A stretch of DNA of 64,000 nucleotides from Cliona cf. orientalis. Lineage: Eukaryota; Porifera; Demospongiae; Clionaida; Clionaidae. The translations under genes and the position numbers were made by a program. The notes under the pieces are model-generated. The model worked only from the letters and a program-made list of their open reading frames with translations. It had not been told where the DNA came from and made no database searches. The stretch covers positions 8,548,980 to 8,612,979 of the forward strand of contig OZ005696.1 of NCBI GenBank assembly GCA_963930775.1. Reading direction: 5' to 3'. Every line of letters begins with the position of its first letter. The first letter of the stretch is position 1. Shown piece after piece: positions 1-64,000 of the stretch.

Positions 1-111
1 ATGCAAAAATAACCAACAATAATGCATGTGATTGAATCAAACTGACCATCCCACCATCGTGACAACTAGGAATAACCTGAATATCTTCTACATACTTCAC
101 TCGACAAGTAT

Positions 112-272
112 ATTGACATTAATAGGTGCGTAATAATAAAGAAAAGCAAGCGTAGGGATGTATAGTAGATGCAATTATCCCTTACAAATCTTGTTTGTGT
201 ACTTTTTGATCCTGCCATCCCTACTTCAGCCTTCAATTTTATTCAATTGTTTTTATACTTGTTCATCATAGA
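112..272. repeat. Diverged copy of the foldback-element arm
   Basis: This stretch matches, in the same orientation and with many substitutions, the right part of the inverted-repeat element at 1135-1538. The shared core runs from an AAGCAAGCGTAGGGATG block through a TTGTTTGTGTACTTTTTG block to CAATTTTATTCAA. No intact partner arm is visible nearby, so it is probably a solo or decayed copy. The rest of 1-1134 holds no gene I can support. Confidence 0.6.
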
Positions 273-734
273 GTCAGTAGACTCTATAAGTAGGGATGGC
301 ACGGATACTCCATATATATAATACAAAAATCCAAATATTTCAAAACAGGTAACTTTGTGAAATTTCTAAGTGTCAAAATCAGAATCTACAGCAAATTATC
401 TATCTAATAAGACCAAGATCATCCATCAATTCAATTGTATATGCCAGAACCAGATGTTAAAAAAAATAGCCATTTGTCAATCTTTCTTTCTTTCTTTCTT
501 TGTCATTTCCAGGGCTAAGTCAATACTTTCTGGACCTCTCACCTTGGTTCTCATATAAATCCACTCAATTTTGTAGCGCGCAGTGCAGTGGCATGCTAGT
601 TTTGCATTATCTCTCCAGTCACGTAAAGGTGGGTGTGTACGGCATATTAAAGGTAGGGCCGGTGTGTCTGATACGCCATTTTTGTCATATAATGCGCATG
701 CTCATAATGTGTTGCCATGGTGAAGTCATGTGAC

Positions 735-900
735 TGTAGTCAGCGGCGCGCGCCACCGCCAGGCTCTCCCGCGCGAGCTAGGCCAGTGCGAGCGCGAGCG
801 CGATAAAGCGGCGAACCTAGCTAGAGGCTAGCGCGTGCAGCGCTAGTACTGCGCTGGGATATGGAGACTCGAGGCCTCAACATACGGGCGCGGCACGGCC
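735..900. other. GC-rich, CpG-rich patch
   Basis: A local patch with many CG dinucleotides (GGCGCGCG, CCCGCGCGAG, GCGAGCGCGAGCGCG) stands out in an otherwise AT-rich, CpG-poor sequence. It could be an unmethylated promoter-like island for a gene to the left of the window or part of a mobile element. No open reading frame or terminal repeat was found that decides between these. Confidence 0.35.
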
Positions 901-1134
901 CTCAGCACTGAGTCGGTATAACAGCCAGCTCAGTAGCGACAAAGATAGTCGATAAAATCAATAATAGCTATACTACTACTAGAGTCTCATAGCTACTTGG
1001 CTGCCTTTATCGCCTAGGCGAGTAAAAGAGGGGCGCGGTTATTACGTATACTTTTACGCGCACGCGCGAACTTCGGCACCTCCCATCTGTACTTACTGTA
1101 TAATAGTTGCACTCATGCAATAAAAAAGAACAGA

Positions 1135-1538
1135 AACAAGTGTAAAAACATTTGAATAAAATTGAAGGATGAAGTAGGGATGGCAACGCCAAAAAGTACA
1201 CAAACAAGATTTTTAGGGATAAGAGATAATCACAACCACTATGCATCCCTACGCTTGCTTTTTGAGTAGCATAGGGATCATAAATAATCAATAACAATAT
1301 AAAATTACTGATAGGGAGAACATTAATTTCTCCCACATACAAGTAAAGAACACACAAAGGATAGCATGCCGTGAATAAGTCGACATCAATAGGTCTGTAG
1401 TTATAATCAAGAAAGCAAGCGTAGGGATGCATAGTGGTTGTGATTATCTCTTATCCCTAAAAATCTTGTTTGTGTACTTTTTGGCGTTGCCATCCCTACT
1501 TCATCCTTCAATTTTATTCAAATGTTTTTACACTTGTT
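1135..1538. mobile_element. Foldback/MITE-like element with about 130-bp inverted arms
   Basis: The arms at about 1135-1264 and 1409-1538 are near-perfect reverse complements and enclose about 144 bp of unrelated sequence. No transposase frame is present. It is a non-autonomous inverted-repeat element just downstream of gene A1. Target-site duplications could not be defined with confidence. Confidence 0.75.
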
Positions 1539-1580
1539 GTATAAAAAAACACATGATATTACAATAACAAAAATACTAAT

Positions 1581-4500
1581 TCATTTCAGTGCTTGGACTT
1601 GCTCTGCTAGATGTTCAAATCCAACAGTGGGGGACTGGAGGGCCTCAGCTAATGCTGCTAAAGTGGGTTTAGGTTGGACCATCTTCAGCCAAGTCACGAG
1701 CATGGCTCGAAATCGATCGTCGATATCGTCGTTATTACCCTTGATAGTGTCTAACGTTCCTGTATCAATCTCCAGCTCCACACCAATGTTGTACCACTTC
1801 ACCCTGGCTTCCCAAGTGGCTCTCTGAACCTTACGAAGGTCTTTGATGGTAAGTACACCTGTATGTGTGTAAAGGTAGATTATAGTTAAATATAAATTAT
1901 TAAATCTTAGAGACAATTTTTTAAAACTACATACCTGCATCAGATGAGAAAGGTGCATCTTTGCCAAACCAGATCTTGTGTTCTTCAGTCATCTCACTGA
2001 ATACGGAGGCTGGGTGAGTGGTACAGGTCAAAAAGCCACTGCTCGAAATGGTAGCTGCATGCAGTGTGGTGTCTCGGTGCTTGGAACTAGAGCAGAGAAA
2101 AGCTGTATCGGGAATTGAATTGTTATAGTTCAATCGTCGTGAAGCTTTGCGAATTCCAGTGAGGATAGTCTCGCGGATCAATGGGCAGACTTTTTCACAC
2201 ACTTTAAGTGCTTTAACTTGGCTAGTATCGGAAGGAAATTTTATCTCCACATGGAAGAAGGTAGTAAAAGAATCAGTTATCGTGATGAAACCAGGGTTCT
2301 TCCCTGGAACTTTGAAGCGAGCTCTGTTTCGTGACAGCTGGACAGGATTGCCACCCTCCATAAGAAGCTCCCATTTGGAATCTGTGATAAGGGTAGAAAG
2401 AAGACAGCAGTAGACTCCAAGCTTGGGACCATCAAGACCAAAGTAGAAGAGAAGAGAAGCGGCAACCTGAGGGGCTGGGAGTGACAAGGGATGAGGTATG
2501 GCTTCTTCCTCAAGGAGACACGCCATCAGGTACTTACCTTCACCTACCTCAGCAACAATCAGAAGATGCTTGAAAAGCAAAATTAGGTGATCTTCCTCGA
2601 AAAGCTTTGGAATGTAGCCTGATTCAAACTGTGAGAGAATATCGCGTGTGATTATACCACAAAATTCCAATTCTTCGCAACCACGTACACTTCTAGCTGC
2701 TCGAACCTGGGTAGGCAGCTTTGCACGCAGTGTTAAGCTATGCTCTACAAGCTCAGTGATCTTGTCAAGGATGACCTGAGAATTTATGAACACTACCTCT
2801 GGAAGGACCTCACTATAATGCATGATAAGCTTGTGGGCTGTGAGATATTTCAGAGCATCTTCAAAAGATTCTCGTGTGAAGTGGAATTTGGTTGCTTCCT
2901 TGAAGCACTCTTCCTTGCTCAGTATTGCCTTCTCATGGTATTTTGCGATCCGTTTGAAAGCCATCTCCAAAGCAAAGTATCGATGTGGGATTCTGACACG
3001 TTGAAGCTTCTGTAGCTCACGCAACATGAGGTATCTCAAATCAGCAAGGACTGCCTGATCATCATCCCCTGGGCATTTGGCATTGATGGCAAATATTAGC
3101 CTCCGTGATTTTACATCACTAAAGAGAACATGATCCCTCATGTTTGGAGGGATGATGCTGAGCAGCTTTCGTTCCTTTTCTGCTCTGTTCTCGTCCTTGC
3201 ATTCATCTTCAAGATCCTTGTGCGTCCCTATGAAGGCAATCTTAGGGCATTTGCCACTTTCACAAGTCGACTGAAGGACTCGCATGCAGTGGCGAAAGGT
3301 CTGCAGGTGTGTGAAAGGAGATTTGAAAGGCTTTCCAATGGGTTTCCCATTAGTATAATACTCAACTAATGGGTGACTGTCAAGAGGCTCATTGAGCTTC
3401 ACCACGAACATGCCAAACATGGTGTTGGAGACAAAAACTGGAAGTATTTCGTGATACGTTGGCTGCCCACCAGAATCGCCCATGTCAATCACATCCTGGT
3501 CATCCAGTTGACCAGCTGCCTTTGATCCAGCATGCATTCGAACAACAAGCTCTCTCTCTAACCCACTATGCTCTAACTTCTTAGTAATATCAGCGACAGC
3601 AGATACCATGTCTTGCACTGGAGGTAAGATATTGAAGTCTCCAGCTGAGATATGAGCTACAGCTGCTTCATCTCCCTCTAGTCGTCTGGTGTGTGGTTGT
3701 GGCGATCGCTTGCCTCTATGCGATAGTTGTGAATGCTTGGCTGACTCACAGAGCATGTCAGAGTACTGTTGGTCGGTGATCCTGGTAAAGCGAGTCTCAC
3801 CAGCTGTCTCCTTGCTGACGCCAAGCTTGCATTGAGCTACTGCCCTCACTGGATTCTTAACACACTGTGTGCTTTGTCGTACGGGTGGAGGTTTCTCCTT
3901 GAGGAAAGCGTGAAGAACGTGGGTCTTTCCAGAACCTCCAGCCCCCATCAGGAACGAACTACCACTCCGGAAGTTGGACCCTCCCTCCTTCATGGCTTCA
4001 TCAAAGTTGTGCTGTGCTCTTTCACTCACTGTATATATCCATGTATGTATGATTAGTCTGAGTATTTTGTGTATATTTTATGTCATAAACCATGCATATA
4101 CATGTAGCTAGCTAGGCTGTGTGTACTATAGATCATCATGTTCATGTTTATTATACTGACATTACTGCATGTGCATGCCATTCCTCATTCTAAAATGCTT
4201 AGCTATATGTGGGCGAAGCAAGCGTATGCATCTGAAATAAATATATACGCTCGAAGTAATTGTCGACCCTTTACCATATTATATTATTTCTGGAATGTTC
4301 CTATTATGGTGCAGTGGTTACAGCGAAATCCATGCTACAGGATCAATGCATGGCTACAAAATATATATAGCAGTTGGTCAAAAACGTAAAATTAATAGGA
4401 CCATGCACATACGGTATAATTGCCACATACAGACTCTCTCACCCTATATCATGCATATTTCACTTGCTTATACCATAATATGGTGGCGAGTATTAAATTT

Positions 4501-7500
4501 AGCGAAGTGGCTCTCTACTGGTAGCTATTGCCAATGTTTAAATTTGGCGATCTGAATGCTTAATGCCATAGATGCACGTGCATTAAGTTAAATTGGTGAG
4601 TTTTAATTAATTCTGATGATCTATACCAAATCCTGGATCCACATTATGGCATGTACATGCCAGTATATAATATTATAATAAATTATAGTACCCAATCGTA
4701 TGTATGCAATCACTGCATACTGTATTGCTTGTACATGAATGCTTAACCTTAGGATTAACACTTATGTGAGGCGATAGGAAGAAATTATGAAACTACGTCA
4801 AATCTGACCCTGACTACAATAATGTACAGAGGCACACTCCCACTCCCAGGCAGACTGTGTCAGCTCCAGCTTTCAAATTAGCACACACAATAATCAACAA
4901 TGTAACTGGAAAGGTCCCTGTATTATGCTTGGCCATTACAAACCTTACAATGACTGTCACAGACAATGGGTGCATTGGTATTATCCTAATACCTTGAATA
5001 TAAGTGCTCTCCATTGTGTCAGCCTGATGGTCAAGGCGAACACGACGAAGTATCCCAGCAACCTGCCTCCAACTTGGGCAGGGGTGGCCAGTGGTATAGA
5101 GGTCAAGGTACGCTTCTCTCCTCTGGGACGGGCTGTGGAGGTTCCTCTGAATTTCAGCAACCTTAGGACGTGGTAGATCTAGCTCTGCACCTAAACCACT
5201 CACTGCTACAAATAGCTCCACCAGTTTCTCTGTTGTGATGGTAAGATCTGTGGTGACAATAAACCATAATTGTGGCTATTGCTTCAATTAATTTTTAAAA
5301 TTAGTAATCCATAGCAATAAAATTCATAGCATGCAATATAACATACATGATAAATTGTAAATCTATAAATGTGTACACTTGTGCAGCCTACACATACTTA
5401 GCTGTGAGCATGTGTAGTAGTGTCCAGCATCACATTACGTTACACACACACAGAGTTGTAGTAGGTGTGGTCGATGGGCATGATCCACACCTTGCTACAT
5501 TGCTGACCATTACCAGCCTGTGCTTACAAAATTTAATGAACACCACTGGTGCCAAACCCTCGGCACTTTCAGATTCATAATAATGATATTATACTATGCA
5601 GGTAGCTAAAAAGATGATCATATATTAACAACTTCATAAATGGTGGTACAGTAACACAGTGATAATATGCACACTTTGGACACAGCTTGACTGGAGGCAT
5701 GATTTGATTTTTCAACAGACACGGACGCGTCGTCACCAGAAAGGCCTCTGAAAATTGCGAGCTTGATAATGACACACACTTCGCTGGACGAACCATAGAA
5801 GCGTTCGATACAGTAGCTATCCATATGTCCCCGGCCCCTGACCCCGCCCTCGTGCATGCATATGCCGTATTATAGTGCGACACACCCAGTGTTCTATTAA
5901 TACGAAAAGTTAGCTGGCCGGGATCGAAGAAGTCAAGAAGTTTAGAATCAGCAAATGACGCGAAAACTAGCAAACAAAGCGTTCTCTGCGAAATCCACAT
6001 AAATCATGAGTTTGGAACGCCATAAGGAAACCTTATAACATTGCATATTGGACTCGCAAACGAGGTATGTAGCAGTTAGCGTGTTAACAGACAGATGGAG
6101 AGACAGACAGACACACAAAACGACTACCGTAACCCTCGCGTATGCACCGAGGGTTAATAAGGATAGTAACTTTTCACTGTTTCTCATATTTTGATAACAC
6201 TCATGCACCACTCGCTAAGATGCATAAACTTGAAATGTAGTGTAAACAACGACGATAATATACTAATCTGAGTTGTATATAGTAGGTATGGTTGATGGGC
6301 ATGGCAAATCCAAATCAACCATTGTCAAGCCTGTGCTTGATAAGGATAGTAAATTTTCACTTATGTACCACTTGCTAAGATGCATAAGCTAGAAATGTAA
6401 GGTGGACAACAACGATGACAATAGTAAAAGGACAAAACCAATATTATTATTTTATCCTTGCTGGAAAAATAACTTCATCTCACATGGGCAAGCCTATTTT
6501 GTGCACCTAGGCAATAACCATCAAAGCACATACACAAACGCACAGTAGGTATGGGGTGCATAGTTTACCTACTGATAGCCTGGCACTTACCTCTGAGTGG
6601 TAGGAATGGTTTTAGTTTCTCCATAGCAGCAAACTCCCCCCGTCTGTACAGCCGACTGGCAAGATGTGTCCAGGAAGGCTGAGGATGGTAGTGGACATAG
6701 TAGGAGGCACACTCATTGGCTATTTCTCTCTTAGTGGAGCACCTCTCCTGGATCTCAGTGAGTCGGCTGCGAGGGACTACTGTCTTATCATAAGAATAAT
6801 GAGAATTAAGTGAGTCCCAGTCGTTTATCAACTCCATGACTTCAGCCACACTGTTGGTCGTCAAGGCGGGAACTGAAATGGAGAGCATAACTATTAATAT
6901 CCACACAGACTTTAAGAGCATCCACCTACAGACAAATCTCACAAACATGTACAGGCTACATGCATGCATGCAAAGTTAACAGCTGGCATTATGGTGGCAA
7001 TTGGCTGCCTCACCTCAAGACTCTAGATATTTTGTACACCTACTTGAACTCTTATACCGTATAAGTGGAAATTTTTGTTGGACAAAAATTTTGTGAACCT
7101 ATGCCACCTTCGTATTTGCATAAGCAATAAATTTTCACCAATGCGATAAAGGTCACCATATCCTCTATGGAAATAAATCACTGGTAGGGTGATAAATTCT
7201 TTGCCTATGAGAGCAAGTGGTGAAGTTGGTGAAAAGTTTGACCTGTCTACATATATGGTATGTGTATGGTGCTGCACCTTACATTACTGTGATGGTACAC
7301 ATGCCGTGGTATGGCATGAGTGCATGTGTTTTTGCTTGATGTGTGTATGTGTATCTACCTTGGACTGGTTCTCCATAGCTCCTAATACGACTGGCAAGAG
7401 GAGTCTCCCACGCTCCATCAAGAGCAAAGATCACTGCCTTCCATGAGGGCTGGAAGTCACCTTGTCCCTGGAGAAACTCCTCCACAGCTTCCTTGAGGCT

Positions 7501-8064
7501 GCTGCTGACGTTGTTTGTACCAAGCCAACTGGCCACCCCTACCCAGTCCTCCACTCCCTCCAATGCCTTCAAAATGTTTTCCACTGTTAGGGGCGGGGCT
7601 GGTGAGAGAGCATGTATAGGTATTATAGGGTACATCAATTAAAGAATATTGCCATTCATGACGTTTTAGCTTTATCACATGATGGCTACCGCAAAAGTTC
7701 TAATTATAGCGCCACTCTAATGTAAGCGCCATTTGGCATTGGATAATATCATTGTCGTTCTTATTATAGCGCCAAAGTATAGATAGAAATACAAAAACTG
7801 GCGCCTTAAGTAATTTTTTAACGTTCTAATCGGAGCGCCAAGCGCGGTTCTGAATTATTATTTTTTTGGCGCTGTAATTAGAACTTTTACGGTACCCTAA
7901 TTTTAATATTACACACAAACGGACACGCCCACTATGGATTGAGCCTAATCACTCAACTCTCACAGTAGAATTATAGCTATGGTAGTGTGATACATGCATT
8001 AAGTATCATTGATTAGATTTTTACCGCTGTTCAATGCTCCTGCTTCATTGTTTATCTCCGCCAT
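1581..8064 (-). CDS. A1: three death domains, ROC-COR-like GTPase, C-terminal death domain
   Basis: Six exons read on the minus strand: 8064-8025, 7598-7359, 6872-6591, 5247-4993, 4028-1935 and 1858-1581. The summed coding length is 3,189 nt (1,062 aa), every intron is GT-AG and all five introns are phase 1. Exon 1 gives the start MAEINNEAGALN. Exons 2, 3 and 4 each hold one death-domain-like fold (about residues 14-94, 94-188, 188-272), with the typical Trp and a late PSW block such as PCPSWRQVA. Exon 5 begins SERAQ and carries the P-loop GAGGSGKT (about 301-308), a ROC-type G3 motif DSGGQ (457-461) and a G4-like THKD (541-544), followed by COR-like winged-helix segments. Exon 6 is a canonical death domain (971-1062). 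By family, such proteins are intracellular signalling adaptors or GTP-dependent switches, and a role in innate sensing or cell death is inferred. No LRR, kinase or membrane segment is seen. This copy looks intact. Confidence 0.85.
7055..7260. mobile_element. MITE-like insert in intron 2 of gene A, shared by the A copies
   Basis: Between the DD1 and DD2 exons of A1-A5 lies a related segment that begins with a TACCGTATA-type end followed by a GTGGAAATTTT-like block, and ends with the approximate complement (GGCGAAAATTTTCACCTGTCC...ACATATATGGTA). The terminal match is imperfect. Because it is present in all the copies, it was inserted before the array expanded. Confidence 0.5.
7689..7892. mobile_element. 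204-bp MITE in A1 intron 1, TA target site
   Basis: The ends CCGCAAAAGTTCTAATTATA and its near-complement (AATTAGAACTTTTACGG) form terminal inverted repeats. TA flanks both sides (7687-7688 and 7893-7894), which fits a Tc1/mariner-type target site. Internal blocks with GGCGCT/AGCGCC recur. It is absent from intron 1 of the other A copies, so it inserted after duplication. Confidence 0.7.
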
Positions 8065-8125
8065 CTTTAGCTAGCAGCTGGGCGTGGCAGGATTGGGATC
8101 ATGTGCGCATGCGCTGCATGCAGTG
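8062..8125 (-). promoter_or_regulatory. A1 proximal promoter: NRF1-like, KLF/Sp-like and YY1-like sites
   Basis: Immediately upstream of the A1 start are TGCGCATGCGCT (8104-8115, one mismatch to the NRF1 palindrome) and GGGCGTGGC (8080-8088, read as GCCACGCCC on the gene strand, a GC-box). The start codon itself lies in AAAGATGGCGGAG, which resembles the YY1 motif AAGATGGCGGC. The same arrangement recurs upstream of A4 and A5, while A2 and A3 keep only the YY1-like and GC-box parts. No TATA box was identified. Function is inferred from motif resemblance. Confidence 0.45.
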
Positions 8126-8177
8126 CAAGTTCCGGTTTGGGTATACTATACTGTACTGAATGACGTCCGGCCTGTCA

Positions 8178-8293
8178 TATCGTGGAAGGACCTGTAGGCA
8201 CTGTCTAATGACAGGGGCTAGCTAAGATCTACTCTGAATCTTCTTCAAGAGAACCTCATTATCAATTAACATGATCAACTTAGGATCGGGGAA

Positions 8294-8329
<36 letters not shown>

Positions 8330-8470
8330 CCCCACCCACTCTTCCTCTACAGAACTAGAGGGACTGCTCCTGCTTCCCTGACCCAGCCTCTTTGCTTGGC
8401 TGCTCTCACAGACTCTGACTCTCTCTGGCCCTCTACCCTCCACAGCAATATCACTTCTGGCTAATTTCAC
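8178..8470 (-). pseudogene. Kinase (K) relic upstream of A1
   Basis: On the minus strand this retains the end of the kinase domain seen at 37216-37422: a FPDPKL...DNEVLLKKIQSRS segment, followed by sequence encoding the CLQVLPDD region in damaged form. An expanded TC repeat (8297-8326) sits inside it, and the part upstream of the repeat does not match the kinase. The reading frame is broken and the catalytic core is missing. It shows that K once lay between A and B in this unit. Confidence 0.65.
8297..8326. repeat. (TC)n microsatellite
   Basis: About 15 uninterrupted TC dinucleotides lie inside the kinase relic. The corresponding place in the A5-side relic (about 47705-47730) is a shorter, imperfect TC/CCT tract. 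Confidence 0.9.
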
Positions 8471-8523
8471 GTTTGAGGTTGTGTTTAAAAACAAAAGTAC
8501 CATATTAAACAATTGTATGTTAT

Positions 8524-8691
8524 ACCGTAAATCTGGAAATTTTTGTTGTAAAAATATTTTCGAAGTCAATGGCGGCTACGAAAATTAATCTTACGAATAT
8601 TAGCATGCACTATTAACGCTAATGTGGTAAGGGGTTGTTCCTACGAAAATTTGTTTACATGAAAATTTATCATACGAAAATTTCCAGATAT
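8524..8691. mobile_element. MITE with ATCTGGAAATTTT ends
   Basis: The left end (ACCGTAAATCTGGAAATTTT) and the right end (AAAATTTCCAGATAT) are inverted repeats, with internal CGAAAAT/ATTTTCG blocks also paired. It interrupts sequence that is continuous near 47930 (GTTGTATGTTTGCTGTG), which fixes it as an insertion in this unit only. Confidence 0.65.
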
Positions 8692-8737
8692 GTTTGCTGT
8701 GCATAGTTTCACTTTTGGCGAGAGTGCATGTGTACTA

Positions 8738-9284
8738 TTGGACTTTTTGCACGGCACAACAAAAGTGGGTGTGTCAGCCTTGAAAGAGTTGGGGGGGGGG
8801 GGCCATGATCCCCCTGGCCCCTCATCTCTGCTGCCTATAGCTGAGAGCTACATATATGGGTGGGAAGCACAAAAACAATTGTGATAATTGGTCACTATTT
8901 AGAACCATGCGCATGTACAACTGCCACAATGTCATACAGACTCTCTCACCCTGTCTCATGCATATACCGGTATATCACTTGCCTACACCATATTATGTAA
9001 TCTTAAATTTAGCAAAATGGCTCTCTACTGTTAGCTATTGGCGACGCTTAAATTTGGCGATCTGAATGCTTACCGCCATTAACTTAGTGAATTTTAATTG
9101 TTAAATTTTGGTGATCTATACCAAATCCTGGATCCATATTATGGCATGTACATGTACATATTATAATAATTATAGTGCCCAATCGTACGCATACAATCAC
9201 TGCACACTGTACTACTTGTATGTGAATGCTTAACCTTGGGATTGACACTTACATGAGGCGAGAGAAAGAAATTAAGAAACTATG
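8738..9284. other. Truncated intron 4 of A2 after a deletion junction
   Basis: Left of about 8738 the sequence matches the K-relic flank at 47930-47980. Right of it the sequence matches intron 4 of A3 from 21666 (GCACAACAAAAGTGGGTGTG and onward). The junction therefore joins the region upstream of a lost gene B to the middle of gene A2. The deleted part would have contained B, C, and exons 5 and 6 of A2. Confidence 0.65.
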
Positions 9285-12008
9285 TCAAATCTGGCCCTGA
9301 TTACAATAATATGGAATGTACAGAAGTACTGTGTCAGCTCCAGCTTTCAAATTAACACACACAATAATCAACAATGTAACTGGGAAGGTCCCTGTATTAT
9401 GCTTGGCCATTACAAACCTTACAATGACTGTCACAGATAATGGGTGCATTGGTATTATCCTAGTACCTTGAACGTAAGTGCTCTCCACTGTGGCAGCCTG
9501 ATGGTGAAGGCCAACACCACGGAGTACCTCAGCAACCTGCCTCCAACTTGGGCAGGGATGGCCAGCGGCATAGAGGTCAAGGTTGACTTCTCTCCTCTGG
9601 GAGGGGCTGTGGAGGTTCCTTGTCATTTCAACAATCTTAGACACTGGTAGATCTAACCAATCGAATAGAAAGTCTACATACATATCATCCATTATTGCAA
9701 ATAGCTCCACCAGTTTCTCTGTTGTGATAGTGAGATCTGTGTTGATAATAAACCACAACGTTAATGTTGTGTCTATTGCTTTAATTAGTCTTTGAATAAT
9801 TAATTACTAGCTATCCATAATAATAGTAATACTTGCAACAAAATTCACAGCATGCAATACATGGTAAACTCTAAATCTAAACGTGTGCACTTGTGCAGCC
9901 CAGCCATCATACACATACTTAGCTGTGAGCATGTGTAGTAATGTCCAGCTTCACATTACACACATACAGAGTTGTAGTAGGTGTGGTCATGGGCATGGCA
10001 AAATTAAAATCCACACCTTGTTACATTGCTGTCATTACCAGCCTGTGCTTACAAAATTTAATAAGGATAGTAACTTTTACTGTTCCTGACATTTTGACAA
10101 CACTCATGCACCACTCGCTAAGATGCATAAAACTTGAAATGTAACATGGACAACAACGATGACGGCAGTAAAAGGATATTATTTTATCCTTGCAGGAAAA
10201 ATAACTTCATCTCACATGGGTAAGCCTATTTTGAGCACCTAGGCAATAACCATCAAAGCACATACACAAACACACAGTAGGTATGGGGTACATAGTTTAC
10301 TTACTGATAGCCTGGCACTTACCTCTGAGTGGTAGGAATGGTTTTAATTTCTCCACAGCAGCAAACTCCACTCGTCTGTACAGCCAACTGGCAAGATGTG
10401 TCCAGGAAGGCTGAGGATGGCAGTGGACATAGTAGGAGGCATACTCATTGGCTATTTCTCTCTTAGTGGAGCACCTCTGCTGGATCTCAGTGAGTCGGCT
10501 AACAGGGACTACTATCTTAACAAAAGAAGAAGGAGAATCAAGTGAGTCCCATTTGTTCACCAACTCCATGACTTCAGCCACACTGTCGGTCGTCAAGGTG
10601 GGGTCTGAAATGGAGAGCATAGCTATTAATATCCACACAGACTTTAAGAACATCCACCTACAGACAAATCTCACAAACATGTACAGGCTACATGCATGTG
10701 TGCAAAATTTAGCAGCTATCATTGTTAGTGGCCACAACACAAACGGTTGAAATTGGCTGCCTCACCTCAAGACTCTAGGTATTCTGTACACCTGCTTAAT
10801 TGAACTCTTATACGGTATACATGGAAATTTTGTCGTTGGACAAAAATTTGTGAACTCATGCTACCTTCGTATTGCATAAAAATAATTATTTTGATGCAAT
10901 AAATTCTTATCGATATGGTAAAGATCACCATATCCTCTACATAATAGTTAGACACTATTTAGGAGGTTTCTACGTGATTTAGTAGACAGAAGGGCTCTGT
11001 GTAGAATCCCGAGCGAAGCGAGGGTTCTACTGAGCCCTGAGGTCTTCTAAATCACGTAGAAACCGACTAAACAGTGTCTAACTACTTTAGATCCTAGCAA
11101 CAATGCCCAACAGCTTTGTATATAAACAACTGCCTAGCAATAAACTAGCCATAGGCAAGCAAAATTTACCAGGTTTTTTATGGAGCTTACAAGGTTTTTT
11201 ATGGGGCTTACAAGGTTTTTTATGAAGGATAGATACTGCAGTTCAACCAATCAGATCACTGTATTTGTTACAAGTAGGATCTAAAAAATCATAAAAAATT
11301 AACCGGTAGTGTGATAAAATTTTCGCCTATGAGAGCAAGTGGTGAAATTGGCAAAAATTTTCGCCTATCCACATATACAGTATGTGTATGGTGCTGCACC
11401 CTACACTACTGTGATGGTACACATGCCGTGGTATGGCGTGAGTACAATGTATATGTATTTTTGCTTGATGTGTGTATGTCTATCTACCTTGGACTGGTTC
11501 TCCATAGCTCCTAATACAATTAGCAACAGGAGTCTCCTCTGCCAAATCAAGAACAAAGATCACTGCCCTCCATGAGGGCTGGAAGCGACCTTGTCCCTGG
11601 AGAAACTGCTCCACAGCTTCCTTGAGGCTGCTGCTCCTGCCGAGGGTACCAAGCAGCTGCAGGGCCACCATTTCCCAGTCCTTCACTCCCCCCAATGCCT
11701 TCAAAATGTTTTCCACCGTTAGGGGCGGGGCTGGTGAGAGAGCATAAAGGCATATTTTAGGGTACATCAAATTAAAGAAGATTGCCATTCATGACGTTTT
11801 AGTGTTTATATCATGATATATGGCTACCATATTAAAATTATTCCACACAAACGGACACGCCCACTACGGATTGAGATTATGTTACATCAATATCATTCAA
11901 CTCGGACATTAGAATCATGGCTATGGTAGTGTGGCACATGCATTAAGCATCATTGACTAGATTTTTACCTCTGTTCAATGCTCCAGCTTCATTGTTTATC
12001 TCCGCCAT
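9285..12008 (-). CDS. A2: 5' half copy encoding only three death domains
   Basis: Exons 12008-11969 (MAEINNEAGALN), 11730-11488 (DD1), 10604-10323 (DD2) and 9736-9467 (DD3) match gene A, with phase-1 junctions and GT-AG borders. The ROC-COR exon and the last death-domain exon are absent because of the deletion junction near 8738. If the exon-4 donor is not used, the frame stays open to a stop at 9285, giving a predicted 338-aa protein with a hydrophobic tail (LSVTVIVRFVMAK and PVTLLIIVCVNL). That tail is intron sequence in the full-length genes, so it may be meaningless. It could act as a death-domain-only adaptor or decoy, or be a dead copy. All four exons are free of stops and the promoter-proximal AAGATGGCGGAG is kept. 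Confidence 0.55.
10945..11284. mobile_element. Foldback element in A2 intron 2
   Basis: The palindromic part (10945-11084) has ends TAGTTAGACACT and AGTGTCTAACTA and internal arms around CTACGTGATTTAG. It is followed by AT-rich sequence with three copies of a TTACAAGGTTTTTTATG-like unit, ending at GGATCTAAA. A3, A4 and A5 lack it at the same intron position. A relative of the palindrome is at 58148-58293. Confidence 0.65.
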
Positions 12009-12104
12009 CTTCAGTAGTTGGGCGTGGCAAGATTGATCATGTGCGCAGTTGAACCTACCCTCATGAAGGTCAAAGAGGTCACGGAGTTGAGCTGAAGTTG
12101 GAAG
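12009..12104. promoter_or_regulatory. Head-to-head region between A2 and B1
   Basis: The A2 start codon (12008, minus) and the first B-like exon segment (ending at a donor at 12104, plus) are divergent with under 100 bp between them. The same arrangement is seen for A3/B2 (25776-25886). A shared bidirectional promoter is inferred from spacing and from the conserved GGGCGTGGC box. B1's first exon is not open in frame, so its true start is unresolved. Confidence 0.4.
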
Positions 12105-12185
12105 GTAAAACCATAGATAATAAAACACATTGTGGGCCAACTAAAATTTAATTTCTGGATATCACGTGTTTTTTTATTCTTGTAG

Positions 12186-14756
12186 TGTGAAGGTTCGGAG
12201 GCAGGTGGCTTTTGAGCTAAGCAACATAGCACTGCTTGGAGGAAAGAACAAGGAACAAATAGCTGCAGATGGAGGGTAAGACCCCTTAATAATTCGAATT
12301 TTGATATCTCTCTCTCTTTGTAATCCACGTACATTTCCTTCATCCCTTCCCTCCTCCTTCCCCTAGTCTTCAGCTGCTCACCTCCATGATGTCCGGTGAT
12401 GATGAGGTAAGTGCACTACAATACACCATAACCTATTGTGGCTGTTGTGGCAGCTGTTTCCTATTATACGACTGCACATACTACACACAACATTATACTC
12501 CTGACTGCACCATGTACATGTATTGTGTAACTCAGGTAACCCAGGAGTATGCATCGGAAGCTCTCGCAGAAATGCTATCATTTCCAGCTGACCAAGCCCC
12601 TACAAACCCCACTACCATACAGGTGTGTAGGGATTAATATTTGTACTGGATATCATTGCTAATTTTAATATCTTATAGGTGGAATTTGTGTCGCAGGGAG
12701 GTGTGGCCACACTGTGTGCCCTCCTTCACTCGGCTAATGTGTTCATAGTTGAGAAGGCGGCTCTCTCTCTCTCCTACCTCTCCTCAACTTGCCTTGGCAA
12801 CCGGATGGCAGTCACTCAGGAGCGAGGGCAAGTTACATGTACTTATACAGTAAAATAGTATTAAGGACTTTCATAATACTATACAATAATAATCTATTTT
12901 ACTCACAAGCAATCGTGTGAGTAGTTAGTATCATAGTGAAACTGTGGTTGTAATCTTTTATGTCAAAATGGGATTCAAGTCAGTAGTCGTGGCATGAAGA
13001 CTGTTTTGTAATTATACCGGATTGTTGGTACACTCTTCACAGTCAGTAATGACATCACTGCAGGTTGGATGACCTTCAGAGAATCTTCACCAAATGTAAG
13101 TGAACACTTATTGTACTTATGATATAACTTCCTTTTCACTTCCGCTACACGTATGACATTGTATACTGTATAGCCGGAAAAGCGAATTTTAATTTGGCGG
13201 TTCCGCACGGGATCGCCATACGTATATTACATGCGAGTAGGAAATTTTGGATTTGGCGGTTGTAATATAGACCGCCAAACCACCAAATTTAATTCCCCGC
13301 CAAATTTTCCAGCTATATGGTATGTCACCCGGGTGTGCATATGTGTGTATATATTATACCAGCAAGAGCTTATAGACCTTGATATTAGTAATAGCTAAAT
13401 TTTATTGCAAGACTATGATCATCGAGAATCTCAATATGCTTAATTTGTCCTGATACCAACATACATGTACCATATAGCGGAGAAGCATTCGAGGGAGAAA
13501 TCATTGCATATCAGTAGGAAAGGAGAATTTGCAGAGTGCTAAATCAACCACATACATGTTAGTGGGTTGAGCATGCCCAAATTTCATAGAGAAAACTTTC
13601 ACAGATGGCACTCAACATTTCTCCCTCAATAGTTTCCCACTATACAGTATACATTTATGATCCAATACTGACCGCATGCAGCCCACACTGAGGTACAGCT
13701 GCTGGTTGGTCAGATACTGATGAACTTTGCCGTGTGTGATGAGTCCCGCCCCTTCCTGCTGGACCACGGGGGCCTGGTGGATGTGATGGTGGAAGCCGTT
13801 GGGATGAACCAGCTGAGGGAGGCCGTCAGAACTAGTGCTCTCAAGGCACTGCTGGAGCTAGGCAGGGCAGACAACAGGGTCATCTTGAATAGGGTAAGGG
13901 GATGATCTCTCTGAAATTTGGTTTCCCAATTGATCATCCATTGCTATGTCCCCCCTCCCCCTCCCTAAGATGTTCAATATTCTCACATTAATTTTTTATT
14001 ATGCTAAGATTTAGAAAACTAGAATGGTCAGCATTCTTATTTCCTTTCAGCCTGGGCTAGTGAAGGGTCTTCTGGACATTCAGTCTCTTAGAGGCAAGGA
14101 AATCCATCACTCCTGCTTGGAGCTGCTGCTCACCTTTGCCCAAGACTCTGAGGTAAATTATAGCAGCCCCTAGTTGTCTTGTTTTGAACATTAATTTTCT
14201 AACTTTTTTTGGTGTGTGTGTTTATTATTGTATACGTAGGGTTTGAAGCAGCTGCTTGTGCACTCTGACCTTCTCTCCTCCCTCCAAGAGTTAGTCCACT
14301 CTGCTACCAGTGACAGATACCTGGCTGTATTGATGGTAGGTGGAGTGAAGTTGAGAAATTAATATTGTACGAGTTTGCTGTACACAGACTATGACAGATT
14401 TGGTGGGAAATTATAATAATTTGGCTACCCTTACCAAATCACAAAATTAATTTTAAAATCTTCCAATAATGTAATTTTGGGCCTAATCCCACTGATAATT
14501 TTATTTTTGGGGGGGGGGGGGGGGGGGGGTATTACTATTAATTTTTTATACTATTATTTTTATTATTCTGCTTTCTCTTCAGCTGCAGGTTGTCTTGGTG
14601 ATGCTGAAGGCACGTCGACACAGGGCTAGGTTGATCTCCATCGGGGTGAGGGATCTACTGGAGGAACTACAAAACAAGCTGGACGCGGTGACGGCTCAGG
14701 ACGATGAACTGATCAACCTTTTAGCCGAATGCTGGCTACAGTTCAATAATAATTAA
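12186..14756 (+). CDS. B1: armadillo/HEAT-type helical-repeat protein
   Basis: Exons: 12186-12275, 12367-12406, 12536-12622, 12679-12827, 13064-13095, 13682-13893, 14051-14152, 14240-14335 and 14583-14756. From an ATG at 12386 the spliced frame is open for 290 aa to TAA at 14754. Repeats of armadillo character are visible: VAFELSNIALLGGKNKEQI, LCALLHSANVFIVEKAALSL, QLLVGQILMNFAVCDESRPF, TSALKALLELGRADNRVIL and CLELLLTFAQDSEGLKQLL. The intron after 12827 uses a GC donor (GG|GCAAGT). The upstream exon ending at 12104 has a stop in the frame that B3 keeps open, so this copy is either 5'-damaged or starts at the ATG in the third exon. Armadillo folds bind partner proteins; the partner is unknown. 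B1 converges with C1. It is the best preserved B copy in the window. Confidence 0.7.
13165..13321. mobile_element. MITE in B1 intron with TATAGCYGGAAAA ends
   Basis: The left end TATAGCCGGAAAA and the right end TTTTCCAGCTATA are inverted repeats, with internal GGCGGT/ACCGCC and AAATTTGGCGG-type pairing. B4 reads straight through the empty site (GACATTGTATACGTCACCC), which defines the insertion and its TA target. Confidence 0.7.
13469..13647. mobile_element. MITE in B intron 6 (B1 copy)
   Basis: The ends (CATATAGCGG.GAA..TTCGAGGGAGAAA and TTTCTCCCTCAATAGTTTCCC) are inverted repeats. The same element sits at the same place in B2 (27010-27191), B3 (49725-49904) and B4 (60831-61016), so it predates the array. 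Confidence 0.7.
14509..14529 (+). repeat. Poly-G tract (21 G) in the last B1 intron
   Basis: A run of 21 guanines lies between exons 9 and 10 of B1. Several other G or C runs occur in the window (about 18000-18012, 50163-50184, 59530-59557), mostly inside inserted elements. The length may be uncertain because of sequencing of homopolymers. Confidence 0.9.
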
Positions 14757-15004
14757 GTTGTACAGAGTCTCTGGTGTATTATAGCTTAATACAACAACTC
14801 AATCAAACTGCAAAATTTCACTAACAGTATCAATGTCATTAAATGCCACCATTGATCACTTTTCAGCATTACCACCATTAAATTTTAAATTTTTTGTCCA
14901 ATTTTGATTTAAAAATTTTCAATAATAAAAGCATCATGTCATATATCTACACGTCGTCTGATTCATACCAAAGAGCTATCTGTGTGAACTATGACCAACA
15001 ATGG

Positions 15005-16658
15005 TCAGTGGTGGTGGTGTGGGCAGGAGTGAGTATGTCCCTGGTGATTATGACTCCTGGGCTTTGGTGGTTCATACCAGGAAGGCATCAGTTCTGGTCT
15101 CTCAGTTCTCTTGGCTTCAACTGTATCCTGTAATAAAAAGTAGGAATTTCATAGTTTAGGTTAGCTAACTTTGGATTTTCATAAAAAGTAGGTATAATAT
15201 TATACCAAAAGTGCAACTGCAGATCGACAATAGTTACTGTATTTGCCTAATTCAACAGAACATCTAAGGCACCTAAAACATTTAGGAGGCTATTGCAGTC
15301 ATTACCTTAGATACGGTGAAGCCTTTCTCGATGTTCAGTTGTGCATAGCCCACTTTCACTGCAATTCGATGGTTAGTTTCAACGTTGATTGTTACGTCCA
15401 GCACCAGCCTTCCCTTGGGCAGAGGAGGGAGACCACTCAGAACAACTTCACCAAGAAATGCAGCATCTTCACGCACACCTCCTTGCTCTCCCGTCTCATA
15501 CACTTCAAAAACAACCGTCGTTTGGTCATCTACGCTAGTGGTGAACTGCCTAGTCACTCTCGCAGGGCAGGGCAGGTTTTGCTGCAGTACAGTCTTGACA
15601 CTACCGTCTATGACCTTGACACCAAACGCAAAATTTGTGGCCGATAAAATGACGAAATCTTCGAATCGTTTGTTCCTATCCCCACCCAAGAGTGCGGCGT
15701 AGACAGCTGCACCTCGAACAGCAGCTGTGGACGGATCAGCAATAATCATAGGGAACACCCCAACAAAGAGATTACAAAGAGCTTTTTGAATTTCGGGAAG
15801 AATCGGTGACCCCCCACTGAGCAAGATTTGGTCAATTTTCTCTTGCGCTTGTATCTGAATACTTCTGACACATTTTTCTAAACTCTGAAAATTGCCTGAA
15901 CTAAACTCCTTCTGAGTGTCAGGTGTGAGGGGATAGCCATATGAAGAACGGACTTCGTAGATCGTATCGTCTATCGTGATGCAGCAAATATCAACGAACC
16001 CAGCACCAACGTTGATGACAATGACATTCACTGCATCTTTGCTCTCAGTCTCAAATCCGTGAGCAACTGCAGCCGCCCACGCCTTGTTAATAAATCGTTT
16101 CACTTTAATCCCAGCCGCATCACAAAGCTGTGTGATACGCACTCGATCCATGAAGCCAAAACAAGCAGGTACAGTTGCAACAGCCTCCTTGACGGGAACT
16201 CCTAGGTGCACGTCAACATTCTCGACAACCTTTCGAAGCACCATTGACAGTAACTCTTCTGGTTTGTAGAGCTTGCTGCTGTTGGATGATTTAGCGGCAG
16301 GAATGCTGACTGCAGCAAGCCCATCTTGATCAGCTGCTATTTCAAAAGGCCAGTTCCCTCTCTCGCTAATTATTACAGGTTCGTCTGGCTTCCTCCCCAG
16401 CAGCTTCTTTAGCCCATACACAGGGTGACAGAGGTTTCTTTGCGCCAGATCATAGGCATGTCGACCTAAGACAGTGGCTGAGCGAGCCAAACTGTCCGCG
16501 GACTCTGATTGGAGGTTGAAGCCCACAAAGGCGGGAGTAGAGTCGTTACCCAGTTCGTCCTTGATCAGCTCCACTCGACTGTCGCTGAAAATGGCAGCTC
16601 GCAGGTTGAACGTGCCCAAGTCCAAGCCGATCACTGCTGGCGGACTGGACAAAGCCAT
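15005..16658 (-). CDS. C1: mini-Hsp70 lacking subdomain IIB and lid, His-rich tail
   Basis: Exon 1 is 16658-15306 (451 codons) and exon 2 is 15127-15005 (40 codons plus stop); the junction is AAG|GTAATG...ATTACAG|GATACA, phase 0, giving 491 aa. The N-terminus (VIGLDLGTFNLR, VYGLKKLLGRK, VATVPACFGFMDR) is clearly an Hsp70 ATPase domain. The stretch between DTIYEVRSS and KIDQILLSGGS is about 37 residues where canonical Hsc70 has about 107, so subdomain IIB is gone. The phosphate-2 motif DLGGGTFD is altered to NVGAGFVD, and the INEP motif reads INKA. The beta-sandwich substrate domain is present (LSGLPPLPKGRLVLDVTI), the helical lid is absent, and exon 2 supplies a tail ending HNHQGHTHSCPHHHH. 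It is probably a non-cycling peptide or client binder, by inference. It lies downstream of A3 on the same strand and converges with B1. Confidence 0.85.
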
Positions 16659-16799
16659 ATTATTGAATGGAAAAGATCGTCAGTGCTACGTGTCGACCCT
16701 GTACCACTGATCGCAAATTTATGAAATCGCAGCACTATGCAGTGGCATTTCAAATTGTAGCGGATAAAAATAATATTGGTGATATACCAAAATTTTATT

Positions 16800-16905
16800 G
16801 GAGTATTCACGCAAACAAAATCACTTCCAACTAAACCGATCACTGTACTAGACTTGAGTGGACTGGACGAGGCCATAATAATATTATTATAAGATCGTCC
16901 GTGCT
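16800..16905 (-). repeat. Duplicate of the gene C start region
   Basis: The sequence around 16820-16905 (ACCGATCACTGTA..GGACTGGACGAGGCCATA, then AAGATCGTC.GTGCTTCGTGTC) repeats the C1 start region and its 5' flank at about 16628-16700. It would encode an ATGGCCTCGTCC start without a following Hsp70 frame. It is a short tandem or dispersed fragment of the C 5' end. Confidence 0.6.
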
Positions 16906-17469
16906 TCGTGTCACTTAATTTGACTATACCTAATCATTTATGCCATGAAGGCTGAAGTTTACTGACACTGTATGGGGACATTAACCAAGGGTTGGCTATG
17001 CCAGACTATGGGGACACATTACCCTAGAAAGGACACGTGACTCTAGACTAAGTGTTAAATGTCCCTAGGAGACACCCTACTCTAGTGAAGTACGTCCCCG
17101 GGGACATACTGCCAGGGTACAGTGTCGGGGGGGGGGGGGAGGGAGGGGAGGTGGGTCATGTGACACTATGACAGCGTAATAATGTAGTGTTTACAAAGCC
17201 CCAAATTTAATACCCATACTCACAAAACGTTTGCCCATGTACGGATATTATCACACACACCTATACAACATTTAAACTTTTATTCAAGTGACCAACAAAA
17301 ACTGTAAAATCGCAACACTTAGCAGTGGCATTTTCAAGGTTGCAACAGATGAAAACATTGTTGATAGCTACACCAAAATCTCACAATATAATTATGATTG
17401 AAGTGTTCACACAAACAATAAAAATATTCATTATTATAAAAAATACATGATATTATTAAATGTATAAAC
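16906..17469. other. A3/C1 intergenic region
   Basis: There is no supported gene. The left part has repeated GGGGACA/TGTCCCC blocks (for example around 16973-17095), including CCCCGGGGACATA, that look like remains of a small inverted-repeat element, then a poly-G run near 17130. The right part resembles the sequence upstream of other C genes (CACAACAATAATATTCAT-type AT-rich DNA). Confidence 0.4.
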
Positions 17470-20290
17470 TCATTTCAGTGCTAGAACTTGCTTTGCTAGA
17501 CGTCCAAATCCAACAGTGGGGGACTGGAGGGCCTCAGCTAATGCTGCTAAAGTGGGTTTAGGTTGAATCTTCTTCAACCAAGTGGTCAGCATCTCTCTAA
17601 AACAATCGTTAGTCTTAGCATTGTCTTTTTTGATGACATCCAGTGTTCCGGGATCGATACTGAGTTTCAAGCCGATGTTGTACCACTCCTCCCTTGAGTC
17701 CCACGCAGCATCTTGAATCATACTAAGATCTTTGATGGTACATGTAAGTATACCTGTATATGACAGTGTGTAGAATGTAATGATTATAATCTATCATTAT
17801 CAAGAGTGCATTAGGAAAAGTACATAGCTAACTGCGTGGACGAGCAAGCTCTATGCTGTGAGATGGTGGGGTCGTCCTACATGTGCCAGCCCAGCCATAG
17901 ATGTGTTTCGTTTACACAGTGATTATACTCGTGGATGTGTGGTTGCAGATGTGCTGCACAGCATCTACTTAAGAACTATAATACCCATTACTGCCCCCCC
18001 CCCCCCCCCCCAGTATTATTGTGGCCACACAGTTTTTTTACAAAAATAATATACTTTGCCTAGTATTTAATACGAGCTGTGACGCCATCATCACAGAATA
18101 ATATATCGCTATGTAATAGTTAGGAGGGAAGCTCCAATATAGAGTACACAATGTACATACCTGCATCTTTGCCGAACCAGATCTTGTGTTCTTCGGTCAT
18201 CTCACTGAATACGGAGCCTGGGTGAGTGGTACAGGTCAAAAGGTCACTGCTAGAAATGGTGGCTGCATGCAGTGTGGTGTCTCGGTGCTCGGCACTAGAG
18301 CAGAGAAAAGCTGTATTGGGGATCGAATTTTCGTAGTTCAATCGTCGTGACGCTTTGCGAATTCCAGTGAGGACAGTCTCGCGGATCAATGGGCAGACCT
18401 TTTTACACACTTCAAGTGCTTTAGCTTGGCTAATACTGGGAGGAATTTTGATTTCAACTTGGAAGAAGGTAGTGAAAGAATCAGTTATCGTGATGAAACC
18501 AGGGTGGTTTCCTGGAATAGTGAAGCGAGCGCTATTTCGCGACAGCTGGACAGGATTGCCACCCTCCATAAGAAGCTTCCAATTGAACTCAGTGATAAGA
18601 GCAGAAAGAAGACAGCAGTAGACTCCGAGTTTGGGACCATCTTCACTAAAATAGAAGAGGAGAGAAGCAGCAACTTGAAGGGCTGGGAGTGACAAGGGAT
18701 GAGGTATGGCTTCTTCCTCAAGGAGACACGCCATCAGGTACTTACCTTCACCTACCTCAGCAACAATCAGAAGATGCTGGAAAAGCAAGATCAGGTGATC
18801 TTCCTCGAAAAGCTTTGGAATGTAGCCTGATTCAAACTGTGAAAGAATATCACGTGTGATTATACCACATAACTTAAACTCTCAAGAACCACGTATACTT
18901 CTGGCTGCTTGAACCTGGGTAGGCAGCTTTGCACGCAGTGTTAAGCTATGCTCTACAAGCTCTGTGATCTTGTCAAGGACGACCTGAGAATTTATGAACA
19001 CTACCTCTGGAAGGACCTCACTATAATGCATGACAAGCTTGTGGGCTGTGAGGTATTTCAGAGCATCTTCAAAAGATTCTCGTGTGAAGTGGAATTTGGT
19101 TGCTTCCTTGAAGCACTCTTCCTTGCTCAGTATTGCCTTCTTTTGGTACTTTGCAAACCGTTTGAAAGCCATCTCCAAAGCAAAGTATCGATGTGGGATT
19201 CTAACACGTTGGAGCCTCTGAAGCTCACGCAACATGAGGTATCTCAAATCAGCAAGGACTGCCTGATCATCATCCCCTGGGCATTTGGCATTGATGGCAA
19301 ATATGAGCCGCTGTGACTCTGCATCACAAAAGATGACATGATCCATCATGTTTGGAGGGATGATGCTGAGCAGCTTTCGTTCTTTTTCTGCTCTGTCCTC
19401 GTCCTTGCACTGATGTTCAAGATCCTTGTGTGTCCCTATGAAGGCAATCTTAGGACATTTGCCACTTTCACAAGTCGACTGAAGGACTCGCATGCAGTGG
19501 CGAAAGGTCTGCAGGTGTGTGAAAGGAGATTTGAAAGGCTTTCCAATGGGTTTCCCATTAGTATAATACTCAACTAATGGGTGACTGTCAAGAGGCTCGT
19601 TGAGCTTCACCACGAGCATGCCAAACATGGTGTTGGAGACAAAAACTGGAAGTATTTCGTGATACGTTGGCTGCCCACCAGAATCAGCCATGTCAATCAC
19701 ATCCTGGTCATCCAGTTGACCAACTGCCTTTGATCCAGCATGCATTCGAACAACAAGCTCTCTCTCTAACCCACTATGCTCTAATCGTATCACCTTTCGA
19801 CTAGTGGAGGCTGATTCTACCCACTGTACTGGAGGTAAAACATTGAAATCTCCAGCTGAGATATGAGCTACAGCTGCTTCATCTCCCTCTAGTCGTCTGG
19901 TGTGTGGTTGTGGTGATCGCTTGCCTCTATGCGACAGTTGCGAATGCTTGGCTGACTCACAGAGCATGTCAGAGTACTGTTGGTCGGTGATCCTGGTAAA
20001 GCGAGTCTCACCAGCTGTCTCCTTGCTGACGCCAAGCTTGCATTGAGCTACTGCCCTCACTGGATTCTTAACACACTGTGTGCTTTGTCGTACGGGTGGA
20101 GGTTTCTCCTTGAGGAAAGCATGAAGAACGTGGGTCTTCCCAGACCCTCCAGCCCCCATCAGGAACGAACTACCACTCCGGAAGTTGGACCCTCCCTCCT
20201 TCATGGCTTCATCAAAGTTGTGCTGCGCCCTTTCACTCACTGTATATATCCATGCATAAAGTGAAACATTAATATCTAAACTCTGTGTAT

Positions 20291-20622
20291 AGATGGATTC
20301 CGCAAATCGATTATCCCGCGGCGCTAATTAGCTAAGCGGCCGAAGTCGACGTTTTACGCCTACTGCCGTTCTCAGGCTTGTAAGAATCGTCTTGGATACC
20401 AAGATCGACTGCTTGGAGCTTCTCTTAGTATCGATTCTTCGCTTTATTGCTCAGACCTTCGAAATAGTCGCTCGTTTTCGAAAAAAAACTTGACACGTTT
20501 CAATACAACAATATGCAGCATTGGCCTTTTTGCCCACAAAGGGTGTGGCAGTAGGCGTGGTACGTCGACTTCTGCCGCTTAGCTAATTAGCACCGCGGGA
20601 TAATCGATTTGCGGAATCCCTC
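20291..20622. mobile_element. 332-bp inverted-repeat element, TA target (A3 intron 4)
   Basis: The left arm begins GATGGATTCCGCAAATCGAT and continues through TATCCCGCGGCGCTAATTAG. The right arm is its near-perfect complement ending CGATTTGCGGAATCCCTC. TA flanks both ends. No coding capacity is seen. The other A copies lack it. Confidence 0.8.
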
Positions 20623-21080
20623 TATACATAAAGTGGAAATAATAAGTATAATATTATATGACTAGTCTGAGTATTCTGTGTACATTTTATGTCATAAATC
20701 ATGCATAATAATAATATTATTATACATGTAGCTAGCTAGGCCATGTATACTATCGATCATCATGTTCCTGTGTACTATACTGACATTACTTATATGCCAT
20801 TGCGCACTCTAAATGCTTAGCTACGCTGTATATGTGGGTGGAGTGAGCGTATGCAATTGTCGACCCTTTACCATACTATGCACATATGTCTCTGGAATGC
20901 TCCTTTTATGGTGCAGTGAATACATGGCCACAAAACAAAGTAGTATCATAACGCTGGGAGCATAGGTATTGGAAGCAATCTGAGGGGGCCAAGATGTAAG
21001 ACAATCTGAATGTGAAGTATGCATGCAAAATATGAGCCACACCCACTAATTAACGTTAGCGTGTCCATGAAACATGGCGA

Positions 21081-21546
21081 AAACTAGAGCTCATAGAGCA
21101 CATACCCCGCGTGCCATGGCAATATCACCCATGGCCATGTCTCTTTTTAGAGGCCTCTATTCTTTGAATTTAATCTCTTGTTACTCATGCACGATCGTTT
21201 TTGTTCTCTTCTTGGATCCATAGTCACAAATGACATTAGAAGCATGAAGCTCGAGACTCCAGGAGCTCGAGCATGCGCAATAGACTCAATAAGGTACTAG
21301 GTGGGCGTGTCCGATGTAGGCGTGGTTGACACATTTGCACGATTTGTAGCTTCCCTGGGTACTGCCTAGGGTTAAGAACGAGACATAAGGTGTTTTTTCA
21401 CTGTCTTAAATTATTTTATCCCACTTATTGATCCTACTTTCACTTAGATGTTGAGATTTGCCGATTTTTATGCTGACAGACAACAGACGACAGACAAACT
21501 GATTGCTTTACCCCTTGCTGCGCATGCGCGCACACGGGGTAATGAA
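21081..21546. mobile_element. Repeat family AAAACTAGAGCTC...GGGGTAAT, copy 1
   Basis: It shares with 35301-35710 a left block (AAAACTAGAGCTC, TAGAGCACATACCCCGCG) and a right block (GATTGCTTTACCCCTTG, GCGCATGCGCGC, GGGGTAAT). The subterminal TACCCCGCG and its complement are paired. No transposase is seen. The two copies differ in the middle. Confidence 0.65.
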
Positions 21547-21833
21547 GGAACAATGATGGACAACAGGTAAATAATAGTCAATTTCAAGGAGAGCAGCAAT
21601 GAAACTAGCATGGTTTTAACTCGGAGCTTATAGAAGGCTACTGCAGACTCTGAAGTTCATTCTTTTTTGCACAGCACAACAAAAGTGGGTGTGTCAGCCT
21701 TGAAAAAGTTGGGGGGGGGGGCCATGATCCCCCTGGCCCCTCAGCTCTGCTGCCTATAGCTGAGAGCTACATATATGTTGGTGGGAAGCACAAAAACAAT
21801 TGTGACAATTGGTCAATATATAGAACCATGCGC

Positions 21834-22252
21834 ACTGCAGAGGGGTAGGAAGCAATAAAAAAAAGTGGGGGGGGGGGGGGGGGCATACAAACCGACGCAG
21901 AATAGGTTGGGGCTGAAGGCCCCTGCTGCTTGCAGCTCTCCTAGGGGGGTCTGGGGGCATGCTTCCCTAGAAAATTTTGAGATTTTAGGTACTACCAGAG
22001 GCTTTCTGAGGCATTTTGGGGACTAAAATTTGAATCAGTTATTCCTGTGTAATTAGGCTCGTTCAGGCAGTAAGAAAATTTACTTCAACAGTGCATGTTA
22101 TAAAATACACAATGAATTCCTAAATTAATTAATTAGTATAAGAAAGTTCAGACTCAAAAGTGGAGGGGCTATGCCCTCCCTCCTAGAAAAGTGGGGGAAA
22201 GGGGGGTAATCGCCCCCCCCCCTGCCCCCCTGCTCCTACCCCTCTGCACTGT
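21834..22252. mobile_element. Insertion with TGCAGAGGGGTAGGA ends
   Basis: The ends TGCAGAGGGGTAGGA and TCCTACCCCTCTGCA are perfect inverted repeats. Long G and C homopolymers lie just inside each end. A2 has the uninterrupted sequence (ATGCGCATGTACAAC), which fixes the borders to within a few bases. Confidence 0.75.
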
Positions 22253-22302
22253 ACAACTGCCACAATGTCATACAGACTCTCTCACCCTGTCTCATGCATA
22301 TA

Positions 22303-22492
22303 ATAGTTATCTGCCAGTAATTAGGGTGCATGAGATGCATGGTCGAATGCACCCCAATTATTGGCAGATAACTATTTTGTTGGTAGTTGACCTCTGTTCA
22401 TCATTGGCCTACTTTATGATGACCCAATCCCTTCCCATAGCCGGCAAATTGCCTACAAAAACTTTGGTTGCTAAGCAACTACCAACAAATAC
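22303..22492. mobile_element. Double-palindrome insertion in A3 intron 4
   Basis: ATAGTTATCTGCCAGTAATT pairs with AATTATTGGCAGATAACTAT, and TGTTGGTAGTTG pairs with CAACTACCAACA. A2 lacks all of it (CATATACCGGTATATC is continuous there). Confidence 0.65.
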
Positions 22493-23366
22493 CGGTATAT
22501 CACTTGCCTACACCATATTATGTAATCTTAAATTTAGCAAAATGGCTCTCTACTGTTAGCTATTGGCGAGGCTTAAATTTGGCGATCTGAATGCTTACCG
22601 CCGTACATGTAGGTGCGCGTGCATCAAGTTAACTCAGCGAGTTTTAATTAAATTTTGGTGATCTATACCAAATCCTGGATCCACATTATGGCATGTACAT
22701 GTACATAATAATTATAGTACCCAATCATAATTATTATGCATACAATCACTGCACACTGTACTGCTTGTACGTGAATGCTTAACCATGGGATTGACACTTA
22801 CATGAGGCGATAGAAAGAAATTAAGAAACTATGTTAAATCTGGCCCTGATTACAATAATATGGAACATACAGAGGTACACTCCCACTCCCAGGCAGACTG
22901 TATCAGCTCCAGCTTTCAAATTAGCACACACAATAATCAACTGTGTAACTGGTAAGGTCTATGTATTATGCTTGGCCACTATAAACCTTACAATGACTGC
23001 CACAGACAATGGGTACATTGGTATTATCCTAGTACCTTGAACATAAGTCCTCTCCACTGTGCCAGCCTGATGGCGAAGGCCAACACCACGGAGTGCCACA
23101 GCAACCTGCCTCCAACTTGGGCAGGGGTGGCCAGTGACATAGAGGTCAAGGTACGCTTCTCTCCTCTGGGAGGGGCTGCGGAGGTTCCTCTGCATTTCAG
23201 CAACCTTAGACTCTAGTAGATCTAATTGTTTATCTAACTCGCCACCAATAACTACTACATCATCAATAAGTCCCACGTACTCATCTTCCATGGTTGCAAA
23301 CAGCTCCACCAGTTTCTCTGTTGTGATAGTGAGATCTGTGTAGTAATGTCCAGCATCACATTACAC

Positions 23367-24093
23367 CAGGAGCGCATAATGAGAAGAGGAGGGAGAGGGG
23401 AGGAGCGTGACACGACCACGCACTTAATTAAAATTCAAGTTTTTACCCACGCTAGTCGTGTTACTATATTTAGCACGTTTATTTCAAGATGAAAGCAGAG
23501 AATCTTGGAGTTCCACTTGTACAACAAGGCTTTGGGAGCCTTTCCGTGGATCTGAGATCACGTTGAAGCTTACCGACGTCCAAAGAACAGACCTGTTTTT
23601 GTGGAAGCCTTGAGATCGTCTGTATTAAAGTTGTACTTCTCGCCGCACCGGTTCAGCCGTTCACACCGATCGGCCAGAAATGATGCTTGATGGTCAATCC
23701 TAGTAGCTTTGACTACTCTAAGCTCTCTTTCAAGGGACCCAAGGGTCGAGGCTATGCTAGAAGAACGATCAAGCATCATTTCTGGCAGATCGACGCGAAT
23801 GGCTAAATCGCGGGGCTAGAAAAACTTACAGGCGATCTCAAGGCTCCATAAAAAGCTTTAGGTCTGTTCTTTGGACTTCGGTAAGCTTCAATACGATCTC
23901 AGATCCACGGAAAGGCTCCCAAAGCCTTATCATTTGGCCGTACAAGTCGAAACTCCAAGCTTCTCTGCTGTCTTAAAAATAACATGCTAAATTTAGTAAC
24001 GCGACTAGCGTGGGTAAAAACTTGAATTTTAATTAAGTGCGTGGTCGTGTCACGCTCCTCCCCTCTCCCTCCTCTTCTCATTATGCGCTCCTG
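23367..24093. mobile_element. 727-bp near-palindromic element, 7-bp target duplication
   Basis: The ends are CAGGAGCGCATAATGAGAAG and the exact complement, flanked by ATTACAC on both sides (23360-23366 and 24094-24100). The arms extend almost to the centre (GGTCTGTTCTTTGGAC and complement; GCATCATTTCTGGC and complement). A4 and A5 show the empty site (CACATTACACACATAC). It is a long foldback without coding capacity. The 7-8 bp target duplication is compatible with a hAT-like origin, but the family is not proven. Confidence 0.8.
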
Positions 24094-25775
24094 ATTACAC
24101 ACATACAGAGTTGTAGTAGGTGTGGTCATGATCAATGGGCATGACAAATTAAAATCCATACCTTGTTACATTGCTGGCCATTACTAGCCTATACTTACAA
24201 ATTTAATAAGGATAGTAACTTTCACTGTTCCTGGCATTTTTAAAACACTCATACACCACTCACTAAGATGCATAAAACTTGAAATGTAGGGGGGATAACA
24301 ACGATGACAACAGTAAAAGGACAAAACCAATATTATTTTATCCTTGCTGGAAGAATAATTTCATCTCACATGGGCAAGCCTATTTTGTGCACTAGGCAAT
24401 AACCATCAAAGCACATACACAAACACACAGTAGGTATGGGGTACATAGTTTACTTACTGATAGCCTGGCACTTACCTCTGAGTGGTAGGAATGGTTTTAA
24501 TTTCTCCACAGCAGCAAACTCCCCCTTACTGTACAGATGACTGGCAAGATGTGTCCAAGAAGGATGAGGATGGCAGTGGACATAGTAGGAGGCACACTCG
24601 TTGGCTATTTCTCTCTTAGTGGAGCACCTCTGCTGGATCTCAGTGAGTCGGCTGGGAGGGACTACTGTCTTAGTAATATAAAGAGAATTAAGTGAGTCCC
24701 AGTCGTTCACCAACTCCATGACTTCAGCCACACTGTCGGTCGTCAAGGTGGGGTCTGAAATGGAGAGCATAGCTATTAATATCCACACAGACTTTAAGAG
24801 CATCCACCTACAGACAAATCTCACAAACATGTACAGGCTACATGCATGTATGCAAAATTTAGCAGCTATCATTGTAGTGGCCACAACATAAATGGTTGAA
24901 ATTGGCTGCCTCACCTCAAGATTCTAGGTATCTACTTGAACTCTTATACATGTACGGTATACGTGAAAATTTTGTCGTCGGCCAAAAATTTTGTTACCTT
25001 CGTATTGCATAAAAATAATTTTTTGATGTAATAAATTCTTGCCCATGTGGTAAAGGTTGCCGTATCCTCTATGCAATCATAAAAAATAGTGATGATATTT
25101 TTGCCTACGAGAGCAAATTTAATGGTGAAATTGGCGAAAATTTTCACCTGTCCGCACATATGGTATGTGTATTGTGCTGCACCCTACACTACTGTGATGG
25201 TACACATGCCGTGGTATGGCATGAGTGTGTGTATTTTTGCTTGATGTGTGTATGTGTATCTACCTTGGACTGGTTCTCCATAGCTCCTAATATGACTGGC
25301 AAGATGAGTCTCCCCTGCCATATCAAGAGCAAAGTTCACTGCCCTCCATGAGGGCTGGTAGTGACCTTGTCCCTGGAGAAACTTCTCCACAGCTTCCTTG
25401 AGGCTGCTGCTGAGGCTGCCGCTGTATGTACCAAGCCAATGGGCCACCGCTCTCCAGTTCTTCACTCCCTCCAATGCCTTCAAAATGTTTTCCACCGTTA
25501 GAGGCGGGGCTGGTGAGAGAGCATAAAGACATATTTTAGGGTACATCAAATTTCCATTCAAGACGTTTTAGTGTTTATATCATGGCTACCATATTAAAAT
25601 AATACTATGCCACACAAATGGACACGCCCACTACGGATTGAGATTACGTTACATCAATATCATTCAACTCGGACATTAGAGTTATGGCTATGGTAGTGTG
25701 ACACATGCACTAAGCATCATTGATTAGATTTCTACCTCTGTTCAGTGCTCCGGCTTCATTGTTTATCTCCGCCAT

Positions 25776-25886
25776 CTTCAGTAGTTGGGCGTGGCAAGAT
25801 TGATCATGTGCGCAGTTGAACCTACCCTCGAGCCTCATGAAGCTTCGAAGGTCAAAGAGGTCAAGGAGTTGAGCTGAAGTTGGAAG
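25776..25886. promoter_or_regulatory. A3/B2 divergent promoter region
   Basis: The A3 start (25775, minus) and the B2 first-exon segment (donor at 25887, plus) are head to head. The gene-strand start context is AAGATGGCGGAG (YY1-like), and GGGCGTGGC lies about 15 bp upstream. The NRF1-like palindrome present before A1 is cut short here (TGTGCGCAGTTG). Confidence 0.4.
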
Positions 25887-28234
25887 GTAAACACATTAAT
25901 ATTGTGGCCAACTAAAATTTAATTTCTGGATGTCACGTGTTTTTTATTCTTGGATCGGAGGCAGGTGGCTTTTGAGCTAAGCAACATAGCACTGCTTGGA
26001 GGAAAGAACAAGGAACAAACAGCTGCAGATGGAGGGTAAGACCCCTTAGCAACTATCAATAATGGAATACTAATTCAAGTTTTGATCTCTCTCTCCTTCC
26101 ACCCATCTCCTTCATCCCTTCCCTCCTCCTTCCCCTAGTCTTCAGCTGCTCACCTCCATGATGTCCGGTGACAATCCCACTACCATACAGGTGTGTCAAT
26201 TATTACTGATTTTTAGGAGGGTGGAAATATTAAAGATACTAGAGGGGGGGTCAACCTTATTAGGGATGGGAAGTCTCAGGGTTGGTGTACAGATACCGAT
26301 TTAGATTAGTGATGGTATGGGAAAAGCAGACAACGGTGGTATATTATGTGATTCGTGCAAAAAAATGTGAAACTGTTTCTGAAATGTGACTACTGTACTT
26401 GCAATAGTTTATCATCTACTATTAATTTATTATCTTGTAGGTGGAATTTGTGTCGCAGGGAGGTGTGGCCACTCTGTGTGCCCTCCTTCACTCGGCTAAT
26501 GTGTTCATAGTTGAGAAGGCAGCTCTCTCTCTCCTACCTCTCCTCAACTTGCCTTGGCAACCGGATGGCAGTCACTCAGGAGCGAGGGCAAGTTACTTGT
26601 ACTTAGAGTAAAATTAAGGACTTTCAATATTAAAATTTTACTCACAAGCAATCATATGAGTAGTTAGTATCATAGTGAAACTGTGGTTGTAATCTTTTAT
26701 GTCAAAATGGGATTCAAGTCAGTAGTCGTGGCATGAAGACTGTTTTGTGATTATACCGGATTGTTGGTACACTCTTCACAGTCAGTAATGACATCACTGC
26801 AGGTTGGATGACCTTCAGAGAATCTTTACCAAATGTAAGTGAACACTTATTGTACTTATGATATAACTTCCTTTTGACTTCTGCTACACGTATGACATTG
26901 TATATTATGTGTGCATGTATACCAGTAATAGTTAAAATTTATTGTGTGCAGTTTGCAAGACTGTAATCATCAAGAACTTCAATATGCTTAGTTTGTCTTG
27001 AAACCAGCATACCGTACAGCGGGAAATATTGGAGGGAGAAACTTTCATGAATCACGGAATGTTAAATTAATCGCATAGGTGGGTGGAGCATGTCCAATTG
27101 GCAAATTTCATGGAGAAATTTTTTGGCAGGTGGCACTCAAAGGGCAAAATTTGTGACCTTCTCTCCCTCGAAAGTTCCCCGCTATACTGTATACATTTAT
27201 GATCCAATACTGACTGCATGCAGCCCACACTGAGGTACAGCTTCTGGTTGGTCAGATACTGATGAATTTTGCCGTGTGTGATGAGTCCCGCCCCTTCCTG
27301 CTGGACCACGGAGGCCTGGTGGATGTGATGGTGGAAGCCGTTGGGATGAACCAGCTGAGGGAGGCCGTCAGAACTAGTGCTCTCAAGGCACTGCTGGAGC
27401 TAGGCAGGGCAGACGACAGGGTCATCTTGAATAGGGTAAGGGGATCATCTCTCTGAAATATAATAATCGGTTTCATGATTCACCATCCATTACTCTGTCC
27501 CCCCCCCCCCCTCCCTTAGATGTTCATTAATGTCACATTAGTTTTTGTTATGCTAATAAGATTTAGAGAAAACTAGAATAGTTAGCATTCTTATTTCCTT
27601 TCAGCCTGGGCTAGTCAAGGGTCTTCTGAACATCCAGTCTCTCGGAGGCAAGGAAATCCATCACTCCTGCTTGGAGCTGCTGCTCACCTTTGCCCAAGAC
27701 TCTGAGGTAAATTACAGCAGCCCCTAGTTGTTTTTGTACTTTTCTACATGTAACTTGTTTTGGTGTGTTTTGTTACTGTAGGGTTTGAAGCAGCTGCTTG
27801 TGCACTCTGACCTTCTCTCCTCCCTCCAAGATTTAGTCCACTCTGCTACCAGTGACAGACACCTGGCTCTATTGATGGTAAGTGGAGTGAAATTGAAAAA
27901 AGTAATATTGTACGAGTTTGCTGTACACAGACTATGACAGATTTGGTGGGAAATTATAATAATTTGGCTATCCCTTACCAAATCACAAAATTTCAAAATA
28001 TAGAAGTTTGGGCCTAACCCCACCAACAATATTAATTTTATAATTCTGCTTTCTCTTCAGCTGCAGGTTGTCTTGGTGATGCTGAAGGCACGTCGACACA
28101 GGGCTAGGTTGATCTCCATTGGGGTGAGGGATCTACTGGAGGAACTGCAAAACAAGCTGGACGCAGTGACGGCTCAGGACGATGAACTGATCAACATTTT
28201 AGCCGAATGCTGGCTACAGTTTAATAGTAATTAA
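25835..28234 (+). pseudogene. B2: broken armadillo-repeat gene
   Basis: It matches B1 from the first exon (ending 25886) to TAA at 28234. Three lesions are visible. The acceptor of the second exon is deleted (the TAGTGTGAAG block before CGGAGGCAGG is missing). The third and fourth exons are fused by a deletion that removes the intron and the EYASEALAEML repeat, though the fusion is in frame. The TC tract in the AALSLSYL codons of the next exon is two bases short, which shifts the frame. The later exons (27222-27433, about 27605-27706, 27780-27879, 28060-28234) are well preserved. Confidence 0.75.
27010..27191. mobile_element. MITE in B intron 6 (B2 copy)
   Basis: This is the same element as in B1, with ends ACCGTACAGCGGGAAATATT and CGAAAGTTCCCCGCTATAC. 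It is co-inherited with the gene copy. Confidence 0.65.
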
Positions 28235-28459
28235 GTTGTACAGTATCTCTGGTGTATTACAGCTTAATTCAACAACTCAATTAAACTGCAAAATTTCATT
28301 AACAGTATCAATGCCACCATTGATCACTTTTCAGCATTACCACCATTTAAATTTTTTTTGTCCAATTTTGATTTAAAAATTTCAATAATAAAAGCATCAT
28401 GTCATACATCTACACGTCGTCTGATCTATAATGTCTGTGTGGACTATGACCCACAATGG

Positions 28460-30099
28460 TCAGTGGTGTGGGCAGGAGTGAGTATGTCCCTGGTGATTAT
28501 GACTCTTAAGCTTTGGTGGTTCATACCAGGAGGGCATCAGTTCTGGCCTCTCGGTTCTCTTGGCTTCAACTGCGTCCTATAAAAAGAGGAATTTCATAGT
28601 TTTGGTTAGCTAACTTTTGTCTTTAGGTACATGTATATTATACCAAAAGTGCAACTGCAGATCAATAACCGTATTTGCCTAACTCAACAGAGGATCTAAG
28701 GCACCTAAAACACTTAGGAGGCTATTGCAGTCATTACCTTAGATACGGTGAAGCTTTTCTCCATGTTCAGTTGTGCATAGCCCACTTTCACTGCAATTCG
28801 ATGGTTAGTTTCGACGTTGATTGTTACGTCCAGCACCAGCCTTCCCTTGGGCAGGGGAGGTAGACCACTCAAAACAACTTCACCAAGAAATGCAGCATCT
28901 TCACGCACACCTCCTTGCTCTCCCGTCTCATACACTTCAAAAACAACCGTCGTTTGGTCGTCTACGCTAGTGATGAACTGCCTAGTCACTCTCGCAGGGC
29001 AGGGCAGGTTTTGCTGTAGTACAGTCTTGACACTACCGTCTATGACCTTGACACCAAGCGCAAAATTTGTGGCCGATAAAATGATGAAATCTTCTAATCG
29101 TTTGTTCCTATCTCCACCCAAGAGTGCGGCGTAGACAGCTGCACCTCGAACAGCAGCTGTGGATGGATCGGCAATAATCACAGGGGCCACCCCAACAAAG
29201 ATATTATTACAAAAAGCTCTTTGAATTTTGGGAAGAATCAGTGACCCCCCACTGAGCAAAATTTGGTCGATTTTCACTTGTGCTTGTATCTGAACGCTTC
29301 TGATGCATTTTTCTAAGATCTGAAAATTGCCTGAACTAAACTCCTTCTGAGTGTTGGGTGTGAGGGGATAGCCATATGAAGAACGGACTTCGTAGATCGT
29401 ATCGTCTATCGTGATGCAGCAAATATCAACGAACCCAGCACCAACGTTGATGACAATGACATTCACTGCATCTTTGCTCTCAGTCTCAAATCCGTGAGCA
29501 ACTGCAGCCGCCCACGCCTCATTAATAAATCGTTTCACTTTAATCCCGGCCGCATCGCAAAGCTGTGTGATACGCACTCGATCCATGAAGCCAAAACAAG
29601 CGGGTACAGTTGCAACAGCCTCCTTGACGGGAACTCCTAGGTGCACATCAACATTCTCGACCACCTTTCGAAGCACCATTGACAGTAACTCTTCTGGTTT
29701 GTAGAGCTTGCTGCTGCTGGATGATTTAGTGGCAGGAATGCTGACTGCAGCAAGCTTAAGCCCATCTTGATCAGCTGCTACTTCAAAAGGCCAGTTCCCT
29801 CTCTCACTAATAATTACAGGGTCGTCTGGCTTCCTCCCCAGCAGCTTCTTTAGCCCATACACGGGGTGACAGAGGTTTCTTTGAGCCAGATCATAGGCAT
29901 GTCGACCTAGGACGGTGGCTGAGCGAGCCAAGTTGTCCGCGGACTCTGATTGGAGGTTGAAGCCAACAAAGGCGGGAGTGGAGTCGTTGCCAAGTTCGTC
30001 CTTGATCAGTTCAACTCGATTGTCACGGAAAACGGCAGAACGCAGATTGTGTGTGCCCAAATCCAAACCGATTGCTGTAGGTGGACTGGACGAGGCCAT
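28460..30099 (-). CDS. C2: mini-Hsp70 with His-rich tail
   Basis: Exon 1 is 30099-28738 (454 codons, start MASSSPPTAIGLDLG) and exon 2 is 28576-28460 (38 codons plus stop), giving 492 aa. An upstream in-frame start at 30150 would add 17 residues; the lower start matches C1 and C3. It shares with C1 the loss of subdomain IIB, the altered NVGAGFVD motif and the missing lid. Unlike C1 it keeps Glu in the INEA motif, the counterpart of Hsc70 Glu175. The tail ends HNHQGHTHSCPHH, two histidines shorter than in C1. Exon 2 is separated from exon 1 by about 160 bp with GT-AG borders. It is downstream of A4 on the same strand, tail to tail with B2. Confidence 0.85.
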
Positions 30100-30302
30100 A
30101 TCTGAGTGGTCATGCAAGATCGTCAATGGTGCGTGTCGACCCTGTACCATTTCCGCGCATGTGGTTCAAATTCGCAGTACTGCTCTTCACGCATTGTTGA
30201 AATTATTGGAAGGAGGGAAATCTATTAATACTTAACATTGTGATTGAGGTGTTCACACAAACAATATACATCATACAAAAAATAAATGATAAAAGTATAT
30301 AT

Positions 30303-33300
30303 TTATTTCAGTGCTTGGACTTGCTCTGCCAGACGTTCAAATCCAACAGTGGGGGACTGGAGGGCCTCAGCTAATGCTGCTAAAGTGGGTTTAGGTTGGA
30401 CCATCTTCAGCCAAGTGGTCAGCATCTCTCTAAAACAATCGTTAGTCTTAGCATTGTCTCTTTTGATGACATCCAGTGTTCCAGGATCGATACTGAGCTC
30501 CAAACCGATGTTGTACCACTCCTCCCTCGAATCCCACGCAGCTCTCTGAACCTTACGAAGGTCTGTGATGGTAAGTACACCTGCATATGCAAAGATATTG
30601 ACTACTACAATTATTACGTAGCTATAATAGCTGGGAGAGATGCAAACAATGACAATGGAAGTACATACCTGTATCAGATGAGAATGGTGCATCTTTGCCG
30701 AACCAGATCTTGTGTTCTTCAGTCATCTCACTGAATACGGAGGCTGGGTGAGTGGTACAGGTCAAAAGGCCGCTGCTAGAGATGGTAGCTGCATGCAGTA
30801 TGGTCTCTCGGTGCATAGCATTCAAGCAGAGAAAAGCTGTCTTGGGGATTGAATTGTTGTAGTTCAGTCGTCGCGATGCTTTGCGAATTCCAGTGAGGAC
30901 AGTCTCACGGATCAATGGGCAGACCTTTTCACACACTTCAAGTGCTTTATCTTTGCTAATATTGGAAGGAAATGTAATTTCGATTTGGAGGAAGGTAGTG
31001 AAAGAATCGGATATCGTGATGAAACCAGGGTGGTCTCCTGGAACTTTAAAGCGAGCTCTATTTCGCGACAGCTGGACTGGATTGCCATCCTCCATAAGAA
31101 GCTCCCACTTGGAATTTGTGATAAGGGTAGAAAGAAGACAGCAGTAGACTCCAAGCTTGGGACCATCTTCACCAAAGTAGAAGAGAAGAGAAGCGGCAAC
31201 CTGAGGGGCTGGGAGTGACAAGGGATGAGGTATGGCTTCTTCCTCAAGGAGACACGCCATCAGGTACTTACCTTCACCTACCTCAGCAACAATCAGAAGA
31301 TGCTTGAAAAGCAAGATTAGGTGATCTTCCTCGAAAAGCTTTGGAATGTAGCCTGATTCAAACTGTGAGAGAATATCACGTGTGATTATACCACATAACT
31401 TAAACTCTTGAGAACCACGTATGCTTCTAGCTGCTTGAACCTGGGTAGGCAGCTTTGCACGCAGTGTTAAGCTATGCTCTACAAGCTCTGTGATCTTGTC
31501 AAGGACAACCTGAGAATTTATGAACACTACCTCTGGAAGGACCTCACTATAATGCATGACAAGCTTGTGGGCTGTAAGGTATTTCAGAGCATCTTCAAAA
31601 GATTCTCGCGTAAAGTGGAATTTGGTTGCTTCCTTGAAGCACTCTTCCTTGTTCAGTATTGCCTTCTTTTGGTACTTTGCGAACCGTTTGAAAGCCATCT
31701 CTAAAGCAAAGTATCGATGTGGGATTCTGACACGTTTGAGCTTTTGTAGCTCACGCAACATGAGGAACCTCAAATCAGCAAGGACTGCCTGATCATCATC
31801 CCCTGGGCATTTGGCATTGATAGCAAATATTAGCCTCTGCGATTTTGTATCACTAAAAAGGACATGATCCCTCATGTTTGGAGGGATGATACTAAGCAGC
31901 TTTCGTTCCTTTTCTGCTCTGTTCTCATCCTTGCATTGATGTTCAAGATCCTTGTGTGTCCCTATGAAAGCAATCTTAGGGCATTTACCACTATCACAAG
32001 TCGACTGAAGGACTCGCATGCAGTGGCGAAAGGTCTGCAGGTGTGTGAAAGGAGATTTGAAAGGCTTTCCAATGGGTTTCCCATTAGTATAATACTCAAC
32101 TAATGGGTGACTATCAAGAGGCTCATTGAGCTTCACCACGAGCATGCCAAACATGGTGTTGGAGACAAAAACTGGAAGTATTTCGTGATACGTTGGCTGC
32201 CCACCAGAATCGCCCATGTCAATCACATCCCGGTCATCCAGTTGACCAGCTGCCTTTGATCCAGCATGCATTCGAACAACAAGCTCTCTCTCTAACCCAC
32301 TACGCTCTAACTTCTTAGTAATATCAGCAACAGCAGATTCCACGTCTTGCACTGGAGGTAAGACATTGAAATCTCCGGCTGAGATATGAGCTACAGCTGC
32401 TTCATCTCCCGCTAGTCGTCTGGTGTGTGGTTGTGGCGATCGCTTGCCTCTATGTGACAGTTGTGAATGCTTGGCTGACTCACAGAGCATGTCAGAGTAC
32501 TGTTGGTCGGTGATCCTGGTAAAGCGAGTCTCACCAGCTGTCTCCTTGCTGACGCCAAGCTTGCATTGAGCTACTGCCCTCACTGGATTCTTAACACACT
32601 GTGTGCTTTGTCGTACGGGTGGAGGTTTCTCCTTGAGGAAAGCGTGAAGAACGTGGGTCTTCCCAGACCCTCCAGCCCCCATCAGGAATGAACTACCACT
32701 CCGGAAGTTGGACCCTCCCTCCTTCATGGCTTCATCAAAGTTGAGCTGTGCTCTTTCACTCACTGTATATATCCATGCATAAAGTTAAAAATTAATATCT
32801 AAAATTTGTGTACATAAACCATGCAACCATATAGCTAGGTTATGTGTATTATAGATCATCATGTTCATGTGTACTTTTACTGACATTTAATTTACTGAAT
32901 ATGCTAGCCATTCCTCATTCTAAAACGCTTAGCTATATGTGGGTGGAGCAAGCGTGTGCAACTGAATAAATATAGCACTTGAAGTAATTATCGACCTTTA
33001 CTGTACTATACATATATTCAGGAATATTCCTTTTATGGTGTGCAGTGTTTACAGAGAAAACCCAAGTGCAGGACCAATGCATGGTCACAAAAGTACACAA
33101 ACAGTGAAGCACAAAAACAATGTATACCATCATAGGTGTGTGTGCTATATTGGATACAGGATCAATGTGTGGTCACAAAACAAAACAGTACTGAGAGTTA
33201 TATATATATATTATATGCAGTATGTACAGGATTGAGTGAAGGTATGGCTAAATAGTATGGTAATGATGGCAAAAAAAGTTATTAATGTTAGCAGCATCTG

Positions 33301-36300
33301 ATGTATGTCATAATACTACTTTACTACAAAGTAGAATGCTGTAAGTACAAAATTATTGTATTCTACTGGATCCATATTATGGAATGTACATGTACCACCG
33401 TAGAATCATAATATGATTATCCCCCCTTCCTTTGTGCATGCTAGCACTGGGCAAAACTGGGGAGGGGGTTCAGTGTATCGACCGTCAAATACCATGTAGA
33501 CGTGTGTAGGAACTTAAGCTAAAAGTGCAGGGTGGGCTTATGCACGAGGGGGGGGGGGCGTAATTGCGAGATTCTACAATAATTACAATATCCCTTCATA
33601 TGCATGCCATCAATGCACATATTGTACTGCTTGTATGTAAATGCTTAACCTTGGGATTGAGAACAATTAAGAAACTATCACAAATCTGACCCTGATTACA
33701 ATAAATTATATGAAATATACAGAGGTACACTCCCACTCCCAGGCAGACTGTGTCAGCTCCAGCTTTCAAATTTGCACACACAATAATAATCAACAATGTA
33801 ACTGGGAAGGTCCCTGTACATGTATTATGCTTGGCCATTACAAACCTTACAATGACCGTCACAGACAATGGGTGCATTGGTATTATCCTAGTACCTTCAA
33901 CATAAGTGCTCTCCACTGTGTCAGCCAGGTAGACCTAACTGGTTATCTAGCTCGTTATCACCATCAGCAAATATTCTACGACCAAATCCCACATACACAT
34001 TATCACTGCACATACTGTACTGCTTGTATGTGAATGCTTATCCTTAGGATTGAGGATTATGTGAGGCAATAGAAAAAATTAAGAAATAATGTTAAATCTG
34101 GCCCTGACTATGATAATATGGAACGTACAAGGTACACTCCCACTCCTAGGCAGACTGCGTCAGCTCCAACTTTCTAATTAACACACACAATAATCAACAA
34201 TGTAACTGGGAAGGTCCCTGTATTATGCTAGGCCATTACAACCTTACAATGACCGTCACAGATAATGGGTGCATTGGTATTATCCTAGTACCTTGAACAT
34301 AAGTGCTCTCCACTGTGTCAGCCTGATGGTGAAGGCCAACAAAAAGGAGTGCCTTGGCAACCTGCCTCCAACTTGGGCAAGGGTAGCCAGTGGCATAGAG
34401 GTCAAGGTACGCTTCTCTCCTCTGGGAGGGACTGTGGAGGTTCCTCTGCATTTCAGCAACCTTAGACTCTGGTAGATCTAACAGTTCATCTAGCTCATAA
34501 CCAAGTCCCACATACATATCATCCATTGTTGCAAACAGCTCCACCAGTTTCTCTGTTGTGATAGTGAGATCTGTGTTGATAACAAACCACAATGTTAATG
34601 TTGTGTCTATTGCTTTAATTAGTCTTTGAATAATTAATTACTAGCTATCCATAAAATTAATAGTAATACTTGCAACAAAATTCACAGCAAGTAATACATG
34701 GTAAACTGTAAATCTAAACGTGTGCACTTGTGCAGCCCAGCCATCATACACATACTTAGCTGTGAGCATGTGTAGTAATGTCCAGCATCACATTACACAC
34801 ATACAGAGTTGTAGTAGGTGTGGTCGATGGGCATGATAAAATAAAAATCCACACCTTGTTACATTTCTGGCCATTACCAGCCTGTGCTTACAAAATTTAA
34901 TAAGGATAGTAACTTTTCACTGTTCCTGACATTTGACAACACTCATGCACTACTCACTAAGATGCATAAAATTTGAAATGTAGCATGGACAACAATGATG
35001 ACGACAGTAAACAAGGACAAAATCAATTATTTTATCCTTGCTGGAAAAATAATTTCATCTCACATGGGCAAGCCTATTTTGAGCACCTAGGCAGTAACCA
35101 TCAAAGCACATACACAAACACACAGTAGGCATGGGGTACATGGTTTACTTACTGATAGCCTGGCACTTAGGCCCCTCCAAATCAATTAGTAGTTTCTCAT
35201 CCCCCTTAATTTCCGCCCGCATGCATTTTGTGATTAGGAGCACAATGCAAAAGTATACCGCCTCCTTTTTTGCAAGCGATTTTGACGACCATTTCCATCA
35301 AAAACTAGAGCTCTGTAGAGCACATACCCCGCGCGCTCTGTAGCCACTGCAGCATAGTAGTGCACACTTCGCGGCAGAGCTGTTTTATGACCTGACGACC
35401 CTTTCCAACACTGTGCTTGAGCATGCGCAGTCGCATCAGCATGCTAAAAGAGTGGGTGTGGTCGATAAACCACAGGCATGTTGAACAGAAAATGCACAAT
35501 TTGTAGCGCTAGTAAGGCTTTTTGAGCAATTCGAAGCCTGTACAAAGCAGTTTTTCACCGATATCTATCGATTGGTTGTGCTTACATCACTTACAGACGC
35601 CTAGAACTCGAGATCTGGCGATTTTCGTGCCGACGACAACGACAACGACGACAACGACAACAGACGGACAAACCGATTGCTTTACCCCTTGCGCATGCGC
35701 GCGGGGTAATTACATATATTGACGACCATTACCACCGCCCACCCGCATCAATTTTGAGCTCAGAGGGGATGAGAAACTACAAATTGATTTGGAGGGGCCT
35801 TACCTCTGAGTGGTAGGAATGATTTTAATTTCTCCACAGCAGCAAACTCCCCCTCTCTGTACAGCTGAGTGGCAAGATGTGTCCAGGAAGGCTGAGGATG
35901 GCAGTGGACATAGTAGGAGGCACACTCATTGGCTATTTCTCTCTTAGTGGAGCACCTCTGCTGGATCTCAGTGAGTCGGCTGTGAGGGACTATTGTTCTA
36001 ATATAATAATCCGAAATAAGTGAGTCCCATTTGTTCATCAGCTCCATGACATCAGCCACACTGTCAGTCGTCAAGGTGGGGTCTGAAATGGAGAGCATAG
36101 CTATTAATATCCACACAGACTTTAAGAGCATCCACCTACAGATAAATCTCACAAACATGTACAGGCTACATACATGTATGCAAAATTTAGCAGCTATATA
36201 TCATTGTAGAGGCTACAACACAAACGGTTGAAATTGGCTGCCTCACCTCAAGACTCTAGGTATCTATTTGAACTCTTATACAGTATACGTGGAAATTTTA

Positions 36301-37072
36301 TCGTTGGACAAAAAGCTATGTGAACCTATGCTTCCTTCGTATTGCAATTATTTTGATGTAATAAATTTTTGCCAATGCGGTAAAGATCACCGTATCCTCT
36401 ATGCAATCATAAAGAATTACCAGCATTGTGATGAAATAATTGCAATGGTAAAATTGATGAAAATTTTCGCCTGTCCACATATATGGCATGTGTATGGTGC
36501 TGCACCCTACACTACTGTGATGGTACACATGCCGTGGTATGGCATGAGTGTATGTTTTTTTGCTTGATGTGTGTATGTGTATCTACCTTGGACTGGTTCT
36601 CCATAGCTCCTAATACGACCGGCAACGTGAGTCTCCTCTGCCCCATCAAGAGCAAAGATCACTGCCCTCCATGAGGGCTGGAAGTGACCTCGTCCCTGGA
36701 GAAACCGCTCCACAGCTTCCTTGAGGCTGCTGTCGATGTAGTGTGCACCAAGCCAATCGGCCACCCCTCCCCAGTCCTCCACTCCCTCCAATGCCTTCAA
36801 AATATTTCCCACTATTAGGGGCGGGGCTGGTGAGAGAGCATAAAGGTATATTTTAAGGCACATCAAAGTTAAGAAGATTGCCATTCATGACGTTTTCATG
36901 GCTACCATATTAATATACACAAACGGACACGCCCACATGCACTATGCATTGTACATCAATATCGAGCCTATAATAAATCATTCAACTCAGACAGTACAAC
37001 TAACGCTATGAGTGTGACACATTCATTAATACCTCTGTTCAGTTCTCCTGCTTCATTGTTTATCTCCGCCAT
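30303..37072 (-). CDS. A4: three death domains, ROC-COR-like GTPase, C-terminal death domain
   Basis: Exons: 37072-37033, 36826-36587, 36082-35804, 34570-34292, 32762-30669 and 30580-30303. The coding length is 3,210 nt (1,069 aa), with all introns phase 1 and no stop. The P-loop GAGGSGKT, G3 DSGGQ and G4 THKD are conserved. Segments of exon 5 differ from A1 and A5 but match A3 and A6 (SQEFKL in place of CEELEF), which points to mosaic exchange. Intron 4 contains a partial duplicate of exon 4 and its flank (33600-33990). An inserted element abuts the exon-3 donor (35170-35799), changing it from GTAAGTG to GTAAGGC. This looks like an intact copy. Confidence 0.85.
33399..33580. mobile_element. 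CCGTAGAATC-ended MITE in A4 intron 4
   Basis: The ends CCGTAGAATC and GATTCTAC are inverted, with CCCCCC and GGGGGG subterminal runs and a GCATGCTAGCACTGGGCAAAA block that recurs in the larger element at 56376-57202. The right end lacks the final GG. Confidence 0.6.
33896..33990 (-). pseudogene. Partial duplicate of the DD3 exon in A4 intron 4
   Basis: The 3' end of a DD3 exon (donor at 33895) is joined directly to its variable 5' part, so the conserved SPSQRREAYLDLY...PSWRQVA core is missing. Flanking intron sequence (33600-33890) also repeats 34020-34290. It is a failed tandem duplication inside the intron and is not expected to be spliced productively. Confidence 0.65.
35170..35799. mobile_element. 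PIF/Harbinger-like MITE, TTA target, at the A4 exon-3 donor
   Basis: The terminal inverted repeats GGCCCCTCCAAATCAATT / AATTGATTTGGAGGGGCC are flanked by TTA on both sides (35167-35169, 35800-35802), the classical target of PIF/Harbinger elements. No transposase remains. It is interrupted by the repeat at 35301-35710. Its right end lies four bases into the intron after A4 exon 3. Confidence 0.8.
35301..35710. mobile_element. Repeat family AAAACTAGAGCTC...GGGGTAAT, copy 2 (nested)
   Basis: It is inserted in the Harbinger-like MITE; TTGACGACCATT occurs on both sides of it, as part of the host MITE or a duplication. It shares both ends with 21081-21546. A GACAACGAC-type triplet repeat lies near its right end. 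Confidence 0.65.
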
Positions 37073-37215
37073 CTTTAGCTTAGGTAGCAGTTGGGCGTGG
37101 CAGGATTGGGATCACATGCGCACGCGCTCAGCTAGCTAGAGCTAGCTGCAGTGCAAGTTGATGTGCATAAAACTAATCATCATAATGATCATGATGATTG
37201 CATATGAAATTTAAA

Positions 37216-39881
37216 TCACACCAATAATCTAGCAATAACGTCCTTCATAGAAGGTCTGTCATCTGGAAGGACCTGTAGGCAGCCGCACTGTCTAATGACA
37301 GAGGCTAGCTGAGATCTACTCTGAATCTTCTTCAAGAGAGCCTCGTTGTCAATCAATTTTGGATCGGAGAACTTTCTCGTGCACACCTCCAGCAACAGCA
37401 CACCATAGCTGTACACATCCATCTTTGGGCCCTGCTTTGACGGACTGTTGGCCTCAGGGGCCGCATAGGTTGGGTTGCCAGGACCAGCGGTTTAATAGCG
37501 TGCTTCGGACGAAATTCGCCGAGCCATAATCAGACAGTTTTGCTATCCACTGGTTGTTGAGGCTGGGGTTGAGGAGAACATTGGCACTGCTGATGTCTCG
37601 GTGGATGACTGGGTCTGGACGCATCAGGTGAAGGTAGTTGAGTGCTCGAGCCACGTCCAGCCCGATGGAGAGAATCTGAGCGGGATTGAGGGGCTTCTTC
37701 TCCAAGACAGATCTCAAGCTGCAAGCCATCAGCTCCATTAAGATGATCGGCTCTTTCTCCACGGTAGCACCGATGAACTGCACCAGGTTGGGGTGTCGCA
37801 CTCGAGCAGCTATGGTCATCTCTCTCACAAAGAGGTGACGGTTGTAGTCTGAGATTATGAGTTTGTGCATGCGTTTGGCTGCGCACCGCAGACCTCGGAA
37901 TTCTGCCACTTTGACCACACCCCATCCACCCCGCCCAATTTCCTCCTCGGTAAACTCAATCTCCTCGTTAGTCACCACCCAGAACTGATGCTGGTCAAAC
38001 TTCTGAAGTGCTTGGTCGCCGGATGACGAATCGGGCTGTAGCCTTGAGGTTTGCAGATTATTTTGTAGCTCATCTCTGGCCTCTTCCGCTCTCCTTTCAG
38101 CCTCCTCTGTTCGCTCTTCGTAACTTGCTCTTTCTCTCTCGGCAATCTCTGCTCTAGTTCTCTCCATGTTCAGCTTCTCTTCCGTGTCACTCAAGAGATT
38201 AGTGAGTGTCTCTATCTCTTCTTCTCTCTCTGTGACTTGCTGTTCAAAGAACTTCATTCTTAGCTCAGTCTCCAGTAGGCATTCCTTGAGGTGTTGGAAT
38301 TCTCCGCTAGAGGTTGAAGCTGTAGTGGTATTGGTGGCTGTGCTTTCAGCAGTGCCATTGGTCACTGAAGAAACAGCTACAGGAGGAGTGTCCAGTGGAA
38401 TAATGAAAGTTTGCAAAACATAGTATCATCCAAGCACCTATCACAAGGAAACACTACATGTAGATATAGTTATTACCAGCTAGCCGGCTTGAGTACTAAC
38501 GTCACAATAATTCAATTACACGGGCAATAATAATTATTATTATGTTAGATGAGTCTTATCAGGATGCTTGCAATGTGAGTAGATAATGAATGCGATATTG
38601 TGCTCATGCATGCAGCACATCATAGCTACCACACTCCACTCCACTCTAGTGGGTACCTACTCACCAAGGAGATAAAGGGAGTATGCAATATTATCACTAC
38701 CACGGACACACTGTGGACAAGCATATCCCTATTATAACCATCCAAGGTAAACTACAAAGATAGAAAGATAACCTCCGTACAACTTTCACATTATACACCC
38801 ACAATGTCCACCGGGTATACTAGGGGTCTGTATTATGCTCTTGCACACACTCTGCAGCATATACAAAGGTTGACATGCAAAGCTGCTGAAATCAGCAGGT
38901 ATACAACACACAGTAATACTGTATGGAACAGACTGCCAGTAGAAGAATAATGAATTATGATGGTTGACCCAGTAGGGAAAACTCATGATACTACATTCCT
39001 ACTGGACATCTAGACCCATGTATGTACATATATATTATGTACCTCAGGTTTGGGTGGAAGAGGGGGGCAATATTGTACTGGCGATTTGATAGCTTTCTCC
39101 TCCGTCCCACTGCCGCTCCTAGCTTTGGACTGAATTTCTTCACCCAGGGTAAGATACGTCTCCAAGCCTCCCTCCTCCCCTTCATCCGAGTTGTCAATGT
39201 GAAATCTCGCATCGATCTCCACCATCGGTGACAACGAATCAGGAGGCAAGGAGTAGTATGGACTTGGCTTGTCACAGTTTGCTGAGTCATCGTTTTCAAC
39301 CTCCAAAGGGAGACTGACTGGATTGCTGACACTGCGGTTCTTCTCCCTGGCTGGGAGCTGAGGTGAGGAGTCGTCGGGAGACACTGGACAATACGGCATA
39401 CTCGTCACTTTGAAAAGCTTTGTCTTTTTCAAATTCTCAGCAGCACCAGGAGCTGCCTTCTTCTCTCTCCCGGACCTCCGTGCAGGTACGGGTGGGGTGA
39501 TAGGACAGAGCTCCTTTGGTGGCTGCGGGGAGCGAGCTCTCTTGAGTGGAACGGGTGGATTCACTCCAGGTGAAGTGGCCATCATGGTACCTTCTTTCCC
39601 TCGATCTCTTTCCTCCTCCTTCCCTTCCTCCATCTTCTTCTTTTTCGATTCTTTCAGCTCTACGTTTTCGTAGCCCTTTCTCGGTGGAATATTAGGCGGG
39701 TGGCTGCCCATTGATATCGAGGTCATAGCCGTAGTTGGTGGATCTATAGACTCTTGTCCCTTCAGCTTGATGTTCTCGTAGCTTTTTGAGACCCTTCTAG
39801 GGATGAGCGGAGGTGAGGGGGCCACAGCGTCAGGAGGGAGGAAGTAGTAGACATCTTTGCCCTGTCGGACAGAAGTGGCAG
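37216..39881 (-). pseudogene. K: tyrosine-kinase-like protein kinase with SH2/SH3-ligand tail, 5'-incomplete and frameshifted
   Basis: The first recognisable exon (39881-39043, phase-1 acceptor, GT donor) encodes a proline-rich segment with YENIKL, YENVEL and YLTLGEE tyrosine motifs and PPVPARRS and PPLPPKPE SH3-type ligands. The next exon (from about 38378 down) encodes a coiled coil (ETLTNLLSDTEEKL, RAEIAERERASYEERTEEAE) and a kinase domain with Gly loop GRGGWGVVKV, Lys in CAAKRMH, catalytic loop HRDISSANVLL, DYG in place of DFG, AAPE and a C-lobe ending VIARLLV at 37216. Near 37490-37500 the frame shifts between SANFVRS and GNPTYAAPE, so the kinase is split. No start codon or 5' exons are seen upstream; the relic at 40253 follows. 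By family it would be a signalling kinase. It lies upstream of A4 on the same strand. Confidence 0.7.
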
Positions 39882-40252
39882 CTGCAGAAAGTGAAGGATG
39901 AGATATAAGTCAAAACAGGAAGGACTACCAATATTATTATAGTGCGATTTTCCGCCCTAGTTACTGCATCATAGGAAATTTGGAAAAACAGCTCTAAAAT
40001 TTTGGCAATTTGTGCACTACACTACACAACTTATGTCAAGAGTACAAGAATATATGCATGTGCAACACCTTAGGTGCTGTGGATTTATCAAATTCTCAAC
40101 AAACCTTACAGCTAAAATAACACTATAATTATTGTCAACTGATCTCTCTCCCCCCCCCCTCTCTCCCTCTCCCTCTCATCTTCCACTCTATATCAACTTA
40201 CAATTCGTAAAAATTCACCACCACCTGCTTCCGATTTTCAGTTTCAGTTTTC
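39882..40252. other. Gap between K and the chimeric relic
   Basis: Nothing is supported beyond a CT-rich tract near 40140-40185. If K has further 5' exons they are not recognisable here. Confidence 0.4.
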
Positions 40253-40539
40253 AATCAGATAATTTTGCTACTCACTGGTTGTTGAGGCTGGGGTTGAGGA
40301 GAACATTGGCACTGCTGAAGTCTCGGTGGATGACTGGGTCGGGACGCATCAGGTACATAGCAGAAAATTATACTAAATTTAATTATTAATTGTACCCATT
40401 GATCATTTTCAGCATGACACATGTAAGTAATCATTTCATTCAATTTTATTTCTAATTGTACATCTATACATGTGACCACATACAACAATGCATGGTCAGT
40501 GGTGATGGTGTGGGCTGCAGGTGAACTGGACGAGGCCAT
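40253..40539 (-). pseudogene. Chimeric relic: C start, C tail exon and a K catalytic-loop fragment
   Basis: Read on the minus strand, 40539-40515 is the gene C start (MASSSSPA). It is joined to a remnant of C exon 2 and B/C intergenic DNA (40390-40515, with the GGTCAGTGGTG and CATTGATCATTTTCAGCAT blocks), then to a kinase fragment (40352-40253) whose proper frame reads HRDFSSANVLLNPSLNNQ. One open frame of 94 codons spans the whole chimera but reads the kinase part out of frame. It records loss of B and most of C in this unit. Confidence 0.65.
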
Positions 40540-40871
40540 AATTATTTATTTGAGTGGTAAAGATTGTTAGTGCAGCATGTCGATCCTATAACTAGCCCCT
40601 GTATTTGGCATTCCGTACAAGACAAAAATATCAATATTATATGAATATCATAATGAACTGAGACCTTTAAAGGTCAAAGATCCTAAAATCAAAATCGCAG
40701 CACTTACAGTGGCATTTTCAAACTCAAATTGTTGCAGTAGATGAAAATATTGGAGCAGTGTGGTGATACGCCAAAATGTAATAATATTGTGATCAAAGTA
40801 AAAACGCAAACAATAATTATTCATCATACAAAAATCATGATATTAAACAAATTACAAGACTTAGTATAAAC
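40540..40871. other. C-type upstream flank before A5
   Basis: It resembles the 5' flank of the C genes (AAGATTGTTAGTG, GTCGATCCTATA and then the GCAGCACTTACAGTGGCATTTTCAA block also present near 17310). No gene is supported. Confidence 0.45.
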
Positions 40872-43800
40872 TCATTTCAGTGCTAGGACTTGCTCTGCTA
40901 GATGTTCAAATCCAACAGTGGGGGACTGGAGGGCCTTAGCTAATGCTGCTAAAGTGGGTTTAGGATGGACCATCTTCAGCCAAATTGTCAGCGTTTCTCT
41001 GAAACAGTCCTTAATCTTAGCATGGTCACTTCTGATGGCATCCAATGTTCCGGGATCAATACCGAGTTCCAAGCCGATGTTGTACCACTCATCCCTCGAA
41101 TCCCACGCAACTTTCTGAATCTTACAAAGGTCTGTGACAGTGAGTACACCTGTATGTGCAAAGGTAATGACACAATCTATTATTGTGCAAGCCAAACCCA
41201 AACTGAACCCTTCTATAATATTATTATTATGTAGCTGGGAGGGATGCAAACATGACAGTGGAAAGTACATACCTGCATCACATGAGAAAGGTGCATCTTT
41301 GCCGAACCAGATCTTGTGTTCTTCAGTCATCTCACTGAATACGGAGGCTGGGTGAGTGGTACAGGTCAAAAGGCCACTGCTAGAGATGGTAGCTGCATGC
41401 AGTGTGGTGTCTTGGTGCTTGGAACTGGAACAGAGAAAAGCAATCTCAGGAATCGAATTGTTGTAGTTCAATCGTCGTGATGCTTTGCGAATTCCAGTGA
41501 GGACAGTCTCGCGGATCAATGGACAGACCTTTTCACACACTTTAAGTGCTTTAGTTTGGCTAATATCCGAAGGAAATGTAATCTCAACATGGAAGAAGGT
41601 AGTAAAAGAATCGGTTATCGTGATGAAACCAGGATTCTTCCCTGGAACTTTGAAGCGAGCTCTGTTTCGTGATAACTGGACAGGGTTACCACCCTCTATA
41701 AGAAGCTCCCATTTGGAATCTGTGATAAGGGTAGAAATAAGACAGCAGTAGACTCCGAGCTTGGGACCATCTGGACCAAAGTAGAAGAGAAGAGAAGCGG
41801 CAATCTGAGGGGCCGGGAGTGACAAGGGATGAGGTATGGCTTCTTCCTCAAGGAGACACGCCATCAGGTACTTACCTTCACCTACCTCAGCAACAATCAG
41901 AAGATGCTGGAAAAGCAAGATTAGGTGATCTTCCTCGAAAAGCTTTGGAATGTAGCCTGATTCAAACTGTGAGAGAATATCGCGTGTGATTATACCACAA
42001 AATTCCAACTCTTCACAGCCACGTACACTTCTAGCTGCTTGAACTTGGGTAGGCAGCTTTGCACGCAGTGTTAAGCTATGCTCTACGAGCTCTGTGATCT
42101 TATCAAGGACGACCTGAGAATTTATGAACACTACCTCTGGAAGGACCTCACTATAATGCATGACAAGCTTGTGGGCTGTGAGGTATTTCAGAGCATCTTC
42201 AAAAGATTCTCTCGTGAAGTGGAATTTGGTTGCTTCCTTGAAGCACTCTTCCTTGCTCAGTATTGCCTTCTTTTGGTACTTTGCGAACCGTTTGAAAGCC
42301 ATCTCCAAAGCAAAGTATCGATGTGGGATTCTGACACGTTGGAGCCTCTGTAGCTCACGCAACATGAGGTATCTCAAATCAGTAAGGACTGCCTGATCAT
42401 CATCCCCTGGGCATTTGGCATTGATGGCAAATATTAGCCTCCGTGATTTTGCATCACTATAGAGGACATGATCCCTCATATTTGGAGGGATGATGCTGAG
42501 CAGCTTTCGTTCTTTTTCTGCTCTCTCCTCATCCTTGCATTGATTTTCAAGATCCTTGTGCGTCCCTATGAAGGCAATCTTAGGGCATTTGCCACTATCA
42601 CAAGTCGACTGAAGGACTCGCATGCAGTGGCGAAAGGTCTGCAGGTGTGTGAAAGGAGATTTGAAAGGCTTTCCAATGGGTTTCCCATTAGTATAATACT
42701 CAACTAATGGGTGACTGTCAAGAGGTTCGTTGAGCTTCACCACGAGCATGCCAAACATGGTGTTGGAGACAAAAACTGGAAGTATTTCGTGATACGTTGG
42801 CTGCCCACCAGAATCGCCCATGTCAATCACATCCTGGTCATCCAATTGACCAGCTGCCTTTGATCCAGCATGCATTCGAACAACAAGCTCTCTCTCTAAC
42901 CCACTATGCTCTAACTTCTTAGTAATATCAGCAACATCAGATTCCACGTCTTGCACTGGAAGTAAGACATTGAAATCTCCAGCTGAAATATGAGCTACAG
43001 CTGCTTCATCTCCCTCTAGTCGTCTGGTGTGTGGTTGTGGCGATCGCTTGCCTCTATGCGACAGTTGTGAATGCTTGGCTGACTCACAGAGCATGTCAGA
43101 GTACTGTTGGTCTGTGATCCTGGTAAAGCGAGTCTCACCAGCTGTCTCCTTGCTGACGCCAAGCTTGCATTGAGCTACTGCCCTCACTGGATTCTTAACA
43201 CACTGTGTGCTTTGTCGTACGGGTGGAGGTTTCTCCTTGAGGAAAGCGTGAAGAACGTGGGTCTTCCCAGACCCTCCAGCTCCCATCAGGAATGAACTAC
43301 CACTCCGGAAGTTGGACCCTCCCTCCTTCATGGCTTCATCAAAGTTGAGCTGAGCCCTTTCACTCACTATATATATCCATACGTAAAGTGGAGATATGTA
43401 TGACTCGTTTAAATATCCGTGTACATTTACGTCATAAACCATGCAACCATATTATAGCTAGGCTGTATGTACCGTATTTATGTTAATAAAACGCAATTTA
43501 AACTTTAGCTTTTGTGCGATTTTCTGGTAAAGGTCATCATGCTTTACATTAAGAAAAATCCTAGAATGCAAATTTTCTTGCACTAACTAGATCTTGCATT
43601 TTATGGTACTATAGATCATGTGTACTATACTGACATTACTGCATGTGCATGCCATTCCTCATTATAAAATGCTTAGCTATATGTGTGCGGATTGAGCATG
43701 TGCAATCTGAAAGGAACATGTACGTGCTCAAAGCAATTATCAACCCTTTACCATACTATACACATATTTCTGGAATGTTCCTTTGATGGTGCAGTGTTTA

Positions 43801-46800
43801 CTGAGAATCCCATGCTACAGGACTAATGCATGGTCACAAAACAAAGCAGCGCTGAGAGTTATGTGCAGTGTGGTTTTGTACACAAACAGTGAAGCACCAT
43901 AGGTGCACACATGCATAAAGTTTAATGAGCAAATTCTTAATTTGGCAATCTATACCGAATACTCCAAACTGCTAAATTAACAACCTCGCCAAAGCTTCGG
44001 CATAATTGTGAGATTCTACCGTAATTATAGTATCCCATCATATGCATGCAATCACTGCACATACTGTACTACTTGTATGTGAATGCTTATCCTTGGGATT
44101 GAGAAAAATTAAGAAACTATGACAAATCTGGCCCTGATTACAATATTATGGAATGTACAGAGGTACACTCCCACTCCCAGGCAGACTGCGTCAGCTCCAG
44201 CTTTCAAATTAGCACACACAGTAATCAATAATGTAACTGGGAAGGTCCCTGTATTATGCTTGGCCATTACAAACCTTACAATGACTGCACAGACAATGGG
44301 TGCATTGGTATTATCTTAGTACCTTGAACATAAGTGCTCTCCACTGTCCTAGCCTGATGGTGAAGGTCAACACCACGGAGTGCCTCAGCAACCTGCCTCC
44401 AACTTGGGTAGGGGTGGCCAGTGGCATAGAGGTCAAGGTACGCTTCTCTCCTGTGGGAGGGGCTGTGGAGATTCCTTTTCATTTCAGCAACCTTAGACTC
44501 CGGTAGATCTAACTGTCCATCTAGCTGGATATAGACAGAAAATCTACCAAGTCCCACATGCTGATCATTCATTGTTGCAAACAGCTCCATCAGTTTCTTT
44601 GTTGTGATAGTGAGATCTGTGTTGATAACAAACCACAACATTAATATTGTGGCTATTACTTTAATAATTAGTCTTTGAATAATTAATTACTATAGCTATC
44701 CATAAAATCAAGAGTAAATTAATAATATTTGCAACAAAATTTACAGCATGCAATACATGGTAAACTAAACGTGTGCACTCGTGCAGCCCAGCCATCATAT
44801 ATACACATACTTAGCTGTGAGCATGTGTAGTAATGTCCAGCATCACATTACACACATACAGAGTTGTATATAGTAGGTGTGGTCGATGGGCATGATAAAA
44901 TAAAAATCCACACCTTGTTACATTGCTAGCCATTACCAGCCTGTGCTTACAAAATTTAATAAGGATAGTAACTTTTCACTGTTTCTGACATTTTGACAAC
45001 ATTCATGCACCACTCACTGAGATGCATAAAACTTGAAATGCAGCGTAGACAATGACGATGACGACAATAAAAGAACAAAACCAATATTATTTATCCTTGC
45101 TGGAAAAATAACTTAATCTCACACGGGCAAGCCTATTTTGTGCACCTAGGCAATAACCATCAAAGCACATACACAAACACACAGTAGGTATGGGGTACAT
45201 ATTTTACTTACTGATAGCCTAGCACTTACCTCTGAGTGGTAGGAATGGTTTTAATTTCTCCACAGCAGCAAACTCCCCCTCTCTGTACAGATGACTGGCA
45301 AGATGTGTCCAGGAAGACTGAGGATGGTAGTGGACATAGTAGGAGGCACACTCATTGGCTATTTCTTTCTTAGTGGAGCACCTCCGCTGGATCTCAGTGA
45401 GTCGGCTGTCAGGGATCATTCCGTTATAGTCCACAATAGGATTATTATTATAAATAGAGTATTCCAATGATATCCATTTGTTCACCAACTCCATGACTTC
45501 AGCCACACTGTCGGTCGTCAAGGTGGGGTCTAAAATGGAGAGCATAGCTATTAATATCCACACAGACTTTAAGAGCATCCACCTACAGACAAATCTCACA
45601 AACATGTACAGGCTACATGCATGTATGCAAATTTAGCAGCTATCATTGTAGTGGCCACAACACAAACGGTTGAAATTGGCTGCCTCACCTCAAGACTCTA
45701 GGTATTTTGTACACCTACTTGAACTCTTATACGGTATACGCAGAAATTTTATCATTTGACAAAAAATTTTGTGAACTCCTGCTACCTTTATTTTGCATAA
45801 AAATAATGCAATAAATTCTTGCCAATGCAATAAGGATCACCATATCCTCTATGCAATCATGAAAAATTACCAGTAATGTGATAAAATTTTCATGTGCGAC
45901 AGCAAGCTAAGAAATTTTTTTGCCTGTCCACATATACGGTATGTGTATGGTGCTGCAACCTACACATGCCATGGTATGGCGTGAGTATATTATAGCTCCG
46001 TTTACACACACTGATCCAGAACCGGTTTAAACTACGTCTACACACTAGTGCTTAACATTTTCATGGCCCATTACTTTACATGTAATCCACTATTAATCAT
46101 AAGGATGTAGATTCTATAGCCCCGTAATCCAGATTAGAATCCGGATTAAAATAATCCAGTTTCTGTGTAAACACCTTTATCCTCTGGATTAGTTAATCCG
46201 GATTAGAATCCAAGTCCTGATGCATAGGCTCCAACTGTCCCTGAATCTCCGGGACAGTCCCGGATTTTTAGCAATTGTCCCGCGTCCCGGAAGGCTCTTC
46301 TATAATTGTATTATTGGTCCCGGAAGAGGTCCAGACACTAGCATAAACACTGTAGTAATAGTACAACTAATCACTCATTGGTGGTAAAATGAACAACCTG
46401 CTTGTGGTAGTGCCTTACAAACTTTGGTTTTTGCAGTAGCAACACTACAAGAGCTCTACTAGGCTTGCAAATTCATGCTCTAGAAAGTATATTTTGGGCA
46501 TTGTGGTCATCAAATTCAATCATATTGGGTGTGGTGTGGGTGGAGTTTTAATTAATGATGGCCACATCTAGTGGGTGTGGTCTATGTCCCTGGAGCTGTT
46601 CAGGAAAAGTTGGAGCCTATGCTGATGTGGATTAAAAGTGGATTATATGTAAAGTAATGGGCCATGAAAATATTAATCCAGATTAAATACTAGTGTGTAA
46701 ACGCAGTTTAAACCAATTCAGTTTAATCTGGATCAGCATGTGTAAATAGAGCTTAATCTGGATCAACTAATCCAGATTAAAAGTGGAATAAGGAGTTTAC

Positions 46801-47532
46801 ACAGAAACTGGATTAGTTTAATCCGGATTCTAATCTGGATTAAGGGCCTAGTGTAAACGGGGCTCAAGTTATGTATTTTTTGTATAGATGTGTGTGTATC
46901 CACCTTGGACTGGTTCTCCATAGCTCCTAATACGATTGGCAACAGGAGTCTCTCCTGCTCCATCAAGAGCAAAGATCACTGCCCTCCATGAGGGCTGATA
47001 GTAAACTAGCCCCTGGAGAAAGTCCTCCACAGCTCCCTTGAGGTTGCTGCTGCTGTAGTATGTACCAAGCCATCTGGCCACCTCTCCCCAGTCCTCCACT
47101 CCCTCCAATACCTTCAAAATGTTTTCCACCACTAGGGGCGGGGCTGGTGAGAGAGCATAAAGGCATATTTTAGGGTACATCAAAATCAAAGATGATTACC
47201 ATTCATGACGTTTTAGCTTATCATGGCGGATCAAGTGGCAAGAACGGCACCGCGAAAATTTTTAACCATAGAAGATACCCGGACCAAAAACCCTGTCACA
47301 ATAGCACGCGAAAATTTGGGTGCCGTTTATGCCACTTGACCCGCATAATCTTTCAACTCGAACAGTACAATTATGGGTTAGTCTGGCGGGCCAGCCCCTT
47401 CACAAGAGGGAGGAAGGGGCTGGCCCGCCAGACTAAATTATGGGTATGGTAGTGTGACACACGTATTAAGTATCATCACATTATTTTTTTACCTCTGTTC
47501 AGTGCCCCTGCTTCATTGTTTATCTCCGCCAT
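40872..47532 (-). CDS. A5: three death domains, ROC-COR-like GTPase, C-terminal death domain
   Basis: Exons: 47532-47493, 47143-46904, 45529-45230, 44616-44323, 43366-41273 and 41149-40872, totalling 3,246 nt (1,081 aa), all introns phase 1, no stops. The second and third death domains have the longest or near-longest variable loops of any copy (for example NNNPIVDYNG in DD2). Intron 5 (41150-41272) is 123 nt, a multiple of three, and open, so retention would add 41 residues without a frameshift. The exon-2 donor is GTGGAT rather than GTAGAT. Intron 2 holds a large nested insertion (45994-46864) and intron 1 two small ones. P-loop, DSGGQ and THKD are intact. Confidence 0.85.
45994..46864. mobile_element. 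Foldback element in A5 intron 2, host of a nested MITE
   Basis: The outer arms pair over several hundred bases (AGCTCCGTTTACAC / GTGTAAACGGGGCT; CATGGCCCATTACTTTACAT / ATGTAAAGTAATGGGCCATG), with repeated ATCCGGATTA-type units in both arms. It is absent from the other A copies. A second element lies at its centre (46223-46621). Confidence 0.75.
46223..46621. mobile_element. CATAGG-ended MITE, 6-bp target duplication CTGATG
   Basis: The ends CATAGGCTCCAACT and AGTTGGAGCCTATG are perfect inverted repeats and CTGATG flanks both sides. The interior begins GTCCCTGAATCTCCGGGACA and has no coding capacity. It is a member of the same family as 48826-49343. Confidence 0.8.
47225..47345. mobile_element. 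121-bp inverted-repeat insert in A5 intron 1
   Basis: GGCGGATCAAGTGGCAAGAA pairs with TATGCCACTTGACCCGC, and ACGGCACC pairs with GGTGCCGT, with CGCGAAAATTT repeated inside. It is absent from the other A copies. Confidence 0.65.
47379..47435. mobile_element. 57-bp hairpin flanked by a 10-bp direct repeat
   Basis: TAGTCTGGCGGGCCAGCCCC and its complement enclose a few bases. AATTATGGGT lies on both sides. The size of the target duplication would fit a Mutator-like or other unusual insertion. It could also be a hairpin left after excision. Confidence 0.6.
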
Positions 47533-47639
47533 CATTAGCTTAGGTAGCAGTTGGGCGTGGCAGGATTGGAATCAAGTGCGCATGCGCTGCGGTGCAAGTT
47601 CCCAAAGGACCTGCTATACATGTAGGGCATGGCACTGTC

Positions 47640-47880
47640 TACTCTGAATCTTCAAGAAAGCCTCATAATTTGTCAATCGACATGATCAACTTTGGATCGG
47701 GGAACCTTTTCTCTCTCCTCCTCCTCTCCCCCTCTTCCCCTACAGAGTGACTGCTCCTCCTTCCCTGACCCAGCCTCCTTGCTTGGCTGCTCTCACAGAC
47801 TCTGGCTCTCTCTGGCCCTCTACCGCTCTACAGGCTTTGCTCTTCCTAGCCGACAGCCTCAATTCTGGCTAATTTCACGT
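47640..47880 (-). pseudogene. Kinase (K) relic upstream of A5
   Basis: It shares with the relic at 8178-8470 the damaged end of the kinase domain (TACTCTGAATCTTC, GACATGATCAACTTTGGATC) and the following CT-rich and GACTCTGGCTCTCTCTGGCC blocks. It is shorter than the A1-side relic and has no usable frame. Confidence 0.6.
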
Positions 47881-48686
47881 TTGAGATTGTGTATAAATTA
47901 AAAGCAAAAGTACCGTAACAGTTGTATGTTTGCTGTGTGTTGTTTCACTCAGTTTAGTGATAGTGCATGTGTACTATTGGATGAGGCAGTATTACTATTT
48001 TTAGAACTCTCTCTCTCTCTATCTCTCCCCTCTCTCTCTCACTTTCTCTCTCCCTCTCTCTCTTGCGCACTAACTTTGTAATATCCTTTGTACACCTCAT
48101 TTATTAGGCTGGCCAGCTACTACCCTCATAAAGGTCAAAGAGGTCAAAGAGTTAGTAGCTGAAGTTGGAAGGTAAACATACATATTGTGGCCAACTAAAA
48201 TTTATTTTGATTTTTAGCCAGTGCAGCTAATTTGTTCTGGATGTCACATGTGTTATGATTAATATGTTGTTGTCTGTCCAGCAGCAGTGTGAAGGATCGG
48301 AGGCAGGTGGCTTTTGAGCTAAGCAACATAGCACTGCTTGGAGGAAAGAACAAGGAACAAATAGCTGCAGATGGAGGGTAAATAACTACCAATAACAGTA
48401 TTATTCGAGTTTTGATCTCTCTCTTTTTGTCACGCACATTTCCTTCATCCCTTCCCTCCTCCTTCCCCTAGTCTTTAGCTGCTCACCTCCATGATGTCCG
48501 GTGATGATGAGGTAAGTGCACTACAATACACCATAACCTATTGTGGCTGTTGTGGCAGCTGTTTCCTATTATATGACTGCACGTACTACACACAACATTA
48601 TACTCCTGACTGCACAATTGTGTAACTCAGGTAACCCAGGAGTATGCATCAGAAGTTCTCGCAGAAATGCTCTCCATTCCAGCTAA

Positions 48687-49636
48687 GGCCCCAATTCCTT
48701 GATTATTAGTTTCTCATCAGGTAGTTTCCCAACATACCATGCGGGCGGGCGGGTATTACCATTATTTAATTAATGTTGACCACAACTTATGCAACACTTG
48801 AAAGGCACATAAAATGCATGGTGCTCATAGGTGTCAACCGTCCCGATTTAGGCGGGATAGCACTGAATTCTGCTGCTGTGTCCCGCTGTCCCACTTTGTT
48901 AGCCTTTAATCCCGATTTTACAAAGCTGCTAACTGTTTAATACACTGTGCATATCCACTTACCTGTGCTCTTTGCATGATGCCCATCCTTACCAGGTGTG
49001 CAGCATTTAGAACTGTGACATCACGTTTGTACACATGAGATCAATTCTAATTCTTACAAGAGCAATTTTGCATAATGTCAACTATCAGGACATTGACTCA
49101 TAGGATCAACTCTGTAAGAATTCAACTTGAACTCCTCAAATCAACTAGGTATTGATCAATTGATGCACACACCGATATTAAATAGCTATATCAGTTATCC
49201 TATCCGAGGCAATGATGGCTGATTCTGGACTAAGTTTTGATCATCCTGGACCTTCTAACGGTGTTGTCCCTATTTTTAATACAAAATCCCACTTTTTTAA
49301 GCAAATTGTCCCACTTTCTCATATTATGAGGTTGACACCTATGGGTGCTGCCTGGGCAAACATTGCTATTGGCACACACAAACAGTATACTAGTCACAAA
49401 AGTGGCATCAAGAGTGTCAGTCATGAAAGTAGCATGGTTAGGCAGTACACAGATGCTTACCAGAGCCATAGCACCCCCTAGCTCTTCAACAACATTGTAG
49501 CTAACTGCTGCACACGGTCGGTCACGTGATTGTCCACGCCTTTTATTACGTCATTGGAATGCACTAATGAAATAATGGTGATAAATTCTAACTTGAAAAA
49601 TTGATGCGGGCGGCTAATAATCAACGAATTGGGGCC
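48687..49636. mobile_element. PIF/Harbinger-like element inside a B3 exon, TAA target
   Basis: The inverted ends GGCCCCAATTCCTTGATTAT and TAATCAACGAATTGGGGCC are flanked by TAA on both sides (48684-48686, 49637-49639). The GCGGGCGG block near both ends is shared with the element at 35170-35799. It hosts the MITE 48826-49343. No transposase frame is seen. Confidence 0.8.
48826..49343. mobile_element. CATAGG-ended MITE, 6-bp target duplication GGTGCT (nested)
   Basis: The ends CATAGGTGTCAACC and GGTTGACACCTATG are inverted, and GGTGCT flanks both sides. The interior contains GTCCCGATTTAGGCGGGAT and TGTCCCGCTGTCCCAC, close to the interior of 46223-46621. A 79-89 codon open frame on each strand has no recognisable domain. 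Confidence 0.8.
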
Positions 49637-49724
49637 TAACCAAGCCCCTACCAATCCCACTACCATATATACAGGTGTGTAGGGATTAATAATTTGTACT
49701 GGATTATCATTGCTAATTTTTCTA

Positions 49725-49904
49725 TACCGTATAGCGGGAAATTCGAGGGAGAAACTTTCGTGAATCAGTAGAAGTAAGAATTTTGCGGAATGCTAAATCA
49801 ATCGTATGGGTGGATGGAGCATGCCCAAATTTCATGGAGAAAACTTTCACAGATGGCACTCAAACGTGAATATTTCTCCCTTGATAGTTTCCCGCTATAC
49901 AGTA
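49725..49904. mobile_element. MITE in B intron 6 (B3 copy)
   Basis: The ends CCGTATAGCGGGAAATTCGA and TGATAGTTTCCCGCTATAC are present. It is the most complete copy of this shared element. Confidence 0.7.
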
Positions 49905-51127
49905 TACATTTATGATCCAATACCATGCAGCCCACACTGAGGTACAGCTTCTGGTTGGTCAGATACTGATGAACTTTGCCGTGTGTGATGAGTCCCGGCC
50001 CTTCCTGCTGGACCACGGGGGCCTGGTGGATGTGATGGTGGAAGCCGTTGGGATGAACCAGCTGAGGGAGGCCGTCAGAACTAGTGCTCTCAAGGCACTG
50101 CTGGAGCTAGGCAGGGCAGACAACAGGCTCATTTTGAATAGGGTTTCCTGATTGCACACCTCCCCCCCCCCCCCCCCCCCCCCCAAGATGTTCAACATCC
50201 TCACATTAATTTTTTTATTATGCTAAGATTTAGAAAACTATAACAGTTAGATTCTTTACAGCCTGGGCTAGTTGAGGGTCTTTTGGACATTCAGTCTCTC
50301 GGAGGCAAGGAAATCCATCACTCCTGCTTGGAGCTGCTGCTCACCTTTGCCCAAGACTCTCAGGTAAATTACAGCAGACCCTAGTCGTTTTAGTTGTCAT
50401 GTTTTGAATGTTTCTAATGTTTTGTGTGTGTATTTGTGTGTGTACATAGGGTTTGAAGCAGCTGCTTGTGCACTCTGACCTTCTCTCCTCCCTCCAAGAT
50501 TTAGTCCACTCCGCTACCAATGACAGACACCTGGCTCTATTGATGGTAGGTGGAGCGAAGCTGATATTGTACGAATTTGCTGTACACAGACTATGACAGA
50601 TATGGTGGGAAATTATAATAATTTGGCTATCCCTTAAAATTTCAAAATCTGGAATTTTGGGCTTAGCTAACCCCACCAACTTTTTCAAGGGTGTATACTA
50701 TCATTATTATTCTGCTTTCTCTTTAGTTGCAGGTTGTCTTGGTGATGCTGAAGGGACGTCAACACAGGGCTAGGTTGATCTCCATCGGGGTGAGGGATCT
50801 ACTGGAGAAACTGCAAAACAAGCTGGACGCGGTGACGGCTCAGGACAATGAACTGATCAACCTTTTAGCCGAATGCTGGCTACAGTTCAATAATAATTAA
50901 GTTGTACAGTATCTCTGGTGTATTATAGCTTAATTCACCAACTCAATCAAACTGCAAAATTTCATTACCAGTATCAAATGCCGCCCGCCATTGATCACTT
51001 TTCAGCATTACCACCATTTAAATTTTTTGTCCAATTTTGATTTAATAATAAAAGCATCATATCGTACATCTACACATCGTCTGATCTATACCAAAGAGCT
51101 GTCTGTGTGAACTATGACCAACAATGG

Positions 51128-52643
51128 TCAGTGGTGTGGGCAGGAGTGAGTATGTCCCTGGTGATTATGACTCCTGGGCTTTGGTGGTTCATACCAGGAA
51201 GGCATCAGTTCTGGCCTCTCAGTTCTCTTGGCTTCAACTGTGTCCTGTAAAAAAGGAGGAATTTCATAATTAATTTTAGGTTAGCTAACTTTGGCTTTTC
51301 ATAAAAGTAGATGTACTATACCAAAAGTGTAACTGCAGATCGACAACTGTATTTTCCTAACTCAACAGAAGATCTAAGGACCCTAAAACACTTAGGAGGC
51401 TATTGCAGTTATTACCTTAGAACAATTTCACCAAGAAATGCAGCATCTTCACGCACACCTCCTTGTTCTCCCGTCTCATACACTTCAAAAACAACCGTCG
51501 TTTGGTCATCTACGCTAGTGGTGAACTGCCTAGTCACTCTCGCAGGGCAGGTCAGGTTTTGCTGTAGTACAGTCTTGACACTACTGTCTATGACCTTGAC
51601 ACCAAGTGCAAAATTTGTGACCGATAAAACGATGAAATCTTCTAATCGTTTGTTCCTATCTCCAGCCAAGAGTGCGGCATAGACAGCTGCACCTCGAACA
51701 GCAGCTGTGGACGGATCGGTAATAATCACAGGGGCCACCCCATTAAAGAGATTACAAAAAGCTCTTTGAATTTCGGGAAGAATCGGTGACCCCCCACTGA
51801 ACAAAATTTGGTCGATTTTCACTTGCACTTGTGTCTGAATGCTTCTGATGCATTTTTCTAAGCTCTGAAAATTGCCTGAACTAAACTCCTTCTGAGTGTC
51901 GGGTGTGAGGGGATAGCCATGTGAAGAACGGACTTCGTAGATTGTATCGTCTATCGTGATGCAGCAAATATCAACGAAACCAGCACCAACGTTGATGACA
52001 ATGACATTCACTGCATCTTTGCTCTCAGTCTCAAATCCGTGAGCAACTGCAGCCGCCCATGCCTTGTTAATAAATCGCCGGTTTCACTTTAATCCCGGCC
52101 GCATCGCAAAGCTGTGTGATACGCACTCGATCCATGAAGCCAAAACAAGCGGGTACAGTTGCAACAGCCTCCTTGACAGGAACTCCTAGGTGCACATCAA
52201 AATTCTCGATCACCTTTTGAAGCACCATTGACAGCAACTCCTCTGGTTTGTAGAGCTTGCTGCTGTTGGATGATTTAGTGGCAGGAATGCTGACTGCAGC
52301 AACATGAGCAAGCCGCCCATCTTGATCAGCTGCTATTTCAGTTCCCTCTCTCGTTAATTATTACAGGGTTGTCTGGTTTCCTCCCCAGCAGCTTCTTCAG
52401 CCCATACACGGGGTGAGAGAGGTTTCTTTGCGCCAGATCATAGGCATGTCGACCTAGGACAGTGGCTGAGCGAGCAAAGTTGTCCGCGGACTCTGATTGG
52501 AGGTTGAAGCCAATAAAGGCGGGAGTAGAGTCGTTGCCCAGTTCGTCTTTGATCAGCTCGACTCGGTTGTCGCGGAAAACGGCAGCTCGCAGGCCTAGGT
52601 TAAACGTGCCCAAATCCAAACCGATCACTGCAGGACAGGCCAT
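51128..52643 (-). pseudogene. C3: mini-Hsp70 pseudogene
   Basis: It starts MACPAVIGLDLG at 52643. Lesions: a 7-base deletion in the NWPFE codons near 52340, a 4-base insertion (CCGG) near 52077, and a 130-bp deletion that joins FLGEIV directly to the exon-1 donor at 51416, removing the end of the beta-sandwich and shifting the frame into exon 2. Exon 2 (51244-51128), with the tail ending HSCPHH, remains. The INKA variant of the motif is shared with C1. Confidence 0.85.
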
Positions 52644-55600
52644 ATCTGAGTGGTAAAGATCGTTAGTGGTGCGTGTCGACCCTGTACCATTTGCGCGCAA
52701 GTTAAAATCGCAGTAGCTACTTACATACATGCATGTACAGTACTTACATACATGTACAGTACTGGCCTGCTCTTCACGCATTTTAAAATTCAAATCATTA
52801 GAGCGGAGGGAAATATTAATTAATTTTAATAACATTGTGACTGAGGCTTTCACGCAAACAATATACATCAATGATACAAAAAATAAAAATGATGAAAGTA
52901 TAAACTCATTTCAGTGCTAGAACTTGCTGTGCTAGACGTTCAAATCCAACAGTGGGGGACTGGAGGGCCTCAGCTAATGCTGCTAAAGTGGGTTTACGTT
53001 GGACCATCTTCAGCCAAGTGGTCAGCATCTCTCTAAAACAATCGTTAGTCTTAGCGTTGTCTCTTTTGATGACATCCAGTGTTCCGGGATCGATACTGAG
53101 CTCCAAGCCGATGTTGTACCACTCATCCCTCGAATCCCACGCAGCTCTCTGAATCTTACAAAGGTCTGTGATGGTAAGCATATCTGCATATGCAAAGATA
53201 TTGATCATTACAATCTATTATTATGTACAATAGCTGGGAGGGATGCAAAACATGACAATGGAAGGTACATACCTGCATCAGATGAGAAAGGTGCATCTTT
53301 TCCAAACCAGATCTTGTGTTCTTCAGTCATCTCACTGAATACGGTGGCTGGGTGAGTGGTACAGGTCAAAAAGCCACTGCTAGACATGGTAGCTGCATGC
53401 AGTGTGGTGTCTTGATGCTTGGAACTAGAGCAGAGAAAAGCTATCTCAGGAATTGAATTGTTGTAGTTCAATCGTCGCGATGCTTTGCGAACTCCAGTGA
53501 GGACAGTCTCGCGGATCAATGGGCAGACCTTTTCACACATTTTAAGTGCTTTAGCTTGGCTAGTATCAGAAGGAAATGTGATCTCGACATGGAAGAAGGT
53601 AGTAAAAGAATCGGTTATCGTGATGAAACCAGGGTTCTTCCCAGGAACTTTGAAGCGAGCTCTGTTTCGTGACAGCTGGACAGGGTTACCATCCTCCATA
53701 AGAAGCTCCCATTTGGAATCTGTGATAAGGGTAGAAAGAAGACAGCAGTAGATTCCAAGCTTGGGACCATCTGGACCAAAATAGAAGAGAAGAGAAGCGG
53801 CAACCTGAGGGGCTGGGAGTGACAAGGGATGAGGTATGGCTTCTTCCTCAAGGAGACACGCCATCAGGTACTTACCTTCACCTACCTCGGCAACAATCAG
53901 AAGATACTTGAAAAGCAAGATTAGGTGATCTTCCTCGAAAAGCTTTGGAATGTAGCCTGATTCAAACTGTGAGAGAATATCTCGTGTGATTACACCACAT
54001 AATTTAAACTCTTGAGAACCACGTATGCTTCTAGCTGCTTGAACCTGGGTAGGCAGCTTTGCACGCAGTGTTAAGCTATGCTCTACAAGCTCTGTAATTT
54101 TGTCAAGAATGACCTGAGAATTAATGAACACTACCTCTGGAAGGACCTCACTATAATGCATGACAAGCTTGCGAGCTGTGAGGTACTGCAGAGCATCTTC
54201 AAAAGATTCTCTTGCAAAGTGAAATTTGGTTGCTTCCTTGAAGCACTCTTCCTTGCTCAGTATTGCCTTCTTTTGGTACTTTGCAAACCGTTTGAAAGCC
54301 ATCTCCAAAGCAAAGTATCGATGTGGGATTCTAACACGTTTAAGCTTCTGTAGCTCACGCAACATGAGGTATCTCAAATCAGCAAGGACTGCCTGATCAT
54401 CATCCCCTGGGCATTTGGCATTGACGGCAAATATTAGCCTCTGCAATTTTGCATCACTAAAGAGGACATGATCCCTCATGTTTGGAGGGATGATGCTGAG
54501 CAGCTTTCGTTCCTTTTCTGCTCTGTTCTCACCCTTGCATTGATGTTCAAGATCCTTGTGCGTCCCTATGAAGGCAATCTTAGGGCATTTACCACTATCA
54601 CAAGTCGACTGAAGGACTCGCATGCAGTGGCGAAAGGTCTGCAGGTGCGTGAAAGGAGATTTGAAAGGCTTTCCAATGGGTTTCCCATTAGTATAGTACT
54701 CAACTAATGGGTGACTGTCAAGAGGCTCGTTGAGCTTTACCACGAGCATGCCAAACATGGTGTTGGAGACAAAAACTGGAAGTATTTCGTGATATGTTGG
54801 CTGCCCACCAGAATCGCCCATGTCAATCACATCCTGGTTATCCAGTTGACCAGCTGCCTTTGATCCAGCATACATTCGAACAACAAGCTCTCTCTCTAAC
54901 CCACTACGCTCTAACTTCTTAGTAATATCAGCAACAGCAGATTCCACGTCTTGTACTGGAGGTAAGACATTGAAATCTCCAGCCGAGATATGAGCTACAG
55001 CTGCTTCATCTCCCTCTAGTCGTCTGGTGTGTGGTTGTGGCGATCGCTTGCCTCTATGCGACAGTTGTGAATGCTTGGCTGACTCACAGAGCATGTCAGA
55101 GTACTGTTGGTCAGTGATCCTGGTAAAGCGAGTCTCACCAGCTGTCTCCTTGCTGACGCCAAGCTTGCATTGAGCTACTGCCCTCACTGGATTCTTAACA
55201 CACTGTGTGCTTTGTCGTACGGGTGGAGGTTTCTCCTTGAGGAAAGCGTGAAGAACATTGGTCTTCCCAGACCCTCCAGCCCCCATCAGGAACGAACTAC
55301 CACTCCGGAAGTTGGATCCTCCCTCCTTCATGGCTTCATCAAAGTTGTGCTGTGCTCTTTCACTCACTGTACATATCCATGCATCGAATGAAAAATTAAT
55401 AATTTGTACGACTCACCTAAACTCTGTACATAAACCATGCAACCATATAGCTATGTACTATAGATCATCTTGTTCATGTGTACTATCACTGACATTAAAT
55501 TTACTGAATATGCTAGTTCTAAATGCTTAGCTATAATTATGTGGGTAGAGCGTGCGTGTGCATCTGAATAAATATAGCACTTGAAGTAATTACCGACCCT

Positions 55601-55982
55601 TTATCATACTATACACATATTTCTGGAATATTCCTTTTATGGTGCAGTGTTTACAGAGACATCCAAGCTACAGGACTATTGCATGGCCACAAAAGTACAC
55701 AAACAGTGAAGTACAAAAACAATGTATACTATCATCATAGGTGTGTGTGCTAAATTGGACACAGGATCAATGCATGGTCACAAAACAAAATAGTACTGCG
55801 AGTTATATGCAGTATGTGCAGGATTGAGTGAAGGTATGGCTAAATAATAATATTATTATGGTAATGATGGCAAAAAATTATTAATGTTAGCAGCATCTGG
55901 TGTATGTCATACTACAAAGTAGAATGCTGTAAGTATAACATTATTGTATTCTACCGGATCCACATTATGGAATGTACATGTA

Positions 55983-56370
55983 CCGTAGAATCCCGCGATT
56001 ACGCCCCCCCTCGCGCATAAGCCCCCCCCCCTGCATTTCTAGCTCAAGTTCCTGCATAGGTAGTTTTGTCTCGCGTATAAGCCCCCCCCCCCCTCCCTGA
56101 CTGTAAAATGGAGTCCATAAGTAAAAAAAAACAGTAGTTACAGCTAGCAAACTAGCTATTTGTGTCATGATATGCCTTACTTTGTCGTTTTTCTCGAGTT
56201 TTGCCCACCAGACTGCCAGAGAAAGTACAGAGATCGCGCGCCCACGTGGCATTCGACGGTCGGTAATGGTCGTCACACGGAAATGTTAGGATCCCGCGTA
56301 TAAGCCCCCTCCCCACTTTTGCCCAATCCTAGCATGCACAAAGGGGGGGCGTAATCGCGGGATTCTACGG
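55983..56370. mobile_element. CCGTAGAATCCCGCG-ended element in A6 intron 4
   Basis: The left end CCGTAGAATCCCGCGATTAC and the right end GTAATCGCGGGATTCTACGG are perfect inverted repeats of about 25 bp, followed by CCCCCC/GGGGGG. TA precedes the left end. Internal CGCGTATAAGCCCCC units are repeated three times. Confidence 0.75.
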
Positions 56371-56375
56371 AACTA

Positions 56376-57202
56376 CCGTAGAATCATGTTACTACGCCCC
56401 CCCTTCCTTAGTGCATGCTAGCACTGGGCAAAATTGGGGAGGGGGTTCAGTGTATCGATTCAGTATCAAATATACATGTATACACCACGTGCACGTGTGA
56501 TCTCTGTACTTTCTCTGGCTGTTTGAGGTTAAAATCCGAGAAATACGACAAAGTAAGGCAAAATACCGTAGAAACTGGTTGTTAAGCGCATGCGCTTATA
56601 ACACGCGGCAGCAAGAAAATATGCGCTTAACAAAAAGTATGCGCTTAACAGGAAGCATGCGCTTAATTAAAAGTGCTAAAATACGGTAGGTGGGGCGTGC
56701 GTAAAGAACGTGTCGAGGATAGAAAGGCCTACAACGGCGGCCAAGAAGCGACCAGAGAGCGTAATTCTCGACGTTTTCTTCTCCAGCCTACTTCTAGCCT
56801 TCTTTCTGGGCTCATGTAACCGATCGCTCGTCGTTCAGCTGGCTTGCCGTGCAACATTGAAAACGTGGGAGTGGCCTGGGGACGAGGCTACTTGCTGGGC
56901 ATATGCGCCTAACAAAGAGCGGTAAAGCTCGCACAAAACTATGCGCTTAATAAAAAGTATGCGCTTAACAGCGAGCAGCGCTTAACAACCAGTTTCTACG
57001 GTAGGGCACAAAATATAATGGCTAGTTTGATAGATGTAGGATACTCTTTTTATTTGGTTTACAGACTCTTATATCTACATTCTACAGTCAGAGGGGGGGG
57101 TTGATACGCGAGAAAAATCTACCTATATAGGAACTTGAGCTAAAAGTGCAGGGTGGACTTATGTGCAAGGGGGGGGGGGGGCGTAATTGCGAGACTCTAC
57201 GG
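56376..57202. mobile_element. CCGTAGAATC-ended element with nested insertion
   Basis: The ends CCGTAGAATCATGTTACTAC and GTAATTGCGAGACTCTACGG are imperfect inverted repeats, with TA on both sides. It contains the GCATGCTAGCACTGGGCAAAA block of the A4 MITE (33399-33580) and hosts 56576-57001. Confidence 0.7.
56576..57001. mobile_element. Nested element with CCGTAGAAACTGGTTGTTAA ends and ATGCGCTTA repeats
   Basis: The ends CCGTAGAAACTGGTTGTTAA and TTAACAACCAGTTTCTACGG are perfect inverted repeats between TA dinucleotides. Just inside both ends ATGCGCTTA(AC/AT) units are tandemly repeated (at least four on the left, three on the right). Confidence 0.8.
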
Positions 57203-57717
57203 TAATTACAGTATCCCATCATATGCATGCGATCACTGCACATACTGTACTGCTTGTATATGAATGCTTATCCTTGAGATTGAGGATTGTTTGAAGTTAT
57301 AGAAAAAATTAATTAAGAAACTATGTCCAATCTGGCCCTGACTATGATAATATGGAACGTACAGGCAGACTGTGTCAGCTCCAGCTTTCAAATTAACACA
57401 CAATAATAATCAACAATGTAACTGGGAAGGTCCCTGTATTATGCTTGGCCATTACAAACCTTACAATGACTGTCACAGACAATGGGTGCATTGGTATTAT
57501 CCTAGTACCTTGAACATAAGTGCCCTCCACTGTCCTAGCCTGAAGGGGAGTTGAGCTGAAGTTGGAAGGTAATTTCTGGATGTCACGTGCTTTTTTGTAG
57601 CGTGAAGGATCGGAGGCAGGTGGCTTTTGAGCTAAGCAACATAGCACTGAGCAAATAGCTGCAGATGGAGGGTAAGACCCCTTAATAACTATCAATAATG
57701 GAGTATTATTCAAGTTT

Positions 57718-57719
<2 letters not shown>

Positions 57720-57751
<32 letters not shown>
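57720..57751 (+). repeat. (TC)n microsatellite in B4 intron 2
   Basis: About 16 TC units; the same position in B1, B2 and B3 has only three to five units. Confidence 0.9.
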
Positions 57752-57753
<2 letters not shown>

Positions 57754-58077
57754 CTTCCACCCATTTCCTTCAATGATCTCTTCCCTCCTCCTTCCCCTAG
57801 TCTTCAGCTGCTCACCTCCATGATGTCCGGTGATGATGAGGTAAGTGCACTACAATACACCATAACCTATTGTGGCTGTTGTGGCAGCTGTTTCCTATTA
57901 TACGACTGCACATTATCACAACATTATACTCTGTGTACAGTCGAGCCTCCGAACAAAGGACACTTTGGGAACGGGCCTTTTGTCCTTTGTTCGGAGGTTG
58001 TCCTTATCTCAGAGGTTTGCCACATTTGACCTTAATAATCTCTAATAGGGCAGAGATTGATTCGAATGTACTAATAA

Positions 58078-58720
58078 GGTTTCATTTAGGATTTTTGTCA
58101 AGGGGGGGGGGGGCAAATGCAACAATTCCAGAGTTAAGGACTATATAATAGTTAGATACCGAGTCCGAGGGATCTACGCGATTTAGAGACCCGAAGGCCC
58201 GAGGCTGTAGTGTCCCGAGTGCAGCGAGGGCGCTACTAAGGGCCTGAGGGTCTCTAAAGAGCGTAGATCCCGTTGAAAAGGTATCTAACTATTAAGGACT
58301 ATAGTATGTTTTTCCATCCGTGAATGAGGATGTTGTGCTCATTAACTTTATTACATTAGGGGGGTCGGGGGGTATGCTCCCCCATGAAAATTTTTTAATG
58401 TTTCAACCTCTGAGACTGTTTCTGGTGGCTTCTGAGCACTTGGATGGGGAAAGTCTGTCAGTAATATCCACTGGTTCCCCTCCATTTCAACTCAAATGTT
58501 GCAAGGATGTGGGATGTGTCTCTTACCGCACGTAGCGCGAAGCTTTAGCTAATTTATGGCTTAAAAATAAGCAAAATTGCTGCTTTGGACACTTTCACCG
58601 GTTAAATCTTTTAGTTGTGCATGTATTGCACGTATGGATGGTGGCTACTCTCAAGGGGGGCAGCCAGCTTCCAAGGGGGGGCGGCGAGTGACCCCTCCCG
58701 CCCCCCCCCTAAATGAAACC
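58078..58720. mobile_element. Nested element with GGTTTCATTTAGG ends
   Basis: GGTTTCATTTAGG at the left pairs with CCTAAATGAAACC at the right, each followed inward by a G or C homopolymer. It carries the short palindrome 58148-58293. A 71-codon open frame inside has no recognised domain. Confidence 0.7.
58148..58293. mobile_element. 146-bp palindrome related to 10945-11084
   Basis: TAATAGTTAGATACC pairs with GGTATCTAACTATTA, and the internal arms GATCTACGCGATTTAGAGAC pair with the right arm. The A2 copy has the same layout, with CTACGTGATTTAG and the TCCCGAG.G..GCGAGGG centre. Confidence 0.7.
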
Positions 58721-59473
58721 CTGACTAAATATGACGATTGAATGTTCAAAACCTAATAATATGTGTTATGAGTGAATCATTGCATGACATGATTGCATGT
58801 TACTAGTCACGCAGTATCACTTATCTTGCAGATGCATGCTTTAGGTTAACAATCTTGTCAATACATGTATTTGCAATTGAACTGATGGACAAGGCTTCAT
58901 ATCCATGCCCTTTATAACCAAAAATTTAAAAATTAATAGCACACATCTTCCAAAGCAGTTATAGCCAGCTTCCTTGTAAGTTGTCAATCTGGGAAGGGGT
59001 TCTTGTTGATCAACGTCATTGTCCTCATCATCACCATCTCCTTCCATTAATTTTGCTAAGGAGCTGGTTATGGACTTGAAATACCACGTGTGTATCACCT
59101 CTATGGACCTATGCCTTACATAGATAAGATGGAGTTGGTGGACTCATTAACATTATTCCAGTGGCCTTGTTTAATAGCTATCATGTACATATATTATTTT
59201 CATCTGCGTGCGCTTGGTAGTGTGGGCGTGGCACATTTTTGAGGGTGTGGTTTCCTGATGTCCATTATTTAGAAGCGAATTTGTATTGGAAAGTCACATT
59301 GGTAGCTGGACTTTTGTCCGCTGTCCGGAAGTGAGAAGCATTCGCTTCTCGGAGGTTGCATAAGGACTAAAATTATGCAATATAAATCCAATCCGTAATA
59401 TGACGCTTGTCTGTTGTAGAGAGGTTGTCCTCTTCTCAGAGGGTCCGTTATCAGAGGCTTCACTGTACATGTA

Positions 59474-60116
59474 CCGTATCCTCCCGAAAATAAGCCCCCC
59501 CTTTTTCAGCAGTAGACATGACCTAGATTTGGGGGGGGGGGGGGGGGGGGGGGGGGCTTATTTTCGAATATGCACTTTCCCTCAAGTATAAGCCCCCACC
59601 TCCCGGCCTTGGCAGTGAAAGCGACAACAATCACGATCCATTTACAGTCGCCGTGTGGAAGGACGACACCATCGTTGGTTACGTACCGCGGGAAATATCC
59701 AGAGTTTGCTGTTTTCTTTTCTCCAAAAGAGTGGCAGCGAGATGACCTGTCAAGTAGACAGCAATAGACGATGATCGGCAGTGGGGAAAGGACTTGTTGT
59801 TCCATGTGTGTACGTCTTCTGAGGAAAGCAAAAGCATGTTGACCAGCTCATAAGTGTCTTCGCCAAGCTAGAAGTGCCATCATAACAGAATGACTTCAAA
59901 ACAGGCTTTTCTAAAAGCCATCACCATATACAAAAGATTCCTCTTTGCACTCGTAGTCAATTGAAAGGCGGGGTTATGTATGTACGTATGTGCTTTGCGC
60001 GTGCGTGTACGTGTGCAGTCTACTTGGTGGGAGGGGGCTTATAGTCGAGGCAAACATACCTGTGCAGGAACTTGAGGGTTGAAGAGGGGAGGGGGCTTAT
60101 TTTCGGGAGGATACGG
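59474..60116. mobile_element. CCGTATCCTCCCGAAAATAA-ended element
   Basis: The perfect ends CCGTATCCTCCCGAAAATAA / TTATTTTCGGGAGGATACGG lie between TA dinucleotides. Two internal arms repeat the CTTATTTTCG and ATAAGCCCCC units around a poly-G run of about 28. It sits directly beside the pogo-like element. Confidence 0.8.
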
Positions 60117-60830
60117 TATTACATAACTCAGGTAACCCAGGATCGGAAGCTCTCACAGAAATGCTATCATTTCCAGCTGACCAAGCCCCTACCCACCCCA
60201 CTCCCATACAAGTGTGCAGGGATTTTGTACTGGATTGTCGTTGCTAATTTGACATTATTTTGATGTCTTATAGGCAGAGTTTGTGTCGCAGGGAGGTGTG
60301 GCCACACTGTGTGCCCTCCTTCACTCAGCTAATGTGTTCATAGTTGAGAAGGCGGCTCTCTCTCTCTCCTACCTCTCCTCAACTTGCCTTGGCAACCGGA
60401 TGGCAGTCACTCAGGAGCGAGGGCAAGTTACATGTACTTATAGAGTAGAATTAAGGACTTTCAATATTAAAAATTTTACTCACAAGCAATCATATGAGTA
60501 GTTAGTATCATAGTGAAACCGTGGTTGTAATCTTTTATGTCAAAATGGGATTCAAGTCGGTAGTCGTGGCATGAAGACTGTTTTGTGATTATACCGGATT
60601 GTTGGTACACTCTTCACAGTCAGTAATGACATCACTGCAGGTTGGATGACCTTCAGAGAATCTTCACGAACACTTATTGTACTTATGATATAACTTCCTT
60701 TTCACTTCTGATACACATATGACATTGTATACGTCACCCGGGTGTGCATATGTGTGCATATATACCAGCAAGAGCGTTTGCAAGACTATGATCTCAACAA
60801 ATTATGCTTAGTTTATCCTGATACCAACAT

Positions 60831-61016
60831 ACTGTACAGTGGGAAATATTGGAGGGAGAAACTTCGTGAATGAGAACTTTACGGAATGCGAAATCGATGT
60901 CAATCGTATAGGTGGGTGGGGCATGCTCTAATTTTGTGGAGAAATTTTTCGCAGATGGTACTCAAGCGGCAAAATTTGTGAACATTTCTCCCTCAAAAGT
61001 TTCCCACTATACAGTA
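60831..61016. mobile_element. MITE in B intron 6 (B4 copy)
   Basis: It has ACTGTACAGTGGGAAATATT at the left and AAAGTTTCCCACTATACAGT at the right, as in the other B copies. Confidence 0.65.
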
Positions 61017-62462
61017 TACATTATGATCCAATACCACGCAGCCCACACTGAGGTACAGCTTCTGGTTGGTCAGATACTGATGAACTTTGCCATGTGTGAT
61101 GAGTCCCGCCCCTTCCTGCTGGATCACGGGGGCCTGGTGGATGTGATGGTGGAAGCCGTTGGGATGAACCAGCTGAGGGAGGCCATCAGAACTAGTGCTC
61201 TCAAGGCACTGCTGGAGCTAGGCAGGGCAGACAACAGGGTCATCTTGAATAGGGTAAGGGTTCTCTGAAATTTAATAATCAGTTCCCAATTGACCATCCA
61301 TTGCTATATATGTCCCCCCTCTCCCTAAGACTGTTACATAATTTTTGCTATGCTAAGATTTAGAGAAAACTAGAATAGTTAGCATTCTTATTTCCTTTCA
61401 GCCTGGGCTAGTCAAGGGTCTTTTGGACATTCAGTCTCTCGGAGGTAAGGAAATCCATCATTCTTGCTTGGAGCTGCTGCTCACCTTTGCCCAAGACTCT
61501 GAGGTAAAGTTCAGCAGCCCCTAGTTGTTGTTTTTGTACTTTTCTACATGTAATTCATTTTGGTGTGTTTTGTTACTGTAGGGTTTGAAGCAGCTGCTTG
61601 TGCACTCTGACCTTCTCTCCTCCCTCCAAGATTTGGTCCACTCTGCTATATACCAGTGACAGATACCTGGCTCTATTGATGGTATGTGGAGCGAAGTTGA
61701 AAAAATTAATTTCCTGCTAAATCTTTCATAGTTTCATAATACTGTGTATAGCAAACTCGTACAATATTAAATTTGGCTACTCTTGACCAATTTTAAAATC
61801 TGCCAATAGTATAATCTTGGGCCTAACCCCACTGATATTAATTTATTAAAAGGATATTATTATTCAGCTTTCTCTCCAGCTGCAGGTTGTCTTGGTGATG
61901 CTGAAGGCACGTCAACACAGGGCTAGGTTGATCTCCATTAGGGTGAGGGATCTACTGGAGGAACTGCAAAACAAGCTGGACGTGGTGACGGCTCAGGACG
62001 ATGAACTGATCAACCTTTTAGCCGAATGCTGGCTACAGTTCAATAATAATTAAGTTGTACAGTATCTCTGGTGTATTACAGCTTAATTCATCAACTCAAT
62101 CAAACTCCAAAATTTTATTAACAGTATATATCAATGTCATTAAATGCCACCATTGATCACTTTTCAGCATTACCACCACTTGAATTTTTGTCCAATTTTG
62201 ATTTAAAATTTTCACTAATAAAAGCATCATGTCATACATCTATACGTCGTGTGATCTATACCAAAGAGCTGTCTATGTGAACTATGACCAACAATGGTCA
62301 GTGGTGGTGGTGTGGGCAGGAGTGAGTATGTCCCTGGTGATTATGACTCTTGGGCTTTGGTGGTTCATACCAGGAAGGCATCAGTTCTGGTCTCTCAGTT
62401 CTCTTGGCTTCAACTGTGTCCTGTAAAAAAAAAAAGGAATTTCATAGTTTAGGTTATATTAG

Positions 62463-62806
62463 CATAGGCGTAGGAAGATACTGAAGGTTGGAGGGGCTGA
62501 ATATCCAATTGCGCGCGAAGCGCGCGCGAAAATTTTACGGCCACGCCCACTTCATGTTAAACCACGCCCATTTTTGCACGATCGAGGCTGCTATCACGAG
62601 TTTCTCGGTGAAAAAAATTAACTGTAAGTCGAGTAGAATAGATTTGGTAGCTATTGAGGCATATTTACTCATAATCAGGCCTGGTAAATGTTTAAAAATC
62701 TTTATTGTAACAATACTGGGCTGGAGAACAATGGGGGCTCTGCCCCTCTTCCTAAAATATTGGGGGGGCTACAGCCCCCTCAGCCCCCCCGGTTCCTACG
62801 CCTATG
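62463..62806. mobile_element. CATAGGCGTAGGAA-ended MITE, 5-bp target duplication ATTAG
   Basis: The ends CATAGGCGTAGGAA and TTCCTACGCCTATG are perfect inverted repeats flanked by ATTAG (62458-62462, 62807-62811). C1-C3 show the empty site (GGTTAGCTAAC). The interior has G- and C-rich subterminal runs like those of 21834-22252. Confidence 0.85.
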
Positions 62807-63103
62807 ATTAGCTAACTATATGGCTTTCATAAAAAGTAGGTAGATTATACCAAAAGTGCAACAGCAGATCGACAACTGTATTTGCATAACTCAACAGAAG
62901 ATCTAAGGCACCTAAAACACTTAGGAGGCTGTTGCAGTCTTTACCTTAGACACGGTGAAGCCTTTCTCCATGTTCAGTTGTGCATAGCCCACTTTCACTG
63001 CAATTCGATGGTTAGTTTCGACGTTGATTGTTACGTCCAGCATCAGCCTTCCCTTGGGCAGAGGAGGGAGACCACTTAGAACAACTTCACCAAGAAATGC
63101 AGC

Positions 63104-63351
63104 ATCTTCACGCACACCTCGTTCTCCCGTCTCATACACTTCAAAAACAACCGTCGTTTGGTCGTCTACGCTAGTGGTGAACTGCCTAGTCACTCTCGCA
63201 GGGCAGGGCAGGTTTTGCTGTAGTACAATCTTCACGCACACCTCCTTGTTCTCCCGTCTCATACACTTCAAAAACAACCGTCGTTTGGTCGTCTACGCTA
63301 GTGGTGAACTGCCTAGTCACTCTCGCAGGGCAGGGCAGGTTTTGCTGTAGT
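63104..63351 (-). repeat. 124-bp tandem duplication in C4 exon 1
   Basis: ATCTTCACGCACACCT begins both units (63104 and 63228) and TTTTGCTGTAGTACA ends both. The first unit lacks CTT of the CCTTGTTCTC stretch that the second keeps. It is unique to C4. Confidence 0.9.
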
Positions 63352-64000
63352 ACAGTCTTGACACTACCGTCTATGGCCTTGACACCAAGCGCAAAATTTG
63401 TGGCCGATAAAATGATGAAATCTTCGAATCGTTTGTTCCTATCTCCACCCAAGAGTGCGGCGTAGACAGCTGCACCTCGAACAGCGGCTGTGGATGGATC
63501 GGCAATAATCATAGGGGTCACCCCAACAAAGAGATTACAAAAAGCTCTTTGAATTTCGGGAAGAATCGGTGACCCCCCACTGAGCAAGATTTGGTCGATT
63601 TTTGCTTGCGCTTGTATCTGAACATTTCTGACACATTTTTCTACGCCCTGAAAATTGCCTGAACTAAACTCCTTCTGAGTGTTGGGTGTGAGGAGATAGG
63701 CATATGAAGAACGGACTTCGTAGATCGTATCGTCCATCGTGATACAGCAAATATCAACGAAACCAGCACCAACGTTGATGATAATGACATTCACTGCATC
63801 TTTGCTCTCAGACTCAAATCCGTGAGCAACTACAGCCGCCCACGCCTCGTTAATAAATCGTTTCACTTTAATCCCGGCGGCATCGCAAAGCTGTGTGATA
63901 CGCACTCGATCCATGAAGCCAAAACAAGCAGGTACAGTTGCAACAGCCTCCTTGACAGGAACTCCTAGGTGCACATCAACATTCTCGACCACCTTTCGAA

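Follow-up and report, generated by a model that had tools for sequence, protein, structure and literature searches.

The 64,000-nucleotide stretch of Cliona cf. orientalis DNA analyzed here (the window) carries a tandem gene family in which short stretches of three N-terminal exons vary strongly from copy to copy. The question raised by this locus is whether these variable patches record diversifying selection on an interaction surface, as a first-pass annotation had suggested, or whether neutral drift, local sequence turnover or gene decay could have produced them. Positions are those of the window, and all the features described are located on the minus strand.

A tandem family with three N-terminal death folds

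The product of this family carries three death-fold domains (DD1, DD2 and DD3) at the N-terminus, then a Ras/Roc-like NTPase, and a fourth death domain (DD4) at the C-terminus. Copies A1 to A5, which come from a single locus and one haplotype, each contain three phase-1 exons that encode DD1, DD2 and DD3, and each exon holds one short variable patch. All 15 exons have AG/GT edges, open reading frames and lengths divisible by three; those of DD3 measure 255, 270, 300, 279 and 294 nt from A1 to A5. These lengths had been quoted correctly and taken as part of a pattern suggesting selection, but any working symmetric (phase 1-1) coding exon is expected to be divisible by three, so that this property is by itself no sign of selection.

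In copy A1, exon 1 (8025..8064; ATG; MAEINNEAGALNS) is followed by the DD1 exon (7359..7598; 240 nt, phase 1-1), the DD2 exon (6591..6872; 282 nt) and the DD3 exon (4993..5247; 255 nt), all of them delimited by AG/GT edges and frame. The interval 4993-7598, where the variable loops had been placed, coincides exactly with exon boundaries of A1, one end being the 3' edge of DD3 and the other the 5' edge of DD1. The NTPase exon (1935..4028), with the P-loop GAGGSGKT followed by DSGGQ and GTHKD, and the DD4 exon including the stop codon (1581..1858) served as conserved controls. The patches of A1, located by alignment as in the other copies, are TNNVSSS in DD1 (7498..7518), NSHYSYDKTVVPR in DD2 (6769..6807) and VAVSGLGAE in DD3 (5183..5209).

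The corresponding exons of A2 are found at 11488..11730 (DD1; patch TLGRSSS, 11627..11647), 10323..10604 (DD2; patch DSPSSFVKIVVPV, 10501..10539) and 9467..9736 (DD3; patch AIMDDMYVDFLFDW, 9657..9698). Those of A3 are located at 25264..25509 (DD1; patch TYSGSLSSS, 25403..25429), 24476..24754 (DD2; patch NSLYITKTVVPP, 24654..24689) and 23036..23335 (DD3; patch of 24 codons, 23226..23297). Copy A4 has its DD1 exon at 36587..36826 (patch AHYIDSS, 36726..36746), its DD2 exon at 35804..36082 (patch ISDYYIRTIVPH, 35982..36017) and its DD3 exon at 34292..34570 (patch ATMDDMYVGLGYELDEL, 34482..34532). In A5, DD1 lies at 46904..47143 (patch TYYSSSN, 47043..47063), DD2 at 45230..45529 (patch EYSIYNNNPIVDYNGMIPD, 45408..45464) and DD3 at 44323..44616 (patch of 22 codons, 44513..44578). 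The five DD1 patches and two DD2 patches that had been quoted earlier match the sequence exactly.

The array also contains incomplete copies. No NTPase or DD4 match was detected between the DD3 exon of A2 and the start of A1, the A3 NTPase exon (18161..20239) is interrupted by an in-frame stop at codon 452, and a 41-nt scrap is all that remains of DD3 in a sixth copy, A6. Searches of viral contigs and genome contigs found no relatives.

Pfam searches identified DD4 as a Death domain (PF00531) in the four copies scanned (A1, A4, A5 and A6), with 26.7-29.1 bits against a cut-off of 22.6 (E 1.1e-6 in A1). The NTPase, in which the motifs GAGGSGKT, DSGGQ and THKD can be read in this order, matched Ras with 20.9-22.2 bits in A1, A4 and A5, above the cut-off of 21.6 in two of the three copies and just under it in A1 (E 2.9e-4); Roc scored 15.5-16.1 bits in all three, below its cut-off of 27. 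Pfam gave no match, to COR or any other family, in the last 358 residues encoded by the A1 NTPase exon, and the NTPase had no match at E <= 0.1 among PDB sequences. Besides Ras and Roc, the scanned exons gave only sub-threshold matches to AAA_16 and AAA_22, and none to NACHT or LRR. Death-family matches were absent from the six DD1-DD3 exons scanned out of 15 (DD1 of A1 and A5, DD2 of A1 and A4, DD3 of A1 and A5).

Substitutions in the patches exceed those in the introns

Across the 10 pairs of copies, nucleotide divergence in DD1, DD2 and DD3 was 0.30, 0.39 and 0.36 within the patches vs 0.11, 0.07 and 0.10 in the remainder of the exons. In A1, A4 and A5 only, the copies with open frames, divergence was 0.351 in the patches, 0.097 in the exon remainder, 0.08-0.14 in introns I2 and I3, and 0.29 in I1. 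The flanking introns had been described as close, which, inserted elements aside, is true of I2 and I3 (pairwise difference 0.04-0.17, except the four A3 pairs in I3 with 0.20-0.23; the A3 copy of I3 has an insertion) but not of I1 (p 0.05-0.32), which aligned poorly because of inserted elements. The divergence of the DD2 3' flank was left out, as only 10 aligned bases were available across all pairs, and the pairwise counts over copies are mutually dependent.

Minimal changes per codon averaged 2.63 in the patches, vs 0.96 per intron triplet with nothing masked and 0.65 after dropping intron stretches with more than 45% local mismatch, which left 264 of 350 triplets. Patch substitution was thus 2.7 (unmasked) to 4 (masked) times the intron level. 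At least three changes were found in 17 of 27 patch codons, vs 14 of 264 masked intron triplets (p 1e-12) and 40 of 350 unmasked ones (p 3e-9). Outside the patches, 16 of 227 codons had at least three changes, an excess over introns that was not significant (p 0.27). Among the variable gap-free codon columns, 96 showed an amino-acid change and 22 were synonymous only.

Indels gave a different picture from substitutions. The patches of DD1, DD2 and DD3 contained 1.9, 2.7 and 3.8 indels per 100 aligned nt, amounting to 29 in 978 nt over the 10 pairs vs 276 in 12,516 nt of introns (2.2 per 100). Since total indel density was close to that of introns, the number of indels alone is no argument for selection. 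In-frame indels were about 4.6 times denser in patches than in introns, in a protein-guided patch alignment that permits in-frame gaps only.

Codon models point to selected sites in DD1-DD3

With recombination considered, codon sites with omega>1 were found in DD1-DD3, the signal exceeding recombining nulls for the pooled exons, for DD1 and for DD2, but not for DD3 without its patch. For the pooled exons, M2a was favored over M1a with a 2dlnL of 129.8 (all 280 aligned codon columns), of 76.0 with the patches taken out (228 columns), and of 85-99 in three other alignments that excluded gap-adjacent codons. Null data simulated with the tree switched every 15 codons reached at most 18.3 in 24 runs and 11.9 in a second set of 16, with 8 and 5 of the 15 trees represented, respectively, vs all 15 in the real data. 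Single exons without patches yielded 41.3 (DD1), 19.0 (DD2) and 10.9 (DD3), the single-exon recombining null having a maximum of 12.3 in 24 runs. Nineteen codons outside the patches had a posterior >0.9 for omega>1, which contradicts the earlier description of the domains as nearly identical elsewhere. In genes A1 and A3-A6, no positive selection was detected in the NTPase (2dlnL 0.2; family omega 0.32) or in DD4 (1.0; 0.56), the A3 stop being treated as missing data.

On gap-free columns, the expected patch dN/dS above 1 was clear in DD2 (omega 4.7; 2dlnL vs omega=1 of 8.1), suggestive in DD1 (4.6; 2.9) and not significant in DD3 (1.8; 0.5). A free patch rate fitted better than equal rates (lnL -2340.5 vs -2345.9) and lowered patch omega from 7.3 to 2.7, with a 3.3-fold patch rate; under this free rate, omega=1 still fitted worse (lnL -2346.7). 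The proposal of diversifying selection is supported through substitutions more than through indels, with patch omega in DD3 and indel density as the parts that lacked support.

Variable sites fall near predicted death-fold interfaces

AlphaFold models of A4 DD1 (five helices, pLDDT 85.5) and A4 DD3 (six helices, pLDDT 80.9) resemble death folds, although with weak E-values. Fas/FADD structures came first among 60 Foldseek matches for DD1 (best E 0.25) and 153 for DD3 (best E 0.14), none of them at E <= 0.001; death-domain structures made up the first 13 of the 60 for DD1 and 19 of the top 20 of the 153 for DD3. Profile comparison matched DD2 with DD3 (E 4e-8) and, weakly, DD1 with DD3 (E 5.5e-4, probability 30).

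The three patches had been assigned to the region between the second and third helices. In the A4 DD1 model this is the case, with the patch (residues 27-33) in the loop after H2, flanked by helices 18-25 and 34-42. It is probably so for DD2, whose fold position comes from homology to DD3, and it does not apply to DD3, where the modelled patch (residues 13-29) comprises the H1 end, the H1-H2 loop and H2. In DD1 and DD3, sites with posterior >0.9 were more frequent in H2, H3 and the H2-H3 loop (11 of 37) than in H1 and H4 (3 of 43; p 0.008, post hoc, with the third helix of DD1 counted as H4 and four selected DD3 columns absent from A4 excluded). Taking the predicted helices together with the death-domain interface definitions given in the available part of PMC7156525, the variable sites form a candidate interaction surface, which may correspond to an exposed binding face.

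Weighing the explanations

We consider it probable that the variation reflects diversifying selection for what the death domains dock onto, in a part of the protein that lies upstream of a switch and an output domain, both conserved. Relaxed constraint, by which the patches would be unimportant loops drifting neutrally with only the reading frame kept, agrees with the near-intron density of total indels and with frame preservation, the expectation for any coding exon. It is nevertheless improbable, because the excess of changes per patch codon over introns makes relaxed constraint alone insufficient and because the 19 codons beyond the patches look selected too. Degeneration of an array made up mostly of pseudogenes would fit the truncated A2, the stop in A3 and the DD3 scrap of A6. 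We rejected it as the cause of the variation and consider it very improbable, given that all 15 DD1-DD3 exons are open with AG/GT edges, that the open-frame copies show the same pattern and that NTPase omega is low.

Conversion from diverged donors, or a locally high mutation rate, would raise synonymous and non-synonymous change together without strong selection on binding. Synonymous divergence was indeed raised in the DD1, DD2 and DD3 patches (pS 0.145, 0.21 and 0.41, highest in DD3, vs 0.094, 0.064 and 0.129 in the exon remainder), as was the patch rate under the free-rate model, and the nearest copies differ between introns (A2-A3 in I1, A3-A4 in I2, A2-A4 in I3), so that the copies look like mosaics. 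Such turnover seems unlikely as the explanation, since omega=1 remained the worse fit with the patch rate free, and lone selected codons are dispersed in helices, unlike short tracts; blastn of the exons against the window revealed no further patch copy, which is weak evidence for such short stretches. A one-time functional divergence, in which each paralogue was fitted to its own partner and parallel pathways were kept from crossing, is a form of the docking explanation, not exclusive of it, as opposed to a continuing arms race. It needs no pathogen, and several sites (for example EQKRD, SQHDR and RWHQH) differ among most copies, a pattern expected of mutual insulation. The single sequence available for each copy does not separate it from an arms race, and we regard one-time divergence as a serious possibility that falls somewhat short of even chances.

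A proposed docking surface as the diversified part

Under selection on docking specificity, DD1-DD3 would have diversified at similar places of the death fold, namely helix 2, the H2-H3 region (its DD3 counterpart being the H1 end to H2), the last part of helix 5 and loops close by. The NTPase and DD4 have been kept under purifying selection. The selected places would belong to the faces through which death domains contact other death folds when they assemble into helices, i.e., the type I H2/H3 face, the type III loops and the type II H5-H6 loop. Altered faces may have changed binding specificity, retuning the choice of partner for each paralogue, and this partner could be an adaptor specific to the paralogue, or else a pathogen protein that itself changes. 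The common output would be borne by the conserved NTPase, as a putative switch, and DD4; an immune role is conceivable. A bolder version, which we hold to be speculative and rather doubtful, is that the death folds, three in tandem, together make up a composite docking code, variable gene by gene and read by a conserved GTPase-death-domain switch. The phase-1 exons throughout would permit mix-and-match splicing, for instance of the three A2 domains onto the A1 switch, and specificity, in an animal that lacks adaptive immunity, would be determined by a diversified docking surface, not by a repeat sensor.

DAPK1 and ROCO (AP-GTPase) proteins have a death domain at the C-terminus, preceded by a Ras/Roc-like GTPase. 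The sponge family shares this order; unlike them, it has three additional N-terminal death folds, its Roc score is under the Pfam cut-off, and the exons tested gave no kinase, ankyrin or COR match. Sponge NLRDs have a DEATH-NACHT-LRR architecture, as reported for Dysidea avara in the accessible portion of PMC12909245, and likewise form an expanded animal family with a death domain N-terminal to an NTPase; here, NACHT and LRR matches are lacking, and three death folds precede the NTPase and one follows it. As in the Amphimedon TRADD-N proteins, with one to three N-terminal Death-like domains (PMC8195603, available text), there is a lineage expansion with several Death-like domains first and other modules behind. 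It is, however, the C-terminus that is variable and often fast-evolving in those proteins, whereas in the present family variability is seen in the N-terminal death domains and conservation in the C-terminal part; TRADD-N had no match among our Pfam results, which may miss that domain. The Podospora HNWD family, fungal NLRs with hypervariable WD, ANK or TPR repeats, also combines an NTPase switch, exchange among members and positive selection at set positions of an interaction surface, but the selected part there is the repeat domain (PMC4986451, available text), in place of three death folds N-terminal to the NTPase. Pfam detected no repeats in the exons tested here.

In the immune switch families compared, fast change has been reported for repeat domains or variable C-termini, within the available text of PMC4986451 and PMC8195603, and the open-licence literature searched offered, in its accessible parts, no case of fast-evolving death-domain docking modules. 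In this sponge family, rapid evolution appears to concern the modules by which the death domains dock. Should this be true, the copies constitute a natural series of near-alike death domains with altered candidate interfaces, and patch swaps among them would make the choice of partner by death folds, an old question, directly testable.

Organization of the gene family and its neighbors

The minus strand of the window carries a tandem gene family whose full gene comprises a 40-nt first exon (MAEINNEAG..), three N-terminal death-fold exons (DD1-DD3), an NTPase exon of about 2.1 kb and a final exon for the C-terminal death domain (DD4), with phase 1 at all internal exon boundaries. Every part is present with open frames in copies A1, A4 and A5, and codon 452 of the A3 NTPase exon (18161-20239, minus strand) is an in-frame stop. 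A2 (9467-12008) has exon 1 and DD1-DD3, and no NTPase or DD4 match was found before the start of A1 (1581-8064); because all phases are 1-1, the A2 exons could in principle be spliced onto A1. In the partial copy A6 (52906-57549, minus strand) NTPase and DD4 are open, and no death domains were found 5′ of the NTPase apart from a 41-nt scrap of DD3 (57509-57549), to which a 32-nt scrap inside the A4 DD3-NTPase intron (33895-33926) is similar. No relatives were found in the viral and genome contig collections searched.

HSP70-like genes recur on the minus strand at 15285-16658 (Pfam HSP70, 8e-60; the sole copy scanned), 28717-30099, 51418-52634 and 62924-63998, the last two matching in several pieces and looking broken. 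Three lie about 0.2-0.8 kb downstream of the DD4 stop of A4, A6 and A3, as if switch gene and HSP70-like gene had been duplicated as a pair. At A5 their place is taken by a protein-kinase ORF (37454-38425; Pkinase 1.9e-22 by Pfam), whose N-terminal part looks like a coiled coil, and a proline-rich ORF containing YEN-type motifs (39010-39909), both downstream of A5 on the minus strand.

Domain identity and predicted fold

Pfam identified DD4 as Death in the four copies scanned and the NTPase, weakly, as Ras, with Roc under the cut-off, and gave no death-family match in six DD1-DD3 exons scanned. The AlphaFold model of A4 DD3, built on an alignment of 20 sequences all from the window, had six helices (pLDDT 80.9), and that of A4 DD1 had five (pLDDT 85.5), with the patch, the short hypervariable stretch of the exon, occupying the place where the third helix is expected. 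Death-domain structures, Fas/FADD first, headed both Foldseek lists with TM-scores mostly of 0.5-0.6; no match reached an E of 0.001 (best 0.14 for DD3 and 0.25 for DD1), and lower rows held CARDs, PYDs and also unrelated helical proteins. By profile comparison DD2 matched DD3 (E 4e-8), and DD1 matched DD3 weakly (E 5.5e-4, probability 30, 43 columns).

Rate of change and indels in the patches

Five copies from one haplotype were compared. Over ten pairwise comparisons, nucleotide difference in the patches of DD1, DD2 and DD3 was 0.30, 0.39 and 0.36, against 0.11, 0.07 and 0.10 in the rest of each exon. Introns 2 and 3 differed by 0.04-0.17 (up to 0.23 for A3 pairs in intron 3) and intron 1 by 0.05-0.32, a comparison disturbed by insertions. 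In a tree-free count of minimal changes per gap-free codon, the mean was 2.63 in the patches (27 codons), 0.66 in DD1-DD3 outside them (227 codons) and 0.65 (264, masked) or 0.96 (350, unmasked) in intron triplets; by this count, the rate of change in the patches is roughly three to four times that of introns. Outside the patches the coding rate was close to the intron mean with a more uneven spread (variance/mean 1.54 vs. 1.19); the share of codons changed three or more times (16/227) was not significantly above introns (p 0.27), and that of codons changed four or more times (7/227 vs. 2/264) was borderline (p 0.056). Copy-specific insertions were seen in A3 intron 3 (within 23336-24475), A5 intron 2 (within 45530-46903) and intron 1 of A1 and A5; some have inverted ends, judged by eye, and they resemble remnants of small transposable elements.

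The first-pass annotation had also argued for selection from in-frame length changes, and this argument has to be corrected. Patches showed 29 pairwise indels per 978 aligned nt, which a protein-guided alignment necessarily places in frame, and introns 276 indels of up to 60 nt per 12,516 aligned nt, 80 of them multiples of three. Total densities are therefore similar (3.0 vs. 2.2 per 100 nt), and the excess is confined to the in-frame class (3.0 vs. 0.64). Independently of alignment, all DD1-DD3 exon lengths are multiples of three.

Codon models

Patch omega was 7.3 with a synonymous rate common to patches and rest; when the patch rate was left free it was 3.3 times higher and omega fell to 2.7, and fixing omega at 1 then cost 6.2 lnL units. 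The proposal of dN/dS above 1 in the patches held for DD2 (omega 4.7, 12 gap-free codons, 2ΔlnL 8.1 against 1), with DD1 on the same side (4.6, 7 codons, 2.9); for DD3 (1.8, 8 codons, 0.5) dN/dS does not demonstrate selection on the patch, which does change fast.

The site model with a class of omega>1 (M2a) was preferred over M1a for pooled DD1-DD3 (2ΔlnL 129.8, omega2 10.9, 22% of sites), also with the patches removed (76.0, 12.4, 14%; per exon 41.3 for DD1, 19.0 for DD2 and 10.9 for DD3). Values were 85-99 under other alignments with gap-touching codons dropped. No positive-selection signal was found in DD4 (2ΔlnL 1.0, omega 0.56) or NTPase (0.2, omega 0.32). Because the copies look mosaic, the nearest copy changing between introns 1, 2 and 3, we simulated neutral data with the tree switching at intervals of 15 codons. 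The nominal 5% threshold was exceeded in nine of the 24 runs and the highest value reached was 18.3 (228 codons), so the nominal p-values are too small; the largest value was 11.9 over 16 runs of a partly constrained recombining null and 12.3 over 24 runs of 75-codon exons. The pooled signal, DD1 and DD2 stand against these nulls, whereas DD3 without its patch does not.

Location of the candidate selected sites

Sites with posterior >0.9 were mapped onto helices (H) of the A4 models. The 13 in DD1 fell in H2 (3/8 residues), the loop after it (3/8), the next helix (1) and the H4-H5 loop (2), with one each at the H5 end, in the H5-H6 loop, in H6 and before H1. DD3 sites lay at the H1 end (2), in H2 (3/7), in H3 (2), at the H5 end (3/10) and in H6 (1), with none among 13 residues of H4 and four more in inserted columns missing from A4. 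Taken together, H2, H3 and their loop held 11/37 and H1 plus H4 3/43 (p 0.008; a post hoc test with the third helix of DD1 counted as H4). As outlined in PMC7156525, a type I contact pairs H1/H4 on one domain with H2/H3 on the following one; type II contacts are formed by H4 and the H4-H5 loop on one side and by the H5-H6 loop and H6 on the other, and in type III contacts H3 touches the H1-H2 and H3-H4 loops. By these definitions, most of the variable sites belong to the H2/H3 side or to the surroundings of the H5-H6 loop in the predicted folds, and H1 and H4 are largely conserved.

Discussion

In fungal NLRs, as summarized in PMC4986451, it is the repeat domains that vary, and in Amphimedon Death/TRADD-N proteins the C-termini (in the account of PMC8195603), whereas here it is the N-terminal death folds. 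A term search of the main text of a sponge NLR survey (PMC12909245) returned neither "positive selection" nor "hypervariab". The simplest account of our data is diversifying selection on the docking specificity of the three N-terminal death folds; the data fit an arms race against a partner that itself changes as well as insulation of the paralogues from one another. DD1-DD3 would then be docking modules that feed a conserved switch, the NTPase, and a conserved output death domain, DD4.
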